Positions 1-64,000 of a DNA stretch of 64,000 nucleotides are shown here, one piece after another. The position numbers and the translations under genes were made by a program. The first letter of the stretch is position 1. Each line of letters starts with the position of its first letter. Under the pieces are notes generated by a model. It was not told the origin of the DNA and searched no databases. It saw only the letters and a list, made by a program, of their open reading frames with translations. Origin of the DNA: Paracoccus shandongensis (lineage in GTDB: Bacteria > Pseudomonadota > Alphaproteobacteria > Rhodobacterales > Rhodobacteraceae); contig NZ_JAFLRK010000003.1 in assembly GCF_017315735.1 (NCBI RefSeq), forward strand, positions 1 through 64,000, given 5' to 3'.

Positions 1-410
1 TCCTGGTGCTGTCCACGGTCACGCATTTCTACACCGTGGGCCACCTGACGGCGCTGACCGCGCTGAAGCAGATCGACGCGGAATTCGAGCCCGTCGCGGC
101 CTCGATGCGCCAGCCCTTCCACCGGGTCTTCGCGCGCGTCACGGTGCCGATCTGCCTGCCCGCGATCCTGGACATCATGATCTATCTGTTCGTGAACGCG
201 ATGACCACGGTGTCGGCGGTGGTGTTCATCTATTCCACGCACACGGCGCTGGCGTCGATCGCGGTGCTGAACATGGACGACGCGGGCGACATCGCCCCGG
301 CGGCGGCGATGGGGATGATGATCTTCTATACCAACATCGCCGCCCGGCTGGTCCACGGGCTGTTGTCGCGCAGGCTGCTGGCCCGCACGCAAGCCTGGCG
401 GGTGCGCTAG
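1..410 (+). CDS. ABC transporter permease, C-terminal part (2-aminoethylphosphonate type)
   Basis: The gene enters from the left edge in frame at base 3 and ends at 410, so only the last ~135 residues are visible. They contain membrane-spanning segments and the tail of a binding-protein-dependent permease. The stretch TTVSAVVFIYS and the end RRTQAW-like RTQAWR resemble the PhnV/2-aminoethylphosphonate-type double permeases of the iron/phosphonate group. It would move substrate across the inner membrane with a periplasmic binding protein and an ATPase that should lie to the left, outside the window. A G+C-rich hairpin follows directly. The substrate is inferred from family resemblance only. 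Confidence 0.75.
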   Translation, partial: LVLSTVTHFYTVGHLTALTALKQIDAEFEPVAASMRQPFHRVFARVTVPICLPAILDIMIYLFVNAMTTVSAVVFIYSTHTALASIAVLNMDDAGDIAPAAAMGMMIFYTNIAARLVHGLLSRRLLARTQAWRVR

Positions 411-425
411 ACGGCGCCCGCCAGG

Positions 426-453
426 GGGGCGGGGCGGCAAGCCTCCCCGCCCC
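426..453 (+). terminator. hairpin after the permease gene
   Basis: GGGGCGGGG at 426-434 pairs perfectly with CCCCGCCCC at 445-453 around a 10-base loop, starting 16 bases after the permease stop. There is no T-run, as is common in high-G+C genomes. It probably ends the transcript coming from the left. Confidence 0.55.
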
Positions 454-539
454 GATCAGCGCCACGGCCACCCACCGGATCACGTCGCCACGCAGAGCCG
501 AAAAGACCCTCGAACTTGCGCCTGCGGGACATCCTTGCT

Positions 540-600
540 CGGCAAACAGCTTCTTCATCTTCGCGTTCTCGTCCTCCAGCGCCTTCAGCCGCCCGTGACC
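540..600 (-). mobile_element. IS3-family OrfA remnant
   Basis: On the minus strand the segment reads RLKALEDENAKMKKLFAEQ. This is the leucine-zipper motif that ends OrfA in IS3-family transposases (usual form RLKALEDENAKLKKLLAEQ). The similarity stops abruptly at about 543: the expected continuation and the whole of OrfB are missing. Only about 20 codons remain, so the element is dead. It sits between the end of the hydroxyproline island (692) and the phosphonate-type transporter and may mark an old insertion or rearrangement point. The rest of 454-691 holds nothing recognised. Confidence 0.6.
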
Positions 601-691
601 AGAACCTCGGTGCCCTTGTCGGTCAGCGCCTCGATGCCGTTGATCGCGTCCGGCGCCCGGCCCGGGGTGGTGGAGTGCGTCAAGGCTCTCC

Positions 692-2383
692 TCAACCCGA
701 TACCTTGGTTTGCAACCACACCGGCAACTCGTCGCTTGCCCGTCCTGTCACCCCTGCCTGAACACATTGCCGCAAGTTTCCGAACCTGATCCTGCAACCG
801 GACAGACCCGGGCCGTAATGGGCGTACTTGCCCGAGTTCGTCATCAGGGCATGCGTTTCAACAGGAAAAACCGGCCGCGAGATGGAACACCAGCAGAGAT
901 CGGGCATGACCTGGACACCCGCCTGCTCCAGCGCCGCCAGGGTTCCTTCCGCGCGGGCCAGCATGATCGTATCCCTGCCGCTTGTCAGGATGGTCGGGAT
1001 CACGACCCGGCGTCCCGCAAGTTCCAGAGCCAGGGCGCGGCATTCGGTCAGTGACGCGTGCGGGCTGCCCAGGGCGACAAGATCGACGTTCCCCGGCCCT
1101 TCGTTCAAGGATCGCCAACCCTGTTCCATGTCGGCCAGGGTGATCCGGCAATGGTCGGCATCTTCCCTGACTTGCCCCGCTTCGGGCGTCACCTGGTCGA
1201 CATGCAGCATCGGCGCGGCCGAGGTGGTGCCGAAGGCCGCGCACAGGGCCTTCAGTTCATCCGTGCCGGAATGTGCGGGTGCCAGCCCCCGAAGGATGGG
1301 GATGCGGTCCGGTGAAAGCTTTCCTGCAAGATAGCCGACCAAAGGCCAGAACGCATCATCGACGCCGGCAGGAAGGTCCATGTCGATGATGCGTCGTGCC
1401 TTGCGGTTCTGGTCCAGATAGACACCGGACAAGGGCGCCCGGCCTGTCACCGCGATGCACAGGTCCAGGAAATCGGGGTGCTTGGCTGTGCGCGCGCCAA
1501 GAACGCTGTTGGCATAGATGACGGCGTTCGATTCCGCCCAGGCGATCGACTCGCCTTTGGCCGGTGCGCTGTCGAGAAGATAGGGCGAGCAGGTGAAGGT
1601 CGGGCGGCAACCCATCCTGACATAGGCATCGGCCAGACGTTGAGCGGGTCGGCCAAAATCGGGGGAAACGCCTTGTCGACGCCAGTTGTCGTGGTCGACC
1701 GAAATGGCGTTCATCGTGGTCGGCACCGTCACTTTCGCCCCCAGCGACGCCATCCGCTGGGCAAAGGTCAGGTTTGCGGGGCTGGCATAGATGCAGCCGT
1801 CGATATGGGCCTGCGTCACGTCCACCAGCCGTTCCGCCCCCTGCTGGCACGCCATGGCGCAGATGATCCGCATCGCCTGCGCGGTGGCGGTGCCGTTCTT
1901 GCCTTCCAGCATTGCGCGATCGCCATCGGTCAGATCCAGCGAGGCCGTGGCAAGCGGGCTGACCTTGATCGACAGAGTGCCTGCGGTGATCCTGTCCTGC
2001 CCGATCCGTGCCGTGCTTTCGCAAGCCAGGGCTTCGATGGCCCGGGGCGACAGCCGCAGCACCGGAAGCGTCTTGCCGAACATTTCGGACGCGATCAGCG
2101 CCCCCAGGGTTGCCACGTCCTCGGGTTCCGAAAAGATCAGCGCCGCCGGGCCCCGCCCGGACAGGACAAGATCCAGAAGGACACCGGACCCCGTGCAGGA
2201 TCCGCGCGTGGACGGCATCATCAGGATGCTTCCGGTGATGACGCTGCCGTGCAGCGGGTGATGAACGTCGATGATCCTTGCCGACGCGGGATCGACGCCG
2301 CCCCAGAAGCTCAGCGCCTCGCTGGACGAAATGACCCGGCCTTCCGCGGTTCCTGGCAGGATGCCCAAGGCGGTCATGGCCAT
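692..2383 (-). CDS. aconitase X family protein, single-chain (putative cis-3-hydroxy-L-proline dehydratase)
   Basis: This 563-residue protein fuses the two parts of aconitase X. An N-terminal swivel domain (about residues 1-115, [11 protein letters not shown] at 57-68) is followed by the large catalytic AcnX domain. AcnX members next to hydroxyproline genes dehydrate cis-3-hydroxy-L-proline to 1-pyrroline-2-carboxylate using a metal cofactor; the LhpD-type reductase at 10717 would then make proline. The ATG at 2383 is preferred because GGAGG lies seven bases upstream and the protein then starts at the usual swivel-domain N-terminus. A GTG at 2437 overlaps the preceding stop codon and would add 18 atypical residues. 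It is the last gene of a minus-strand run. The family is certain; the exact substrate is inferred from context. Confidence 0.85.
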
Positions 2384-2433
2384 GAAATCGCCTCCGGTCG
2401 GCTTGCCCCGCCGCAGCGGAAGGCAATCCTTTG

Positions 2434-3474
2434 TCACTGTTTCAGCGTGGGCGTGATGCCCCAGGTGTCGGACAGCATATAGCCTGACTGCCAGGGATCC
2501 TCGGGGTCAAGGAAATAGCTGTGCTGCCCGGTGATCCAGGCCCGGCCGGTGATCTGCGGGATGATCGTGGTCTTTCCGCCGCTTTCCCGGACTTCCAGGA
2601 TCTTGCCGATGAACCGCGACCCGATGATGGATTCATGGATCAGCACATCGCCTTCGGCCATCATGCCGCGCGCCTGCAGCACCGCCATGCGCGCCGATGT
2701 TCCCGTTCCCGTGGGCGAGCGGTCCGACCGGCCGGGCGCGACGATGCAGGTGTTGCGCGTGACCTGCCCCGTGCCCTGGAACGGCATGGCGAACTGCACG
2801 ATGGAAACGCCGCGCACGTTCGGGAAATCGGGGTGGACCACATCGAACTGGTCCCGGGCGGCCTTGCGGATCTTCTCGCCCAGAATGGCCAGATCGCGTG
2901 CCTCGTCGGGGCGAATCTGGAAACCAAGCCTCTGGGCGTCGACGATCCCGAAGAACATGCCGCCATAGGCGATATCCAGGGGAATGGTGCCATGGCCCTC
3001 GACCTCGAGCGGGCCGTCCAGAAGCGCGGCAAATGCCGGGGCGTTGCGGAAGGTGACGGACCGGCACTTGCCGTTCTCGCATTCGGCGGTGATCTCGATC
3101 ACGCCGCCGGGCATGTCCAGCGTGAAGCGCGTGACGGGTTCCTGCATCGGCACCATGCCGGTTTCCAGCAGCACCGTGGCGACGCAGATCGTGTTCGACC
3201 CGGACATGGGCACGTATTCGGTCGGCTCCATGATGATCGCGCCAGCCGCGCAGCCGGGCGTGATCGGCGGCACGATCAGGTTGACGTGGCGGGCCACGGA
3301 TCCGCGCGGTTCGCAGATCAGCAGTTGGCGGATGTGGTCATGATCACGCTCCATCGCGATCATGCGGTCCATCATCGTGGCCCCGGCGGGGGGAAGCACG
3401 CCGCCGATGATGACGTCGCCGATCTCGCCCTCGGCATGGCAGCCGATGACGGAAATGGAAAGACGAGAGCGCAT
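2434..3474 (-). CDS. proline racemase superfamily protein with Ser/Thr active-site pair
   Basis: The 346 residues cover the full two-lobed proline racemase fold. The family's two catalytic positions read Ser91 (MSGSN, normally MCGHG) and Thr255 (SPTGTG, normally SPCGTG). Known pairs are Cys/Cys (racemases and 4-hydroxyproline epimerases), Cys/Thr (trans-3-hydroxy-L-proline dehydratases) and Ser/Cys (mixed activity). Ser/Thr is outside these. Thr at the second position suggests a dehydratase or other non-racemase acting on 3-hydroxyproline or a related imino acid. It ends at the AcnX junction and is preceded by a tautomerase gene 12 bases upstream, so the three are probably co-transcribed. The start is ATG with AAGGA about seven bases before it. 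Confidence 0.75.
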
Positions 3475-3486
3475 GGGGAATCCTTG

Positions 3487-3693
3487 TCAATCAATGCGGC
3501 CGTGCGCCGCTGCTGCGGCATGGGACCGTCCCGCGACGAACCAGTCCGCCGGTGGGGTTTCCTGGAAGATGACCGACGTGGCCCCGGGCGCGATGCCCGC
3601 CACATCGGACAGCATCTGCGTGATGCGGCTGGCGATTTCCTGCTTCAGTTCGGGGCTGCGGCCCGGGAACAGCTCGATGCGGACAAGGGGCAT
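3487..3693 (-). CDS. 4-oxalocrotonate tautomerase-like small protein
   Basis: This 68-residue protein begins Met-Pro-Leu-Val, leaving Pro1 as the N-terminal catalytic base after Met removal. Its beta-alpha-beta layout is typical of 4-oxalocrotonate tautomerases, which act as hexamers of about 60-75 residues. The C-terminal tail (AGRSHAAAAAHGRID) is slightly longer than usual. It lies 12 bases before the Ser/Thr proline-racemase-like gene. That suggests it catalyses enamine-imine or keto-enol tautomerisation of an unstable product of the hydroxyproline dehydratases. The role is inferred from position; the family call is firm. The Shine-Dalgarno sequence is weak. Confidence 0.75.
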   Translation of the reverse strand: MPLVRIELFPGRSPELKQEIASRITQMLSDVAGIAPGATSVIFQETPPADWFVAGRSHAAAAAHGRID

Positions 3694-3765
3694 TTTCAGG
3701 CCTGATTGGTGGCGTTCGGGATCGGGGGCATGGGCGTATCGGTCCGCGCGCGGGTCATGGCGCCC

Positions 3766-4770
3766 TCATTTCACGACAAAGCCGTGGGCGAAGGGATCGC
3801 GTTCGGCGTCAATGAAGATCGTGTTCAGCCCCGTCTGGCGCGCCCATCCGGCAATCGAAGGAATGATGGCGGGCCGGTTTGCCACGGTTGCCGCCGCCTC
3901 GACCCGGCCCTTGAAGATGGAACCGATGATGGATTCGTGGTGGAACTCATCGCCCACGGCCAGCTTGCCCCTGGCGGCAAGCTGCGCCATCCGGGCCGAG
4001 GTGCCGGTGCCGCAGGGGCTTCGGTCGATGGCCTTGTCGCCATAGAAGACGGCGTTGCGGGCATGGGCGCCAGGCTGCGTCGGCGCCCCGGTCCAAAGGA
4101 TATGGCTGAGGCCGTTGATCGCGGCATGCTCGGGGTGGACGAAGTCGTATTTTTCGTTCAGCGCCGCGCGCAGCCTGGGCGACCAGCCGATCAGTTCGCC
4201 CGCCGTATGGTCGGCCATGTCGCGGAAATTCTTCTGCGGCTCGACGATGGCATAGAAATTGCCGCCATAGGCCACGTCCACCACGATCTCGCCCAGGCCT
4301 TCGACCTCGGCCGTCAGGCCCTCGGCGTAAAGAAAGCCGGGCACGTTGGTCAGGCGCACCTCCTCGACGAAGCGGCCCTCCTGGCGGTATTCGATGTCGA
4401 CCTTGCCGGCAGGCGTCTCGATGGACAGCCGCCCCGGAGTGCGGGGCGTGATCAGCCCGTTCTCGATCCCCATGGTGATGGTGCCGATGGTGCCGTGGCC
4501 GCACATGGGCAGACAGCCAGAGGTCTCGATATAAAGCACCGCCACGTCGCAGTCGGGCCGCGTGGGGGGATACAGGATCGAGCCCGACATCATGTCATGG
4601 CCGCGCGGCTCGAACATCAGGCCGGTGCGGATCCAGTCGAACTCGCGCAGGAAATGGGCGCGCCTTTCCAGCATGTCCGCGCCTTCCAGGCGCGGGGCGC
4701 CGCCTGCGACAAGGCGGACGGGATTGCCGCAGGTATGGCCGTCGATGCAGGGGAAGATGTATTGGGTCAT
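3766..4770 (-). CDS. lhpA: 4-hydroxyproline 2-epimerase
   Basis: This is a 334-residue member of the proline racemase superfamily with both catalytic cysteines, Cys90 in MCGHG and Cys253 in SPCGTGTSAR. Enzymes of this kind convert trans-4-hydroxy-L-proline to cis-4-hydroxy-D-proline, the first step of 4-hydroxyproline degradation. The ATG at 4770 gives the standard N-terminus (IDGHTCGNPVRLV follows). An upstream extension to 4836 would run into the dehydrogenase gene. The D-hydroxyproline dehydrogenase gene ends two bases upstream, fitting consecutive steps in one operon. Proline racemase activity is a less likely alternative given this neighbourhood. Confidence 0.9.
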   Translation of the reverse strand: MTQYIFPCIDGHTCGNPVRLVAGGAPRLEGADMLERRAHFLREFDWIRTGLMFEPRGHDMMSGSILYPPTRPDCDVAVLYIETSGCLPMCGHGTIGTITMGIENGLITPRTPGRLSIETPAGKVDIEYRQEGRFVEEVRLTNVPGFLYAEGLTAEVEGLGEIVVDVAYGGNFYAIVEPQKNFRDMADHTAGELIGWSPRLRAALNEKYDFVHPEHAAINGLSHILWTGAPTQPGAHARNAVFYGDKAIDRSPCGTGTSARMAQLAARGKLAVGDEFHHESIIGSIFKGRVEAAATVANRPAIIPSIAGWARQTGLNTIFIDAERDPFAHGFVVK

Positions 4771-4771
4771 G

Positions 4772-6001
4772 TCAGCCTCGGAAACGCGCCGGGGAAAACG
4801 GCGCAAGGTCGATGGGGGGCCTGGCCCCGGTCGCAAGGTCGGCCACGATCCGCGCCGTGCCCGCCGATTGCGTCAGGCCCAGATGGCCGTGACCAAAGGC
4901 GCAGATCACGTTCCCATGGCCGGGCAGCGGGCCGATCGCGGGAAGGCTGTCGGGCAGGGATGGACGAAAGCCCATCCACTGCTTGCCGCCGGTGGTCCGA
5001 AGGCCGGGCAGGAAGGACGCAGCCTTCTCCAGCATCGCCTGCGACCGCCTGAAGTTCGGCGGCAGCGTCAGCCCGCCCAGTTCCACCGCGCCGCCGACGC
5101 GGATGCCCGACGAAAGCCTGGTCACGACAAAGCCGTGCCCGCCGAAGGTGACCTGCGTGCGCAGGTCGAAGGCATCGCCCGGCAGCGTGGTGTTGTAGCC
5201 GCGTTCGGTTTCCAGCGGGATCCGCACGCCGAGGGTGCGCGCCAGCCGGTGCGAGAATGCCCCCGCCGCCAGCACGACCCGCCCCTGCAGGGGGCCATGG
5301 CTGGTAATGACGCCGTCACGGGTCAGTTCCGTCGCCTCGGCAATGGTGATCCGTCCGCCATTGGCGCGGAAGCGGTCCGCCAGGGCGACGGTATAGTCGC
5401 GCGGATCGGCGATGGAATACCAGCCGGGGGTGAACGTGCCATGGGTGAAGCGCGGCGCAAGGCCGGGCTGGAGCTGCGCCATCTCCTCGGCGGTCATGTG
5501 CCGGAACGCGATGCCGTGGTCGGCGCGCGCCTGCCAGCCGGGCAAGGAGGCGTCGAATTCCGCCTGCGATTCGTAAACCTGCAGGTTTCCTTCCTTGCGC
5601 AGCATCGGCAGGGTGCCGGTCGCGGCCAGGAAGGGTTCCAGTTCCGTCCGGGACAGGTCCATCAGCGCGGTCTGCGCCGCGGTCGATGCCGCAACCCGCG
5701 ACGGATGGCAGGCCCGCCAGAACCGCAGCATCCAGGGCGCGATCCGCAGCGCATAGGACGGCGGCACCGACAAGGGACCGCAGGGATCCAGCAGCCAGCG
5801 CGGCGCCTTGCGCATGATGCCCGGAGAGGCCAGCGGCAGAATGTCGGTAAAGGCGAAGGCCCCGGCATTGCCGGCCGAGGCCCCGGCGGCAGGGCCTTCG
5901 CGGTCCAGCACGGTCACCGGCAGACCGCGCGCCTGCAACGCCAATGCGGCCGACAGCCCGACGACGCCGGCGCCGATCACGATCATCTCGGACTTGCTCA
6001 T
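4772..6001 (-). CDS. lhpB: FAD-dependent D-hydroxyproline (D-amino acid) dehydrogenase
   Basis: The 409 residues have a DAO/DadA architecture. The N-terminal FAD-binding motif VIGAGVVGLSAALALQ lies near residues 8-23, and the C-terminal part has RPSLPDSLPAIG and GHGHLGLTQSAGTAR, typical of D-amino acid dehydrogenases. The expected reaction is oxidation of cis-4-hydroxy-D-proline to 1-pyrroline-4-hydroxy-2-carboxylate, passing electrons to the respiratory chain. The gene lies between the epimerase (2 bases away) and the ABC ATPase (7 bases away). This is a single-polypeptide type, unlike the multi-subunit hydroxyproline dehydrogenases of some other bacteria. Activity on other D-imino acids cannot be excluded. 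Confidence 0.85.
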   Translation of the reverse strand: MSKSEMIVIGAGVVGLSAALALQARGLPVTVLDREGPAAGASAGNAGAFAFTDILPLASPGIMRKAPRWLLDPCGPLSVPPSYALRIAPWMLRFWRACHPSRVAASTAAQTALMDLSRTELEPFLAATGTLPMLRKEGNLQVYESQAEFDASLPGWQARADHGIAFRHMTAEEMAQLQPGLAPRFTHGTFTPGWYSIADPRDYTVALADRFRANGGRITIAEATELTRDGVITSHGPLQGRVVLAAGAFSHRLARTLGVRIPLETERGYNTTLPGDAFDLRTQVTFGGHGFVVTRLSSGIRVGGAVELGGLTLPPNFRRSQAMLEKAASFLPGLRTTGGKQWMGFRPSLPDSLPAIGPLPGHGNVICAFGHGHLGLTQSAGTARIVADLATGARPPIDLAPFSPARFRG

Positions 6002-6008
6002 GACGCTC

Positions 6009-6731
6009 TCAATGGGTGGCGGACAGGAATTTCTGCAATTCCGGGTTTTGGGGCGCGCCGAACAGCTGTTCCGGCGGGGCGATCTCGGCCATGACGCCCT
6101 TGTGGAAGAAGGCCACGCGGTCCGACACCTCGCGCGCGAACTTCATCTCGTGGGTGACGCAGATCATCGTCATCCCCTCGCGGGCCAGCATCCGCAGCGT
6201 GTCCAGAACCTCGCCGACAAGCTGCGGATCCAGCGCCGATGTCACCTCGTCGAACAGCATGTAGTCGGGCGACATGGCAAGCGCGCGGGCAATGGCCATG
6301 CGCTGCTGCTGCCCGCCCGACAGGCGCGAGGGAAAGACCTTCAGCTTGTCGCCCAGACCCACATGGTTCAACTGCTTGACCGCCTCGGCCTCGGCCTCGG
6401 GCTTCGACCGCTTCAACACCTTGACCTGGGCCAGCATCACGTTTTCCAGCACCGTCAGGTGCGGGAAGGCGTTCCATTGCTGGAACACGATGCCGATCCT
6501 GCGGCGCAGCTTGTTCAGGTCGGTGGCCTTGGCATGGACCTCGGTCCCGTCCACCACGATTCGGCCGGAATCGATTGGCTCCAGGCCGTTGATGCAGGTC
6601 AGAAGCGTCGACTTGCCGGACCCCGACCCGCCGATGATCGTGACAACCTCGCCCTTTCTGACGGTCAGGTCGATACCCTTCAGCACCTCCAGCGCGCCGA
6701 AGGACTTGCGGACGTTTTCGATCTCAATCAT
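6009..6731 (-). CDS. polar amino acid ABC transporter ATP-binding protein
   Basis: This 240-residue ATPase has Walker A GGSGSGKST (about residues 34-42), signature LSGGQQQR, Walker B YMLFDEVTSALD (Val replaces the common Pro after Glu) and the switch His in VTHEM, as in the GlnQ/HisP group. It powers the permeases encoded at 6724-7377 and 7390-8055. The start overlaps the end of the first permease gene by eight bases, so the two are translationally coupled. Context makes hydroxyproline the probable substrate, comparable to the HypMNPQ transporter of rhizobia. Confidence 0.9.
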   Translation of the reverse strand: MIEIENVRKSFGALEVLKGIDLTVRKGEVVTIIGGSGSGKSTLLTCINGLEPIDSGRIVVDGTEVHAKATDLNKLRRRIGIVFQQWNAFPHLTVLENVMLAQVKVLKRSKPEAEAEAVKQLNHVGLGDKLKVFPSRLSGGQQQRMAIARALAMSPDYMLFDEVTSALDPQLVGEVLDTLRMLAREGMTMICVTHEMKFAREVSDRVAFFHKGVMAEIAPPEQLFGAPQNPELQKFLSATH

Positions 6732-7377
6732 TGGACCACCGTTTTTCCAGATAGCCGCCGAACCGGGCCAGCGGAAACGAGATGACGAAGTAGAAGGCCC
6801 CGCAGATCATCAGCAGCAGCAGCGGTTCCTGCAGGCGGGTGATCAGGATCTGGGTCGATTTCAGAAGCTCGGTCACCTGGACGATGTAAACAAGCGCCGA
6901 GTCCTTCATCACGCCAAGCGCCAGCCCGATCCAGGACGGCAGGGCCACGCGCGTGGCAAGGGGCAGCACGATTTCCCGCATGTCCTGGCCCCAGGTCATG
7001 CCCAGCGACCGTGCGGCGCGGCGCGTCGTCGCGGGCACGGCCTCGATGCCGCCGCGCACGATCTCGGCGCAGAACGCGGCCGTGTACAGCGACAGGATGA
7101 TGCAGGCGACCGCAAAGCCCGAGATGTTCAGCCGCAGGATCGTGCCCAGGAAGGCATTGGCAAGAACAAGCTGGATCAACAGCGGGATCGACCGGAAGAT
7201 ATCCAGCACAAAGGTCAGGGGCGCGGCCAAGACCGGCCCCACCTGATAGCGGAAGACGCCGAACAGGATGCCAAGAACGGTTCCGGCAAGCACCGAAACC
7301 AGGGTCACCAGGATCGTCACGCCCGCCCCCTTGGCGAGAAAGGCGAAATCAGCGGCGGTCAGCGCGGTGTCGAACAT
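6724..7377 (-). CDS. polar amino acid ABC transporter permease
   Basis: A 217-residue inner-membrane protein with several hydrophobic segments and the permease-ATPase contact loop (EIVRGGIEAVPATTRRAARSLGMTW, in the EAA position). It belongs to the HisM/GlnP group. It pairs with the second permease 12 bases upstream and overlaps the ATPase gene downstream. Together with the binding protein at 8119-8928 it makes a complete amino-acid importer, most likely for hydroxyproline because it is embedded among the catabolic genes. Confidence 0.9.
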   Translation of the reverse strand: MFDTALTAADFAFLAKGAGVTILVTLVSVLAGTVLGILFGVFRYQVGPVLAAPLTFVLDIFRSIPLLIQLVLANAFLGTILRLNISGFAVACIILSLYTAAFCAEIVRGGIEAVPATTRRAARSLGMTWGQDMREIVLPLATRVALPSWIGLALGVMKDSALVYIVQVTELLKSTQILITRLQEPLLLLMICGAFYFVISFPLARFGGYLEKRWSND

Positions 7378-7389
7378 CGGACAGCCCCT

Positions 7390-8055
7390 TCAGTACCGGA
7401 ACAGGCGGGCGGCGATCAGCCGCGCGCCCAGGGTGATGACCTTGGTGATCAGATAGAAGATCACCGCCGCCAGGGCGAACAGCTCGAAGGTGCGGAAGGT
7501 CAGCGCGTTCAGATCCTGCGTGACACCGTAAAGGTCGCTGTTCATGCCCACCGTGACCCCCAGCGAGGTCATCAGGATCGCCCAGACCATCTGGTTGGTC
7601 ATCGGCAGAAAGGCGATCCGCAGCATCTGCGGCAGCACGATATAACGGAAGGCTCCGCCCTGGCCGAAGCCCAGCGACCGCGCGGCGCGGGTCTGCGTCT
7701 CGGGGATCGCCTTCAGCGCGCCGCGGAAGTTCTCGGTCAGGTAGCCCGCGTTGTTGAAGGTGATCCCCAGAAGGATCGAGGCAAAGGGGCTGAGGTGAAG
7801 GCCGAAGCTGCCCAGGCCGAAATGGGCCATGTAGATCTGGAAAAGCGCGGGGGTGTTGCGCGCGATCTCGACCCAGGTCCGGGCGATGGCGGACAGGAGG
7901 CGGAGGCCCGAAAGGCGGAACATCGTCAGCAGGACTGCAAGCAGGATGCCGATCGCCATGGACAGGATCGCGATCTGCATGGTGACAAGGGCACCATCCA
8001 GCATCTGTGGAAGCCGGGCCAGGGCCTGCTTCCATTGAAAGGTGTAGTTGAACAT
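7390..8055 (-). CDS. polar amino acid ABC transporter permease
   Basis: A 221-residue permease of the HisQ/GlnP group with the EAA-type loop NFRGALKAIPETQTRAARSLGF. It forms a heterodimer with the permease encoded next door. The gene begins 63 bases after the binding-protein gene ends, and a perfect 10-bp hairpin sits in that gap. Confidence 0.9.
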   Translation of the reverse strand: MFNYTFQWKQALARLPQMLDGALVTMQIAILSMAIGILLAVLLTMFRLSGLRLLSAIARTWVEIARNTPALFQIYMAHFGLGSFGLHLSPFASILLGITFNNAGYLTENFRGALKAIPETQTRAARSLGFGQGGAFRYIVLPQMLRIAFLPMTNQMVWAILMTSLGVTVGMNSDLYGVTQDLNALTFRTFELFALAAVIFYLITKVITLGARLIAARLFRY

Positions 8056-8085
8056 GGACCGTCTCGCAGCTGCCGGAAGGCGTCA

Positions 8086-8109
8086 GGGCGGCGCGTCCCC
8101 GCGCCGCCC
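8086..8109 (-). other. intercistronic hairpin after the binding-protein gene
   Basis: GGGCGGCGCG at 8086-8095 pairs perfectly with CGCGCCGCCC at 8100-8109 around a four-base loop. It lies in the 63-base gap between the binding-protein gene and its permease gene. Such hairpins commonly protect the upstream message or cause partial termination, so that binding protein exceeds permease. Confidence 0.6.
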
Positions 8110-8118
8110 CGGCGGTCT

Positions 8119-8928
8119 TCAGCGATAGACGTTGTCGACCGTGAGAGAGGGCAGATCGCCGCCGACCCATTTTTCGTAAAGCTCGGCATAGCGGCCGGTG
8201 CGGACCTGCTGGTTCACGAACAGGTTCAGATAGTTGATCAGGCCGTATTCCTCGCGGTTGGTGAACAGCGCGACATAATCGATGTCGAAGGGCGCGTTGC
8301 CCACGACCGAGATGCCGGGGAAATTGCCGCTCTTGACGTTCGATTGCGCCACGGTCGAGGTGGACACGGTCGCGTCGATCTGCCCCTGGCTCAGCGCCAG
8401 GAAGACATCGGCCTGGGTCTGGTAGGGACGGAAGGTGCCCTCGCCCCATTCGTTGACCTGCTTTTCAAGGGCGATGGCCTCGAAGGTGCCGGCCGTGGCG
8501 CCCACGGTCTTGCCCTTCATCCCCTCGAACGAGGTGATGCCGGACGCGTCATTGGCGGTGACGGCCATCTGGAAGGCGAAATAGGGGATCGACATGCCGA
8601 CCGTCTTGGCCCGCTCCAGGGTGTCCGAGGTCGAGGCCACGCCCACATCCACCCGCCCCGACATCAGCGCGGGGATCCGTTCGGGGAAGGGGGTTTCGAC
8701 GATCTCGGCCGTGACGCCCAGGGCAGCGGCCAGGTCGTTGCAGTAATCGACATCGAACCCGATGGGGTTGTTGCTTTCGTCGCGCATCCCCATCGGGGGG
8801 AAGTCCAGAACGACGGCGCAGCGGAGCGTGCCCGACGCGATGATGTCATCCAGCTTGTCCGCAAGGGACGGCGCGGACATGGCGGCCGTGGCAGCCAGCA
8901 GGGCAACGGCAAGCCCAGTCTTTTTCAT
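8119..8928 (-). CDS. amino acid ABC transporter substrate-binding protein
   Basis: This 269-residue periplasmic protein starts with a signal peptide (MKKTGLAVALLAATAAMSAPSLA, probable cleavage after residue 23). A family-3 extracellular solute-binding domain follows (LRCAVVLDFPPMG, GFDVDYCNDLAAAL, PERIPALMSGRVDVGVAS). The ATG at 8928 is chosen because AGGAGAAGG lies just upstream and the signal peptide follows at once. It is the first gene of the transporter operon. Its promoter region contains a tandem 11-bp repeat at 9016-9037. Hydroxyproline as ligand is inferred from the surrounding genes. Confidence 0.9.
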   Translation of the reverse strand: MKKTGLAVALLAATAAMSAPSLADKLDDIIASGTLRCAVVLDFPPMGMRDESNNPIGFDVDYCNDLAAALGVTAEIVETPFPERIPALMSGRVDVGVASTSDTLERAKTVGMSIPYFAFQMAVTANDASGITSFEGMKGKTVGATAGTFEAIALEKQVNEWGEGTFRPYQTQADVFLALSQGQIDATVSTSTVAQSNVKSGNFPGISVVGNAPFDIDYVALFTNREEYGLINYLNLFVNQQVRTGRYAELYEKWVGGDLPSLTVDNVYR

Positions 8929-9015
8929 GACCTTCTCCTGTTGGTTAGTCCGGCCTTTCCCGGCCGATTCCCACCTGTCACTATTCCCAAAAACCCGCAT
9001 AATGGCAATTTAAAA

Positions 9016-9037
9016 ATACAAACAGTATACAAACAGT
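9016..9037. promoter_or_regulatory. tandem 11-bp direct repeat upstream of the transporter operon
   Basis: ATACAAACAGT occurs twice back to back at 9016-9026 and 9027-9037, in an AT-rich patch 88-109 bases before the binding-protein start. Read on the operon's strand the unit is ACTGTTTGTAT. The intergenic position and exact repeat suggest a regulator-binding site, possibly for the GntR-type protein encoded at 12858-13556. That link is unproven. Confidence 0.5.
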
Positions 9038-9080
9038 CCACGAGGTTTCTGGAAGAAGCCTTGCCTGTTGAGGAGACCGC

Positions 9081-10595
9081 CTAGACCAGATCCTCGGGCA
9101 GCAGCGCCTTGGGGAAGTTCTGGTAACTGACAGGGCGCAGGAAGCGGCGGATCGAGAGGGTTCCGACCGAGGTGGCGCCGAAGTTGGTGGAGGCCGGGTA
9201 AGGCCCGCCATGGACCATGCTGTCGACCACCTCGACGCCGGTCGGAAAGCCGTTGACCAAAACCCGCCCTGCCTTGCGCTCCAGCACCGGCAGCAGCTTC
9301 TGCGCGGCCTCCAGATCCGCGTCGTCCATGTGGATCGTGGCGGTCAGCTGGCCGTTGAGGCCCCTGGCCAGCCGCTCCATCTCGCCCGCGTCACGCACGC
9401 GCACCACCAGGCCCAGGGGGCCGAAGACCTCCTCGCCAAGCGCGTGGTCCTGGAGATAGGCTTCCGCCGTGGTTTCATACAGGTTCGGGCTGGCCTGGCG
9501 GCCCTGGCTGTCGGTGGAGACCACCGGCGTGACCGCGCTGCGCGCCTCGAAACGCTGCTTGCCCTCGCGATAGGCGCGGGCGATGCCGTCGGTCAGCATG
9601 GTCTGCGGGCCGACCTGGGCCAGGGCGTCCCTGGTCGCCGCCACGAAACGGTCGGCGTCCGCGCCGTCGGTGATCACGGCGATGCCCGGATTGGTGCAGA
9701 ACTGGCCCGCACCCAGGGTCAGGCTGGCGGCCCACCCCTTGCCCAGATCCTCGGCCCGCGCCTGCGCCGCATGGGGCATGACAAACATCGGGTTGACGCT
9801 GCCCAATTCGCCGAAGAACGGGATCGGCTCGGGACGCGCGGCGCAAAGGTCGAAGAGCGCCCGTCCCCCGGAAAGGCTGCCGGTGAAGCCCACGGCCTTG
9901 ATCAGCGGGTGCTGGACCAAGGCATGACCCACGTCGCGCCGTCCGCCCTGGATCAGGGAAAAGACGCCGGGATGGATGCCGGTCTTGGCGATCGCGGCAT
10001 GGACCGCCTCGGCCACGATCTCGCCGGTGCCGGGATGGGCGGAATGGCCCTTGACCACCACCGGGCAACCGGCGGCCAGCGCGGCGGCGGTGTCGCCGCC
10101 CGCCGTCGAGAAGGCCAGCGGGAAGTTCGAGGCCCCGAAGACCGCCACGGGGCCGATGGGGCGCTGGATCATGCGGATCTCGGGACGCGGCGCGGGCTGG
10201 CGGTCGGACAGCGCCGGATCGACGCGGCGGTCCAGATAATCGCCCTTGCGGATGTGGTCCGCGAACAGCCGCAGTTGTCCCGTGGTCCGGCCGCGTTCGC
10301 CCTGCAGGCGCGCCTCGGGCAGGCCGGTTTCCCGGCTGCCGATGTCCGTGATCGCCTCGGCACGAGCCTCGATCTCGTCCGCGATGACGTCCAGGAAGGC
10401 CGCGCGGGCCTCCCGGCTGGCCTGGCCATAGGACCAGAAGGCCTCCTCGGCGGCTTGCGCTGCGCGGTTCACCAGATCGACCGTGCCCATGCTGAATTCG
10501 TGGACGGGACCGAAGGCAGGCTCATCGGCGAAGCGCGCCTCGGTGCCGATCCACTCGCCTGCGATCAGGTGCTTGCCGTGGGGGGTGAAGGTCAT
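9081..10595 (-). CDS. lhpG: 2-oxoglutarate semialdehyde dehydrogenase
   Basis: A 504-residue aldehyde dehydrogenase with catalytic Cys300 (GQFCTNPG) and general base Glu263 (FFGELGSVNP). GELGSVNP and the C-terminal region identify the type III alpha-ketoglutarate semialdehyde dehydrogenases that complete hydroxyproline degradation, giving 2-oxoglutarate and NAD(P)H. Two ATG codons lie close together (10601 and 10595); the downstream one has GAGG at a six-base distance and is preferred. The gene is divergent from the reductase at 10717, and the 121-base gap must hold both promoters. Confidence 0.9.
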   Translation of the reverse strand: MTFTPHGKHLIAGEWIGTEARFADEPAFGPVHEFSMGTVDLVNRAAQAAEEAFWSYGQASREARAAFLDVIADEIEARAEAITDIGSRETGLPEARLQGERGRTTGQLRLFADHIRKGDYLDRRVDPALSDRQPAPRPEIRMIQRPIGPVAVFGASNFPLAFSTAGGDTAAALAAGCPVVVKGHSAHPGTGEIVAEAVHAAIAKTGIHPGVFSLIQGGRRDVGHALVQHPLIKAVGFTGSLSGGRALFDLCAARPEPIPFFGELGSVNPMFVMPHAAQARAEDLGKGWAASLTLGAGQFCTNPGIAVITDGADADRFVAATRDALAQVGPQTMLTDGIARAYREGKQRFEARSAVTPVVSTDSQGRQASPNLYETTAEAYLQDHALGEEVFGPLGLVVRVRDAGEMERLARGLNGQLTATIHMDDADLEAAQKLLPVLERKAGRVLVNGFPTGVEVVDSMVHGGPYPASTNFGATSVGTLSIRRFLRPVSYQNFPKALLPEDLV

Positions 10596-10716
10596 GGACA
10601 TCCTCTGCGTCGATGGAAGGGGAAAGAACGGCGGACAAAGCGCGGGCTCTTTCCTGGCATGTATATTTCTTGTATGCAAAAAATCAACCGTGGTTCACAG
10701 ACACAGGAGACACAGG
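10596..10716. promoter_or_regulatory. divergent promoter region between semialdehyde dehydrogenase and reductase genes
   Basis: This 121-base gap separates two divergent genes. An AT-rich core at 10656-10690 contains GCAT and ATGC arms (10657-10660 and 10674-10677) flanking TGTATATTTCTTGT, so it has dyad character. The TTGTAT element also occurs on the operon strand of the repeat at 9016-9037. A purine-rich GGAGA/CAGGA stretch before 10717 serves as ribosome-binding site for the reductase. Confidence 0.4.
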
Positions 10717-11748
10717 ATGAGCCAGATCATCTCCGTCGAGGCCCTGCGGCAGCGGGTCGAACAGGTCTTTCTCCGGGCGGGAATGAACGCCGTCCAGGCC
10801 TCCCCCCTTGCGCGGGTGATCGTTGCGGCAGAGCGGGACGGGTGCAAGTCCCACGGCCTCTACAGGGTCGAGGGGGTGCTGCGGACCCTGCAGGCCGGGA
10901 AGGTCAGCGGCACGGCGGTGCCTGTGGTCGATCCCGCAGGCAACGGCGCCCTGGTCCGGGTGAACGCGCGGGGTGGGTTTTCGAACGCGGCCTTCGATCT
11001 CGGCCTGCCGCTGCTGGCGGAACGCGCACGGGATCTGGGGCTGGCGGCCCTGGTGATCAATGACTGCACCCATTTTGCCGCCCTCTGGCCCGAGGTCGAG
11101 GCTGTCACCGGGCACGGGCTCGCGGCCCTGGTGATGTGCCCCAGCTATGCGACCGTGGCGCCTGCCGGGGGAAGCCGGCCCCTGCTGGGAACCAACCCCC
11201 TGGCCTTCGGCTGGCCCCGTCCAGGGCGCGATCCTTATGTGTTCGACTTTGCCACCTCGGTCGCCGCGCGGGGCGAAATCGAATTGCACCGCCGTGCCGG
11301 AAAGCCCCTGCCCGAAGGATGGGCCATGGACGCGGCGGGCCGTCCCACGACGGATCCCGACGCAGCCCTGTCGGGCGCGATGATGCCGTTCGGCGGGCAC
11401 AAGGGATCGGCCATCGGCACGATGATCGAACTGCTGGCGGGGGTGATGATCGGCGACCTGACCAGCCCCGAGGTTCTGGATTTCCTGGGCACCACGACGC
11501 TGGCGCCCTGTCATGGCGAACTGGTCCTGGCCTTGTCGCCCGAACGGTTCGCCGCGGGCCGGGCCGGTGATCCCTTCGCCCGGGCGGAGGCCCTGCTCGA
11601 GGCCATCGAGGGGCAAGGGGCCCGCCTTCCCTCGCAGCGCCGCTTTGCGGCCCGCGCCAAGGCCGAAGCCGACGGCATCGCGCTGTCGGACGCAGAGGTG
11701 GCTCAGCTGGACCGCCTTCTGGCGTCCGGGCCGGACGGGGCACGCTGA
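10717..11748 (+). CDS. lhpD: 1-pyrroline-2-carboxylate/1-piperideine-2-carboxylate reductase (Ldh/MDH2 family)
   Basis: The 343 residues match the malate/L-lactate dehydrogenase 2 fold. Family signatures include AERDGCKSHGLYR near the N-terminus, NPLAFGWPRPG in the NAD(P)-binding core, and MPFGGHKGSAIGTMIELLAG towards the C-terminus. In hydroxyproline clusters this enzyme reduces 1-pyrroline-2-carboxylate to L-proline, consuming the product of the 3-hydroxyproline dehydratases. The ATG at 10717 has AGGA just upstream; longer open frames to 10483 run through the divergent promoter and were not used. The gene stands alone on the plus strand and converges on the deaminase gene. Confidence 0.85.
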   Translation: MSQIISVEALRQRVEQVFLRAGMNAVQASPLARVIVAAERDGCKSHGLYRVEGVLRTLQAGKVSGTAVPVVDPAGNGALVRVNARGGFSNAAFDLGLPLLAERARDLGLAALVINDCTHFAALWPEVEAVTGHGLAALVMCPSYATVAPAGGSRPLLGTNPLAFGWPRPGRDPYVFDFATSVAARGEIELHRRAGKPLPEGWAMDAAGRPTTDPDAALSGAMMPFGGHKGSAIGTMIELLAGVMIGDLTSPEVLDFLGTTTLAPCHGELVLALSPERFAAGRAGDPFARAEALLEAIEGQGARLPSQRRFAARAKAEADGIALSDAEVAQLDRLLASGPDGAR

Positions 11749-11754
11749 AAGGGG

Positions 11755-11780
11755 TGGCCCCTCCGCGACCGGAGAGGCCA
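11755..11780. terminator. bidirectional hairpin between convergent genes
   Basis: TGGCCcCTCCG at 11755-11765 pairs with CGGAGaGGCCA at 11770-11780 with one C/A mismatch and a four-base loop. It lies seven bases after the reductase stop and 15 bases beyond the end of the deaminase gene on the other strand, so it can serve both. Confidence 0.6.
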
Positions 11781-11795
11781 TGGGGCGCCTGAGGC

Positions 11796-12758
11796 TCAGA
11801 CCTTGCAGGATTGGACGGCCCCGGGCAGCTTGCTCCAGGCGCCGTACCAGGTCCTGAACTGGTCCAGCTGCCGTTCGGCCCAGCCACGCTGGCTTGGCGT
11901 CAATTCATCCGTCTCATTGAAATGCAGGGTGTATTCCGCGTCCCCCTGCAGCACCATCATATGCTTGTAATAAAGGACCAGGTCGGTCCCCTCGTCCCAG
12001 GACGACAGCACCTCGAGCGCCTCGCCCAGCTCCCGCGCCCGCGTGCGGGCGTCCAGGTCTCCCGCCGCCGCCGCCTTGGCAAGCGCCACGAAATGCAGGA
12101 CTTCCTTGGGAAGGACATTGCCGATGCCGGTGATGGTCCCGGTTGCGCCGCACTTGACGTATCCGTGGTAGACGCCTGTGTCGACGCCCGCCATCAGGAT
12201 CACGTTCTCGTCGGCGCTGGTGATGTGTTCGGCCGCATAGGTCATGGCGCTGGCGCCGCCGAATTCCTTGAAGCCGACAAGGTTCGGATGTTCAGCCCTG
12301 AGCGCGAAGAACAGGTCGGCCTTTGTCTCGAACCCGTAATAGGGGCTGTTGTAGATCACCGCGGGCAGGTCCGGCGCGGCCGCCAGGATCGCCTTGAAGT
12401 GGTGGCGCTGCGCCGTGGCCGACAGGCCGCGCGACAGCACCCGGGGGATGACCATCAGGCCCGCCACGCCGACCTTGCGGGCATGGGCCGCATGGGCCAC
12501 GGCCGATGCCGAGTTCACCGCCCCCGTGCCCACGATCACCGGAAGGCCCGCCTTGACCAGCCGCTCGACCCCTTCCATCCGCTGTTCGTCCGACAGCAGC
12601 GGCCAATCCCCCATCGAGCCGCAATAAACGACCGCCGACATGCCCGCCTCGATCAGCTGCTGCCCCTTGCGGACCAGAGCCTCGTAGTCGGGACGGCGAT
12701 CAGGGGTGCAGGGTGTCATCAGGGCGGGAATGACGCCCGTGAAAATTCCGGTGTTCAT
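11796..12758 (-). CDS. lhpC: 1-pyrroline-4-hydroxy-2-carboxylate deaminase (DapA family)
   Basis: A 320-residue (beta/alpha)8 enzyme of the dihydrodipicolinate synthase family. Schiff-base Lys164 sits in LVGFKEFGG, and Tyr136 in VIYNSPYYG is the usual proton-relay residue. In hydroxyproline pathways it converts 1-pyrroline-4-hydroxy-2-carboxylate to 2-oxoglutarate semialdehyde and ammonia, linking the dehydrogenase at 4772 to the semialdehyde dehydrogenase at 9081. The ATG at 12758 is used; a TTG at 12761 sits closer to AGGAG and could be an alternative. The GntR regulator is directly upstream on the same strand. Confidence 0.88.
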   Translation of the reverse strand: MNTGIFTGVIPALMTPCTPDRRPDYEALVRKGQQLIEAGMSAVVYCGSMGDWPLLSDEQRMEGVERLVKAGLPVIVGTGAVNSASAVAHAAHARKVGVAGLMVIPRVLSRGLSATAQRHHFKAILAAAPDLPAVIYNSPYYGFETKADLFFALRAEHPNLVGFKEFGGASAMTYAAEHITSADENVILMAGVDTGVYHGYVKCGATGTITGIGNVLPKEVLHFVALAKAAAAGDLDARTRARELGEALEVLSSWDEGTDLVLYYKHMMVLQGDAEYTLHFNETDELTPSQRGWAERQLDQFRTWYGAWSKLPGAVQSCKV

Positions 12759-12832
12759 CAATGATGGCTCCTTCTGTCAGGCAGAGCAGGGGTTCTGATT
12801 CTTGAACCCGCATCATATTAGCTGCATTTTAT

Positions 12833-12857
12833 TTGTCGACAAAGTTTTGTCATGACA
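12833..12857. promoter_or_regulatory. two palindromes upstream of the deaminase gene
   Basis: TTGTCGACAA (12833-12842) and TGTCATGACA (12848-12857) are both perfect 10-bp palindromes. They lie 75-99 bases upstream of the deaminase start and immediately after the regulator stop codon. A related TTGTCGAC element occurs before the regulator's own start. They are good candidates for its operator. Confidence 0.5.
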
Positions 12858-13556
12858 TCATAGTGGCAGGGATTGTCGGCGGTCGCGCGTCAGGAACTTC
12901 TGGATCTGGCGGACGATCTGGTCCGCATGGGCCTTTGCCAGCCGGTCGCACAGTTCGACATCCCGCGCCTCGATGGCGGCGATGATCGCCTCGTGCTCAT
13001 CGACATATTCGCGCGGCAGGCGGTCGTCGAAGGATTGGTAATACAGCCGGAGCAACCGCCGGCCTTCGTCCAGCACCCGCAGGAACAGGCTGGTGTAATA
13101 GGGATTGCGTCCCGCCTCGGCAATGGCGGCATGAAAATCACGGTTCGAGGCGATCATCGCCAGCGCATCCTGCGCCTCGACCGCGGCAGCAAACCGGGCC
13201 TGATGCTGGCGGATGGCGTTCAGTTCGGCCGGTTGGTGATAGGTCGCCGCAAGCCGTGTGGTGACACGATACATCAGCGTCAGCGCATCGAAGAAAGTGT
13301 GCAGGTTGAGAAAGTCGATATTGGCCACCATGGTCGAGCGGTTCGGCAGCGTTTCGACCAGCCCTTCGCCCGCAAGCCGGACCAGCGCCTCGCGGATGGG
13401 CGTCCGCGACATGCCGAAGCGTTCGGCCAATTGCACCTCGTCGATCGTGCTGCCCGGGGGCAGGACCAGGTCCAGGATCTCGTCGCGCAGCAGGTCATAG
13501 ACCAGCTTGACCCCCGATCCACGCTTGCGGTCGGGGAAGGTCTCTGTCTCGGCCAT
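12858..13556 (-). CDS. GntR family regulator, FadR/FCD type
   Basis: The 232 residues consist of an N-terminal winged helix-turn-helix (about 15-80; DEVQLAERFGMSRTPIREALVRLAGEGLV) and a C-terminal all-helical FCD ligand-binding domain (about 90-225). The FCD domain includes the metal/ligand-binding type residues in NRDFHAAIAEAG and DEHEAIIAAIEARD. Regulators of this class control amino-acid and hydroxyproline catabolism and are released by a carboxylate ligand. ATG with AGGAG eight bases upstream fixes the start. Location at the end of the hydroxyproline genes makes it the likely regulator of this island. Confidence 0.85.
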   Translation of the reverse strand: MAETETFPDRKRGSGVKLVYDLLRDEILDLVLPPGSTIDEVQLAERFGMSRTPIREALVRLAGEGLVETLPNRSTMVANIDFLNLHTFFDALTLMYRVTTRLAATYHQPAELNAIRQHQARFAAAVEAQDALAMIASNRDFHAAIAEAGRNPYYTSLFLRVLDEGRRLLRLYYQSFDDRLPREYVDEHEAIIAAIEARDVELCDRLAKAHADQIVRQIQKFLTRDRRQSLPL

Positions 13557-13581
13557 GAAGGATCTCCTGAAAGCTGCCGTG

Positions 13582-13594
13582 AAGTCGACAACTT
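13582..13594. promoter_or_regulatory. putative autoregulatory site of the GntR gene
   Basis: AAGTCGACAACTT carries AAGT/ACTT arms and, on the gene strand, the core TTGTCGAC that also forms the palindrome at 12833. It lies 26-38 bases before the regulator start, overlapping where a promoter would be. Confidence 0.4.
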
Positions 13595-13604
13595 GGATAT
13601 TTAG

Positions 13605-14141
13605 AGTTCGCTAACCCTGCAATCCTCTTGCCCTGCAGTGGAGCAGAAAAGCCCTCGACCCGGGAAGGGGCACTTGGGCCAACTGAGCCCAGGGTGGTCC
13701 GCTTTCCATGTCTGCGCTTTTGCCTAAAGGCAGTGCCCGAGGACAAAGCTGCAACTCTGCCAGGATTGGACGCGCCATCCCAGATGCGGCAATGGCCGCC
13801 GGGATGGTTTCTTGCGTCCGCAGCCGCGTCCGAGCGGGTTGGTCTTGAACACTTCGGCGGGGGGCGCGGAAGCCGAGGCACGTGCCCGCCCCCATCGAGG
13901 CCACGACTCCTGCGAGCGATCCCGAAGATCCGCCAGAGCAGGTCATGGAGACCTGCGGCTGGAACATGTCCTGTGCCGTTTGCGCAAGGCCGGGTTGCAG
14001 CCGCCCGGCTGAGATGTTGCGCGGCGTTGCGCCTGCAACATGCCGCATCGCAGCGTCCATTTTCCGGCGTCCTTGCCGATCTTTCCGTGGAATGCCTGCA
14101 AAGCGGCCCCGATACTTCCGCCAGGATGAGGAGAAGAGGCA
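13605..14141. other. 537-base stretch without a recognisable gene
   Basis: Open frames exist on both strands because of high G+C, but none has a recognisable domain, consistent start signal or family motif. The segment ends at a decayed flavoprotein fragment. It looks like degraded DNA between two catabolic islands. Confidence 0.5.
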
Positions 14142-14398
14142 ATGCTTGATTCGACCGTGACATCCCGCAGGCAGCAGGTGCTTGATACCCTGAACACAGC
14201 CCTGGAGGCCGAGGAGGGCAGCCTTGGCCATAACACCCAGCCATGCGCACGGTGATGGTGGGCGGCAGCCAGGAAGGCATCGGGGCGGCGGCCCTGCTGC
14301 GGCAACTGGGCGTGCCGACGATCATCCTGGACAAGCGCAATCGCCCCCGCGACCAAAATCCCGTCCATGGCCTGCAGCAGGTGCATCACCTGTCCTGA
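14142..14398 (+). pseudogene. flavin-containing monooxygenase-like remnant
   Basis: A short frame starts at 14142 after a good ribosome-binding site (GAGGAGAAGAGG) and stops at 14255. In another frame, 14243-14398 encodes VMVGGSQEGIGAAALLRQLG followed by VPTIILDKRNRPRDQ. This resembles the FAD-binding start of flavin-containing monooxygenases (typically VVGGGQGGIGLGARLRQLGVPT). The N-terminal piece (VLDTLNTALEAEE) resembles the segment preceding that motif in the same enzymes. An internal deletion plus frameshift and loss of the remaining several hundred codons would explain what is left. The assignment rests on motif memory only. Confidence 0.45.
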
Positions 14399-14458
14399 CA
14401 GATCTTGCGCCCGGCTGGTTGCGGCCGGGCGCGCCCACCCCAGCATCCGGAGAAAAAG

Positions 14459-15511
14459 ATGAAAGCAGCACGTTGGCATGGCGTGAAGGACATCCGCGTC
14501 GAAGACATCGCAGAGCCAAGCCCGGCAGCGGGCGAGGTCAAGGTCAAGGTCGCCTGGACCGGCATCTGCGGCAGCGACCTGCATGAATACCTTGCAGGCC
14601 CGATCTTCGTGCCGGTCGAAAAGGATCACCCGCTGAGCCATGACAAGGCGCCGATCACCATGGGCCACGAATACTGCGGCACCGTGACCGAGCTTGGCCA
14701 GGGCGTCACGGGTCTGGCGGTTGGCGACCGGGTGGCGATCGAGCCGATCTTTGCCTGCGGTTCCTGCGCCGCCTGCCTTGAAGGCAAATACAACCTTTGC
14801 GATTCGCTGGGCTTCGTGGGCCTTTCCGGCGGCCACGGGGGCTTTGCCGCCTTTTCCGTGGTGCCCGCGCGCATGGTCCACAAGATGCCCGAAGGGCTGT
14901 CGATGGAACAGGGCGCGCTGGTGGAACCGGCCGCAGTCGCGCTGCACGCCGTGCGGCTGTCGAAGATCAGGGCCGGTGACACGGCGGCGGTGTTCGGGGC
15001 CGGTCCGATCGGGCTGCTGGTCGTCGAGGCCCTGCGCGTCGCCGGGGCCGCCCAGATCCATGTGGTGGAACCATCCGAGGTGCGGCGGCAGAAGGCCCTG
15101 GATCTTGGCGCGACGACCGCCACGGACCCGATCTCGGCCGATGCCGTCGCCCTGATCCGCAAGGCCACCGGCGGCGTGCATGTCGCCTTCGAGGTGACCG
15201 GCGTCCCGCAGGTTCTTGCGCAATGCATCAATGCCACCCGGCACGAGGGCCAGACCCTGATCGTGTCGATCTGGGAAACCGATGCCGCCTTCCAGCCCAA
15301 CACGGTCGTGCTGAAAGAGCGCCAGCTTCAGGGCACCATCGCCTATCGCAACGTGTATCCCGCCGTGATGGAGCTTATGACGCAGGGCTATTTCAGCGCC
15401 GAAAAGCTGGTGACCAGGCGGATTGCCCTCCACGACATCGTGGACCAGGGGTTCGAGGCGCTGGCCCAGGAGAAATCCCATGTGAAGATCCTCGTGGAAG
15501 CACCCGAATGA
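14459..15511 (+). CDS. zinc-dependent alcohol dehydrogenase, butanediol dehydrogenase-like
   Basis: A 350-residue medium-chain dehydrogenase. Catalytic zinc ligands lie in GICGSDLHEY and GHEYCG. The structural zinc site is the four-Cys group CGSCAACLEGKYNLC, and the Rossmann motif is VFGAGPIGLLVVEALR. Overall it resembles 2,3-butanediol or threonine-type dehydrogenases (NAD-dependent oxidation of a secondary alcohol). The start at 14459 follows GGAGAAAAAG. It is a single gene between a decayed region and a binding-protein gene, and a strong hairpin follows. The substrate cannot be read from the sequence. Confidence 0.8.
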   Translation: MKAARWHGVKDIRVEDIAEPSPAAGEVKVKVAWTGICGSDLHEYLAGPIFVPVEKDHPLSHDKAPITMGHEYCGTVTELGQGVTGLAVGDRVAIEPIFACGSCAACLEGKYNLCDSLGFVGLSGGHGGFAAFSVVPARMVHKMPEGLSMEQGALVEPAAVALHAVRLSKIRAGDTAAVFGAGPIGLLVVEALRVAGAAQIHVVEPSEVRRQKALDLGATTATDPISADAVALIRKATGGVHVAFEVTGVPQVLAQCINATRHEGQTLIVSIWETDAAFQPNTVVLKERQLQGTIAYRNVYPAVMELMTQGYFSAEKLVTRRIALHDIVDQGFEALAQEKSHVKILVEAPE

Positions 15512-15518
15512 AGGCAGC

Positions 15519-15545
15519 CGGGCACGGGGCAGGATCCCGTGCCCG
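15519..15545 (+). terminator. terminator hairpin of the alcohol dehydrogenase gene
   Basis: CGGGCACGGG pairs perfectly over 10 bp with CCCGTGCCCG around a seven-base loop, starting eight bases after the stop codon. No T-run follows. Confidence 0.7.
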
Positions 15546-15787
15546 ACCTCCTGTCTGGATTCGACGGTGCCAGCGCCAGCCTGCCCCGCAGATGACCGAT
15601 GAACACGACCATATCGAACCTGCGCAAGTTAGCCGAAAAGACCCCGCCGAAATCCCGCCCAAAGGCGTTGCGCATCGGGGCAAGAATCCCGCGCAAACGG
15701 CCAACCACATTCTGGCCAGGAGGGTATCTTTCCCGCAGGGTCAGAGCGGATCGCCGGCATCCGGCGCCCGCAAGGGAGGGAACAACC

Positions 15788-16723
15788 ATGAAGAAGATCG
15801 CCGTGACGCTTGTCGCATCCTTCGCAGTCCTGCCGCAGCTTCACGCGGCCGAACCCGACCAGTGCCAGAGCCCCCGGTTCTCGGACGTGGGCTGGACCGA
15901 CATCACCGCGACGACCTCGGCGGCGGCGATGGTGCTGGAGGCCCTGGGATACCAGCCCGAGGTCCAGGTCCTGTCGGTCGCCGTGACCTTTGAATCGCTG
16001 AAGCAGGGCGACACCGACATTTTCCTGGGCAACTGGATGCCCCTGCAGGAGCCGGTCCAGAAGCCGCTGGTCGATGCCGGCGATATCGAGGTCGTGCGCG
16101 CCAACCTGGAAGGGGCGCTGATCGGCTTTGCGGTGCCGGCCAGCACCCATGAAGCCGGATTGAAGACCTATGGCGACATCGCCAGGTTCAAGGACCGGCT
16201 TGGCGGAAAGATCTATGGGATCGAATCCGGCAGCAGCGCCAACACCACCATCCTGAAGACGATCGAGGAGAACGGCTTCGAGCTGGGCGATTTCGAGCTG
16301 GTCGAATCGAGCGAACAGGGAATGCTGGCCCAGGTGGAACGCGCCATCGGGGCCAAGGGCGACATCCTGTTCTTCGGCTGGCGGCCGCATCCGATGAACG
16401 TGCGCTATGACATCGAATACCTGACCGACGGCAACGACATGTTCGGCCCCAGGGACGGCGCCGCGACCGTGCTGACGAACACGCGCAAGGGCCTGTCGGC
16501 GGAATGCCCGAACCTGGGCCGGTTCCTGCAGAACCTGGCCTTCACCGTCGGGGCCGAGGACGTGATGATGTCCTATATCCTGGACGAGGGGATGGAGGGG
16601 CGCGAGGCTGCGGGCCGCTGGCTGAAGGAAAACCCCGCCGTCCTGGACGCCTGGCTTCAGGACGTGACCACGGCCGACGGGCAGCCCGGCCTGGAAGCCG
16701 CCCGGGCGACGCTAGGCCTGTGA
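15788..16723 (+). CDS. choline/carnitine/glycine betaine ABC transporter substrate-binding protein (orphan)
   Basis: A 311-residue periplasmic protein with an N-terminal signal peptide (MKKIAVTLVASFAVLPQLHA) followed by an OpuAC-type domain. Its VGWTDITATTSAAAMVLEALGY and IFLGNWMPLQEPVQKPL motifs are characteristic of ChoX/CaiX-type quaternary-amine binders. No permease or ATPase gene adjoins it, so it must use components encoded elsewhere. The carnitine operon begins on the other side of its convergent neighbour, which suggests carnitine or glycine betaine as ligand. The last 12 bases overlap the end of the convergent AraC-type regulator. Confidence 0.85.
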   Translation: MKKIAVTLVASFAVLPQLHAAEPDQCQSPRFSDVGWTDITATTSAAAMVLEALGYQPEVQVLSVAVTFESLKQGDTDIFLGNWMPLQEPVQKPLVDAGDIEVVRANLEGALIGFAVPASTHEAGLKTYGDIARFKDRLGGKIYGIESGSSANTTILKTIEENGFELGDFELVESSEQGMLAQVERAIGAKGDILFFGWRPHPMNVRYDIEYLTDGNDMFGPRDGAATVLTNTRKGLSAECPNLGRFLQNLAFTVGAEDVMMSYILDEGMEGREAAGRWLKENPAVLDAWLQDVTTADGQPGLEAARATLGL

Positions 16724-17695
16724 TCCCCGCCTGGCGGCGGAGGGCGCCTGCCCGAACTGCCGCCGGAAGGCCCGCGACAGCGAGGCGATGGAAGAAAACC
16801 CCGTCCGCACCGCGATCTCGGCCATGGGCAGGCGCGTGTCGGTGACCAGCCGCCGTGCCGCCTGCAACCGCAGCGACAGGTAATAGGCCGCCGGAGAGCA
16901 TTGCGCGAGCCGGCGGAACAGAACCTCGACCGTGCGGATCGAGCAGCCGATGCGGCCTGCGATGTCGTGGACGGTCAGCGGCGTGTCGATATGCTGTTCC
17001 ATGATGCGGATCGACTGGGCCAGCCGAGGGTCGATCCGGCCGTCGCGGCCCAGCGACACCAGCGGCTGCGCGTCCGAGGGCAGGCGCACCTCGTCATAGA
17101 CGTAAAGGCTGGCGACGTTCAGGGCCGCGCCAAAGCCCTGCCGGGCGCGGATCAGCGCCAGCATGAAATCCAGCGCCGGCGCCGCGCCGCCCGTCGTGAA
17201 GACCCCGCCGTCCACCACCCAGCGGTCGGGGATCACGCGGACCTGGGGAAAGCGGGCGGCGAAATCCTCCAGATCCTCCCAATGGGTGGTGGCCCTGCGC
17301 TGATCCAGAAGACCGGCCATCGCCAGAACCCAGCTGCCCGCCTCGACCCCGCCGACCATCCGGGCGCGGCGCGCGCCCTGGCGCACCGCCGCCAGCACCG
17401 GGGCCGAGGCATGGGCGGCCACGTTGAAGGCTGCGACCACGATCAGGATGTCGCAACGGTCCTGCGGCGCAAAGCAGCCGTCCACCTGCAATGTCAGGCC
17501 GCAACTGGTCGCGACGGACCGGCCGTCCATGGACACGACCTTCCAGCGATAGGGCCGCTGCCCCGAAATCCGGTTGGCCGCCCGCATCGGGTCCAGCGTC
17601 GCCGCCATGCTCATCAGCGAGGCGTCGGGCAGGACCAGGATCGTGACCTCCAGCGGCTGGCCGGAAGGGCAGAAGACCATGTCGTTGCGGCTCAT
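16712..17695 (-). CDS. GlxA family transcriptional regulator (DJ-1/PfpI-like + AraC domain)
   Basis: The 327 residues carry an N-terminal class-I glutamine amidotransferase-like (DJ-1/PfpI) domain (about 15-200, GVEAGSWVLAMAGLL at the nucleophile elbow with Ala in place of a catalytic Cys). A C-terminal AraC helix-turn-helix pair follows (about 220-320, MAEIAVRTGFSSIASLSRAFRRQFG). Proteins of this architecture (GbdR, CdhR) activate carnitine and betaine catabolism. The gene lies 34 bases after the carnitine dehydrogenase gene on the same strand, so it may be the last gene of that operon. Confidence 0.85.
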   Translation of the reverse strand: MSRNDMVFCPSGQPLEVTILVLPDASLMSMAATLDPMRAANRISGQRPYRWKVVSMDGRSVATSCGLTLQVDGCFAPQDRCDILIVVAAFNVAAHASAPVLAAVRQGARRARMVGGVEAGSWVLAMAGLLDQRRATTHWEDLEDFAARFPQVRVIPDRWVVDGGVFTTGGAAPALDFMLALIRARQGFGAALNVASLYVYDEVRLPSDAQPLVSLGRDGRIDPRLAQSIRIMEQHIDTPLTVHDIAGRIGCSIRTVEVLFRRLAQCSPAAYYLSLRLQAARRLVTDTRLPMAEIAVRTGFSSIASLSRAFRRQFGQAPSAARRGSQA

Positions 17696-17729
17696 CCCAT
17701 CACGTGCCCCCTGCTTCGTGCCACGCAGG

Positions 17730-19163
17730 CTAGGCCGGGGCGGGGGTCGGCTGTCCGACGAAGCGTCCCGCGCCCTCGGCGGGCAGCCCCGCGTGGGACG
17801 CGGCCCAGACGGACAGGCGTTCCGCCACCGCCGCGTCGGGCGCGCTGGTGCGGCGGGTGGACAGGTCGGTATGCAGCAGCATCGTCTCGACCGTGGCGGC
17901 CAGCGTGCCCTCGCCGCGCCACAGGCGGTGGAACAGGTGCAGCCGCTTGCCTTGCCCCGACAAGACCTGCGTGGTGATGGTCAGACGCTCGCCCGCGTGG
18001 ATTTCGTCCAGATGGCGGATGTGGCTTTCGACCGTGAAATAGCTGCGGCCCGCCGCGACATAGGCGGCATCGGCGCCGATCATCTCCATGAACCTGTCGG
18101 TCGCCTGCGAGGCTGCTTCAAGATAATGAGTTTCGTTCATGTGGCCGTTGTAGTCGGTCCAGCCGACCGGAACCTGGCGCAGAACGGTGATCGGCAGGCC
18201 GCCGCGTTCGCCGGGCGCGGGCAGGCTGCCTTCATGCGCGCGCACCACGCCGCCCGCGCCGCTGCCGGTGCGCCGCAGGGCGCGGATCATGCCCACCACG
18301 TTGTCGTCGCGCAGCCGTTCCAGGTCGCGGATCGACAGGTGCCCCGACTGGGCGTCCGATTGCGACGCGATCAGGTCCACCAGGTCGTCGTTGAATTCGG
18401 GCACGTCCATCAGCCTGGTCCAGGGCCAGGATAGCGCGGGGCCGAACTGGGCCATGAAATGGGCCATTCCCGCCTCGCCGCCCGCGATGCGATAGGTTTC
18501 GAACAGGCCCATCTGCGCCCAGCGGATGCCAAAGCCCATGCGGATCGCTTCGTCGATCTCCTCGGTCGTGGCGATGCCGTCCTTGACCAGCCACAAGGCC
18601 TCGCGCCAGACGGCTTCCAGCAGGCGGTCGGCGATATGGGCGTCGATCTCCTTGCGGACGGTCAGGGGATACATGCCGATGCCGCGCAGGATGTCGGCCG
18701 CGCGGGCGCAGGCTGCGGGATCGCCCACCAGTTCCACCAGCGGCAGCAGATAGACCGGGTTGAAGGGATGGGCCACGATGGCGCGCGTGCCAGGTTCGTT
18801 CAGGTCCGACGGCTTGAACCCCGAGGTCGAGGAGCCGATCACCGCCTCCGGTCCCGCCGCGTCCTGGATGGCGGGCAGGATGCGGTGCTTGAGCGCCAGG
18901 GTTTCGGGCACGCTTTCCTGGATCCAGTCGGCGCCCCTCACGGCCTCGGCCAGATCCGTGTGAAAGGTCAGGCGTCCCTCGGGGGGCAGCACCCGGTCAT
19001 AAAGCGCGGGCAGGGCACGGCGGGCATTGGCCAGCACCTCGCCGATCCTGCGTTCGGCCTGCGGGTCGGGGTCGAAGACCGCCACGTCCCAGCCATTCAG
19101 AAGAAAGCGCGCGGCCCAACCGCCGCCAATGACGCCGCCGCCGATGATCGCCGCCCTGCTCAT
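17730..19163 (-). CDS. cdhA: L-carnitine dehydrogenase fused to a betainyl-CoA thioesterase domain
   Basis: The 477-residue protein has two parts. Residues 1-~320 form a 3-hydroxyacyl-CoA dehydrogenase-type NAD-binding enzyme (IIGGGVIGGGWAARFLLNG, IQESVPETLALK, SSTSGFKPSDL, HPFNPVYLLPLVELVG) that oxidises L-carnitine to 3-dehydrocarnitine. From about 340 a hotdog thioesterase domain begins (VPVGWTDYNGHMNETHYLEAASQATDRF), matching the betainyl-CoA thioesterase that releases glycine betaine. In Pseudomonas these are separate proteins; fused forms are known from rhizobia. The start overlaps the stop of cdhC as ATGA, so the two are translationally coupled. Confidence 0.88.
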   Translation of the reverse strand: MSRAAIIGGGVIGGGWAARFLLNGWDVAVFDPDPQAERRIGEVLANARRALPALYDRVLPPEGRLTFHTDLAEAVRGADWIQESVPETLALKHRILPAIQDAAGPEAVIGSSTSGFKPSDLNEPGTRAIVAHPFNPVYLLPLVELVGDPAACARAADILRGIGMYPLTVRKEIDAHIADRLLEAVWREALWLVKDGIATTEEIDEAIRMGFGIRWAQMGLFETYRIAGGEAGMAHFMAQFGPALSWPWTRLMDVPEFNDDLVDLIASQSDAQSGHLSIRDLERLRDDNVVGMIRALRRTGSGAGGVVRAHEGSLPAPGERGGLPITVLRQVPVGWTDYNGHMNETHYLEAASQATDRFMEMIGADAAYVAAGRSYFTVESHIRHLDEIHAGERLTITTQVLSGQGKRLHLFHRLWRGEGTLAATVETMLLHTDLSTRRTSAPDAAVAERLSVWAASHAGLPAEGAGRFVGQPTPAPA

Positions 19164-20083
19164 GCCGCCATTCCTTTCGGGGCGCGCTTCACCAGCCCCA
19201 GCTTGTCGCGCACCGCCTGCGGGCCGATGACGCGCGCGCCCATGGTCTCGATGAGGGTGGCGGCGCGTTCGACCAACTGGGCGTTGGTGGCAAGCTGGCC
19301 CTTGCCCAGCCACAGGTTGTCCTCCAGCCCGACACGGACATTGCCGCCCGCCAGCACCGCCGCCGCGACATAGGGCATCTGGTCGCGGCCCAGGCTGAAG
19401 GCCGACCAGCACCAGTCGGCGGGCACCGCGTTCACCATCGCCATGAAGGTGTTGAGGTCGTTCGGCGCGCCCCAGGGCACCCCCATGCACAACTGCACCA
19501 GCGCGGGGCTGGAAAGCGTGCCTTCGCGCACCAGTTCCTTGGCGAACCACAGGTGGCCGGTGTCGAAGGCCTCGATCTCGGGCTTCACGCCCAGGGCCGT
19601 CATCATGCCGCCCATGGCCCGCAACATGCCGGGCGTGTTGGTCATCACGTAATCGGCCTCGGCAAAGTTCATCGTGCCGCAATCCAGCGTGCAGATCTCG
19701 GGCAGGCATTCCGCGACATGGGCCATGCGCTCGGTCGCGCCCACCATGTCGGTGCCCGCCGCGTTGACCGGAAAGGGTGCCTCGACGTGCCCGAAGACGA
19801 TGTCGCCGCCCATGCCCGCCGTCAGGTTCAGGACCACATCCACCTCGGCCTCGCGGATGCGGTCGGTGAGTTCGCGGTACAGATCAAGCCTGCGCGACGG
19901 CTTGCCGGTGCCGGGATCGCGCACATGGCAGTGGACAACCGCCGCCCCTGCCCTGGCCGCCGCGATGGCGCTGTCGGCGATGTCCTTCGGACTGCGCGGC
20001 ACATGGGGCGATCGGTCCTGCGTCGCCCCCGATCCGGTGACGGCGCAGGTGATGAAGACATCCTTGTTCATGGCAAGCGGCAT
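19160..20083 (-). CDS. cdhC: 3-dehydrocarnitine cleavage enzyme (BKACE family)
   Basis: A 307-residue beta-keto acid cleavage enzyme with the zinc-binding motif VVHCHVRDPGTGKPSRR and the family segments LNLTAGMGGD and VGLEDNLWLG. With acetyl-CoA it splits 3-dehydrocarnitine into betainyl-CoA and acetoacetate. The product feeds the thioesterase domain of the next gene, with which it overlaps by four bases. A GGAAGG ribosome-binding site precedes the ATG at 20083; Met5 is a possible internal start. A divergent GlxA-type regulator lies 100 bases away. Confidence 0.88.
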   Translation of the reverse strand: MPLAMNKDVFITCAVTGSGATQDRSPHVPRSPKDIADSAIAAARAGAAVVHCHVRDPGTGKPSRRLDLYRELTDRIREAEVDVVLNLTAGMGGDIVFGHVEAPFPVNAAGTDMVGATERMAHVAECLPEICTLDCGTMNFAEADYVMTNTPGMLRAMGGMMTALGVKPEIEAFDTGHLWFAKELVREGTLSSPALVQLCMGVPWGAPNDLNTFMAMVNAVPADWCWSAFSLGRDQMPYVAAAVLAGGNVRVGLEDNLWLGKGQLATNAQLVERAATLIETMGARVIGPQAVRDKLGLVKRAPKGMAA

Positions 20084-20139
20084 GGAACCTTCCTTCTCTC
20101 CGGCTGGTGGCAGGCTAGGGCTTCCCCCGGTGCCGCAAT

Positions 20140-20165
20140 GGTCCTATTTCTTCACCGATAGGTCC
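20140..20165. promoter_or_regulatory. inverted repeat in the carnitine intergenic region
   Basis: GGTCCTAT (20140-20147) and ATAGGTCC (20158-20165) form an imperfect inverted repeat (perfect CCTAT/ATAGG arms, 10-base spacer). It lies between cdhC and the divergent regulator, 19-44 bases before the regulator start. It could bind one of the two AraC-type regulators. Confidence 0.4.
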
Positions 20166-20183
20166 AAAGGCGTCAGATTTGCC

Positions 20184-21116
20184 GTGAAAGTCGCTTTCCT
20201 GCTGTTCGACGGGTTTTCGAACATGGTCCTGTCCTGCCTGCTGGAACCCTTGCGGGCGCTGCGCGACCAGGGGCAGGCGGACCTGGGCTGGCATGTGCTG
20301 ACGGTGGACGGCAGGCCGGCGCGGTCCTCAAGCGGGCTGCTGATCGCACCCGACGGCGGGCTGCGCGGGCCGTTCGACCTGCTGGTCGTGGTGGCGGGCT
20401 ATGGCTTTCGGGACCACGCGAACGACATCGGCCTGCGCCGCGTCCAGGCGCTGTCGCGGCAGGGGCGGATCGTCGTGGGCGCCGACACGGGGTCGTGGCT
20501 GCTGGCGGCGGCGGGCCTGCTGTCGGGACGGCGCGCGACGATCCACTGGTCGCTGGTTCCCGAATTCGCCGAGGCCTTTCCCGACGTGCAGGTGGACCCC
20601 GCGCCCCATGTGATGGAGGGCCGGGTCTGGTCCTGCGGCGGCGCGTCCGCCGCCCTGGGCATGACGCTGGCCCTGATCGAGCAGCGGTTCGGACGGGCCA
20701 GTGCCTTTCTGGCATCCTCGATGTTCCTGCATGACGCGGATCATTCCACCGCCGGCACCGGGACAAGGACGCTCCTGCCCGTGGGCAGGGCTTCGGCGCG
20801 GCTGCACCAGGTAATCGGCCTGATGGTCGGGATGATCGAGACGCCCGAGCCGCTGGCCCGGATCGCGGCGCGGTCCGGCCTGTCCCTCAGCAGCATGGAG
20901 CGGCTGTTCCGCGCCGAGGCGGGCATGTCGCCCGGCCGCTATTTCCAGATGCTGCGGCTGGCGCGGGCGCGCGATCTGGCGCTTGGCACGGATCTCGACT
21001 TGCGCGCCATCGCGCTGCGCTGCGGTTACGCAAGCGCCTCTGCCCTGGGAAAGGCGTTCAAGGGCGCCTTCGGCCACCCGATCCGGCAAACCGGACGGGG
21101 GCGGCGAAGCCTGTAG
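20184..21116 (+). CDS. GlxA family transcriptional regulator, divergent to the carnitine operon
   Basis: A 310-residue protein with a DJ-1/PfpI-like domain (about 1-180; VGADTGSWLLAAAGLLSGRRATIHW) and a C-terminal AraC helix-turn-helix domain (about 205-305; RIAARSGLSLSSMERLFRAEAG). GTG at 20184 is the likely start, since the domain's first beta strand (VKVAFLLFDGFS) begins there; the nearby upstream ATG is out of frame. Divergence from cdhC-cdhA with a short shared gap suggests it controls carnitine breakdown. It is a second, distinct member next to the one at 16712. Confidence 0.8.
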   Translation: MKVAFLLFDGFSNMVLSCLLEPLRALRDQGQADLGWHVLTVDGRPARSSSGLLIAPDGGLRGPFDLLVVVAGYGFRDHANDIGLRRVQALSRQGRIVVGADTGSWLLAAAGLLSGRRATIHWSLVPEFAEAFPDVQVDPAPHVMEGRVWSCGGASAALGMTLALIEQRFGRASAFLASSMFLHDADHSTAGTGTRTLLPVGRASARLHQVIGLMVGMIETPEPLARIAARSGLSLSSMERLFRAEAGMSPGRYFQMLRLARARDLALGTDLDLRAIALRCGYASASALGKAFKGAFGHPIRQTGRGRRSL

Positions 21117-21292
21117 GGGCAAAGGGAAACCTGTGAAAAATTCAGGGATTTGCGCAGGCTGCACGAATTGCTGCGCTTCCGGTCAAGTCGCGGTCCCTGT
21201 CCGGCCTATACTTCGGCCATGGCTCGGGCTCGCCCGCCTTGTTCCACCGTTTCGCGGCCTGGCGGGAGGGCGTTTCAGAAGGAGGGACTGAC

Positions 21293-22369
21293 ATGAAGAC
21301 ACTCCGCATGGCGGCGATTGCCGTTCATTGTGCCTGCGGCATCCTGCCCGCCATGGCCCAACAGGCGCCGCAGGACGGCGCGGCCCGGCCCGACCCGGCG
21401 GCATTGCGGTTGCAGGACGGCTTCGATCATATCGGGGCCGAGGTTCATTCCCTGAGCCAGGGGAACCGCGACATCTTCTTCATCGACGAAGGGGATGGGG
21501 ACGACCGCGCGGTGGTGTTCATCGGCGGCCAGGGCACCAGCCTGGAGGCATTTCAACTGACCGAATTCGCCCGTACGATGCGCCGGCAGCTTGGCCTGCG
21601 CGTCATCTCGGTCGAGCGGAACGGCTTTGGCGAGTCCCCGTTTGATCCGAACCTGGGATATGCCGACTACGTCAGCGAGGTGCTGGCGGTGCTGGATCAC
21701 CTGGGCGTGGATCGCTTCGCCATCATGGCGATCTCGGGCGGCGGGGCCTATGCGGCCCATCTTGCGGCGGCGGCGCCGGACCGGGTCATCTCGATCCATG
21801 CCGGTGCTGCGGTTGCGCGGACGCTTCCGACGCGCAGGGAACCCGACTGCTCGCGCAGCGCCGAGGACTGGACCGAACGCCTTGCGGCCTTCACCCACAA
21901 GCCGAAGGACTGGTGGGGGGTTCCCGGATCGCCGGTGCTTGCCATTCCCGGCTGGCAGGCACGGGCCTATGCCGACGGAACGCGGTCGTTTTATGTCAAC
22001 GGCCAGAGGGGGGATCCGGCGGCCCTGGTCCACGAATCCATGCTGGCCTGCCAGGACGGCGCGGTGGCCGACATCTCGGGGGTCGGGGCGCCCGTCTATC
22101 TCTATTATGGCGAGGCCGACGAAATCGTCACCGTCCAGGACATGCGGCAATGGCAGGCGGCCTTTCCCAATGTCGCGAAGGCCGTGGCCTATCCGGGCGA
22201 GGGGCATACCGTGCAGTACCGCCACTGGGACCAGATCCTGGCCGACATGGCGGGTCATGGCGATCACACCGTGGTCTGCCGGGAAGGGGTCACAAGGCTT
22301 GTCCCGAACGATCAGGTGGCCGAGGGCGAGGCGCTTGGCCTCTGCGCCTGGACGGCGGCAAGGCCCTAG
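21293..22369 (+). CDS. secreted alpha/beta hydrolase
   Basis: A 358-residue protein with an N-terminal signal sequence (about 22 residues, ending MAQQ). The alpha/beta hydrolase fold has a presumed nucleophile Ser in MAISGGGAYAAHLAA, an acid in YGEADEIVT and His in PGEGHTVQ. The nucleophile elbow reads Ala-Ile-Ser-Gly-Gly instead of Gly-x-Ser-x-Gly. AGAAGGAGGG gives a strong ribosome-binding site. It is monocistronic with no informative neighbours. Ester or lactone hydrolysis in the periplasm is plausible, substrate unknown. Confidence 0.75.
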   Translation: MKTLRMAAIAVHCACGILPAMAQQAPQDGAARPDPAALRLQDGFDHIGAEVHSLSQGNRDIFFIDEGDGDDRAVVFIGGQGTSLEAFQLTEFARTMRRQLGLRVISVERNGFGESPFDPNLGYADYVSEVLAVLDHLGVDRFAIMAISGGGAYAAHLAAAAPDRVISIHAGAAVARTLPTRREPDCSRSAEDWTERLAAFTHKPKDWWGVPGSPVLAIPGWQARAYADGTRSFYVNGQRGDPAALVHESMLACQDGAVADISGVGAPVYLYYGEADEIVTVQDMRQWQAAFPNVAKAVAYPGEGHTVQYRHWDQILADMAGHGDHTVVCREGVTRLVPNDQVAEGEALGLCAWTAARP

Positions 22370-22612
22370 CCTTCCCTCGGGTCCGCGCGGCTTGATGACC
22401 GATGGACCGCAGCCTCGCGACGTGGATATTCCGGGACCGCTGCCTCGACACGATCAGGGTGAAGGGATCTTCAGCACCGCCATCGTTTGGCAGTACGCCA
22501 CTCCCCCCGACCGATGTTTCCGGCATCACCTGCTGGCACCGTCGGGCAGGCTGTCCGCCCATGCCAGAGTTCTGTCCTGAGGCCGCCGAATTGCCGATCG
22601 GTTTCCCGTGGC

Positions 22613-22999
22613 CTATCTTCCTGCGCCGGGGCGGCGTGCCGTTGCGATCATTTCGACGCGCATCCCGGGCCGCGCCAATGCCACGCCGCAGGTTGCGCGT
22701 GCGGGCGGGTTTTCCCGGTCAACCCAAGAATCCCATACCGCATTCATGCCGGCAAAATCCGCCATGTCGCTGAGCCAGACCTGGACAGAGGCAATGTCGG
22801 CCTTGCTGCCGCCCAGTTCCGCCATCACGGCATCGATCCCGGCAAGCACCTCGGCGGTCTGGACAGCAATGTCGCCGTCCAGCGTGGACGGGATCTGGCC
22901 GGCCAGAAAAACGATGTCGCCGATGGTGACGGCCTCGCTCATGCGCGGACCTGGATTGAGACGGTTCAGCATCCTGAAGTTTCCTTTTGGTTCAGTCAT
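22613..22999 (-). CDS. RidA family protein (enamine/imine deaminase-like)
   Basis: A 128-residue YjgF/YER057c/UK114 protein with the characteristic segments GDIVFLAGQIPS and RATCGVALARPGMRVEMIATA. RidA proteins hydrolyse reactive enamines and imines to ketoacids and ammonia. The Arg in the NPPARATCGV segment aligns with the substrate-carboxylate Arg of active RidA. The start overlaps the DUF3726 gene by eight bases; a second ATG at 22972 is also possible. As the last gene of a minus-strand island with a BCCT carrier and an aldehyde dehydrogenase, it probably clears an imine intermediate. Confidence 0.85.
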   Translation of the reverse strand: MTEPKGNFRMLNRLNPGPRMSEAVTIGDIVFLAGQIPSTLDGDIAVQTAEVLAGIDAVMAELGGSKADIASVQVWLSDMADFAGMNAVWDSWVDRENPPARATCGVALARPGMRVEMIATARRPGAGR

Positions 23000-23696
23000 T
23001 ATCGTTGCTGCCTGTGCCAGCACCCCGGCGCGAGGCCTCGGTTGCGGGAACGGTGATGCGCAGCGCATAGGCTTCCAGCGCCGCGACGGTGCCGGGCGCA
23101 ACCCCTGGAAGCGGCGCGTCAGGCGCCGAGGCAGGGCGCGTGCCGGCGGCAGGCGCCAGCCAAAGCGGCGCGGCCGGTATCCGGGACAGCGCGGCAAGGA
23201 CCGGCAGGTCCGGCGGACCTTTATCCAGCGCCAGCACCAGTTCCCGGCAGGACAGCTGCACGGTGTCGCCCCTTCGCCTGCCAGCCTCTGCCAGGAAGGG
23301 CACCAGAAGAACCGGCATGGAGACCGCGTCGGTTCGGATGGCGGCCGCCAGCGGATCCTGTGCTGACCCGGCATGGTCCAGCAGCGATGCCCCCAGCCGG
23401 ATGGGGCACAGAATGCCCTTGTGCCCCGCACGCCAGTACCCCGGTTGCGGCCAGGGCCGCAGATCCCCCGAACCCGCGTCACCGACGGCATCCAGATGGC
23501 GCAGCAGCGCGCCCGCGCCGTCGATGCCATGGGCGCAAAGCCAGCCCGTGGCAAAGGCCGCTTCCTCGGCAAGTCCCCAGGCCATGCCGGCACCGCGCGC
23601 CGCCTTGAAGCAGAGCGCAGCCGTTTCGTTGCATGACAGCCGGATGGGATCGGCCGGATGCGTCTGTGCTGCGGTCTTGATGTCCGACAGGATCAT
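22992..23696 (-). CDS. DUF3726 family protein
   Basis: A 234-residue protein resembling the uncharacterised DUF3726 family. It begins with the conserved MILS..., contains LSCNETAALCFKAARGAGMAWGLAEEAAFA near residues 18-47, and has a second NE-like LSCRELVLALD segment further on. No signal peptide, membrane segment or known catalytic motif is visible. ATG at 23696 overlaps the stop of the upstream gene, and its own stop overlaps RidA, giving a tightly coupled trio. The function is unknown; linkage to RidA and the 559-residue protein suggests a joint catabolic role. Confidence 0.75.
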   Translation of the reverse strand: MILSDIKTAAQTHPADPIRLSCNETAALCFKAARGAGMAWGLAEEAAFATGWLCAHGIDGAGALLRHLDAVGDAGSGDLRPWPQPGYWRAGHKGILCPIRLGASLLDHAGSAQDPLAAAIRTDAVSMPVLLVPFLAEAGRRRGDTVQLSCRELVLALDKGPPDLPVLAALSRIPAAPLWLAPAAGTRPASAPDAPLPGVAPGTVAALEAYALRITVPATEASRRGAGTGSNDND

Positions 23697-25372
23697 GAAC
23701 CGCTCTCCTCGTCCAGGTCGCCCGGGGACGGCTCGCCCTGGAACAGGCTGATCCGCACCCATTTATCCGAGCGGGGGTCGAAATGGCTGGCTCCGAAAAA
23801 GGCAAGCTTGCAGCGCATCATGTCGATGGGCAGCACATCCTCCGCGATCAGGTTGTCGCGGATCTCTGCATAGGGCGCGGCGCGAACCATCTGAAGGCGG
23901 CGCGCCATGAACCGATGCTGCGGATGTTGCAGCAGGAAGGCGGCCAGCGTCATGTCCCGGGGCATGTCACGGATCGCCGCATGAAACTCGCAGGCCATCC
24001 TTGCGATGCAGAGAGGTTGTTCCAGCGCCGCGCCCGCCTCGGCAAGGCGGTCACCGATGCGCGGTTCCAGCTTCTCGGCCGAGACATACCAGAAGCGGGC
24101 CTGGTTTTCCGGTTCCGAGAAATCGATCTGCAATGCCCAGCGGTAGCTGTCTTCGAGCAGCGCCTGCACCGTGTCCAGGGACATCGAGCCGTCCAGTCTC
24201 GCAAGCGCCTCCTCGTCGGCGCCCATCGTCTCGGCCAGGTTATCGACCAAGGGGCCATGCGGTTCGATCAGCAGGGAAACCAGCGCTTCCTGCCCTTCAA
24301 GGGTCAGTTCGGCCTCTGCCCGCTGCCAGAGCGCATCCCAGGGATAGGGCACGGATCCCGGCCAGGACTTCAGCCATTCCGTGACCCGATCCAGATCCGC
24401 GCGCAGATCGGCAAGCTTGCGCAACTGCAGGTCGTGCGTGGACTTCCACGCGGCCGCATTGTCGCACGCCTTTCCAAGCGCGCGGCGGAAGGCCGCAACG
24501 GCATCGGGCGTGGCCGAGGGCAGCGCCCGCACCCGCGCCAGCGCGGTTTCCCGCGCGGCGATCCAGTTGTTCAGCAGATTGGGATGCCTGACAAGGAACG
24601 GCGCCATGCCAAGCCCGGTCGAATTGCCGACGCCCAGCCTGCGGCGCAGGGCGGGGTCCAGCCGGACGGCCCGGTCGCCGCCCCGCGCGCGGGCCAGATG
24701 CTCGACGATGTCGAAGGTGAATTCGCGGATCAGCCAGACCGTCAGCATCTCGGCCTGGAAAGGCGCGGCCAGTTCGGGCCGTTGGGCGATCCTGTCGCGG
24801 TCCGCCGCGCCGAACTTGCCCGAACCATAGACCGCCGTGGTCCGCATCAGATAGCCCACCGAGTCGAGTTCGGCCGCATCCGGTTGCTGCCCCGCCGCCA
24901 GGCGCTCGACCACATGGGCGAACAGCCGGACCGAGCGGTTGGCGCGGCTCAGCGTCAGTTCGGCGGCGGTGATCCGGCCGGCCTCCTGCAAGGGAACATT
25001 CGCGGCCAGCCGTGCCAGATCCGCCTCGGAGGGCTCGCCGTCGAACAGGGCGAAGGTCGCGTCCCAGGCGGTGGCGATCACCCGGTCCGAGCGCATCTCG
25101 TCGGGCAGGTCATGCGCGAAGGCCACCAGGCAATAGCTGCGCTGCGGCCCGCGTGCGCGATAGACGGCCCGGCCGACCCCCCGCGCATCGACCTGCCACA
25201 GGGGGCGGTCGAAGGTCCAGCCCTCGCGCCGGACCCGGCGCAGCAGGACACGCAAAAAGGACAGCCGCGTCGGGTGGGCGCAGCCCAGGCGTGCCAGCCG
25301 CATGACCTGCGCGGGCGGGCGCAGCAGGCTGGCGGCTTCGGCAAGGGCAAGGTCTTGGGTCATGGTCTGCAT
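23693..25372 (-). CDS. uncharacterised 559-residue protein
   Basis: I do not recognise a named family. The protein is soluble-looking (no signal peptide or membrane segment), rich in Arg, Ala and Leu, and mostly helical by composition. Distinctive segments are YLMRTTAVYGSGKFGAADRDR, NSTGLGMAPFLVRHPNLLNNW, ARFWYVSAEKLEPR and the C-terminal MRCKLAFFGASHFDPRSDKWVR. GSGKFG is not a Walker A motif. The ATG at 25372 has AGAGG eight bases upstream; Met4 is an alternative. The gene overlaps the DUF3726 gene by four bases and follows the BCCT gene by 52, so it belongs to the same transcription unit. Confidence 0.7.
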   Translation of the reverse strand: MQTMTQDLALAEAASLLRPPAQVMRLARLGCAHPTRLSFLRVLLRRVRREGWTFDRPLWQVDARGVGRAVYRARGPQRSYCLVAFAHDLPDEMRSDRVIATAWDATFALFDGEPSEADLARLAANVPLQEAGRITAAELTLSRANRSVRLFAHVVERLAAGQQPDAAELDSVGYLMRTTAVYGSGKFGAADRDRIAQRPELAAPFQAEMLTVWLIREFTFDIVEHLARARGGDRAVRLDPALRRRLGVGNSTGLGMAPFLVRHPNLLNNWIAARETALARVRALPSATPDAVAAFRRALGKACDNAAAWKSTHDLQLRKLADLRADLDRVTEWLKSWPGSVPYPWDALWQRAEAELTLEGQEALVSLLIEPHGPLVDNLAETMGADEEALARLDGSMSLDTVQALLEDSYRWALQIDFSEPENQARFWYVSAEKLEPRIGDRLAEAGAALEQPLCIARMACEFHAAIRDMPRDMTLAAFLLQHPQHRFMARRLQMVRAAPYAEIRDNLIAEDVLPIDMMRCKLAFFGASHFDPRSDKWVRISLFQGEPSPGDLDEESGS

Positions 25373-25424
25373 TATCCGTTCCTCTCGGATGGCGGGCAAC
25401 GGATCGGGTTGCCCGCCAGACGCC

Positions 25425-26978
25425 CTATTTCCGGCCCTGGCCCAGCAGCCGCGTGATGCGGACGGCGTCCCAGAGCGAGGGCAGCAGGATCAGCGACACC
25501 GGCACGGCGGTGATGACGATGAAGCTTTGCAGCTTGTCGATGCCGCCGGTGCTGGTGGCGATCAGGATCAGCGCCATCACCCCCATCGCCACGCCCCAGA
25601 AGGCGCGCAGCGGCGTCGAGGGTTCGCCATCCGACATCGAGGTCGAGATCACATAGCTCATCGAATCGCTGGTGGTTGCGACGAAGAACATGGTCAGCAC
25701 CAGGAACAGCAGCGACACCAGAAAGCCCGCCGGCAGGTTCGAGGTGATCGCCAGCAGCGCCGCAGGCAGATTGAAGCCCTCGAACGGGCCGGAAATCGCC
25801 CCTGGCGCGGCCTGTTCCAGCGCGATTCCGGTGCCGCCGATGATGGTGAACCAGAAATTGGTGATCAGCGGCGCGAAGATCGACAGCAGCAGGATGATCT
25901 GGCGGTTGGTGCGGCCCCGGCTGATCCGGGCCACGAAGATCGCCATCATCGGACCATAGCCCAGGAACCAGCCCCAGAAGAAGACCGTCCACCAGCCCAG
26001 CCAGCCCGGCTCTCCGAACAGCCCCGCATCGCCGCGATAGAAGGCCATGCCGACGAAGTTCTGCAGATAGACCCCCAGGCCGCCGAGGAAGCCGGACAGG
26101 ATCGCCCAGGTCGGGCCGAACAGCAGGATGAAGACCAGAAGGCCGAAGGCAAGGATCAGGTTCCAGCGCGACATGAACTGGATGCCGCGTTCAAGCCCGG
26201 TGATGGCCGAGATGGTATAGATCGCGACCAGCAGCAGGATCAGCGTGCTTTGCGTGGCGAAGCTGTCGGGCAGGCCGAACAGGGCGTTCAGGCCATAGGA
26301 CAGTTGCAGTCCCAGGAAGCCGATGGGTCCGACCGTGCCGGCGACCACGGCGATGACGCAGCAGGCGTCGGCCACGGTGCCGATCCAGCCATGGATCGCG
26401 CGGTCGCCGAAGACCGGATAGATCAGGGTGCGCGGCGCCAGCGGCAGGCCCTTGTCGTAATGGTAATGCATCAGCATCACCGTGGTCAGCGATCCCAGGA
26501 TCGCCCAGGCCAGGAAGCCCCAGTGCAGATAGGCCTGCGCCAGGCCGATGGTGGCAAGCGATTGCGGATCGGCGCCTGCCCCGGCGAAATAGGGCGGGGG
26601 TGAAATGAAATGGGCGATCGGCTCTCCCGCAGCCCAGAACACGCCGCCACCGGCAAGCAGCGTGGTCATCACCATGGCCGCCCATTGGAAGGTGGTGAAT
26701 TCCGGCTTGTCCAACCCGCCCAGCTTGACCCCGCTGCCCGGCATGAACAGCAGCACGATGCTGATCGCCAGCGTCGCGAACAGCAGGATCTGCCAATAAA
26801 GACCGAAGATCCGGGCCGACAGGGCAAAGCCCCGGTCGATCATCGCGCTCAGCCCCGCCAGATCGGCGACGGCCAGCAGGCAGAACAGCAGGATGAAGCC
26901 CGCCGTGATGCCCAGAAGCGGCAGGTTGATCCGGCGCCAGGCGCCCGAAACCCCCCGTGGAATGTCGAGATTGCTCAT
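25425..26978 (-). CDS. BCCT family transporter
   Basis: A 517-residue membrane protein with about 12 transmembrane segments and betaine/carnitine/choline transporter hallmarks. These are the ligand-box tryptophans in AQAYLHWGFLAW and the stretch GWWTVFFWGWFLGYGPMMAIFVARISRGRT of helix 8. These secondary carriers import trimethylammonium or related zwitterionic solutes, driven by Na+ or H+. GGGAGGAAGG precedes the ATG. The long regulatory C-terminal tail of osmotic sensors such as BetP is absent (the protein ends soon after the last helix), suggesting a catabolic rather than osmoregulatory carrier. Confidence 0.9.
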   Translation of the reverse strand: MSNLDIPRGVSGAWRRINLPLLGITAGFILLFCLLAVADLAGLSAMIDRGFALSARIFGLYWQILLFATLAISIVLLFMPGSGVKLGGLDKPEFTTFQWAAMVMTTLLAGGGVFWAAGEPIAHFISPPPYFAGAGADPQSLATIGLAQAYLHWGFLAWAILGSLTTVMLMHYHYDKGLPLAPRTLIYPVFGDRAIHGWIGTVADACCVIAVVAGTVGPIGFLGLQLSYGLNALFGLPDSFATQSTLILLLVAIYTISAITGLERGIQFMSRWNLILAFGLLVFILLFGPTWAILSGFLGGLGVYLQNFVGMAFYRGDAGLFGEPGWLGWWTVFFWGWFLGYGPMMAIFVARISRGRTNRQIILLLSIFAPLITNFWFTIIGGTGIALEQAAPGAISGPFEGFNLPAALLAITSNLPAGFLVSLLFLVLTMFFVATTSDSMSYVISTSMSDGEPSTPLRAFWGVAMGVMALILIATSTGGIDKLQSFIVITAVPVSLILLPSLWDAVRITRLLGQGRK

Positions 26979-27018
26979 GTCCTTCCTCCCTCGGACAAAG
27001 AAACCCTAGCAGGCGGCG

Positions 27019-28035
27019 CTATTCGGCCGCCCGCCGGATCGGTGTGCGGGCCTCAAGCGGCCCGAAGCTTTCGGCATAGAAACGCGCCCAGTTGCCGCCC
27101 ATCACGCCGTCGATCTCGGGTCCGGACAGACCGGCGCGGCGCAGCCCCTCGGCAATGCCCGCGAAGTCGCGATTGTCGCGGTGCCAGGTCACGGGTGCCG
27201 GAAAGCCCGGCGCCTCGGCGCTGCCTTCGCCGTAATCCATCCCCTTGGTCCAGCGCCCGACCCGCATCCATTCGACGATGCAATCCGGCTGGTCCTGGCA
27301 CAGGTCGGTGCCGATGCCGATGTTCTGCGGCCCGGTGATCTCTGCCGTGCGGGCCACCATGTCGCAGAAATCCTGAAGCGTGCAGGCGCTGCCGTTGCGC
27401 AGGTGATGCGGATAGGTCGAGACCCCCAGCATCCCGCCCGACTGGCCAAGCGCCCGCAACACATCATCCGTCTTGTTGCGCAGCGCCGGATGCCAGGCTT
27501 TCGCGTTGGCATGGGTGATGGCGATGGGGCGGCTGGAATGTTCGATGGCCTCCAGCGTCGAGCGGTCGCCCGAATGGCTCATGTCCACGACCAGGCCCAC
27601 CCGGTTCATTTCGGCCACCACCTCGCGGCCCATGCGGGTCAGGCCGGTATCCTCGGCCTCGTAGCAGCCCGAGGCGAGCAGCGACTGGTTGTTGTAGCTG
27701 AGCTGCATGAAGCGCAGGCCCAGCCTATGCAGGATCTCGACCAGGCCGATGTCGTCCTCGATGCAGGACGGGTTCTGCGCGCCGAAGAAGATCGCGGTCC
27801 GCCCGGTCTGCTGCGCCAGACGGATGTCCCGGGCGCCGCGGCCGTGAAGGATCAGTTCGGGGAAACGCTCGAACCAGCGGTTCCAGCGTTCGATGTTCAG
27901 CACCGTTTCGCGAAAGGTTTCGTGATAGGTGATCGTGACATGCACGGCGTCCAGCCCGCCCTGGCGCATCTGGCGGAAGATGCCTTCCGACCAGTTTGCA
28001 TATTGCAGCCCGTCGATCAGCGGCGCGCGCGTCAT
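27019..28035 (-). CDS. peptidase M19 (membrane dipeptidase)-like protein with altered metal site
   Basis: The 338 residues follow the M19 renal-dipeptidase TIM-barrel. The N-terminal HxD metal motif (usually DGHND) reads DGLQY at residues 8-12, and the bridging Glu region reads FFGAQN. His154 (DMSHSG) and His175 (ITHANAKA) are kept. The usual binuclear zinc site therefore cannot form as in classical dipeptidases. It lacks a signal peptide and is probably cytoplasmic. The start overlaps the aldehyde dehydrogenase stop as ATGA. It may be a hydrolase using one metal, or may have another reaction; the substrate may be whatever the BCCT carrier imports. Confidence 0.8.
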   Translation of the reverse strand: MTRAPLIDGLQYANWSEGIFRQMRQGGLDAVHVTITYHETFRETVLNIERWNRWFERFPELILHGRGARDIRLAQQTGRTAIFFGAQNPSCIEDDIGLVEILHRLGLRFMQLSYNNQSLLASGCYEAEDTGLTRMGREVVAEMNRVGLVVDMSHSGDRSTLEAIEHSSRPIAITHANAKAWHPALRNKTDDVLRALGQSGGMLGVSTYPHHLRNGSACTLQDFCDMVARTAEITGPQNIGIGTDLCQDQPDCIVEWMRVGRWTKGMDYGEGSAEAPGFPAPVTWHRDNRDFAGIAEGLRRAGLSGPEIDGVMGGNWARFYAESFGPLEARTPIRRAAE

Positions 28036-29480
28036 TCAGGCACCCCCGCCGCGACATAGGCGGTCTTCACGGTGGTATAGAATTCGGCGGCATAGCGGCC
28101 CTGCTCGCGCGGGCCGAAGCTGGAGGCGCCGCGCCCGCCGAAGGGGACGTGGTAATCGGTGCCTGCCGTGGGCAGGTTCACCATCACGCAACCCGCCCGC
28201 ATGTTGGCGCGGAAATGGCTGGCGCGGGCAAGGCTGCGGGTCATGATGCCCGCCGTCAGGCCGAAGGCGCTGTCATTGGCGATGGCGAGCGCCTCGTCAT
28301 AGCTGCCGGCGCGGATGACGCAGGTGATCGGCGCGAACATCTCCTCGCGGTTGATGCGCATGTCGTTGCGGGTGCGGGCAAAGACGGCGGGGGCCATGTA
28401 ATGGCCCGGCGTCGCCCGCTCCAGCCGCTCGCCCCCGCAAAGCAGTTCGGCGCCTTCCTCCTGGCCGATGCGGATATAGTCGAGGTTCTGCTGCAATTGC
28501 CCTTCGCTGACCACCGGGCCGATCTGCGTGCCCTGTTCCAGCGCATGGCCGACCTTCAGCGTCCGGGCCGCCGCCACCAGCCGCTCGACAAAGGCGTCGT
28601 GGACGGCCTCGTGCACGATCAGGCGCGAGGCGGCGGTGCATTTCTGCCCGCTGCCGCCGAAGGCCGCATTGGCGGCATGGGCGACGGCCAGGTCCAGGTC
28701 GGCATCCTCCATGACCAGCATGGGGTTCTTCGAACCCATCTCCATCTGCAGCTTGGTCATGTTCGCGGTGGCCGCGGCGGCGATGCCGCGCCCGACGGGC
28801 ACCGATCCGGTGAAGCTGATCGCATCGACCAGCGGGCTTTCGACCAGGCGCTGGCCGACCTCACGGCCCGGACCGGCGACCAGGTTGAAGACGCCTTTCG
28901 GAATGTCCTGGCGGGCAATGATCTCGGCCAGCATGATGGCGCTGGCCGGGGTCAGGTTCGCCGGTTTCCAGACCACCGCATTGCCATAGGCCAGCGCCGG
29001 GGCAATCTTCCAGGCCGGCGTCGCGACCGGGAAGTTCCAGGGCGAGATGATCGCCACCACGCCCACGGGTTCTCGCCGCACGTCGATCTCGATGCCGGGG
29101 CGGACGCTTTCGGCCAGGTCGCCATGGTTGCGCAAGGCCTCGGCCGCGGAATAGGTGAAGAACTGGCCCGCGCGATAAACCTCGCCCTTGCCCTCGGCCA
29201 GGGGCTTGCCTTCCTCGCGCGCGATCATGCGGCCGATCTCCTCGGACCGGGCCATCAGCTCGGTGCCGATGGCCATCAGCACGTCGTGGCGCTTCTGGAT
29301 GCCGGCCGCCCACCATGACGGCTGGGCCCGGCGCGCCGCCGCCAGCGCCTCGTCAAGCTGGGCGGCGCTGGCTTGGGCAAACTGGCCGATCACATCACGA
29401 AGATCCGAAGGGTTGCGGTTTTCCACCGTGGTTGCGCCAGACTGCCATTGGCCGTCGATATAGAGTCTGGTTTCGGTCAT
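28032..29480 (-). CDS. aldehyde dehydrogenase
   Basis: A 482-residue NAD(P)-dependent aldehyde dehydrogenase. Catalytic Cys lies in GSGQKCTAASR, the general base Glu in LQMEMGSKNPMLV, and the nucleotide-binding segments in ISPWNFPVATPAWKIAPAL and FTGSVPVGRGIA. It resembles the 2,5-dioxopentanoate/semialdehyde branch. The ATG at 29480 follows GGAGG at a good distance; the frame continues upstream but without signal. It is the first gene of the minus-strand unit (aldehyde dehydrogenase, M19-like, BCCT, unknown, DUF3726, RidA), opposite a LysR gene. Confidence 0.88.
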   Translation of the reverse strand: MTETRLYIDGQWQSGATTVENRNPSDLRDVIGQFAQASAAQLDEALAAARRAQPSWWAAGIQKRHDVLMAIGTELMARSEEIGRMIAREEGKPLAEGKGEVYRAGQFFTYSAAEALRNHGDLAESVRPGIEIDVRREPVGVVAIISPWNFPVATPAWKIAPALAYGNAVVWKPANLTPASAIMLAEIIARQDIPKGVFNLVAGPGREVGQRLVESPLVDAISFTGSVPVGRGIAAAATANMTKLQMEMGSKNPMLVMEDADLDLAVAHAANAAFGGSGQKCTAASRLIVHEAVHDAFVERLVAAARTLKVGHALEQGTQIGPVVSEGQLQQNLDYIRIGQEEGAELLCGGERLERATPGHYMAPAVFARTRNDMRINREEMFAPITCVIRAGSYDEALAIANDSAFGLTAGIMTRSLARASHFRANMRAGCVMVNLPTAGTDYHVPFGGRGASSFGPREQGRYAAEFYTTVKTAYVAAGVPE

Positions 29481-29532
29481 GGGTCTGCCTCCGGTCTGCC
29501 TGTGCAGAAAGCAGATAGACTTCGCGACCGAT

Positions 29533-29556
29533 TTCAATCAATCTTAAATAATTGAA
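29533..29556. promoter_or_regulatory. inverted repeat between the aldehyde dehydrogenase and LysR genes
   Basis: TTCAAT (29533-29538) and ATTGAA (29551-29556) are perfect arms with a 12-base spacer, in an AT-rich patch within the 96-base divergent gap. It is placed where LysR-type regulators usually bind, directly upstream of their own gene. Confidence 0.5.
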
Positions 29557-29576
29557 CATTATTTCAGAAGTGCTGA

Positions 29577-30443
29577 ATGTCCATCAAGCTTGACATGCTG
29601 CGTGTCTTCAAGGTCGTCGCCGAGGAAGGCTCACTCGCCCGTGCTTCTGCGGTTCTGGGCCGGACCCCGTCCGCGGTGTCCATGATGCTGGCGCAACTGC
29701 AGGACAACGTTGGCGCCGAACTGTTCGAAACGGACCGCAAGAACCGCCTGACCCCCCTGGGCGCGCTGGTTCTGGAGGAGGCGGGCCGGGCAATCGACGC
29801 CTTTGACCGCAGCGCGGCCTCGATCCGCAGACATGCCAAATCCACGGCGGGCCTGGTGCGCATTGCTGCCGTGCCTTCGGCAACGATCGACCTGCTACCC
29901 GGAGTCATCGCCCGGTTCAGCCACCAGCGCCCGGATGTGCGGCTGGAGATCAGCGATGTGGATACCGCGACGGTGCGCCGCCTTGTCAAGCTGGACGAGG
30001 CGGATATCGGCATCCTCTCGGCCCCCGCCGGAGAGGGGCAGATCGGCAGGATGATCCGGCGCGACATGCTGGGCATCGTGTGCCGGACAGGCGGACCGAT
30101 CTCGCGGACATTGGCCACGAGTGTCGTTCCGTCCTGGGATCTGCTGAAGCTGGAGCCTTTGATCGAGAACCCGCTGTGTCACTTGGTTTCTTCCCCGGTG
30201 CTTTCCAGCCTGCTGCCGGTTTGCAACCTGGAAGCCCGCAACACGACCGCATTGCTGGCCTTCGTGCGCAGCGGGATGGGCGCCACGGTCCTGCCGGAGA
30301 GCGCCATCGGCCACAGCCCCGAACAGCTGGAATTCGTGGCCCCCCGGGATCCCGAAAGCTGGCGCGAGCTTCGCAAGATACACGGCACCGACCGGCATCT
30401 CAGCCCTGCCGCTCGGGCCTTCTGGGATCTGATCGGCGCCTGA
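29577..30443 (+). CDS. LysR family transcriptional regulator
   Basis: A 288-residue protein with an N-terminal helix-turn-helix (about 3-62; LARASAVLGRTPSAVSMMLAQLQDNVGAELF) and a periplasmic-binding-protein-like effector domain (about 88-285). It is divergent from the aldehyde dehydrogenase-BCCT unit, with a candidate operator in the shared gap. It is therefore the likely regulator of that island. The upstream sequence lacks a clear Shine-Dalgarno site, but the ATG at 29577 begins the standard LysR N-terminus. Confidence 0.88.
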   Translation: MSIKLDMLRVFKVVAEEGSLARASAVLGRTPSAVSMMLAQLQDNVGAELFETDRKNRLTPLGALVLEEAGRAIDAFDRSAASIRRHAKSTAGLVRIAAVPSATIDLLPGVIARFSHQRPDVRLEISDVDTATVRRLVKLDEADIGILSAPAGEGQIGRMIRRDMLGIVCRTGGPISRTLATSVVPSWDLLKLEPLIENPLCHLVSSPVLSSLLPVCNLEARNTTALLAFVRSGMGATVLPESAIGHSPEQLEFVAPRDPESWRELRKIHGTDRHLSPAARAFWDLIGA

Positions 30444-30563
30444 TCCGGCCTCTGGCAAGCCGCTGGACCATCGTCCAGGAAAGTTCCTTTCCCGGCAGCG
30501 CGCATCATCACCCCCGCCGTCTTCCTGTCGGTGAAGGGTCTCGCAAGCCGCGTTCAGGCCCGG

Positions 30564-31529
30564 CTATTCCAGCAGACTGTCGGAACCGTGGACATCGGCC
30601 CGAAAGATCGCCGTCCTGATTTCGCCGCTCTTGTCGCACCAGGCACGATACATCCCGGGGCTGTTGAACGGCAGAGCGACGTTGCCATGGCGATCCACCG
30701 CGACAAGCCCGCCCGAGCCGCCGCGCGCGCCCAGTTCTGTCACGACATCGCCGGCGGCGCGCGCCAGGTCCTGGCCCGCCCACCGCATCCGGGCGTCGAT
30801 CTCGTGGCCGGCGGCCCAGCGGATGAAGAACTCGCCGTGGCCGGTGGCGGACATGGCCAGCGTTTCGTCATCCGCCCAGGTTCCGGCACCGATCACCGGG
30901 CTGTCGCCCACCCGGCCCGGACGCTTTGCCGTCATGCCGCCGGTCGAGGTGGCGGCAGCCAGGTGCCCGTGAACGTCACAGGCCACGGCGCCAACCGTGC
31001 CGTGCTTGCGGGCCGGATCGCCATCGTCGGGCAGGTTCAGGCGCCGCCGCTCCAACTCGGCTTCCAGCGCCTCGCGGCGGACGGGGGTGCCGAACCAGTC
31101 GGGCGGCATCATCTCCAACCCCACCGAGGCGCAGAAGCGGGCGGCACCCTCGCCGGCAAGCAGGACATGCCCGCTTTGCTCCATGACCGCACGGGCCGCC
31201 AGAACGGGATGGCGGGGACCGCAGATCCCCGCGATGGCGCCGCACGCGCGTGTCGTCCCCTCCATGACGGCGGCGTCCATTTCATGCGTGCCGTCCGAGG
31301 TGAAGACCGCGCCGCGACCGGCGTTGAACAGCGGATCGTCCTCAAGCGCCATCACGGACGCGGTGACGGCATCCAGCGCCGGTGCGCCCTGCCGCAACAG
31401 GGTCAGCCCCGCCTGAAGGCAGGCGTGGAGGGCGGCGTGCAGCGCGGCTTCCTTCTCGGCGGTGATCTTGCTGGGAAGGATGGTGCCGGCGCCGCCGTGC
31501 AGGGCAATGACAGGGGTGAAACGCGTCAA
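30564..31529 (-). CDS. iaaA: isoaspartyl peptidase/L-asparaginase (Ntn hydrolase)
   Basis: A 321-residue plant-type asparaginase precursor. The catalytic Thr178 in KHGTVGAVA becomes the N-terminal nucleophile after self-cleavage, giving subunits of about 177 and 144 residues. HGGAGT at the N-terminus and GRVGDSPVIGAGTWADD near the substrate site are typical. It hydrolyses beta-aspartyl dipeptides and asparagine. The start is TTG at 31529, with GAGG six bases before it. It is the last gene of the peptide-utilisation operon. Confidence 0.88.
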   Translation of the reverse strand: MTRFTPVIALHGGAGTILPSKITAEKEAALHAALHACLQAGLTLLRQGAPALDAVTASVMALEDDPLFNAGRGAVFTSDGTHEMDAAVMEGTTRACGAIAGICGPRHPVLAARAVMEQSGHVLLAGEGAARFCASVGLEMMPPDWFGTPVRREALEAELERRRLNLPDDGDPARKHGTVGAVACDVHGHLAAATSTGGMTAKRPGRVGDSPVIGAGTWADDETLAMSATGHGEFFIRWAAGHEIDARMRWAGQDLARAAGDVVTELGARGGSGGLVAVDRHGNVALPFNSPGMYRAWCDKSGEIRTAIFRADVHGSDSLLE

Positions 31530-31551
31530 GGTTGGCCTCGTGGAACAGGGG

Positions 31552-32370
31552 TTAACGGACGGCGAAGCTCATCGCCGACAGCGCGGTCATCCAGCCGATC
31601 ACCTCGGCCATGGTGGCGCAGTCGAAGGCCACGGTCATCGGATCGACCCGGATGGCGGGGGGAAGGACGGCGAACTGGTCGGCCAGCACGGCGCGCGAGA
31701 CGGTGAATTCCGCGCGGAACGGGCCTTTCGGCGGGACAGGCGCAAGGCGGGCCGAGGATCTGGCGGCCCGCAGCGCGGCCTCTCGCAAAAGCTGGCGCGC
31801 GCGCGTCACCGACAGTTGCCGGGCCGCCCGCTCTCCCATCGCGTGCTTCACGACGGCGAACTGGGCGTCGGGGAACAGCGGGCGGTTCTCGGCCTCGGTC
31901 CGGTCGTCGCCCGAGATCAGCCCGACCGGCACCCCGAGTTCCGCGGCATAGGCGCCATAGATCGCCGGTTCCCCGCAGGGGACGCCATTAACGCGCACCT
32001 CGTGGAAGGCAAAGCCGTTGGTGGTGTGGGACAGAACGCCCCCGCCGCCCGCGCGGGAATGATGGCCGGTCATGCAGAACAGATCGAAACCGCCGTCCAG
32101 GCCGCAGGCCATGTTCATGGGCTTGGGCTTGCCCAGGATCACGTCGGCGGCCGGATGCAGCAGGTCGGGCAGCAGGTTGGTCATCGGACCGTGCGAGTCG
32201 TTGACCAGGATTTCGGCCGCGCCGCCTTCCAGCAGGCCTTCGATGACGGCATTGACCTCGTGTGTCATCAACAGGCGGGCCTTTTCATGGTCGGCATGGC
32301 CTGCCTGGCATTGCGCCGGAGAAACGACGCCGGCCACGCCCTCGATATCGGCCGAGATATAGACGCGCAT
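31552..32370 (-). CDS. M55 family D-aminopeptidase
   Basis: A 272-residue DppA-type zinc aminopeptidase. Metal-binding segments include ISADIEGVAGV at the N-terminus, VNDSHGPMTNLLP and FCMTGHHSRAG. Family members are self-compartmentalising decamers that remove N-terminal D-amino acids (for example D-Ala-D-Ala). It is nine bases after the permease gene gsiD and 22 before iaaA, so it is co-expressed with the peptide importer and probably trims imported peptides in the cytoplasm. Confidence 0.87.
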   Translation of the reverse strand: MRVYISADIEGVAGVVSPAQCQAGHADHEKARLLMTHEVNAVIEGLLEGGAAEILVNDSHGPMTNLLPDLLHPAADVILGKPKPMNMACGLDGGFDLFCMTGHHSRAGGGGVLSHTTNGFAFHEVRVNGVPCGEPAIYGAYAAELGVPVGLISGDDRTEAENRPLFPDAQFAVVKHAMGERAARQLSVTRARQLLREAALRAARSSARLAPVPPKGPFRAEFTVSRAVLADQFAVLPPAIRVDPMTVAFDCATMAEVIGWMTALSAMSFAVR

Positions 32371-32379
32371 CGCCGCCCC

Positions 32380-33264
32380 TCAGTTCATGCGCAGCTTGGG
32401 GTCCAGCGCGTCGCGCAGGCCGTCGCCCAGCAGGTTGAAGCCCAGCACCGTCAGGAAGATGGCAAGGCCCGGAAACAGCGTCAGGTGGTCGGCGACGCCC
32501 ATGTAGGTGCGCCCGTCGGCCAGCATGGCCCCCCATTCGGGCGAGGGCGGCTGCGCCCCCAGTCCGATGAAGGACAGGGCCGCCGCCGTCAGGATCGAGG
32601 TGCCAATGCGCATCGAGAAATAGACGATCACGTTCGGCAGCGTGCCGGGCAGGATGTGGCGCAGCATGATGGTGCCGTCGCCGACGCCCACGGCGCGGGC
32701 CGCATCGACGTAAACGGCGCGCTTCAACTGAAGCGTCGTGCCCCGGGCCAGCCGCGCGAAGACCGGGATCGAGAAGATGGCGACGGCATAGATCACGTTG
32801 GTGATCCCCGGCCCCAGGATCGCGATCACGGCAATGGCCAGCAGGATGCCCGGGAACGCCAGCAGCAGGTCGCAAAGCCGCATCACCGCGCTGTCGGTCC
32901 AGCCCCCGTAATAGCCCGCGACGATGCCAAGGCCGACCCCGCCAAGCGCGCCCAGGCTGACCGACAGGAACCCCACCGTCAGCGAGATCCGGGCCCCCCA
33001 GATGATGCGGCTGAAAATGTCGCGGCCATAGGTGTCCGTTCCCGCCCAATGCGCGGCGCTTGGCCCCTGCAGGACGTTCACGTAATCCGGGGCCGCCGGG
33101 TCATAGGGCGCGATCCAGGGCGCCAGGATCGCGGCGCCGATCAGCAGGACCAGGAAGGCCAGCGCGACCAGCGCGACCTTCTGGCGCAGAAAGCGTTTCC
33201 AGAACTCGGCAAGGGGTTTTCTCGTCTTGCCGATCTCGTCCATGCTCATGCTGGCATCGGTCAT
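32380..33264 (-). CDS. gsiD: glutathione/dipeptide ABC transporter permease (GsiD/DppC type)
   Basis: A 294-residue permease with the N-terminal cytoplasmic segment and first helix typical of DppC ([23 protein letters not shown]). It then has [24 protein letters not shown] and the EAA-like loop [22 protein letters not shown]. It overlaps the partner permease gene as ATGA. The importer handles short peptides; GsiABCD is the closest named set, but peptides other than glutathione are quite possible given the associated peptidases. Confidence 0.85.
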
Positions 33265-34181
33265 TGGTAACGGATCTCCGGATTGGCAAGGACGTAAAGG
33301 ACATCGACCAGAAGGTTGATGAGGATGAACTGGATCGAGAACATCAGCACCAGCGCCTGGATCACGGGATAGTCGCGGTAGCTGACCGAATCGACCAGAA
33401 GACGCCCCACGCCGGGCCAGGCGAAGACCGCCTCGATCACGATCGAGCCGCCCAGAAGGAAGCCGAACTGCAACCCGACCATCGTGATGATGGGGATCAG
33501 GGCGTTGCGCAGCGAATGGCGCCAGATCACCCGGCGTTCCGGCACGCCCTTGGCGCGGGCGGTGCGGACGTAATCCTCGCGCGCGATCTCGATGAAGGCG
33601 GAACGGGTGAACCGCGCCATCACCGCCGCGACGCCAAGACCCAGCGTGAAGGACGGCATCAGGAAATGCTGCCAGGTGCCGTATCCCCCCGTGGGCAGCC
33701 AGCCAAGCCGGACCGAGAACAGGTTGATGAGCAGCAGCCCCAGCCAGAAAGGCGGGAACGAGATGCCCGACACCGCCAGGATCATGCCGCCATAATCCTG
33801 CCACCGGCCCCGCCTGACCGCCGAGACGACGCCGATCAGCAGGCCAAGGGCCACCGCCCAGATCATCGCGAACAGCGTGAGCCAGACCGTCGGCATCAGC
33901 CGCATCCCGATCTCGTCCACGACGGGGCGGCGGGTGCGCAGCGAGGTGCCGAAATCGCCCTGCAGCGTATTGCCGACATAGGTCAGGAACTGCTGGGGCA
34001 GCGGCCGGTCCAGGCCCAGGGCCGTGCGGACGGCGGCCACGTCCTGCGCGGTGGCTTCCGGGCCCGCGACCAGACGGGCCGGATCGCCGGGCAGAAGGTG
34101 GACGAAGGCGAAAACCGCGATCATCACCATCAGGACAACCGGGATCGTGCCCAGCAGTCGTTTGATCAGAAAGGATAGCAT
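33261..34181 (-). CDS. gsiC: glutathione/dipeptide ABC transporter permease (GsiC/DppB type)
   Basis: A 306-residue permease with DppB hallmarks: [21 protein letters not shown] at the start, [11 protein letters not shown] and the loop [30 protein letters not shown] at 34181 is used because the preceding residues lack any permease character. It heterodimerises with the protein encoded by the following, overlapping gene. Confidence 0.87.
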
Positions 34182-34257
34182 GAGGTTCCTGTCCCGGCCG
34201 GGCCTGACCCGGGCCGCTGCGCCCAGGGGCAATGACGGTTGGCGCTTGTCGAAGGAC

Positions 34258-34280
34258 GGGGACGGCGCGGCGCCGCCCCC
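34258..34280 (-). other. intercistronic hairpin after the peptide-binding-protein gene
   Basis: GGGG-A-CGGCG (34258-34267) pairs with CGCCG-C-CCCC (34271-34280) around a three-base loop with one internal mismatch. It lies in the 108-base gap between the binding-protein stop and gsiC, the same arrangement as at 8086 and 61752. Confidence 0.55.
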
Positions 34281-34289
34281 GCAGGTGCA

Positions 34290-35816
34290 TCATTCGGTGA
34301 AGGCCGCGTCTTCCAGCAGGAAGCCCCGGTCGGCCAGCATGTGGACGCCGGTCACGTCCGAGGTCTGCGCCGCGATCAGGTCGGTCACGCCCAGGAAGAT
34401 CCAGGGCGCGCCTTCCCATGCCAGTTTCTGCGCGGTTTCGTAAAAGGCGGCCCGTTCGGCGGGGTCGGCCGTGCCGATCGCCCCGTTGATCGCCGCGTCA
34501 AGTTCCTTGTCCGCGTAATAGGCGACGTTGAACATCGACGGCGGGACGTTTTCACTCAGAAGCAGCGGGCGGATGCCCCAGTCCGCGTCCCCGGTCGAGG
34601 ACGACCAGCCGCCGTAATACATCTGCACCTCGGCATCCTCGGGCGATTCGATCGACCAGATGCGCTGCGCGGCAACGCCTGCCTCCAGCGGGACGACGTT
34701 CACATCGACATTGATCTGGGCAAGCTGCTGCTGGAGGAACTGCACCGCGCGCAGGGATTCCGTGTTCGAGTTGGCCCAGATTTCGGTCGAGAAGCCGTCC
34801 GCATAGCCCGCCTTGGCCATCAGTTCGCGCGCGCGGTCCAAGTTGAATTCGTATTCGCCGACCGGGACATGGAAGGCCAGCCCTTTCGGGATGATCGAAT
34901 CCGCGGGCGTGCAAAGGCCGCTGAACACGACCTGGCAGAAGGCGTCCTTGTCGACGGCGTGGTTCAGCGCCTGCCGGACCAGCTTGTTGCCGAAGGGTTC
35001 CTTGTTGTTGTTCAGCGTCACATACCATTCGACGATCGAGGGCGAGGTCTCGACCTTGAGGTTGGGGTTGGCTTCCACGACCTTCATCAGTTCGGGCGGG
35101 AAGTTCGGGACGAACTGCGCTTCGCCGGTTTGCAGCATCGCCATCCGCGCCCCGGATTCGGGAACCGAGCGGATGATGATGTTGTCGACCTTGACGGGTT
35201 CCTTCCAGTAGTTGTCGTTGCGCGCCACCTCCAGGGTGTCGGCCGACCAGCGGGTGAAGGTGAAGGCCCCGGTGCCGACCGGATTGCGCCCGATCTCGCT
35301 GCCGTGTTTTTCCAGCGCAGCGGGCGAGATCATCATGGCGCCCGGATGGGCCAGCGACGCGATCATGGCGCCGAAGGGCGCGTCAAGCAGCAGCTTCACG
35401 GTCAGGTCGTCCACGACCTGGACCTCCTTGACCATCGACACCAGGCTGCGGCGCGACAGGTTGTTGTCGGGGTTGCGAAGCCGGTCGATGTTGATCTTCA
35501 CCGCCTCGGCGTTGAAGGGGGTGCCGTCGTGGAAGGTCACGCCGCCGCGCAGCTTGATCGTGAACTCGGTCGCTTCCTTGTTGCTTTCATAGCTTTCGGC
35601 CAGAAGCGGGATCAGCTTCATGTCCTTGTCGAAGCCGAACAGCCCCTGATAGACCAGCCGCAAGGATGTCTGCGACAGCGTGTCGTTGACATTGGTCGGG
35701 TCCAGCCCGGTCAGGTTGTTCTGGATCGCAACGGTCAGATCCCGCGCCAGGACCGCACCCGGCGCCAGCAGCATCGCGCCAAGCGCCGACGAGATCATCA
35801 GTGATTTCAGGGTCAT
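34290..35816 (-). CDS. gsiB: peptide ABC transporter substrate-binding protein (GsiB-like)
   Basis: A 508-residue family-5 extracellular binding protein with signal peptide ([24 protein letters not shown]). Family segments include [28 protein letters not shown] and [12 protein letters not shown]. It delivers peptides to the GsiCD permease. AGGAGAGGAAG precedes the ATG, which lies 27 bases after gsiA. A stem-loop after the gene may raise its message level relative to the permeases. Confidence 0.88.
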
Positions 35817-35843
35817 CTTCCTCTCCTTCTGGTATGTCTTGTG

Positions 35844-37715
35844 TCAGGCGTATGCGCCGACCGGGTGGCGGGCCACGAAATGCTGCGGGCCGACCTGGGC
35901 CAGGGGCGCGACAAGCGGCGGGTCGTCCACGCGGCGCATGGGACTGGGGATCTCGCCCTCGATCAGGGGGCGCTCGCGGTTTCGCGCCGCGGGGGATGCG
36001 ACGGGCACGGCCGAAAGCAGGCGCCGCGTGTAGGGGTGCTGCGGGTTCTCGAAGACCTGTCGGCGGGGGCCGATCTCGACGATCTGGCCAAGATACATCA
36101 CGGCCACGCGGTGGCTGACACGCTCCACCACGGCCATGTCGTGGCTGATGAAGACATAGGCCAGCCCGCGCTTGCGCTGCAGTTCCATCAGCAGGTTGAT
36201 GACCTGCGCCTGGATCGACACGTCCAGCGCAGCGACCGCCTCGTCGGTGATCAGCACGTCCGGCTCGCCCGCCAGGGCGCGCGCGATGCACACCCTTTGC
36301 CGCTGCCCGCCCGAGAACTCGTAGGGATAGCGGTGCGCGTGCTCGGGCTTCAGCCCCACATCGCGCAGCAACTCGGCCACGCGCTCGTCGACAGCGCGCC
36401 CCGATGCCAGGCCATGCGTCAGCAGGGGCTCGGCAATGGAAAAGCCCACGGTCAGGCGCGGGTCCAGAGAGGCGAACGGATCCTGGAAGACATACTGGAT
36501 CTTGCGGCGGACGGCCTTGCGCTCGCCCGGGGGCAGCTTGAAGATGTCGCGGCCCTGGTAAAGCACCTGGCCTGACGTGGCCCCCTGCAGCATCATCAGC
36601 GTGCGCCCGGTCGTGGACTTGCCGCAGCCGGACTCGCCCACCAAGGCCAGCGTCTCGCCCTGCCGCAGGTCGAAGTTCACCCCCTCGACCGCATGGACCC
36701 GGCCGGAGACGCGCGACAGCAGGCCCTTGCGGATGTCAAAGCGCGTGACCAGGTCGCGCACCTGCAGCACCGGCGCCTCCGAGGTGACGGTGTCCTGGGC
36801 CGGATAGTCCTGGAACCCCCCGGCGCTGCGATAATCGCCGCCGTCCTTCAGCAGCGGGAAGGGGCGCGGCAGATCCTGCCCGCTCAGCGCGCCAAGCCGG
36901 GGAACCGCCGCCAGCAGCGCGCGGGTATAGGGATGGGCCGGGGCCTCGAAGATGTCGTGGACGGTGCCCTCCTCGACCTTCTCGCCATGGCGCATGACCA
37001 GCACGCGGTCCGCCACCTCGGCCACCACGCCCATGTCGTGGGTGATGAACAGGACCGCCATCCCCATCTCGTCCTGCAGGATGCGGATCAGGCGCAGGAT
37101 CTGGGCCTGGATCGTCACGTCCAGCGCCGTCGTCGGCTCGTCCGCGATCAGAAGGCGCGGCTTGCAGGACAGCGCCATCGCGATCATGACCCGCTGCCGC
37201 ATCCCCCCCGACAACTGGTGGGGGTGGCGGTCGAGGATGCTGGACGCGTCGGGGATACGGACCTTTTCCAGCATCCGCAGCGCCTCGGCCCGGGCCTCGG
37301 CGGGCGTGCAGTCCTGGTGCAGGCGCACCGCCTCGGCGATCTGCTCGCCCACGGTGAAGACCGGGTTCAGCGAGGTCATCGGCTCCTGGAAGATCATCGC
37401 CACATCGTTGCCGCGGATGGCCTCCATCTGCGGCAAGGGCACCTGGGTCAGGTCGCGGGCCGTGCCGTCGCGGCCCACAAGCCGCACCGACCCGCCGGTG
37501 ATCCTGCCCCCGCCGAATTCGACAAGGCGCATGACCGAAAGCGAGCTGACCGACTTGCCCGAACCTGATTCGCCCACCACGGCCAGCGTCTCGCCCGCGC
37601 GGATCTGGAAGGACAGGTCCTTGACCGCCCGGAAGGTGCCAGCCTCGCCGCGGAACTCGACATTGAGGCCCTCGACGCTGATCGTCGGAGCCAGCCCATC
37701 CGGTTGTGCTGTCAT
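35844..37715 (-). CDS. gsiA: dual-domain peptide ABC transporter ATPase (GsiA-like)
   Basis: A 623-residue fusion of two oligopeptide-type ATPases. The first (about 10-270) has Walker [10 protein letters not shown] and signature LSGGMRQR. The second (about 315-570) has GESGCGKST and FSGGQRQR, ending in the oligopeptide-transporter C-terminal extension ([13 protein letters not shown]). It energises GsiC/GsiD. The second Walker B reads [11 protein letters not shown] where Pro is usual after Glu. The start overlaps the RpiR gene as ATGA, tying transporter and regulator expression together. Confidence 0.88.
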
Positions 37716-38587
37716 TGCTGTTCCTTGGGATTCGCAGGGGACGAGGGCTCGTCCTTGTAGAGATAGGGAAAGATCAGGCGCGTCATGGCGGTCGCGTCGG
37801 ACGTGCTCTGGTAACGGGCCGTCAGCAAGGCGGCGATGGTCTCGAAAAAGGCAAAGCTGGCCAGGGCCGAGCTGTTGAGCACCGGATGGCCCGCAGGAAG
37901 CAGGATGGTGTCGTCGCACAGCGCGCAGAGCGGCGACTGCGGGCCATCGGTGATCCCGATGCACGGCACCCCCGACCCCCGCGCCAGGCGGACGAATTCC
38001 ACCGTGGCGACCGAATAGCGCGGCAGCGTCATCGCGATCAGCAGGTCGCGCGGCCCCATGCGGCCGATCAGCCGGGCCATCCGCTCGTGCCCGCCGGTGC
38101 CGTCCAGAAGAAGCGGGTTGCGCAGAAACGGCTCGGCCAGGCCATGAAAATAGGTCATGCAGCGGGCGCTGCTGCCAAAGCCGAGAAGGCCGACCTGCCC
38201 TGCTGCAACCATGCGGTCGGCCAGCGCCTCGCATCGGGCCACGGGAAGATCCGCCAGCCCCTCGATGTTGGCGCGCGCCGAGGCGAGCGCCGAGCCGATC
38301 ACCTCGGCGCTGGAGGCTTCCTGGGCACGGCTGACATTTTCAATGGGACGCAGCAGATCCTGATAGCGGCGGACGGCAATGGCGCGGAACTCGGCATAGT
38401 TCCTCAGCCCCAACTGGCGCACGAAGCGCGTGATCGTCGCGGCGGAAACCGAGGCGGCCTCGGCCAGATCCTCGATCCCCATGGTCGCCACAAGAAACGG
38501 ATTGGACAAGGCGTAATCACCGACGCGCTGCTGATTGGGCGTCAGGTCCGCCCAATGCGCTTCGATGATCTGTCTCAGGTCCGTCAT
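37712..38587 (-). CDS. RpiR/MurR family transcriptional regulator
   Basis: A 291-residue protein with an N-terminal RpiR helix-turn-helix (about 1-77; [24 protein letters not shown]) and a C-terminal SIS sugar-phosphate-binding domain (about 125-260; [19 protein letters not shown]). The SIS domain suggests a phosphorylated sugar or sugar-peptide as signal, which would fit cell-wall fragments. It is the first gene of the peptide operon, and a perfect 9-bp inverted repeat lies 52 bases upstream of its start. Confidence 0.87.
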
Positions 38588-38638
38588 CTGCCGACTTCTT
38601 GTTTCCCTCGCACCCGACAGTAGCCGAGGAAATCGGGC

Positions 38639-38663
38639 TTTGTGAAACTTTTATTTTCACAAA
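38639..38663. promoter_or_regulatory. perfect inverted repeat, candidate RpiR operator
   Basis: TTTGTGAAA (38639-38647) and TTTCACAAA (38655-38663) are perfect 9-bp arms with a seven-base AT-rich spacer. The repeat lies between the RpiR gene start and the end of the P1 peptidase gene. Arm length and position match an autoregulatory operator for the RpiR protein. Confidence 0.6.
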
Positions 38664-38686
38664 TTCTGCTTCGCGCGTATTTTTTT

Positions 38687-39736
38687 TCAGACTGTTTCAG
38701 GTGTGCCTGTATTTTGACCATCCCGAAGCCAGTCCGACAGAAGGGGCCGGGTGGCGCCGTTTCTGCCTTCAACCGCAGTGGCGGCGCACATTGCGTTCAG
38801 GATGGCTTCCTGGGTCGCCTCGCAGGCCGCGCGGAACGCGTCGTCGATCCGCCTGTCCGCCATCCGCTCCACCTGGCAGACATCCGCCCGGGGATGGTGC
38901 GGAACCCGGTTGCGGGTCGTGAAGCCAAGCACAATATCGCCGCTGCCATTCCCGTAGAACGCCCCGAGCCGCGCGATCCCCGCCCCCGCCCGGCGGCAGA
39001 CACGCGCAAGCTGGCGCTGGTCCAGGGGAAGGTCCGTGGCCAGAACGACGATGATGGAGCCCTTTTCGGTTTGGGCCATGCTGCGCGGATCCGGCCGCCG
39101 CCCGTCCGGCAGGACCAGATCGCCGGCCTTGCCGAAATTGGCCAGCACCAGCGCGCCCAGGACATGCGCGGACCCTTGCAGCAGGATCCGGCGCGACGCG
39201 GTGCCGATCCCGCCCTTGAAGCCGAAGGCGATCATGCCTGTTCCCGCCCCGACCGACCCTTCCGCGACATCTTCCCCCGCCGCCTCGATGGCACGCAGCG
39301 CATCCTGCTCGGTCACGGCCATGGCCTGGATGTCCGACAGCACGCCATCGTTGCATTCGCAGACAACCGGGTTGACGGTCGATGTCTCGCGCCCGATGTC
39401 GGGGCGCTGCGAAATGGCCCGGCGGATCAGGGCGTTGCTACAGGTGCCGACGCCGAAGGTGTTTGTCAGCAGGATCGGTGTCTCCAGGGTGCCCAGTTCG
39501 GCCACCTGAACAAGGCCCGCGCTTTTTCCAAAGCCGTTGATGACCTCGACGGCTGCGGTCAGCTTGTCGCCGAAAAGATCGCCCGGCTGGGGGATGATTG
39601 CCGTCACGCCCGTGTTGATGTCCCCGGATGACAGCGTGACATGCCCGACCTTGACGCCCGGCACGTCGGTGATGGCATTTCGCGGTCCCGCGGGCATGAT
39701 GCCCGGCGCGATACCGAACTCTCTTGATCTGGACAT
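38687..39736 (-). CDS. P1 family peptidase (DmpA/BapA-type aminopeptidase)
   Basis: A 349-residue self-processing aminopeptidase of the DmpA/BapA (S58) family. The probable cleavage site and nucleophile are in YGNGSGDIVLGF, with Ser265 becoming the N-terminus of the small subunit. TNTFGVGTCSNALIRRAI and VVCECNDGVLSDI are conserved family segments. Members release N-terminal D- or beta-amino acids from short peptides. It lies 99 bases upstream of the RpiR gene on the same strand and may be read into the operon or regulated by it. AAGGA precedes the ATG. Confidence 0.87.
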   Translation of the reverse strand: MSRSREFGIAPGIMPAGPRNAITDVPGVKVGHVTLSSGDINTGVTAIIPQPGDLFGDKLTAAVEVINGFGKSAGLVQVAELGTLETPILLTNTFGVGTCSNALIRRAISQRPDIGRETSTVNPVVCECNDGVLSDIQAMAVTEQDALRAIEAAGEDVAEGSVGAGTGMIAFGFKGGIGTASRRILLQGSAHVLGALVLANFGKAGDLVLPDGRRPDPRSMAQTEKGSIIVVLATDLPLDQRQLARVCRRAGAGIARLGAFYGNGSGDIVLGFTTRNRVPHHPRADVCQVERMADRRIDDAFRAACEATQEAILNAMCAATAVEGRNGATRPLLSDWLRDGQNTGTPETV

Positions 39737-40029
39737 GGGTTTCCTTGTGCATCAGCGTGGGCGGCATGGTGGCCCACGGGTGCCCGTCCCTCATCTCACC
39801 CAGGGGGCAAGGTCAAGATGCGTGGCATTGCCCCGCTGTCGGCCCGGCTGACGCGCAAAGCAGTTGGAGAAGGACGACGACCGCTGACAGCGCCCCGGCC
39901 TTTGCTACCGCCGGAACGGAAAGGCATGAAGGAAGCTTCATCGTTTTCAACTGCGTCATGGCGCGACCCGCAAGCCGGGACCGCCAGCGAACCGGGCATT
40001 CCGCACCCCGTTCGTGATCTGCCGGCCTT
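39737..40029. other. 293-base gap between soxD and the P1 peptidase gene
   Basis: No gene, heme motif or repeat was recognised. In the classical sox arrangement soxE and soxF would follow soxD; neither they nor a second SoxD heme domain can be found here on either strand. The gap should contain the P1 peptidase promoter and the end of the soxXYZABCD transcript. Confidence 0.5.
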
Positions 40030-40743
40030 CTAGTCGATGCCTGCCTGCGCGGGCGCATCTTCCGCCGCCCCGGCATCCTCGCCCCCCGGCGTCACGTCAA
40101 GAACCGAGGCGTGCATGGTGATTTCCACACTGTCCTTGCAGTTTTCCATGCAGGGCTCGACTGAGAAGACGGGGTATTCGGTTTGCGGGCGGTCGTCCTC
40201 GATGAAGCCCTGGGCATTGGGCAGCCGGACCTGGGTGAAGTTGTCCTTCGACAGGACGAAATCCTCCTCCACAAGGTCGTTGGAATAAAGCAGATAGGCC
40301 GTGATCGCATAAACCTCGTCCGGGGTCAGGATCCGGGCATTGCCGAAGGGCATCGAGTGATGCACGTAGTCCCACACGGTCGAAAGATGCGGCCAGTAGC
40401 TGCCGATGGTCTTTTCGGGATCCTCGCGGTCCAGCGTGCCCTCGCCCCCCGCCAGCGACGGCCAGTTGTCCAGCCCCTCGGCAAAGTCGCCATGGCAGGC
40501 CGCGCAATGTTCAAGATAGATTTCCTCGCCCGTCATGACATCGCCCGACCCTTCCGGCAGGCCGGTGCCGTCGGGGCTGACATCCATGTTCCAGGCCGCG
40601 ACCTCCTCGGGCAGGGCGGGACGCCCCAACCCCAGCGGCCGGACGGCGGCGGGGGCGTCCTCCGCCGGCGCCGGGGCCTGTGCCGAAACAGGCCCCGCGG
40701 CAAGGGCGATCAGCAGGGCGGCCGCTTTACGAGACTTCGACAT
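40030..40743 (-). CDS. soxD: SoxD, short single-heme form
   Basis: A 237-residue periplasmic cytochrome c with signal peptide (about 21 residues) and one heme site, CAACH at 80-84. SoxD is the electron-accepting subunit of the SoxCD sulfur dehydrogenase. The reference Paracoccus pantotrophus protein is longer and has two hemes; here the chain ends in an Ala/Asp/Glu-rich tail right after the first domain. No second CxxCH is found downstream in any minus-strand frame. The ATG overlaps the end of soxC by 17 bases. It is the last gene of soxXYZABCD. Confidence 0.88.
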   Translation of the reverse strand: MSKSRKAAALLIALAAGPVSAQAPAPAEDAPAAVRPLGLGRPALPEEVAAWNMDVSPDGTGLPEGSGDVMTGEEIYLEHCAACHGDFAEGLDNWPSLAGGEGTLDREDPEKTIGSYWPHLSTVWDYVHHSMPFGNARILTPDEVYAITAYLLYSNDLVEEDFVLSKDNFTQVRLPNAQGFIEDDRPQTEYPVFSVEPCMENCKDSVEITMHASVLDVTPGGEDAGAAEDAPAQAGID

Positions 40744-41998
40744 TTTCCGCGCTTCCGTCCTTCTTGATCCACCAGGTCTGGATGCCGTTGTTGTGGTAAA
40801 CCGAGTTCTCGCCCCGGATCTCGCGCAGCGCGTTCTTGGTGGGCTGCACATAGCCCGTTTCATCGACGGCGCGCGATTGCAGCAGCATCTCCTCGCCGTC
40901 CCAGACGTGATCCAGATAGAAGCGGGTCATCGCCTTGGGCACGCCGGGCTGCGCCAGGCGGGCGGTTGTCCAGTTCCGGCCGCCATCCACCGACACGTCC
41001 ACCCGCGTGATCGCCCCGCGCCCCGACCAGGCAAGCCCGGTGATGACCAGCGGCCCCGGGCCGTGCGTGATGCCGACCTGCGGACTGGGCGCGGTCACGA
41101 CCGATTTCGCGTCCATCACCCAGGTCCACTTGCGCGAGATCCCGTTGGCCAGCGTGTCGGTGTATTTCGACGTTTCCTCGCGGCTTTCGACGGGACCGGC
41201 CGTCACCTCGATGCGGCGCAGCCACTTGACCCACAGGTTGCCTTCCCAGCCGGGCACCACAAGGCGCGCGGGATAGCCATGTTCCATGCGCAGCGCCTCG
41301 CCATTGGCCTTGAAGGCCACCATCACGTCGTCCATCGCCTTCTCGATCGGGATCGAGCGGCCGTTGGACGAGGCGTCGGCCCCTTCCACGAAGATCCACT
41401 TGCCCTCGGGCCTGACGCCCGCCTCGGCCAGCAGGGTCTTCAGCGAGACGCCCACATATTCCATGTTGTGGATCATGCCATGCGTGAACTGCGAGCCGTT
41501 CAGCTGCGCGCCCGCCCATTCCATGCCCGAATTGGCGGCGCATTCGCAGAAATAGACGCCCTGCGTGCGCGGGAAGCGTTCCAGATCCTCATAGGTGAAG
41601 ACCAGCTCGCGGTCCACCAGGCCGTTGATCATCAGGCGGTAGTCGGGCTTGGCAAGCTCGATAGCGCCGGAATGGTGCCGCTCGAAGGCGCAGCCCGCCG
41701 GGGTGATGGTGCCGTCCAGCTGGTGGATCGGCGTGAAGTTGATCGAACTGATCGTGTCGGCCGTCAGCCAGGACACGTTGCGGCGGATCACGTCGGATTC
41801 GAACCGGATGGGCAGGCCATAGGGCGTGGCGTCCACCCCCTCGCCCGAATAGCGCGCCCAGTCCTGCACCTCGGTGATCAGCGGGTCGGGTGCGCCTTGT
41901 CCGCGCGCGGCGGACACGGCTGCGGGCAGGGCCACGCTTGCGGCCAGTCCCGCGCGCATGAAAGCCCGGCGGCTGGTCGTTCCCGGTCTGTCGGTCAT
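40727..41998 (-). CDS. soxC: SoxC, molybdoenzyme subunit of sulfur dehydrogenase
   Basis: A 423-residue sulfite-oxidase-family protein with a twin-arginine signal (TSRRAFMRAGLAASVALPAA). The molybdopterin ligand is probably Cys153 in FCECAANSG, followed by the Mo-cofactor dimerisation domain. SoxCD oxidises the SoxY-bound sulfane sulfur, supplying six electrons per thiosulfate. ATG at 41998 with GGAGG nearby, 14 bases from soxB. The presence of soxCD predicts complete oxidation to sulfate without sulfur-globule formation. Confidence 0.93.
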   Translation of the reverse strand: MTDRPGTTSRRAFMRAGLAASVALPAAVSAARGQGAPDPLITEVQDWARYSGEGVDATPYGLPIRFESDVIRRNVSWLTADTISSINFTPIHQLDGTITPAGCAFERHHSGAIELAKPDYRLMINGLVDRELVFTYEDLERFPRTQGVYFCECAANSGMEWAGAQLNGSQFTHGMIHNMEYVGVSLKTLLAEAGVRPEGKWIFVEGADASSNGRSIPIEKAMDDVMVAFKANGEALRMEHGYPARLVVPGWEGNLWVKWLRRIEVTAGPVESREETSKYTDTLANGISRKWTWVMDAKSVVTAPSPQVGITHGPGPLVITGLAWSGRGAITRVDVSVDGGRNWTTARLAQPGVPKAMTRFYLDHVWDGEEMLLQSRAVDETGYVQPTKNALREIRGENSVYHNNGIQTWWIKKDGSAENVEVS

Positions 41999-42012
41999 GC
42001 GAGCCACCTCCT

Positions 42013-43704
42013 TCACAATCCCTTGACGGTGATGCCAGAGACGGGCGCGTCCTGCCCCGCCCCTCCGGTCTTGCGGATGTGGTCCTCGACCACGTCCCAG
42101 ATCTGCGGCCCTTCGGTGCCTTCGTTGACCGAGGCCCATCCGCCGACCACATAGCTGCGGGCCGGTTCGATGGGGACGTCCCCCGCGACCAGCCGCAGGT
42201 CGGTGATGCGGCTGCCCATCGGCGCGGCCGGGTCGATCGTGTAGGCCAGCCCGCCCACGCGGACCATGTCCCCGCCCTGCTGGTAATAGGGATCGGGGTT
42301 GAAGATGTTGTCGGCCACGTCCTCCATGACCGTCTTCAATGTCTCGCCCGTCATCTCGGTGCGGTAGCACTGGCCATAGGTCATGGAGGTGACGGAATGG
42401 ATGTCCTCGCGCGTGATGTCGCCCGGCAGGACCGAGGCGCCCCAGCGGACCCCGGGGGACAGCGCGATCTCGGCGTCGCGCTCCTCAAGGATGGCGCGGC
42501 AGATCAGGTCGTCCCAGGTGCCGTTGAAATTGCCGCGCCGGTACAGAAGCCTGTCGGTCTGGCCGACCACGGTGCCCAGATCCGCCTTGAAGGGCGCGCG
42601 GATCTCCTCGATCAGCGAGGCCATCTCGGGATCGGGGGCGATCACGTCGGAAAAGACCGGGATCAGCTTGTGGCGGAAGCCCGCCATGCGGCCGCCCTGC
42701 ACGTCCAGATCGACGCGGCTGACGAACTTGCCATGGCTGCCCGAGGCGACGATGATCGTCTCGCCCACCAGCACCGGCTCGGGCACCGCGTCGTGGGTGT
42801 GGCCCGACAGGATCACGTCGATGCCCTTCACCCGGCCCGCCATCTTGTGATCCACATCAAAGCCGTTGTGCGACAGGCAGACGACCAGGTCGACGTTCCG
42901 GGCGCGCAACTCGTCCACGACCTCCTGCATCCGCTCCTCGCGGATGCCGAAGCTGTATTCGGGGAACATCCATTTCGGGTTGGCGATGGGCAGATAGGGG
43001 AAGGCCTGCCCGATCACGCCGACGGCCAGGCCGCCCTTCTGGATGATCTTGTAGGGCTCGAAGGCCGGCTCGTCCCATTCGGCGTCATAGATGTTGGCGC
43101 CCAGGAACGGGAAGTCGCACTTGTCGATCAGTTCCTTGACCCGCTGGGTGCCAAAGGTGAATTCCCAATGGCTGGACATGGCCTCGACGCCCAGCAGGTT
43201 CTGCACCCGGACCATGTCCTCGCCCCCGGTCCTGAGGCTGGTATAGCTGCCGTGCCAGGTGTCGCCGCCATCCAGAAGGATCGCGTCGGGCCGGCTGCCC
43301 CGGATCGCCTTGACGATCGTGGCGATGCGGTCGAAGCCGCCCATCCGGCCATAGGTCCGGGCCAGCGCCTGAAAGTCGGGATAGGTCAGGGCATAGGCCT
43401 CGGGGCTGCCCGGGGCGATGCCGAACATCTTCTGGAAGGTCTCGCCCACCACATGCGGGACGCGCCCGGCGGCCCCGCCCACGCCGATATTGGTATCGGG
43501 TTCGCGGAACCAGACGGGGCGCAGATGGGCATGGGCATCGGTGACGTGGATCAGCGTCAGGTTGCCGAAGTCGTCGAATTGCAGCAGCCGGTCCTGCGTC
43601 AGCGCCTGCTGCGCCATCGCGCGCGACCAGTTCGACAGGCCCAACCCGGCAAGGATCGCCGATGTGGCCAGACCGGCCTGTAGAAATTCCCTGCGCGAAG
43701 CCAT
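42013..43704 (-). CDS. soxB: SoxB, dimanganese sulfate thiohydrolase
   Basis: A 563-residue 5'-nucleotidase-superfamily enzyme with a twin-arginine signal (SRREFLQAGLATSAILAG). Metal-site segments are VTDAHAHLRPV, LLDGGDTWHGS and GHTHDAVP. It hydrolyses the terminal sulfonate from SoxY-thiosulfonate as sulfate. ATG at 43704 begins the usual MxSRREFLQ N-terminus; a GTG 30 bases earlier is less likely. Confidence 0.94.
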   Translation of the reverse strand: MASRREFLQAGLATSAILAGLGLSNWSRAMAQQALTQDRLLQFDDFGNLTLIHVTDAHAHLRPVWFREPDTNIGVGGAAGRVPHVVGETFQKMFGIAPGSPEAYALTYPDFQALARTYGRMGGFDRIATIVKAIRGSRPDAILLDGGDTWHGSYTSLRTGGEDMVRVQNLLGVEAMSSHWEFTFGTQRVKELIDKCDFPFLGANIYDAEWDEPAFEPYKIIQKGGLAVGVIGQAFPYLPIANPKWMFPEYSFGIREERMQEVVDELRARNVDLVVCLSHNGFDVDHKMAGRVKGIDVILSGHTHDAVPEPVLVGETIIVASGSHGKFVSRVDLDVQGGRMAGFRHKLIPVFSDVIAPDPEMASLIEEIRAPFKADLGTVVGQTDRLLYRRGNFNGTWDDLICRAILEERDAEIALSPGVRWGASVLPGDITREDIHSVTSMTYGQCYRTEMTGETLKTVMEDVADNIFNPDPYYQQGGDMVRVGGLAYTIDPAAPMGSRITDLRLVAGDVPIEPARSYVVGGWASVNEGTEGPQIWDVVEDHIRKTGGAGQDAPVSGITVKGL

Positions 43705-43779
43705 GGTTATCTCATCATATTCGGATAATTGCACATATCGGTCGTGGTTGATCAGCCGCGGCGCCAGGCCGCGGCCGGT

Positions 43780-44643
43780 TCAGTGCCGCACGGCCGGGGT
43801 CTCGACGGCCAGGCCGTTCCCGCGCGAGGCCACGTAAAGCTCCAGTTCCCGGAACTCCTGGCTGCCCGGCTCGAAAGGCACCCCGCGCGTGTCGCGGATG
43901 CAGCCGACGAACCGCTGATGCGTGGACACCGCGCCCTGGTCCTTGAGGCGGTACAGCGGAAAGCCGTTGACCTGCCCCTGGCTCAGATGGTCCGAACGGA
44001 TGTTGTTGCCGAAATTGTCCTCGTGGCAATTGGCGCAGGACATTTCCAGTTGGCCGTAGCGGGTGTAATACATCTCCTTGCCCTTTTCCCAGAAGGGCGC
44101 GGCCTCGCCGTCGATCTGGACCGCCACGGGCATTCCCCGGCTTTGCAGGCCGATGGCGGCGGTCATGTTCTTCATCTCCTGGCTGTTCCAGCCCCAGGCC
44201 TCGGCGCCCATCCGGTTGGTGCGGCAGTCGTTGACATGGTTTTCCAGCGACCAAAGCTCTCCGCCCGCGTTCACGCGGGGCAACCGGGCGCGCAGGCCCT
44301 TCATGCTGTCCTCGATGGCGTTGTGGCAATCGGCGCAGGACTTGCCCGCGGTCCCTTCGGGCGTTTCCCAAGCCTCAAGGCCGGCATCGACAAACAGGAA
44401 CATCGGGTTGTCGAAATCGTCCTTCTGCATGGCGCGCGTGTCGGTGTCGCGGAACAGCCAGCCCGAATAGACGGTATCGCCCAACGCGCCCCCCAGGTGA
44501 TCGGGCGCGGGCGCCTGCGTCGCCAGTTCCTGTTCGCCATTGACGACCAAAGGGTCGTCCCGGACCGGATCCGCCCGGGCGGCGGTCAGGGCAAGGGACG
44601 CCGCCAGAACCGTCGCGGCCTTTACAACATGGTGCAGCTTCAT
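43780..44643 (-). CDS. soxA: SoxA, diheme cytochrome c of the SoxAX complex
   Basis: A 287-residue periplasmic protein with signal peptide (about 24 residues) and two heme sites, CADCH at 103-107 and CANCH at 203-207. Cys248 in RFVGCIRD is the expected persulfide ligand of the active-site heme. SoxAX couples thiosulfate to the cysteine of SoxY. The two-heme form matches Paracoccus and Rhodovulum SoxA. It lies 75 bases before soxB and 79 after soxZ. Confidence 0.94.
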   Translation of the reverse strand: MKLHHVVKAATVLAASLALTAARADPVRDDPLVVNGEQELATQAPAPDHLGGALGDTVYSGWLFRDTDTRAMQKDDFDNPMFLFVDAGLEAWETPEGTAGKSCADCHNAIEDSMKGLRARLPRVNAGGELWSLENHVNDCRTNRMGAEAWGWNSQEMKNMTAAIGLQSRGMPVAVQIDGEAAPFWEKGKEMYYTRYGQLEMSCANCHEDNFGNNIRSDHLSQGQVNGFPLYRLKDQGAVSTHQRFVGCIRDTRGVPFEPGSQEFRELELYVASRGNGLAVETPAVRH

Positions 44644-44722
44644 CTTGCCTTGTTTCCTCCCTGGCGTTGCCGGACCGCGCCACCCTCCATGGACGCGGAC
44701 GGACCGGGCCTGGAACCCGGAT

Positions 44723-45052
44723 TCAGGACACCTCGACCTTGTGGGCGTCCTCGTAGACCGAGCCGTCGTCGTCGTACCAGGTGAACTTGAATTCCCCGGT
44801 TTCCGGCACCCTGGCGTCGAATTCGAGATAGGGATTGGTGCTGATCGCCGGTTCCAGCCTGGCGTCCAGCACCATCTGCCCGTTGAACTCGGCCGTGAAG
44901 CGGTTGATGATCGAGCGCGGGATGACCTTGCCGTCCTTGTCCTTGCGCTGGCCCGATTCCATGGGATGCGAGATCAGCGTCTTGATGGTGATCACCTCAT
45001 CCCTGGATGCGGTTTTCGGGACGCGGACGCGCGGTTTGACGTTTTCTGCCAT
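44723..45052 (-). CDS. soxZ: SoxZ, sulfur carrier complex subunit
   Basis: A 109-residue immunoglobulin-like protein with the SoxZ hallmarks KTLISHPMESGQRKD and FNGQMVLDARLEPAISTNPY. It has no signal peptide and is exported in complex with SoxY, whose twin-arginine signal serves both. SoxYZ carries the covalently bound sulfur intermediates. It is 22 bases after soxY. Confidence 0.95.
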   Translation of the reverse strand: MAENVKPRVRVPKTASRDEVITIKTLISHPMESGQRKDKDGKVIPRSIINRFTAEFNGQMVLDARLEPAISTNPYLEFDARVPETGEFKFTWYDDDGSVYEDAHKVEVS

Positions 45053-45074
45053 GTTTCCGTTCCTTTTCTCTGGA

Positions 45075-45524
45075 TCAGCCGCCGCAACCGCCGATGGTGA
45101 CCTTCACATTCGCCGCCGTGCGCACGAAGCTGCCGTCGGCCAGCTTGGCGATGGCGACGATGTCCTGCGTCTTGGCCAGGCGGATGCGGGTCGCCGCGTC
45201 CTGGCTGGCGGCCAGGGGGCCGAAGCTGAACCGCGCCACGCCCGGCGTGGGGTTTTGCGTGGCGATCAGCAGGATCTCGGCCGCACCCGGCGCCTCGACC
45301 GAGATCGGGACCGTGTTGCCGTTCTCGGCGATCTCGGGCGCGGTCAACTTGACCCCGTCCCCCTCTGCCACCTGGGCACCGCCGGTGAACTCGGCGATCA
45401 TCTCGTCTGCTGTCTGGGCGGGCGCCGCAGCCGCCGCGTCCTGCGCCCGCACGGCCACCGGCAGCATCGCCAGCCCGGCAAGGCCAGCGCCCGCAGCCAG
45501 AACCCCGCGTCGTGAAATGAGCAT
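45075..45524 (-). CDS. soxY: SoxY, covalent sulfur carrier
   Basis: A 149-residue protein with twin-arginine signal (SRRGVLAAGAGLAGLAMLP) ending in the diagnostic GGCGG, with Cys147 the sulfur-binding swinging-arm residue. The ATG at 45524 starts the signal peptide and follows GGAAGGAA. It works with SoxZ, SoxAX, SoxB and SoxCD encoded around it. Confidence 0.95.
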   Translation of the reverse strand: MLISRRGVLAAGAGLAGLAMLPVAVRAQDAAAAAPAQTADEMIAEFTGGAQVAEGDGVKLTAPEIAENGNTVPISVEAPGAAEILLIATQNPTPGVARFSFGPLAASQDAATRIRLAKTQDIVAIAKLADGSFVRTAANVKVTIGGCGG

Positions 45525-45577
45525 GTTTTCCTTCCTTCCTTGTCGCATTCCAGGCACCCCGACGGGGCGCGGCTGGT

Positions 45578-46057
45578 TCATTCCCTGAGCGTCATCAGAT
45601 AGGCGACGACATCCTCGACCTGCTGGGCCGACAGGATCGGCATGATGTCCTCGGGCTTTTCGGGGGGCTTCGCCGTATAGGCGACGCCGGGGCGGATGAA
45701 GGGCCCCACCTTGTACATGCCCGGCATGAAGGAGTCCGGGAACGTGTGCTTGGCATCGACCACGATCCCGCGCAACTGAGCCTCGGTCCAGCGGTCCGCC
45801 GCGCCGTCAAGCTGCGGGCCGATATTGCCCTGGAAGGGCACCTCGGGCATGGCCTGGACCGCATGGCAGGCGACGCAGTTGCCCAGGGCGTTGGTGGTCA
45901 TGACGACCTTGCCTTCCTCGGCGTTGCCGGGCGCGCCCGTCAGCGACCGGGCAATGGACCCGTCCTCGGCCCAGGGCACGTCGCCGGGCAGGATTTCCGC
46001 CATCGCCGGCGCGCCCAGGCCGGCCGCCACAACCGTAAGCACCAAGATATGCCGCAT
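45578..46057 (-). CDS. soxX: SoxX, monoheme cytochrome c of SoxAX
   Basis: A 159-residue periplasmic cytochrome with signal peptide (MRHILVLTVVAAGLGAPAMA) and a single heme site CVACH at 61-65. The later GMYKVGPF is a likely Met-ligand region. It pairs with SoxA. ATG at 46057 begins the signal peptide; an ATG at 46078 would add MPVRGGQ and cannot be excluded. It is the first gene of soxXYZABCD, divergent from soxR. Confidence 0.92.
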   Translation of the reverse strand: MRHILVLTVVAAGLGAPAMAEILPGDVPWAEDGSIARSLTGAPGNAEEGKVVMTTNALGNCVACHAVQAMPEVPFQGNIGPQLDGAADRWTEAQLRGIVVDAKHTFPDSFMPGMYKVGPFIRPGVAYTAKPPEKPEDIMPILSAQQVEDVVAYLMTLRE

Positions 46058-46147
46058 CTGCCCCCCCCGCACAGGCATGGAAGCCGCTCTCCCTTGCGAC
46101 TCATGCTGGGATCACTCTAGGGTCTTTGATCGCGGAAGCAATGCTTA

Positions 46148-46169
46148 TATTGCAATAATTGAATACTTG
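46148..46169. promoter_or_regulatory. candidate SoxR operator between soxX and soxR
   Basis: An AT-rich island in otherwise G+C-rich DNA contains the perfect palindrome TATTGCAATA (46148-46157) followed at once by ATTGAATACTTG (46158-46169). The latter recurs with two changes (TTTGAATATTTG) upstream of the second SoxT-like gene. It lies 44-65 bases before soxR and 91-112 before soxX, suiting control of both. Confidence 0.5.
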
Positions 46170-46212
46170 GCGAAGCACCGGCCGGACGGGCCGCGCAGCA
46201 GGAAGGACATCC

Positions 46213-46617
46213 ATGAGCGGATCGGAAGGCATCGCGCGCTTCGGCCTGGGAAAACTGCTGTTCGGCCGGGCGGACGCCCCCGCCCCGAGCCCCGCCGCCG
46301 CGCCCCCGGAAACGGCCGCGCGCTCGGCCGCGATCGAGGAGGCCGCCAACATCTTCAAGACCCTCGGGCACGAGGGGCGGCTTCTGATCCTGTGCCACCT
46401 GGCCCAGGGCCCCAAGAGCGTCGGAGAGCTGGAGGGGATGCTGGACGCGCGGCAATCGGCGGTCAGCCAGCAGCTTGCGCGGCTGCGGATCGAGGGGCTG
46501 GTCACGGCGCGCCGGGACGGCAAGACGATCTTCTATTCGCTCAGGGATCCGCGCATCGGCGAATTGCTGATCTGCTATGCGCGCATCTTCGGCGGCGAAG
46601 ACCGCCGGGAACCTTGA
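46213..46617 (+). CDS. soxR: SoxR, ArsR-family repressor of sox genes
   Basis: A 134-residue winged-helix repressor (about 40-130; LEGMLDARQSAVSQQLARLRIEGLV) preceded by an Ala/Pro-rich N-terminal extension. Two cysteines, Cys61 and Cys121, occupy the positions used for persulfide or polysulfide sensing in SoxR/BigR/SqrR-type proteins. Oxidation would release DNA and induce sox transcription. AGGAAGG lies six bases before the ATG at 46213. Confidence 0.9.
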   Translation: MSGSEGIARFGLGKLLFGRADAPAPSPAAAPPETAARSAAIEEAANIFKTLGHEGRLLILCHLAQGPKSVGELEGMLDARQSAVSQQLARLRIEGLVTARRDGKTIFYSLRDPRIGELLICYARIFGGEDRREP

Positions 46618-46628
46618 CCGGCGCGGCC

Positions 46629-47675
46629 ATGACGGCGGATATCGCGGCGGGATTGCAGGCCGGAGCCGTCGGGGTGGGCGTGGGCGTCCTTCTGGGCTTC
46701 TGCGCAAGGCTGGGCGATTTCTGCACGCTTGGCGCCCTTGAGACCGCCCTGATCGGCAGGGACTTCCGCCGCATCCACATCTGGAGCCTGGCGCTTGGCG
46801 TGGCCATCCTGACGACCCATCTGGCCGATGCCCGGGGCCTGATCGACATCGGCCGCAGCCTGTATCACAGCATCGCGTGGAATCCCGTGGCCAGCGTCGC
46901 GGGCGGGCTGCTGTTCGGCTATGGCATGGCGATGGCGGGCAATTGCGGCTTTGGCGCGCTGGTGCGCGCGGGCGACGGCGACATCCGGTCGATCCTGATC
47001 GTGGTGGTCCTGGGGATCGCCACCTATGCCACGCTTGCGGGGCCGCTGGCGCCGCTGCGGGCCTTCATCTTCCCCCAGGCCGAACAGCAGGGGCGGTCCG
47101 GGATGGGCGAGGCATTGTCGGCCGTGACCGGCCTTGATCCGGCCTGGCTGGCCGCGGCCCTGGGCCTGGCGCTGATCGCGGCCGGGTTGCGCCATCCGCA
47201 GGTGCGCCATTCGGCGGTGACGGTGATCTGCGCCACGGGGGTCGGATTGTCGGTCGTCCTGGCCTTCATCGGCACCACGCTGGTTTCGCGCCTTGGCATG
47301 GAGGCCGTTCCGATCGAAGGCCCGTCCTATACCGCCCCGGTCGGGCGGACGATCCTGTATCTGATGACCGCGACGGGAACGCTGCCGTCCTTCTCGGTCG
47401 GGCTGGTGTCGGGCACGCTTGCGGGCGCGGTGGCGGGGTCGCTGTGGCGGCGCAGCTTCCGCTGGGAGGCCTGCGACGATCCGCGCGAACTGGGCCGCCA
47501 GCTGGGCGGCGCCATCCTGATGGGAATCGGCGGGGTCGTCGCGATGGGCTGCACCATCGGCCAGGGCCTGACGGCCACCGCCCTGCTGGCATGGTCCGGC
47601 CCCGTGACGCTGATGGCGATCGCCGCCGGAGCCTGGGTGGGCTTGCAGCGGCTACTGCTGTCAGGGGATCCCTAG
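46629..47675 (+). CDS. soxT: SoxT, YeeE/YedE family sulfur-compound transporter
   Basis: A 348-residue membrane protein with about nine to ten hydrophobic segments and the conserved cysteines of YeeE/YedE permeases: GFCARLGDFCTLGA, MAGNCGFGALV and AMGCTIGQGLT. Relatives move thiosulfate or other reduced sulfur species across the inner membrane; in sox clusters SoxT is proposed to pass the inducing signal to SoxR. It is 11 bases after soxR, forming a soxRT unit. Confidence 0.88.
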   Translation: MTADIAAGLQAGAVGVGVGVLLGFCARLGDFCTLGALETALIGRDFRRIHIWSLALGVAILTTHLADARGLIDIGRSLYHSIAWNPVASVAGGLLFGYGMAMAGNCGFGALVRAGDGDIRSILIVVVLGIATYATLAGPLAPLRAFIFPQAEQQGRSGMGEALSAVTGLDPAWLAAALGLALIAAGLRHPQVRHSAVTVICATGVGLSVVLAFIGTTLVSRLGMEAVPIEGPSYTAPVGRTILYLMTATGTLPSFSVGLVSGTLAGAVAGSLWRRSFRWEACDDPRELGRQLGGAILMGIGGVVAMGCTIGQGLTATALLAWSGPVTLMAIAAGAWVGLQRLLLSGDP

Positions 47676-47683
47676 CCTTCCGG

Positions 47684-48166
47684 CTATTCGACCGCGGTAT
47701 CGACCAGCCGGGTCAGCATCTCGTTCACGGGCTTCATCGTCTCGCCCGGATAGGTCCGGTGGCCGACCATGACCTTGCCCGGTTCGTCCGCCATCTCATA
47801 GACGAAGATCGTGTAGGGGCAGTGCCGGATATTGGCCGGATCGGCCTCCATCACCTCGCGCGACACCCTGGCCGAACAGAAGCTGAAGATGTCGGCATGG
47901 GCGAACAGATCCCGGGCGCCGCCCACATCCTCCTTGGTGCGGGCCAGCATGTCGCCCACATGGCTGGTCAGGTCGATCACCAGCCCCTCGTTCGTGATGC
48001 CCTGTTCGACGGCAAAGGACACATCGTCAAAGGGGGCATCGACCGTGCGGACATAGGCCCCGCCCTCGGCACCGGGCGACGGCGCATCCTGCGCGGCCGC
48101 CTGCCCGTGGGAAAGGGAAAGAACCAGAAGCGCGGCGCAGGCCTTGGGGAAAGCGGTCTTGATCAT
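47684..48166 (-). CDS. DUF302 family periplasmic protein
   Basis: A 160-residue protein with a signal peptide (about 25 residues) and a DUF302 domain (about 40-155; VEQGITNEGLVIDLTSHVGDML, RHCPYTIFVYEM). DUF302 proteins are often found with sulfur-oxidation genes, but their role is unsettled. Two cysteines are present in the mature part (SFCSAR and RHCPY). It is convergent with soxT (eight-base gap) and 35 bases after soxS on the same strand, so it is probably co-transcribed with soxS. Confidence 0.82.
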   Translation of the reverse strand: MIKTAFPKACAALLVLSLSHGQAAAQDAPSPGAEGGAYVRTVDAPFDDVSFAVEQGITNEGLVIDLTSHVGDMLARTKEDVGGARDLFAHADIFSFCSARVSREVMEADPANIRHCPYTIFVYEMADEPGKVMVGHRTYPGETMKPVNEMLTRLVDTAVE

Positions 48167-48201
48167 CGGCTCATGTCTCCTGCTGTCATGACGCGGGGGG
48201 A

Positions 48202-48627
48202 TTACGGTCCGGTTCCTGCCGGATCGGAAGGGGGTGCGGGGGCCAGCCATCCCGCGTCGCGCAAGAGGCGGTCCAGCAGAACCCAGAAGAATTCGTCGCC
48301 CGCATAGCCCTCGATCCGGCCGACCTCGGTTCCCCCGGACAGCAGCACGAAGGTGGGCGTGAAGGCGGGGGGCCGCCCGGTCAGGGTCACGCCCGGCGGC
48401 AGGGGGGCCTTGATGTCCAGCCGATGCAGCGGGGCGGCCTGCCCTTCTGCCGTCCTGGGATAGGCAGGGCCGATTTCCTCGCTCCACTGCCTGCAATAGC
48501 CGCATCCGTCGCGCTCGAACATCAGAAGCTGGAACTGCCCCGCCGCGGCAACGGCGGCCCACAGCATCGCCAGAACCGCGACCATGGCGGCGGGACAGGA
48601 TCGGGCCAGGCGCAGCTTCAGGGACAC
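48202..48627 (-). CDS. soxS: SoxS, periplasmic thioredoxin-like protein
   Basis: A 141-residue protein with a signal peptide and thioredoxin-like CGYC at residues 42-45 (FERDGCGYCRQW). SoxS keeps the SoxY cysteine active in Paracoccus. The start is uncertain: GTG at 48627 gives a signal peptide with a basic n-region (SLKLRLARS), while ATG at 48585 would start inside the hydrophobic core. It is divergent from soxV across a 117-base gap with an AT-rich island. Confidence 0.85.
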   Translation of the reverse strand: MSLKLRLARSCPAAMVAVLAMLWAAVAAAGQFQLLMFERDGCGYCRQWSEEIGPAYPRTAEGQAAPLHRLDIKAPLPPGVTLTGRPPAFTPTFVLLSGGTEVGRIEGYAGDEFFWVLLDRLLRDAGWLAPAPPSDPAGTGP

Positions 48628-48654
48628 AAGCGAACCGCATTGACGGATGGTGAT

Positions 48655-48680
48655 ACGTATTCCAATATGATGATATATTT
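48655..48680. promoter_or_regulatory. AT-rich candidate operator between soxS and soxV
   Basis: ACGTATTCCAA (48655-48665) reads TTGGAATACGT on the minus strand, related to the TTGAATAC core seen upstream of soxR. ATGATGATATATTT follows. It lies 65-90 bases before soxV and 28-53 before soxS, within the only AT-rich patch of the gap. Confidence 0.4.
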
Positions 48681-48744
48681 GTGTCGTTGCAAGCATGGCG
48701 GAACGGGACGCCCCGATCCGCCGGGACTTGCCGGAAGGTAGCCG

Positions 48745-49482
48745 ATGCCCGAAATCACGTTTGGCGGGGCCGCCCTCGCGGGAATACTGTCGTTCCTCTC
48801 GCCCTGCATCCTGCCGATGGTGCCGTTCTACCTGTGCTATCTGGCCGGCGTCTCGATCGCCCAGATCAAGGGGCCCGGGGGGATGGACCCCCGCGCGCAG
48901 CGTCGGCTGGTGGTGGGGGCGGTCGCGTTTTCGCTGGGCGTCACGACGATCTTCGTGTTGCTGGGCCTTGGGGCGACGGCTGCGGGATCGGCCTTTTCGC
49001 GCTGGCGGACGGAACTGTCCTGGGCGGCGGCGGCGATCCTGGCGGTCTTTGGCCTGCATTTCCTGGGCATCATCCGCATCCCGTTCCTTTACCGGCAGGC
49101 GCGGATCGAATCCCCGGGCGATCCGGCGACGCTGGCGGGCGCCTATGCGATGGGGCTGGCCTTCGGGTTCGGCTGGACGCCCTGCGCGGGCCCGGCGCTT
49201 GCGGCGATCCTGTTCGTCGCCTCGGCGCAGGACAGCCTGTGGCAGGGGGCGGCGCTGCTGCTGGTCTATGGCCTGGCGATGACCTTCCCCTTTATCCTGC
49301 TGGCGTTCTTCGCCCGACCCTTCATGGACTGGGTCGCGCGCCACCAACGAGCCCTGGGGCTGGTCGAGCGGGCCATGGGCGTCATGCTGATCCTGTTCGC
49401 GGTCCTTATCGCCACGGACGGGGTGAACCGGATCGCCGCCGTCATGGTGGACAACATGGATTGGAGTGCAACAACGCGATGA
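48745..49482 (+). CDS. soxV: SoxV, CcdA-type thiol reductant transporter
   Basis: A 245-residue membrane protein with six predicted helices and the paired redox cysteines of the CcdA/DsbD family: Cys21 in LSPCILPMVPFY and Cys147 in GWTPCAGPAL. It carries electrons from cytoplasmic thioredoxin to periplasmic SoxW/SoxS. The stop overlaps the soxW start as ATGA. Confidence 0.93.
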   Translation: MPEITFGGAALAGILSFLSPCILPMVPFYLCYLAGVSIAQIKGPGGMDPRAQRRLVVGAVAFSLGVTTIFVLLGLGATAAGSAFSRWRTELSWAAAAILAVFGLHFLGIIRIPFLYRQARIESPGDPATLAGAYAMGLAFGFGWTPCAGPALAAILFVASAQDSLWQGAALLLVYGLAMTFPFILLAFFARPFMDWVARHQRALGLVERAMGVMLILFAVLIATDGVNRIAAVMVDNMDWSATTR

Positions 49483-50042
49483 CACGACCTTCCCTTGCAG
49501 CGGCCCTTGCCATCGGCCTTGTGCTGCCGCTTCTGACCGTTCCGGCGCTTGCGGGCCAGGTGCCGCTGGGCGACGACGGGCTGCACAAGCCCGACTGGCT
49601 GAAGAACAGCTTCAAGGTTCTGGCCGAGGACAGCCTTGAGGCCGCCGATGCGGGCCGCCACCTGCTGCTGATCGTCGAACAGCGGGGCTGCATCTATTGC
49701 GCCCGCCTGCACAACGAGGTTCTGACGGATCCGGGCATCGACCGCCTGATCCGCGACGCCTTCGACGTGGTGCAGGTCGATCTGTTCGGCGGGACCGACC
49801 TGACCGACATGGATGGCGAGGTTCTGACCGAAAAGCGCGCCGCCGCGAAATGGGGCGTGACCGTGACGCCGACGCTGATCTTCCTGCCCTCCGCCCCGCC
49901 GCCCGACAAGGACGCCGCCCGCGCCGCCATGGCGGTGATCCCGGGCGTGCTGGAGGCCGATGATCTGCTGGCGGTCCTGGAATGGGCGGCGGCGGACGGG
50001 CCCCGCACGGGGCGCGACATCCGGGACGTGCTGTCCCGCTGA
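49479..50042 (+). CDS. soxW: SoxW, periplasmic thioredoxin
   Basis: A 187-residue protein with signal peptide (about 25 residues) and a thioredoxin fold with CIYC at 71-74 (VEQRGCIYCARLH) and the cis-Pro loop VTVTPTLIF. It is the presumed redox partner of SoxV, in the usual soxVW order; soxV and soxW overlap by four bases. Confidence 0.9.
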   Translation: MTRPSLAAALAIGLVLPLLTVPALAGQVPLGDDGLHKPDWLKNSFKVLAEDSLEAADAGRHLLLIVEQRGCIYCARLHNEVLTDPGIDRLIRDAFDVVQVDLFGGTDLTDMDGEVLTEKRAAAKWGVTVTPTLIFLPSAPPPDKDAARAAMAVIPGVLEADDLLAVLEWAAADGPRTGRDIRDVLSR

Positions 50043-50083
50043 TCCGCCCTAACCCCAACGATGCCTGACAGGAAGGAACCGCC

Positions 50084-51010
50084 ATGCAGATCGCCCGCCG
50101 CCTTTTTCTGACCCGCACCGCCGCGCTGATCTCGGCCGCGGCGCTGCCGCTTGCGCCCCTGCGGGGTTGGGCCGTCACGACAATGACGGCGGGCGGCCTG
50201 CGCATCGACAGCGTGTCGGACGGGCATATCGAGTTTCCGCCCGATTTCGCCTTTGCCATGATCCCTAAGGGCGAGCGGGCCGACCTGCTGCGCGGGCTGG
50301 ACATCGACCCGGCGGCGGTGGTGCGCAGCCCGCTGAACATCACGCTGCTGCGCCAGGGCGACCGGGTGGTGCTGTTCGACGCGGGCTCGGGCCCCGACTT
50401 CGTTCCCACCGCCGGCACCCTGGTCGAGGGGCTGTCGGCCATCGGCGTGGCCCCCGGGGACGTGACGGACGTGATCTTCACCCATGGCCATCCAGACCAC
50501 CTCTGGGGCGTGCTGGACGACTTCGACGAGCCGCTGTTTCCCTCTGCCGCCCACCGGATGGGACAGGTCGAGTTCGACTATTGGACCGACCCCGCCACCA
50601 TCGACGCCATCGGCGCGGAACGCCAGTCCTTCGCCGCCGGGGCGATGCGCCGCCTGACGGCGCTTGGCCAGCGGATGGACCGCTTCGGCGACGGGGACGA
50701 GATCCTGCCCGGCATCCGCGCGGTGATGACGCCCGGCCACACGCCCGGCCACATGTCCTTCCAGATCGGCACCCCCGCCGAGGGCCTGTTCGTGACCGGG
50801 GATGTTGTCACCATGCTTGCGGGCTTTGCCCGGCCGGACCTGGGCGCCGCCACCGACCACGACCCGGCGCTGGCGGCGCAGACGCGCGCGGCCCTGCTGG
50901 CGCGGCTGGCCGACGAGGGGTGGAGGATGCTCGGCTATCACCTGCCCGACGGCGGCATCGGCAGGGTCCGGCGCGACGGCGGGGCCTTTTCCTTTGACAG
51001 CGAGGCATGA
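50084..51010 (+). CDS. soxG: SoxG-like metallo-beta-lactamase-fold hydrolase
   Basis: A 308-residue protein with a twin-arginine-like signal (ARRLFLTRTAALISAAALPL) and a complete metallo-beta-lactamase metal site: HGHPDH at 134-139, TPGHTPGH and a later GYH. It is probably a periplasmic binuclear metal enzyme. It follows soxW by 41 bases and overlaps the next gene as ATGA. Its size and pairing match soxG of Paracoccus, where the precise role is unresolved. Confidence 0.82.
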   Translation: MQIARRLFLTRTAALISAAALPLAPLRGWAVTTMTAGGLRIDSVSDGHIEFPPDFAFAMIPKGERADLLRGLDIDPAAVVRSPLNITLLRQGDRVVLFDAGSGPDFVPTAGTLVEGLSAIGVAPGDVTDVIFTHGHPDHLWGVLDDFDEPLFPSAAHRMGQVEFDYWTDPATIDAIGAERQSFAAGAMRRLTALGQRMDRFGDGDEILPGIRAVMTPGHTPGHMSFQIGTPAEGLFVTGDVVTMLAGFARPDLGAATDHDPALAAQTRAALLARLADEGWRMLGYHLPDGGIGRVRRDGGAFSFDSEA

Positions 51011-51975
51011 CGATGCGGTTTGACGCAAGAACGGTTGCGGCCGCCATGGTGCTGGCGGCGGGGGCGTCCCTGGCCCGGGCCGACGACACGCCGGACAAAT
51101 ATCCCAGCTCGGTCCTTTATGACGCGCCGGTCAAGGTGGCCGATGGCGTCTACAGCGCGATCGGCGCGACGCAGCCGCCCACCTATGAAAACGCGGGCCA
51201 CAACAACAACCTGTCCTTCATCGTGACCACCGACGGGGTGGCCGTGGTCAACGGCGGCGCGTCCTGGAAGCTGGCCGAGGCCCTGCACGCCGAGATCCGC
51301 AAGATCACCGACCAGCCGGTCAGGCTGGTCATCAACGAAAACGGCCAGGGCCATTCGATGCTGGGCAACAGCTACTGGGCCGCGCAGGGCGTTCCCATCC
51401 TGGCGCATGAGGAGGCTGCGGCGGACTTCATCGACAGCGAAGGCCCGCGCGGGCTTGAGGCGCTGAAGGCCTATGCACGGGAAAACGCCGAAGGCACGCG
51501 GATCGTGCCGCCGACGGAAACCTTCACCGACCGCAAGGACATCCGGATGGGCGGCACAAGCATCGAGGTGCTGCATCTGGGCCCCGCCCATTCGCCCGGC
51601 GACACGCAGGTCTGGCTGCCGGGCAGCAAGGTTCTGATCGCGGGCGACATCGCCTTTTCCGAACGGATGCCGCCGATCTTCGAAGGCACCTGCACCCCGT
51701 GCTGGATCGAAACCTTTGAAACGGGGCTGGAACCGATGGGGGCGGAAATCATCGTCCCCGGCCACGGGGCGCCCACCGATCTGGCCACGGTCCGGCACGC
51801 GACCGTCGATTACCTCAGGGATCTGCGCGCCAGGATCGCCGAGCATCTGGAAAACGGGGGCGACCTGTCGCAGGCCTATTACGTGGATCAGTCGCAATGG
51901 GCCTGGATGGACACCTTCGAGGAACTGGCCACCAAGAACGCCGGCGTGGTCTTTTCCGAGATGGAGTTCGAATGA
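51007..51975 (+). CDS. soxH: SoxH-like metallo-beta-lactamase-fold protein with altered HxHxDH
   Basis: A 322-residue protein with signal peptide (about 25 residues) and metallo-beta-lactamase fold. The expected HxHxDH reads NGQGHS at 112-117 (after VINE), while the other metal positions remain (GPAHSPGD, IAGDIAF, VPGHGAP). One metal site may therefore be lost or built differently. CTPC near residue 225 is an extra dicysteine motif. It overlaps soxG by four bases and ends the soxVWGH unit; a hairpin follows. Confidence 0.82.
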   Translation: MTMRFDARTVAAAMVLAAGASLARADDTPDKYPSSVLYDAPVKVADGVYSAIGATQPPTYENAGHNNNLSFIVTTDGVAVVNGGASWKLAEALHAEIRKITDQPVRLVINENGQGHSMLGNSYWAAQGVPILAHEEAAADFIDSEGPRGLEALKAYARENAEGTRIVPPTETFTDRKDIRMGGTSIEVLHLGPAHSPGDTQVWLPGSKVLIAGDIAFSERMPPIFEGTCTPCWIETFETGLEPMGAEIIVPGHGAPTDLATVRHATVDYLRDLRARIAEHLENGGDLSQAYYVDQSQWAWMDTFEELATKNAGVVFSEMEFE

Positions 51976-51989
51976 CCGCGCGCGCCCCG

Positions 51990-52009
51990 GGCGGGGTCAC
52001 GCCCCCGCC
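51990..52009. terminator. hairpin at the soxH / YeeE convergence
   Basis: GGCGGGG (51990-51996) pairs with CCCCGCC (52003-52009) around a six-base loop, 15 bases after the soxH stop. It overlaps the last codons of the convergent gene. It is probably the soxH terminator. Confidence 0.45.
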
Positions 52010-53055
52010 TCGCGCCGCTGATCGACCAGGCGGTCGGTGGCCACGCCGCCGACCCACATCGAGAACAGCGCGACCCAGGCCGTCAGCGCCATGACCGAGG
52101 CGCCCGACACGCCGTTCCCGATCGAACAGCCGCCCGCCAGCATTCCCCCGAACCCCATCATCACGGCGCCCCCCATGGCCCGGCGCGTCTGCCCGGCGCT
52201 TTCAAAGCTCTGGAACCGCAGGACGCCGCCGGTCCATGCCGCCAGAAAGGATCCGACAAAGACGCCCGGCACCAAGCCCAAATCGAAGCTCCAGCCCTCG
52301 AACGGCACCAGCATGGCCATCAGCGTGTTGGCGGACGGGCCGGTGAAGGTGATGGATGTCACTGAGAGGGGGTCAAAGGCGATCTGTAACAGGCTGTAGG
52401 TCAGGAAATAGCCGATCGCCACGGTGACGCCCACGCCCGCGCCGAAGATCAGGATGGCGGGCGTGATCCGGTTCCGCCAGGCCAGGAACAGCGCCAGCCC
52501 CGCGCAGGCCAGGCCAAGGACAAGCGGGCTCCAGCCGGGCAGGCCCAGGGCCGCGGACAGGTCGATGTTGCGCCCGTCCGGCGTGATCCAGATCTGCGCC
52601 AGCCGCGTGCGCGCGCCGGCAAGCCAGCCGTGCAGCGTCATTTGCGCGGTCACGGCAAACAGCAGCCCGCTCAGGATCGACCGGAGGTTGCCGGTCGCCG
52701 CCAGCACCAGAAGGCGGCCCGGACATCCCCGCGCCAGCACCATGCCCGCCCCAAAGATCAGCCCGCCGATGATCGCCCCGCTGATGCTGCCGGTGACGGC
52801 CATCATCCGCACGGCCCCGGTATCCACCCACCCCAGCAGCCGCGCCGCCTGAACCCAGATCACGGCCGAGGAGAAGGTCAGCAGCCACACCGCCATGCGC
52901 GGCCCCAGCCTGCCACGGGCGAATTCAACGGTGGCCGCGCGCAGGCAGAAGGCGGACCGCTGCGCCGCGACGCCGAAGAAGATCCCCACGACCAGCCCCA
53001 TCAGGGCCGCCGTGGGCAAGTCTCCGAGGCTGTCCGTGATGGCAGAAAGGGTCAT
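51997..53055 (-). CDS. YeeE/YedE family transporter (second SoxT-like protein)
   Basis: A 352-residue membrane protein with around ten hydrophobic segments. The conserved cysteine motifs of YeeE/YedE permeases are present: QRSAFCLRAATVEF, VLARGCPGRLLVLA and MLAGGCSIGNGVSG. It is a distant paralogue of the soxT product at 46629 and is encoded at the other edge of the cluster. It probably imports or exports thiosulfate or sulfane sulfur. Its upstream region shares a motif with the soxX/soxR gap. Confidence 0.87.
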   Translation of the reverse strand: MTLSAITDSLGDLPTAALMGLVVGIFFGVAAQRSAFCLRAATVEFARGRLGPRMAVWLLTFSSAVIWVQAARLLGWVDTGAVRMMAVTGSISGAIIGGLIFGAGMVLARGCPGRLLVLAATGNLRSILSGLLFAVTAQMTLHGWLAGARTRLAQIWITPDGRNIDLSAALGLPGWSPLVLGLACAGLALFLAWRNRITPAILIFGAGVGVTVAIGYFLTYSLLQIAFDPLSVTSITFTGPSANTLMAMLVPFEGWSFDLGLVPGVFVGSFLAAWTGGVLRFQSFESAGQTRRAMGGAVMMGFGGMLAGGCSIGNGVSGASVMALTAWVALFSMWVGGVATDRLVDQRREAGA

Positions 53056-53449
53056 GATCCGGATTTTTCAGCGAACGTGGCAGGGGCCGCAAGGGTGCGG
53101 GTTCTGGATTGACGCCTTCATGGTATTCTGTGCAGCAATTGTTTTTCATGCAAATATTCAAATATTTGGGCAAAATACCATCGAACTCAGAACGGCTCTC
53201 CACGGCTTCCGTCAAGGAAGCTGGCCCCTCGCCGGTATCAGGGAAGGCTGCGATGCGCTGCTGCCAGCCGGTGATCTCGATTCCTTGCCCTGCCAGTCAT
53301 CATTGAAGCAGGTGCTGCCGTGGGGGTCGCCGCTGTCGCAGACAAGGGCCGCCAGGGCACCGGTTTCCCGATGCTGATGAAGTCACCCCCTGCAAGGCCG
53401 CAGGCCTGCCGCCGCCGATGGCGGAAGCCTGGATGCCTGCGGGCGGCGC
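53056..53449. other. 394-base non-coding gap between sox and hut regions
   Basis: No gene recognised. The first 120 bases contain a strongly AT-rich island, which is the promoter side of the YeeE/SoxT-like gene. The remainder is ordinary G+C-rich spacer before the end of hutC. Confidence 0.6.
53151..53167. promoter_or_regulatory. inverted repeat upstream of the second SoxT-like gene
   Basis: AAATATT-CA-AATATTT (53152-53167) is a perfect 7-bp inverted repeat. On the minus strand 53162-53151 reads TTTGAATATTTG, which matches ATTGAATACTTG in the soxX/soxR gap at 10 of 12 positions. It lies 96-112 bases upstream of the gene start. Confidence 0.5.
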
Positions 53450-54163
53450 CTAGTGGCTGGTGCTGATCCGGTGGCCGGGCTTGCAGGCGATGCGGACGGT
53501 GGTGATCGGGTGATCCTCGTTCCAGGTGGTCCGGTGCAGGATCAGCAGCGCCTGGCCCGGATGCGTTTGCAGCATCCGGGCGTCGCGCGCATCGGCATTG
53601 GCCGCCGAAAAGGTGAAGTCGGCGCGGGAATAGGGGGCGTTGCGCACCAGCCATTCGTTCGCGTTGACATGGCGGAAATCCACGCCGCCCATGCCGCCGA
53701 CCGCCCCGGGGTTGATCCAGCGGTCCTCGTACTGGAACGGGGCCTGATTGCCGTAATGGACGGCGCGCAGGTGGATCATGGGCGCGCCGGGCGCGATGCC
53801 AAGCCTGAGGGCGATGGCCTCGGGCGCGGGGGCGCGGCGATGCGCGACGATGCGGTGGCCATAGGCCATGCCCGCGCTTTCGATCTGTTCGCGGACGATG
53901 GGGATCGTCAGCACCGCCTTGCGCACCGGGTCCACCGCGACCCGCGTGCCCGCGCGGCGGCGGCGGTCCAGCAGGCCTTCGTCGGCCAGCATCTGCAGGG
54001 CCTTGTTCACCGTCGCCCGCGCAGCGCCGAATTCGACGGCCAGGTCGGCCTCGTCCGGGATGCGGTCGCCTTGCCGCCATTCGCGGTCGATGATCCGGCG
54101 GCGCACCTCGTGGGCGATGGCCTGCGCCTTGGGCAGGGTCGGGGCGGGGCTTCTGGCGGTCAC
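53450..54163 (-). CDS. hutC: HutC, histidine utilisation repressor
   Basis: A 237-residue GntR/HutC-family regulator with an N-terminal winged helix (about 10-75; EADLAVEFGAARATVNKALQMLADEGLL) and a UTRA effector domain (about 95-235) that binds urocanate in relatives. GTG at 54163 overlaps the hutF stop (GTGA), so it is translationally coupled as second gene of hutFC. Palindromes in the hutF-hutI gap are its likely targets. Confidence 0.9.
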   Translation of the reverse strand: MTARSPAPTLPKAQAIAHEVRRRIIDREWRQGDRIPDEADLAVEFGAARATVNKALQMLADEGLLDRRRRAGTRVAVDPVRKAVLTIPIVREQIESAGMAYGHRIVAHRRAPAPEAIALRLGIAPGAPMIHLRAVHYGNQAPFQYEDRWINPGAVGGMGGVDFRHVNANEWLVRNAPYSRADFTFSAANADARDARMLQTHPGQALLILHRTTWNEDHPITTVRIACKPGHRISTSH

Positions 54164-55524
54164 ATCCGCTCCTGCAGGCTGGCGATGCAGGCCAGATAGG
54201 CGGCGGTGATCCGGTCGCGGTCGCGGTGCCTGCCGTCCCGGACGACATGGCGCCCGGCGGCCCAGACATCGCGCACCAGCCCGTCGCCGCCCGCGAAGAC
54301 CAGGCTGTCCAGCATCCGGTCGCCCGTGCGCCCCGCCATGACCGGCGTGTCCAGGGCCACCGCGCAAAGGTCGGCCCACAGCCCTTCGCGGATCGCGCCG
54401 GTGTCGCGGCCCGCCGCCGTGGCGCCGCCGTCAAGCCCGGCGTCATACAGCACCCGGCCCGTGGACCGTTCCGGTTCGGCCAGGATGGCGCGGGCGGTGT
54501 CGCGCAGGCGCTGGCTGTATTCCAGGCCGCGCAACTCCTCGGCCAGGGAGATGCGGATGTTGCTGTCGGAGCCGAAGCCGAAACGCCCGCCCGCGTCGCG
54601 CCAGATCGTGCCGTTGAAGATGCCGTCGCCAAGGCTGGCCTCGGTGACGGGGCACAGGCCCGCGACGGCCCCGGTCGCGGCAAGGCGGCGGGTCTCATCC
54701 GGGGTCATGTGGGTCAGGTGGATCAGTGTCCAGTTGCGGTCGGGCGCGCAGTGGTCCAGCACCCATTCGACCGGGCGCAGGCCCCGGGCGGCCCGGACCT
54801 CCTCGATCTCGGGGATCTGTTCGGCCAGGTGCATGTGCAGCGGGCGTCCGGGGCGCAGGGTCGCGCAGAGGCGCAGCGCATCCGGGCTGACCGCGCGCAG
54901 CGAATGGGGCGCGACGCCGATGCCCGCGTCGGGGGGCAGGTGGCCAAGGGCGGCTTCGGCGGCATCCAGCAGGCGGATGAACAGGGCGGGATCGGTGCCG
55001 AAGCGCGCCTGCCCCGGCCCCAGCGGACGGCCGTCGCAGCCGCCGAACTGGTAATGCACCGGCAGCAGCGTCAGCCCGATCCCCGTGCGGGCGGCGGCAG
55101 AGGCGATGCGTTCCGACATCTCGGCCAGGTTGGCATAGGGCGTGCCGCCCGGCTGGTGGTGCAGGTAATGGAATTCGACATTGGTGGCGTAACCGGCCTC
55201 CAGCATCTCCATCTGCACAAGGGCGGCGATGGCTTCCACATCGTCGGGCGTCAGATGGTCCAGGAAGCGGTACATGATCTGCCGCCAGGTCCAGAAGGTG
55301 TCGCGCGGGTGGGGGCCGCGCGCCTCGGACAGGCCCGCCATGGCCCGCTGGAAGGCGTGCGAATGCAGGTTCGCCATGGCGGGCAGCAGCAGCCCGATCC
55401 GCTGGCCCTCGGGGTTTGCGCCCGCGCGGACCTGGCCGATGCGACCGTCCGGCGCGATCGTGACCCGGACGTTTTCCGCCCATCCTTCGGGCAGCAAAGC
55501 CCGTTCCGCCCACAGCACCGTCAT
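54160..55524 (-). CDS. hutF: formimidoylglutamate deiminase
   Basis: A 454-residue amidohydrolase with metal ligands His54 and His56 (NLHSHAFQR), GVAPHSLRAVSP and HLAEQ. It converts N-formimidoyl-L-glutamate to N-formyl-L-glutamate plus ammonia, the branch used with HutG rather than HutE/FTCD. ATG at 55524 starts MTVLWAERALLPEGW, the usual N-terminus; an extension to 55560 runs into the operator region. Confidence 0.93.
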   Translation of the reverse strand: MTVLWAERALLPEGWAENVRVTIAPDGRIGQVRAGANPEGQRIGLLLPAMANLHSHAFQRAMAGLSEARGPHPRDTFWTWRQIMYRFLDHLTPDDVEAIAALVQMEMLEAGYATNVEFHYLHHQPGGTPYANLAEMSERIASAAARTGIGLTLLPVHYQFGGCDGRPLGPGQARFGTDPALFIRLLDAAEAALGHLPPDAGIGVAPHSLRAVSPDALRLCATLRPGRPLHMHLAEQIPEIEEVRAARGLRPVEWVLDHCAPDRNWTLIHLTHMTPDETRRLAATGAVAGLCPVTEASLGDGIFNGTIWRDAGGRFGFGSDSNIRISLAEELRGLEYSQRLRDTARAILAEPERSTGRVLYDAGLDGGATAAGRDTGAIREGLWADLCAVALDTPVMAGRTGDRMLDSLVFAGGDGLVRDVWAAGRHVVRDGRHRDRDRITAAYLACIASLQERM

Positions 55525-55548
55525 CGCGATCCCCGCCTTGCCGATTTC

Positions 55549-55597
55549 ATTTGACGTCAAATACGTTTAGACATAGTCATGATATATGTTTAAACAT
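55549..55597. promoter_or_regulatory. palindrome cluster between hutF and hutI (HutC operators)
   Basis: Three dyads lie in 49 bases: ATTTGACGTCAAAT (55549-55562, perfect), ACGTTTAGACAT (55564-55575, imperfect) and ATGTTTAAACAT (55586-55597, perfect). The last two share the form ATGTnTAnACAT, close to the TGTATATACA core reported for HutC sites in Pseudomonas. They are centred between the divergent hut units. Confidence 0.6.
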
Positions 55598-55632
55598 AGA
55601 AACGGCAAGCGGAAACGAGGGGCGGCGATCCG

Positions 55633-56835
55633 ATGCAGATTCTTGGCAACGTCAGGATAGCGGGCTTTGCGGAAGGCTCGGGCCAGGCCACCTTGTCCGA
55701 TCCGTCGGCGATCGTGATCGACGGCGCGCGGATCGCCTGGGTCGGGGACGCGGCCGACCTGCCCGGCGAATACGAACAGGCCCCCCGCCGCGACCTTGGC
55801 GGGCGGGTCGTCACGCCCGGCCTGATCGACTGCCACACCCATGTCGTTTTTGGCGGCGACCGCGCCCGCGAATTCGAGATGCGGCTGGAAGGCGCCAGCT
55901 ATGAAGACATCGCCCGCGCGGGCGGCGGGATCCTGTCCAGCGTGCGCGACACCCGCGCGGCAAGCCCGGATCAGCTTCTGGAAACCGCCCTGCCCCGCGT
56001 CGATGCCCTGCTGGCCGAAGGCGTGACCACGCTGGAAATCAAGTCCGGCTATGGGCTGGAGATCGAATCGGAACTGAAGATGCTGCGCGTCGCGCGCCGC
56101 ATCGGCGAAGTCCGCCCCGTATCGGTGCGCACGACCTGGCTTGCGGCCCATGCGCTGCCGCCCGAATACAGGGACGACCGCGCGGCCTATCTGCGCGATG
56201 TCGTGATGGCCGGGATGGACCGCGCCCATGCCGAAGGGCTGATCGACGCGGTGGACGGGTTCTGCGAAGGCATCGCCTTTTCCCCCGATGAAATGGCGCA
56301 GGTCTTCGACCATGCCGCCTCCCTTGGCCTGCCGGTCAAGCTGCACGCGGAACAGCTGTCCGACCTGGGCGGCGCGGTCATGGCGGCCCGTCATGGCGCG
56401 CTGTCGGCAGACCACCTGGAATATCTGGGCGATGACGGGGTGGCGGCGATGGCGCGGGCCGGAACCGTGGCCGTGCTGCTGCCCGGCGCCTTCTACCTGC
56501 TGCGCGAAACGCAGCTTCCCCCCGTCGCGTCCCTGCGCAAGGCGGGCGTGCCCATGGCGCTTGCCACCGACTGCAATCCCGGCACATCGCCCCTGACCTC
56601 GCTGCTGCTGACCATGAACATGGGGGCCACGCTGTTCCGCATGACGCCGTCGGAATGCCTGGCGGGCGTCACCGTGAACGCCGCGCGGGCGCTTGGCCTG
56701 CCTGACCGGGGCGCGATTGCACCCGGCCTGCGCGCCGACCTGGCGGTCTGGGACATCGCCCATCTGGCCGAACTGTCCTATCGCATCGGCTTCAATCCCC
56801 TTCATGCCCGCATCGTCGGAGGCGAATTTGTCTGA
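55633..56835 (+). CDS. hutI: imidazolonepropionase
   Basis: A 400-residue amidohydrolase with the metal-binding [12 protein letters not shown] (His68, His70), AAHALPPEY and [10 protein letters not shown]. It hydrolyses imidazolone-5-propionate to N-formimidoylglutamate. It is the first gene of hutIHGU; its end overlaps the hutH start by eight bases. Confidence 0.95.
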
Positions 56836-58369
56836 ACTGATCCTTACCCCTGGTGAAACCATGCTGGCGCAACTGGAACAGGTCTGGCGGCAGGGTCTGG
56901 CCGTGCGGCTGGCGGACAGCGCGCGCGACGGCATCGCCGCATCCGCCGCCCGCATCGCCCGGGCGGCGGGCGGCGAGGAACCCGTCTATGGCGTCAACAC
57001 CGGCTTCGGCAAGCTCGCGTCCATCAAGATCGCGCCCGCCGATACCGCGACTCTGCAAAGGAACCTGATCCTGTCCCATTGCTGCGGCGTGGGCGAGGCC
57101 GTCGAGCCGGAAACGGTGCGCCTGATCCTGGTGCTGAAGCTTCTGTCCCTGGGACGCGGCGCATCCGGCGTCCGGCCCGAGGTGATCGCGCTGATCGAGG
57201 AGATGCTGGCGCGGAACGTGCTGCCGGTGATCCCGGCGCAGGGGTCGGTCGGGGCTTCGGGCGATCTGGCGCCGCTTGCCCACATGGCCGCCGTCATGCT
57301 GGGCGAAGGCCGCGCCGTCTGGCAGGGGCAAGAGATGCCGGGGGCCGAGGCGCTGCGGGCGGCGGGGCTGGAACCCGTGGTGCTGGCCGCCAAGGAGGGG
57401 CTGGCCCTGATCAACGGCACCCAGGTGTCCACCGCCTTCGCGCTGGCCGGGCTGTTCGAGGCCTTTGCCTCGGCCCGCGCGGCGCTTGTGACCTCGGCGC
57501 TGTCCACCGACGCCATCATGGGATCGACCGCCCCCTTCCTGGACGAGATCCACACCCTGCGCGGCCATCGCGGCCAGATCACCGCCGCCCGCGCCATCCG
57601 CGCGCTGATGGAGGGCAGCGAGATCCGCGAAAGCCACCGGACGGGCGACACCCGCGTGCAGGATCCCTATTGCATCCGCTGCCAGCCGCAGGTCACCGGC
57701 GCCTGCATCGACCTGCTGTGGCAGACCGCCCGCACGCTGGAGATTGAATCGAACGCCGCCACCGACAACCCGCTGGTGCTGGTGGGGGCGGACCGGATCG
57801 TGTCGGGCGGGAACTTCCACGCCGAACCCGTGGCCTTCGCCGCCGACCAGATCGCCCTGGCGATTGCCGAAATGGGCGCCATCGCCCAGCGGCGCATCGC
57901 GCTGATGGTGGACCCGGCGCTGTCCCATGACCTGCCGCCCTTCCTGACCCCCGATCCCGGCCTGAACAGCGGGTTGATGATCGCCGAAGTCACCAGCGCC
58001 GCCCTGATGAGCGAGAACAAGCACCTGGCGACCCCCTGCAGCACGGATTCGACGCCCACAAGCGCCAACCAGGAAGACCATGTCAGCATGGCCGCCCATG
58101 GCGCCCGCCGTCTGCGCCGGATGAACGCCAACCTGTCGCAGATCCTGGGGATCGAGGCGATCTGCGCCGCAGCCGGGGTCGAGTTCCGCGCGCCGCTGGC
58201 GACATCCGCCCCCTTGCAGGCGGTGATCGCCACCCTGCGCGACACCGTCCCGCCGCTGGCGCAGGACCGCTACCTCGCCCCCGATCTGGTCGAGGCCGCG
58301 CGCCTGGTGCGCGAAGGCGTCCTGACCGCCGCCGTGCCCGCCGCCCTGCTGGCCGAGGTGCAGCCGTGA
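56828..58369 (+). CDS. hutH: histidine ammonia-lyase
   Basis: A 513-residue lyase with the self-forming MIO cofactor triad Ala143-Ser144-Gly145 in [14 protein letters not shown] and the active-site segment [11 protein letters not shown]. It deaminates histidine to urocanate. The TTG at 56828 is the best start: it gives the full N-terminal SELILTPGE strand and puts the MIO triad at the position seen in Pseudomonas HutH. ATG at 56861 would cut into the conserved N-terminus. It overlaps hutI and hutG. Confidence 0.94.
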
Positions 58370-59169
58370 CCGCCGGTCCGAACCCGGTCCTGGTTGTCGA
58401 GGGCGACAGCCCCGTCATCCTGGGCCTGCCGCATACGGGAACCTATCTGCCGGACGAGATCCATGCCCGCCTGAACGCGCGCGGGCAGGAACTGGCCGAC
58501 ACCGACTGGCATATCCATCGTCTGTATGACGGCTTGCTGCTCGGTGCGACGACCGTGCGGGCGACCTTCCACCGCTATGTGATCGACGCCAACCGCGGCC
58601 CGGACAACGAAAGCCTTTATCCCGGCCAGAACACCACCGGGCTGGTGCCGCTGACCGATTTCGACGGCCAGCCGATCTGGACCCGGGAACCGACGGCGGA
58701 GGACGTGGCCCAACGCACCGCGCGGTTCCATGCGCCCTATCATGCGGCGCTGTCCGCCCAGATCGAGCGGGTCCGCGCCCGGCACGGGGTGGCGATCCTT
58801 TACGACTGCCATTCGATCCGGTCGCATATCCCTTTCCTGTTCGACGGCACCCTGCCCGATTTCAACATCGGCACCGCAGGCGGCACCACCTGCGACCCGC
58901 GGATCCAGGATGCCGTGGCGCGGATCGTCAGGGACAGCGGGCGGACCTGGGTTCTGAATGGCCGCTTCAAGGGCGGCTGGACGACGCGCCATTACGGGCG
59001 TCCCGGCGACGGGGTCCACGCCATCCAGATGGAACTGGCGCAATCCACCCATCTTGCGGCCGAGGCCGCGCCCTTCGCCTTTGACGCCGAAAAGGCCGCG
59101 CCCCTGCGCGGCACGCTGACACATATCCTTGCCACGCTTGCGGATCTGGCCGCCGAACTGAAGGACTGA
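58366..59169 (+). CDS. hutG: N-formylglutamate deformylase
   Basis: A 267-residue N-formylglutamate amidohydrolase ([11 protein letters not shown] at the N-terminus; [31 protein letters not shown]). It releases formate and glutamate, completing the HutF branch. GTG start overlapping the hutH stop (GTGA). Three bases separate it from hutU. Confidence 0.93.
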
Positions 59170-59172
59170 CCC

Positions 59173-60852
59173 ATGAACAACCCGCGCCACAACACCCGCG
59201 ACATCTTCCCCGCCACCGGCACCGAACTGACCGCGAAAAGCTGGCTGACCGAGGCGCCCTTGCGGATGCTGATGAACAACCTGCATCCCGACGTGGCGGA
59301 AAACCCGCATGAACTGGTGGTCTATGGCGGCATCGGCCGCGCCGCCCGCACCTGGGAGGATTTCGACCGCATCGTCGAATCCCTCCGCGCGCTGGAGGAA
59401 GACCAGACCCTGCTGGTCCAGTCGGGCAAGCCGGTGGGCGTCTTCCGCACCCACAAGGACGCGCCGCGCGTACTGATCGCCAATTCCAACCTGGTGCCGC
59501 ATTGGGCCACCTGGGACCATTTCAACGAATTGGACAAGAAAGGCCTGGCCATGTACGGCCAGATGACCGCCGGATCCTGGATCTATATCGGCACGCAGGG
59601 CATCGTTCAGGGCACCTATGAAACCTTTGCCGAGGCCGGGCGCCAGCATTACGGCGGCAGCCTCAAGGGCAAGTGGATCCTGACCGCCGGCCTGGGCGGC
59701 ATGGGCGGCGCGCAGCCGCTGGCCGCCGTGATGGCCGGGGCCTGCTGCCTGGCCGTGGAATGCGACGAGACGCGCGCCGATTTCCGCATCCGCACCCGCT
59801 ATTGCGATGAAAAGGCCCATACGCTGGACGAGGCGCTGGCGATGATCGACCGCTGGACCCGCGCGGGCGAGGCGAAATCCGTGGCCCTGATCGGCAACGC
59901 GGCCGAGGTGTTCCCCGAACTCGTCCGCCGCATGAAGGCGGGCGGCCCGCGCCCCGACATCGTCACCGACCAGACCAGCGCGCATGACCCGATCCACGGA
60001 TACCTGCCGCTGGGCTGGTCCGTGGCCGAATGGCGCGCCAAACAGGAAACCGATCCCAAGGCCGTGGAACAGGCCGCGCGCGCCAGCATGAAGGCCCATG
60101 TCGCCGCCATGGTCGATTTCTGGAACGCGGGCGTGCCGACGCTGGATTACGGCAACAACATCCGCCAGGTCGCGCTGGAGGAAGGGTTGGAAAACGCCTT
60201 CGCCTTCCCCGGCTTCGTGCCCGCCTATATCCGCCCGCTGTTCTGCCGGGGCGTCGGCCCCTTCCGCTGGGCCGCGCTGTCGGGCGACCCCGAGGACATC
60301 TACAAGACCGACCAGCGCATGAAGGAACTGTTCCCCGACAACGCCCATCTGCACAACTGGCTGGACATGGCCCGCGACCGCATCGCCTTCCAGGGCCTGC
60401 CCGCCCGGATCATGTGGATCGGCCTGGGCGACCGCCATCGCGCCGGTCTGGCCATCAACGAGATGGTGCGCAACGGCGAGCTGAAGGCGCCCGTGGTGAT
60501 CGGACGCGACCACCTGGACAGCGGGTCCGTCGCCAGCCCCAACCGCGAGACCGAGGCGATGAAGGACGGGTCCGACGCCGTGTCCGACTGGCCGCTGCTG
60601 AACGCGCTGCTGAACACCGCATCCGGCGCAACCTGGGTGTCGCTGCACCACGGCGGCGGCGTCGGCATGGGCTTCAGCCAGCATTCCGGCATGGTGATCT
60701 GCTGCGACGGGTCCGCCGACGCCGACCGCCGGATCGAGCGCGTGCTGTGGAACGACCCGGCCACGGGCGTGATGCGTCACGCCGACGCAGGCTATGACAT
60801 CGCGCTGGATTGCGCCCGCGAACATGGCTTGAACCTGCCCGCGATCCTGTAA
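59173..60852 (+). CDS. hutU: urocanate hydratase
   Basis: A 559-residue urocanase with NAD-binding [17 protein letters not shown] and [32 protein letters not shown] and [19 protein letters not shown], all characteristic. It converts urocanate to imidazolone propionate. The order hutIHGU places it last of the enzymes, followed by a strong hairpin and then the transporter genes. Confidence 0.96.
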
Positions 60853-60857
60853 CAAAG

Positions 60858-60888
60858 AGGGCGCCGCGGGATCGGACCGCGGCGCCCT
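60858..60888 (+). other. hairpin between hutU and the transporter genes
   Basis: AGGGCGCCGCGG (60858-60869) pairs over 12 bp with CCGCGGCGCCCT (60877-60888) around a seven-base loop, six bases after the hutU stop. Because the transporter operon follows on the same strand, it may be a partial terminator or an mRNA-stabilising element. Confidence 0.6.
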
Positions 60889-60922
60889 TCAAGAAAAGAC
60901 CCAACCAACACGGAGTGACACC

Positions 60923-61741
60923 ATGACCATCCAGACAACCCTTCGTGCCGCGCTTCTGGGCCTGGCGGCCCTGGGCTTCGGCACCATCGCCGCCGCCGAC
61001 CAGCTGGCCGACATCAAGGCGGCGGGCAAGATCGTCACCGCGACCGACATGCATTACGCGCCCTTCGACATGCTGAACAACGGCACCTACGAAGGCATCA
61101 CCAAGGATCTGTTCGACGAGGTCGCCAAGGAACTGGGCGTCGAGCCGGTCTATCAGGACATCCCCTGGACGGCCGAGCTTCCGGGCCTGGAAGTCGGCAA
61201 GTTCGACATCGTGATCGCCCCCGTCACCATCACCCCCGAACGGCTGGAACGCTACACCTTCACCCTGCCCATCGCCGACGCCACCGTGTCGCTGGTCAAG
61301 GCGGCGGGCAATGACGAACTGACAAAGCCCGAGGACATCAAGGGCAAGACCGTTGGCGTCCAGCAGGGCACCGCGCAGTTCAAGCAGCTGGAAGCCTTCG
61401 GCCAGACCCTGGGCGGCGTCACCATCAAGGAATACGGCACCACCGACGAGGCCTATGCGGATCTCGCGACCGGGCGCCTGGACGCCGTGGCGGGATCGCT
61501 GCCCAACCTGACCTATCTGGTCAAGTCGCGCCCCGAAAGCTTTGCCCTGTTCGAGCCCGCGCAGTTCGGCGAACCGAAATACTTCGCCTGGGTGCTGCGC
61601 AAGGACGAGAACAGCGCGTCCCTGGCGCAGGCGATCAACGACGCCATGCTGAAGATGACCGATGACGGCCGCATCAAGGCGATCCATGAAAAGTGGCTGG
61701 GCACCTATTCGGACCTGCCGCGCGAAGTGCCGACGAACTGA
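60923..61741 (+). CDS. amino acid ABC transporter substrate-binding protein (probably histidine/urocanate)
   Basis: A 272-residue periplasmic family-3 binding protein with signal peptide (ending about residue 25, TIAAADQ). Ligand-binding segments are TDMHYAPFDMLNNGTYEG and DVA-type FDIVIAPVTITPERLERYTFT. It is the first gene of a four-gene transporter placed right after hutU on the same strand, which makes histidine or urocanate the probable ligand. CGGAG precedes the ATG. Confidence 0.9.
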   Translation: MTIQTTLRAALLGLAALGFGTIAAADQLADIKAAGKIVTATDMHYAPFDMLNNGTYEGITKDLFDEVAKELGVEPVYQDIPWTAELPGLEVGKFDIVIAPVTITPERLERYTFTLPIADATVSLVKAAGNDELTKPEDIKGKTVGVQQGTAQFKQLEAFGQTLGGVTIKEYGTTDEAYADLATGRLDAVAGSLPNLTYLVKSRPESFALFEPAQFGEPKYFAWVLRKDENSASLAQAINDAMLKMTDDGRIKAIHEKWLGTYSDLPREVPTN

Positions 61742-61751
61742 TCTTCGCCGC

Positions 61752-61774
61752 GCGGGCGGGACCATCCCGCCCGC
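61752..61774 (+). other. intercistronic hairpin after the binding-protein gene
   Basis: GCGGGCGGG (61752-61760) pairs perfectly with CCCGCCCGC (61766-61774) around a five-base loop in the 77-base gap before the permease gene. Confidence 0.6.
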
Positions 61775-61818
61775 CGCATTCCCGATCCCCCCGCGACCCA
61801 TCCCGCCCCGAGGTGCGC

Positions 61819-62466
61819 ATGTTCTCGATCCCGGCCTTTCTGGAAAGCCTTGTGCCGCTGTTCTGGGCCGCGCGATACACGCTTCTGATCTCGGTCGGGG
61901 GGATCGCGCTCGGGCTGGTGATCGGCACGCTGATCTGCGCGGCGCGGCTGTCGCGATCCCGTTTCCTGAGAAATTTCGGCGCGCTCTGGGTCAGCTTCCT
62001 GCGCGGGGTGCCGCTTCTGGTGCAGCTTCTGGTGTTCTATTACTCGCTGCCGCTGATCGGGCTTGACGTGCCCGCCATGGTCGCCGCCATCGTCACCGTG
62101 GGCATCTGCGCCAGCGCCTATATCTCGGAAATCTGGCGCGGCGCGATCAACGCGCTGCCCCCCGGCCAGGCCGAGGCCGCGGTGGCCATCGGCATGACGC
62201 CCCGCGATGTCTGGGGCCGCGTGATCCTGCCGCAGGCCGTCACCATGTCGCTGCCCGCGCTGATCAACGAACTGATCCTGCTGGTCAAGGCGTCCTCGCT
62301 GGTGTCCGTGGTGGGCATCCTGGAAATCACCCGCGCCAGCCAGGCCCAGGCCGCGACCACCTTCCGCCCGCTGGAAGTCTATCTGGCGGCGGCCTGCATT
62401 TATCTGCTGATCAACCTTTGCCTTGCGGCCCTGGGGCGCTGGCTGGAATACAGGACCGCCGTGTGA
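61819..62466 (+). CDS. amino acid ABC transporter permease
   Basis: A 215-residue HisQ/HisM-type permease with the EAA loop EIWRGAINALPPGQAEAAVAIGM. ATG at 61819; its stop overlaps the next start (TGATG). It functions with the permease and ATPase that follow. Confidence 0.9.
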   Translation: MFSIPAFLESLVPLFWAARYTLLISVGGIALGLVIGTLICAARLSRSRFLRNFGALWVSFLRGVPLLVQLLVFYYSLPLIGLDVPAMVAAIVTVGICASAYISEIWRGAINALPPGQAEAAVAIGMTPRDVWGRVILPQAVTMSLPALINELILLVKASSLVSVVGILEITRASQAQAATTFRPLEVYLAAACIYLLINLCLAALGRWLEYRTAV

Positions 62467-63118
62467 TGGACATCCTGCACCAATACGGCCCGGCCCTGCT
62501 GCGCGGCTTCGGCTATACCGTCCTCTGCTGGGCCTTGGGCACCGTCTTCGCCATGGCGCTTGGCCTTCTGATCGCGCTGCTACGCCATTACGGCCCCCGC
62601 TGGCTGGGCTGGATCATCCAGGTCTATATCGAGGTGATCCGGGGCACGCCCTTCCTGGTGCAGCTGTTCGTGCTGTATTACGGCGGCCCGCTGATCGGGC
62701 TGCGGCTGGACGCGCTGCCCGCAGGACTGCTGGGCCTGACCATCTATGGCAGCCCCTATTTCGCGGAAATCTTCCGCGCGGGCTTCCGCGCCGTGCCGCT
62801 GGGGCAGCTTGAGGCCGCGCGCGCCATCGGCATGGCGGAGCCCGCCATCGTGCGGCGCATCCTTTTGCCCCTGTCGATGGTGTCCGCGCTGCCCGCGCTG
62901 ATCAACTTCTCGATCATCCTGACCAAGGAAACGGTGATCCTGTCCATCATCACCGTGCCCGAACTGATGTACGAGGTCAGCCGCATGTCCGCCGAAACCT
63001 TCCGCTTTGTCGAGGCGAACCTGGTGCTGGCCCTGTTCTTCTGGGGCCTGGTCGAGGCCATTTCCCGCCTTGGCCGCCGGTTTGAATCGCGCGTCACGAA
63101 ACACCTGATCGAAAGGAC

Positions 63119-63122
<4 letters not shown>
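62466..63122 (+). CDS. amino acid ABC transporter permease
   Basis: A 218-residue second permease subunit with the loop [23 protein letters not shown] and five predicted membrane segments. It overlaps both neighbours (one base with the previous stop, four with the ATPase gene), showing tight coupling. Confidence 0.9.
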
Positions 63123-63895
<773 letters not shown>

Positions 63896-63900
63896 CGCGA

Positions 63901-63925
63901 CCGGCCCCGACATGATCGGGGCCGG
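63901..63925. terminator. bidirectional terminator hairpin
   Basis: CCGGCCCCGA (63901-63910) pairs perfectly with TCGGGGCCGG (63916-63925) around CATGA, between the ABC ATPase stop and the convergent acyl-CoA dehydrogenase stop. A short TGTTT follows on the plus strand. Confidence 0.75.
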
Positions 63926-63936
63926 TGTTTCCAGTT

Positions 63937-64000
63937 TCAGGCCAGCAGGCCCCGCGCGATGATCGTGCGCTGGATTTCCGAACTGCCTTCATAGATGCGG
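63937..64000 (-). CDS. acyl-CoA dehydrogenase, C-terminal end
   Basis: Only the last 20 or so codons are in the window. They read RIYEGSSEIQRTIIARGLLA then stop, the diagnostic C-terminal helix of acyl-CoA dehydrogenases (YEGSSEIQR). The gene continues beyond the right edge, so substrate and length cannot be judged. Confidence 0.85.
   Translation of the reverse strand, partial: RIYEGSSEIQRTIIARGLLA

Follow-up and report, generated by a model that had tools for sequence, protein, structure and literature searches.

The window, the whole 64,000-nucleotide stretch of DNA analysed here, carries six minus-strand genes and a divergent LysR-type regulator, which we read, with a confidence falling just short of even, as a catabolic operon under LysR control that serves to degrade an imported, N-methylated and most likely cyclic zwitterion. 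All seven genes lie at the positions and on the strands given in the first-pass annotation, and each of the families that it claimed is backed by Pfam (Aldedh, Peptidase_M19, BCCT, DUF3726, Ribonuc_L-PSP and LysR_substrate), with the following layout.

28032..29480, minus strand: aldehyde dehydrogenase, 482 aa from its ATG, heading the operon; Pfam Aldedh, 3.5e-161
27019..28035, minus strand: M19-like protein, 338 aa; Pfam Peptidase_M19, 1.4e-72; non-canonical metal site
25425..26978, minus strand: BCCT-family carrier, 517 aa; Pfam BCCT, 2.3e-144; aromatic pocket altered
23693..25372, minus strand: P559, a protein with no named family, 559 aa from its ATG
22992..23696, minus strand: DUF3726 protein, 234 aa from its ATG; Pfam PF12525, 2.9e-17; shortened Ldh_2-type fold in the predicted model
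22613..22972, minus strand: RidA-family protein, 119 aa; Pfam Ribonuc_L-PSP, 2.6e-26
29577..30443, plus strand: divergent LysR-type regulator, 288 aa; Pfam LysR_substrate, 5.8e-26
29533..29556, no strand: inverted repeat TTCAAT-N12-ATTGAA, likely LysR operator
29563..29577, no strand: second inverted repeat TTCAG-N5-CTGAA, read from the sequence, touching the LysR start codon

Most junctions had been described as overlapping; with ATG starts, overlaps are found at two of the five junctions only, of 4 bp each (between the M19-like and aldehyde dehydrogenase genes and between the DUF3726 and P559 genes), and the other junctions are gaps of 40, 52 and 19 bp. A single intrinsic-terminator-like site, at 27008-27035, was disregarded as below chance, shuffled sequences giving a mean of 4.1. 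The inverted repeat noticed at the operon head is real, and comparison of the LysR/aldehyde-dehydrogenase intergenic regions of the window and 14 relatives (n = 15) found TTCA-N16-TGAA in 9 and AGA-N-TG in all 15; as judged from sequence, TTCAAT-N12-ATTGAA is a likely, still putative, LysR operator.

The prediction that these genes co-occur in other genomes was borne out across 103 loci, these being the homologous P559 loci with enough flank, where an M19-like gene lies near P559 in 95, a detectable DUF3726 gene in 75 and an aldehyde dehydrogenase gene in 63. Because the gene set recurs in many genomes, a chance neighbourhood is very unlikely. Of 385 genomes from the window's class, 53 (counting that of the window itself) encode P559, and matches to it were found in at least 587 genome stretches; the genomes bearing it include some of 1.2-1.6 Mb, a size fitting abundant ocean bacteria. 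An island in Shinella combines SoxB/D/A, a GlxA regulator, LysR, aldehyde dehydrogenase, M19, P559, DUF3726, Ldh and PurU with three glycine-betaine-type ABC genes, and a distant paralogue trio of Sinorhizobium and Ensifer lies near aldehyde dehydrogenase and RidA genes. SoxB/SoxA-type genes stand near P559 in some relatives and nowhere in the window; SoxA is within 7 kb of P559 in two of the 103 loci only, and 6 of 80 named loci contain SoxB at any position. Two SoxA-scale loci are present in the window genome, both away from the P559 cluster, and a SoxA locus as unlinked partner was rejected, as both high-scoring loci are only 44-47% identical to P559-linked SoxA. P559 corresponds to PGA1_RS19010 in Phaeobacter inhibens DSM 17395 and to TM1040_RS02335 in Ruegeria sp. 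TM1040. A search of the literature on P. inhibens plasmid genes returned nothing on the P559 operon.

A betaine-like substrate had been suggested for this unit, and it is supported by the alternation, with no overlap, of three importer types. A P559 gene call is present in 128 stretches; the window-type BCCT occurs in 25 of them, another type of BCCT in 12 and a glycine-betaine-type ABC importer, whose OpuAC component is named by Pfam and by annotation alike, in 16; no two of these types occur together, and none of the three is present in 75 of the 128. Six aromatic pocket residues are named for the glycine betaine carrier Vibrio BCCT1 in PMC12093977. The window carrier shares its family with the glycine betaine carriers BetP and Vibrio BCCT1, but its pocket differs, with three of the six positions, placed by motif, changed relative to Vibrio BCCT1. 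Across the 25 window-type BCCTs, the second and third Trp of TM8 are replaced by Phe and Tyr in 24 (one gave no motif match) and the Tyr of TM4 by Leu or Val in 22 (three without a match). According to the same paper, Vibrio BCCT4 and BCCT7, in which the second and third Trp positions are changed, took up no tested osmolyte, their expression being unchecked.

The 559-residue protein, flagged earlier as belonging to an unknown family, is indeed without a Pfam or NCBIfam family: searches against both gave no match over a curated cut-off (the one Pfam hit, at 0.077, lies far below threshold), and no Pfam family was assigned to any of 30 family members. Its predicted model (pLDDT 89.5, pTM 0.91) had no significant match as a whole chain in the PDB with Foldseek (best E 0.36) or in BFVD (best E 0.25). 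Phage Mu Mom, with a best VIA Z of 4.8, was treated as a chance hit. V-ATPase subunit C, which the P559 profile matched among PDB sequences at 0.0013, across about 150 positions of a helical part, was likewise rejected as a relative. With 29 invariant columns across 30 sequences of identity down to 28%, P559 is conserved like an enzyme; no cofactor motif or site was recognised in it. P559 may hide a new enzyme type, having neither a named family nor a known fold match, and as it is also widespread, it probably handles a common natural compound.

For the DUF3726 protein, the predicted model (pLDDT 90.2) is that of a shortened Ldh_2 dehydrogenase fold. The first 15 rows of its VIA comparison, at Z 9.8-12.9, are all Ldh_2 by title and the next row falls to 4.9; the best Foldseek value is 3.8e-4, and hhalign aligns DUF3726 with Ldh_2 over 53 columns (probability 54, E 1.3e-4). 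The DUF3726 proteins are 190-248 aa long (70 rows), whereas those of Ldh_2 reach 327-351 aa (14 rows). The GTNP motif and the SHG catalytic segment, whose roles in Ldh_2 dehydrogenases we assume here, are largely confined to the longer proteins: GTNP is found in 0 of 70 DUF3726 and 14 of 14 Ldh_2 sequences, and the SHG string in 4 of 70 and 11 of 14, with a His at the SHG column in 19 of the 70 DUF3726 rows. A true Ldh_2 gene is often present in the DUF3726-bearing operon of relatives. P559 and DUF3726 are fused as a single gene in Mesorhizobium, and perhaps also in locus L059, where P559 lies inside an 868-aa frame; comparison of the two profiles found no relation between them, and the literature searched contained no mention of 'DUF3726'. 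That P559 and DUF3726 are not enzymes at all, and instead sense or store an osmolyte or assemble the carrier, would agree with the unrecognised cofactor motif and the missing GTNP, but P559 remains paired with M19 where the carrier is of another type or none is seen, and the distant paralogue trio adjoins unrelated transporters, so that we regard such a role as very improbable.

The closest solved chain to the M19-like protein is 2i5g (1.3e-58), presumably a P. aeruginosa amidohydrolase of the M19 family, which we take to be PA5396 of a dimethylglycine operon; its gene partners differ from those of the M19-like protein, and its aligned stretch has DGL and QN in place of DGH and EG, which we take to be the dipeptidase form in the case of DGH. 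In M19-like proteins from the P559 loci, the HxD positions are Leu (L10, 108 of 109) and Tyr (Y12, 101 of 109), the bridging Glu position is Gln (Q87) in all 109, and two His and one Asp are retained in all 109. As the HxD motif and the bridging Glu, ligands of the two-metal site, are replaced in this way, a two-metal dipeptidase centre is unlikely. The M19-like protein might still be a real hydrolase of an N-acylated or peptide-like betaine, with P559 and DUF3726 as accessories, in keeping with its fold family and its two His and Asp; the loss of those ligands and the enzyme-like conservation of P559 itself count against this, and we consider it quite improbable. Of the interpretation offered by the first-pass annotation, then, the conserved catabolic unit, its betaine-like substrate and a RidA imine/enamine step are supported, and the amide-cleaving dipeptidase is not, as the M19-like protein is without key metal ligands.

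The RidA step gains support from the alternation of RidA with an Ldh whose closest solved relative is delta1-piperideine-2-carboxylate reductase (4.8e-53). RidA and a close Ldh are found together in 0 of the 103 loci, RidA only in 21, Ldh only in 30 and neither in 52 (Fisher 3e-4), an exclusion that loses its significance once common ancestry is taken into account (sign test 0.125-1 on 1-4 informative pairs); the fewest changes on the P559 tree are 8 for RidA and 16 for Ldh. When distant Ldh (at least 35%) is counted, one of the 103 loci (L087) has both, as does L091, which is short of flank. The window RidA contains a PARAT...VEM segment, and PARA[TC]...VE occurs in 17 of 28 RidA cluster members, the other 11 having no pattern match; the Arg of PARAT/PARAC and the Glu of VE are presumably those with roles in imine/enamine deaminases. 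The best NCBIfam model for the aldehyde dehydrogenase is alpha-ketoglutaric semialdehyde dehydrogenase (NF042993) at 495.5 bits, under the cut-off of 770. For the use of any methylamine that RidA may release, the window genome yielded no supporting gene: there is no type III glutamine synthetase over cut-off and no methylamine dehydrogenase light chain, the control of the latter search also giving no signal.

An acyclic quaternary amine could instead be degraded without ring opening, P559, DUF3726 and M19 forming a demethylase. Genes for MttB, DMGDH-like, GCV_T/DmdA-like and sarcosine-oxidase proteins neighbour some loci, and a carnitine 3-dehydrogenase gene adjoins the window cluster (735 bits; cut-off 592). 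The known demethylases are, however, already present in the neighbourhoods concerned, the BCCT pocket departs from that for glycine betaine, and stepwise demethylation needs neither an imine-type Ldh nor RidA, all of which makes this alternative unlikely in our judgement.

For a cyclic N-methylated zwitterion, the family assignments suggest a route in which the substrate would be imported by the BCCT carrier (in relatives by the other BCCT or the OpuAC-type ABC importer), and P559, DUF3726 and the M19-like protein would act as one enzyme system that cleaves a ring C-N bond to give an aldehyde and an imine/enamine. The aldehyde would be oxidised by the aldehyde dehydrogenase, and the imine/enamine would be hydrolysed by RidA in the window or, in other lineages, reduced by Ldh to an N-methyl amino acid, which could then be demethylated by a heterotetrameric enzyme of the sarcosine-oxidase/N-methylglutamate-dehydrogenase type. 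The opening of the ring is a guess based on the partner genes. In the fullest form of this scheme, P559 would be a new enzyme of new fold, working together with DUF3726, as a pared-down relative of Ldh_2, and with an M19 relative that has lost its metals. The three would open the ring of a heterocyclic, N-methylated zwitterion and use no recognised redox cofactor or oxygenase, and RidA hydrolysis and Ldh reduction would be interchangeable imine exits; we put this forward as a speculative proposal that is unlikely to be right as a whole.

The leading substrate candidate, held tentatively and clearly short of probable, is homarine (N-methylpicolinate). PMC13390433 reports that N-methylglutamate dehydrogenase (Mgd) takes part in homarine catabolism, and cites a 2026 paper on the subject (Ferrer-Gonzalez et al., Nat Microbiol 11:1531-1546). 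Homarine is an N-methylated cyclic zwitterion, as is proposed for the substrate of the P559 loci, and the SoxBDAG-type genes that Mgd resembles adjoin P559 in some of these loci. The window differs in having RidA in the place of Ldh and no adjacent Mgd-type genes. Ferrer-Gonzalez and colleagues reportedly called the homarine operon homABCDER in 2026, a name whose letters would match five genes for enzymes and one for a LysR regulator, and of which no mention was found in the literature searched; the P559 operon may already be described, as a conserved homarine pathway. In trigonelline degradation (tgn genes), an N-methylpyridinium carboxylate is broken down with an aldehyde dehydrogenase, as is proposed for the window operon, but its ring is opened by a flavin monooxygenase, and none was noticed among the recurrent P559 neighbours, most of them unannotated.

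If the homarine operon is the P559 operon, the shortened Ldh_2, the M19 without metal ligands and the RidA/Ldh exits would still bear on its mechanism. Once the reaction of P559 is known, it would give a function to hundreds of genes now annotated as 'hypothetical protein' and 'DUF3726', and would show which bacteria consume the compound.

The six minus-strand genes of the operon, encoding an aldehyde dehydrogenase (ALDH), an M19-like protein, a BCCT carrier, the 559-residue protein P559, a DUF3726 protein and RidA, lie with the divergent LysR gene at the positions given by the first-pass annotation, and all except P559 were named by Pfam. Most junctions had been described as overlapping; with ATG starts assumed, two of five overlap (ALDH/M19 and P559/DUF3726, 4 bp each), and the others are gaps of 40 bp (M19/BCCT), 52 bp (BCCT/P559) and 19 bp (DUF3726/RidA). 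The inverted repeat proposed at the operon head is present as TTCAAT-N12-ATTGAA (29533-29556), inside the 96-bp divergent region. TTCA-N16-TGAA recurs in 9 and AGA-N-TG in all of the 15 divergent regions from the window and 14 relatives, a recurrence that partly reflects shared descent because these loci are related. An L-carnitine degradation cluster adjoins the operon at 17733-21116, with a carnitine 3-dehydrogenase (735 bits, cut-off 592) and, both below their own cut-offs, a BKACE-type cleavage enzyme and a GbdR-like GlxA-family regulator. At 30564-34419 on the minus strand, beta-aspartyl-peptidase-like and DppA-like genes, both under NCBIfam cut-offs, stand next to ABC-permease-like genes.

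P559 was detected in 53 of 385 genomes drawn from the window's class (its own genome counted), in 29 of 398 from an overlapping phylum draw, in 168 plasmid records and in species genomes, where at least 587 stretches matched and the best 80 were kept. Inspection covered 134 loci (L031-L164), 127 with P559 at 44% identity or more; they are not all independent, as the class-draw and species-genome sets may have species in common. Among the 103 loci with flanks of 5 kb or more upstream and 3.5 kb or more downstream, counting same-strand neighbours within 7 kb, P559 was accompanied by M19 (≥50%) in 95, by DUF3726 detectable with tblastn (≥25%) in 75 and by ALDH (≥55%) in 63, bearing out the expected co-occurrence across genomes. 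The common order, with variants, is divergent LysR, ALDH, M19, (BCCT), P559, DUF3726, then RidA or Ldh, an Ldh_2-type dehydrogenase; Vibrio sp. THAF190c has RidA, ALDH, M19, BCCT and P559 in one row. Some genomes (G154, G252, G543, G672) carry two P559 copies, perhaps for two substrates. Two P559 frames with internal stops, G077:C43 (14 in the main match) and G346:C116 (1), are presumably decayed genes or poor assemblies.

P559 itself matched no Pfam or NCBIfam family, and no Pfam match was common to any two of 30 members down to 28% identity. An AlphaFold2 model from 80 sequences (pLDDT 89.5, pTM 0.91) found nothing by Foldseek at E ≤0.001 in the PDB (best 0.36) or among viral models (best 0.25), and its best VIA Z was 4.8; a predicted fold that finds no match in these searches is not proof of a new fold. 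Over 30 sequences, 29 columns are invariant, eight of them arginines, a pattern suggestive of an enzyme with an acidic substrate. The closest solved relative of the M19-like protein is the amidohydrolase 2i5g. The canonical HxD is replaced by Leu (108/109) and Tyr (101/109) and the bridging Glu by Gln (109/109), with two His and one Asp retained in 109/109, at ligand positions assigned from renal dipeptidase and from alignments with solved chains.

Relatives of P559 at 28-33% identity occur in Sinorhizobium, Ensifer, Aminobacter and Variovorax, in a module made up of the P559 relative, a 225-242-aa protein without a name and an M19-like gene, preceded by an IclR regulator; the first two genes are recorded as "hypothetical protein".

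Distant three-gene module in four loci of relatives
L165, 9953-13399, distant module
L169, 10001-13409, distant module
L170, 8755-12181, distant module
L168, 8941-12437, distant module

Transporters of other kinds lie alongside (other ABC transporters in rhizobia), as do an aldehyde dehydrogenase and RidA in Sinorhizobium and Ensifer, and RidA without aldehyde dehydrogenase in Aminobacter. This arrangement argues that the trio would be the catalytic core, with the aldehyde and the imine as its products.

The DUF3726 model (pLDDT 90.2) resembles Ldh_2 dehydrogenases in fold (best Foldseek E 3.8e-4; the top 15 VIA rows, all Ldh_2 by title, have Z 9.8-12.9 and the row after them 4.9), and its profile aligned with Ldh of the same loci over 53 columns (probability 54). 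DUF3726 proteins have 190-248 aa, whereas Ldh has 327-351 aa, and they differ in GTNP (0/70 versus 14/14) and SHG (4/70 versus 11/14). By model and motif, DUF3726 is probably a shortened Ldh_2 relative that has lost nicotinamide cofactor binding. A Cys-Pro pair, residues 97-98 in the window protein, is kept in 65 of 70 and is perhaps functional. As P559 and DUF3726 form a single gene in Mesorhizobium (L032, 11947-14391), the two are suggested to act together; in L059 (8550-11156), P559 lies inside an 868-aa frame that may be a second such fusion.

With close Ldh defined as ≥50% identity on the same strand, the 103 loci contained RidA only in 21, Ldh only in 30, both in 0 and neither in 52 (Fisher 3e-4); after correction for descent, a sign test for exclusion was not significant (0.125-1). 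In the 61 loci with ALDH the counts were 21, 21, 0 and 19 (1e-5). Counting distant Ldh (≥35%), both occur in 1 of 103 loci, L087, and also in L091, which is short of flank. On the P559 tree RidA requires at least 8 changes and Ldh at least 16; both genes are found on either side of P559. Ldh is closest to delta1-piperideine-2-carboxylate reductase (4.8e-53). Since the RidA and Ldh families both act on imines, the simplest reading of their alternation would be one imine intermediate with two exits, RidA or Ldh.

Import appears in several forms among the 128 stretches in which P559 was called as a gene: window-type BCCT in 25, a second BCCT type (assigned on similarity alone) in 12, an OpuAC-type ABC importer (named by record annotation and by Pfam) in 16, none of the three in 75 and two types together in 0. 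Window-type BCCTs carry the TM8 motif WTVFFWGWF[ML]GYGP in 24 of 25 (one without a match) and the TM4 motif HWGFLAWAIL or -IV in 22 of 25 (three without). Of the six glycine betaine pocket residues named for Vibrio BCCT1 in PMC12093977, three differ in the window protein when placed by motif, which makes it unlikely that this carrier imports glycine betaine.

In Shinella, a single stretch holds SoxA, SoxD, SoxB, a GlxA regulator, LysR, ALDH, M19, P559, DUF3726 and Ldh, with three ABC genes of the glycine-betaine type and PurU; in Ruegeria sp. TM1040 the set is SoxBDAG, a regulator, LysR, ALDH, M19, BCCT, P559, DUF3726 and Ldh. As N-methylglutamate dehydrogenase (Mgd) genes match the order of SAR11 sarcosine oxidase operons, according to PMC3160333, the Sox-type genes beside P559 may encode either enzyme. 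Mgd is reported to take part in homarine (N-methylpicolinate) catabolism (PMC13390433), and homarine would thus fit as a zwitterion with an N-methyl group, a ring and an N-methyl-amino-acid product. Counting against it, just 2 of 103 loci have SoxA within 7 kb of P559, and all SoxA copies in the window genome are distant ones. We put homarine forward tentatively, at clearly less than an even chance. Of the earlier picture, a catabolic island around a BCCT carrier degrading a quaternary or cyclic amine through an amide or imine and an aldehyde, the conserved unit stands, and the interpretation is supported in part, with homarine a putative substrate. A description of this operon may already exist, as the homarine operon; its gene composition, as compared across these loci, is unusual and conserved.
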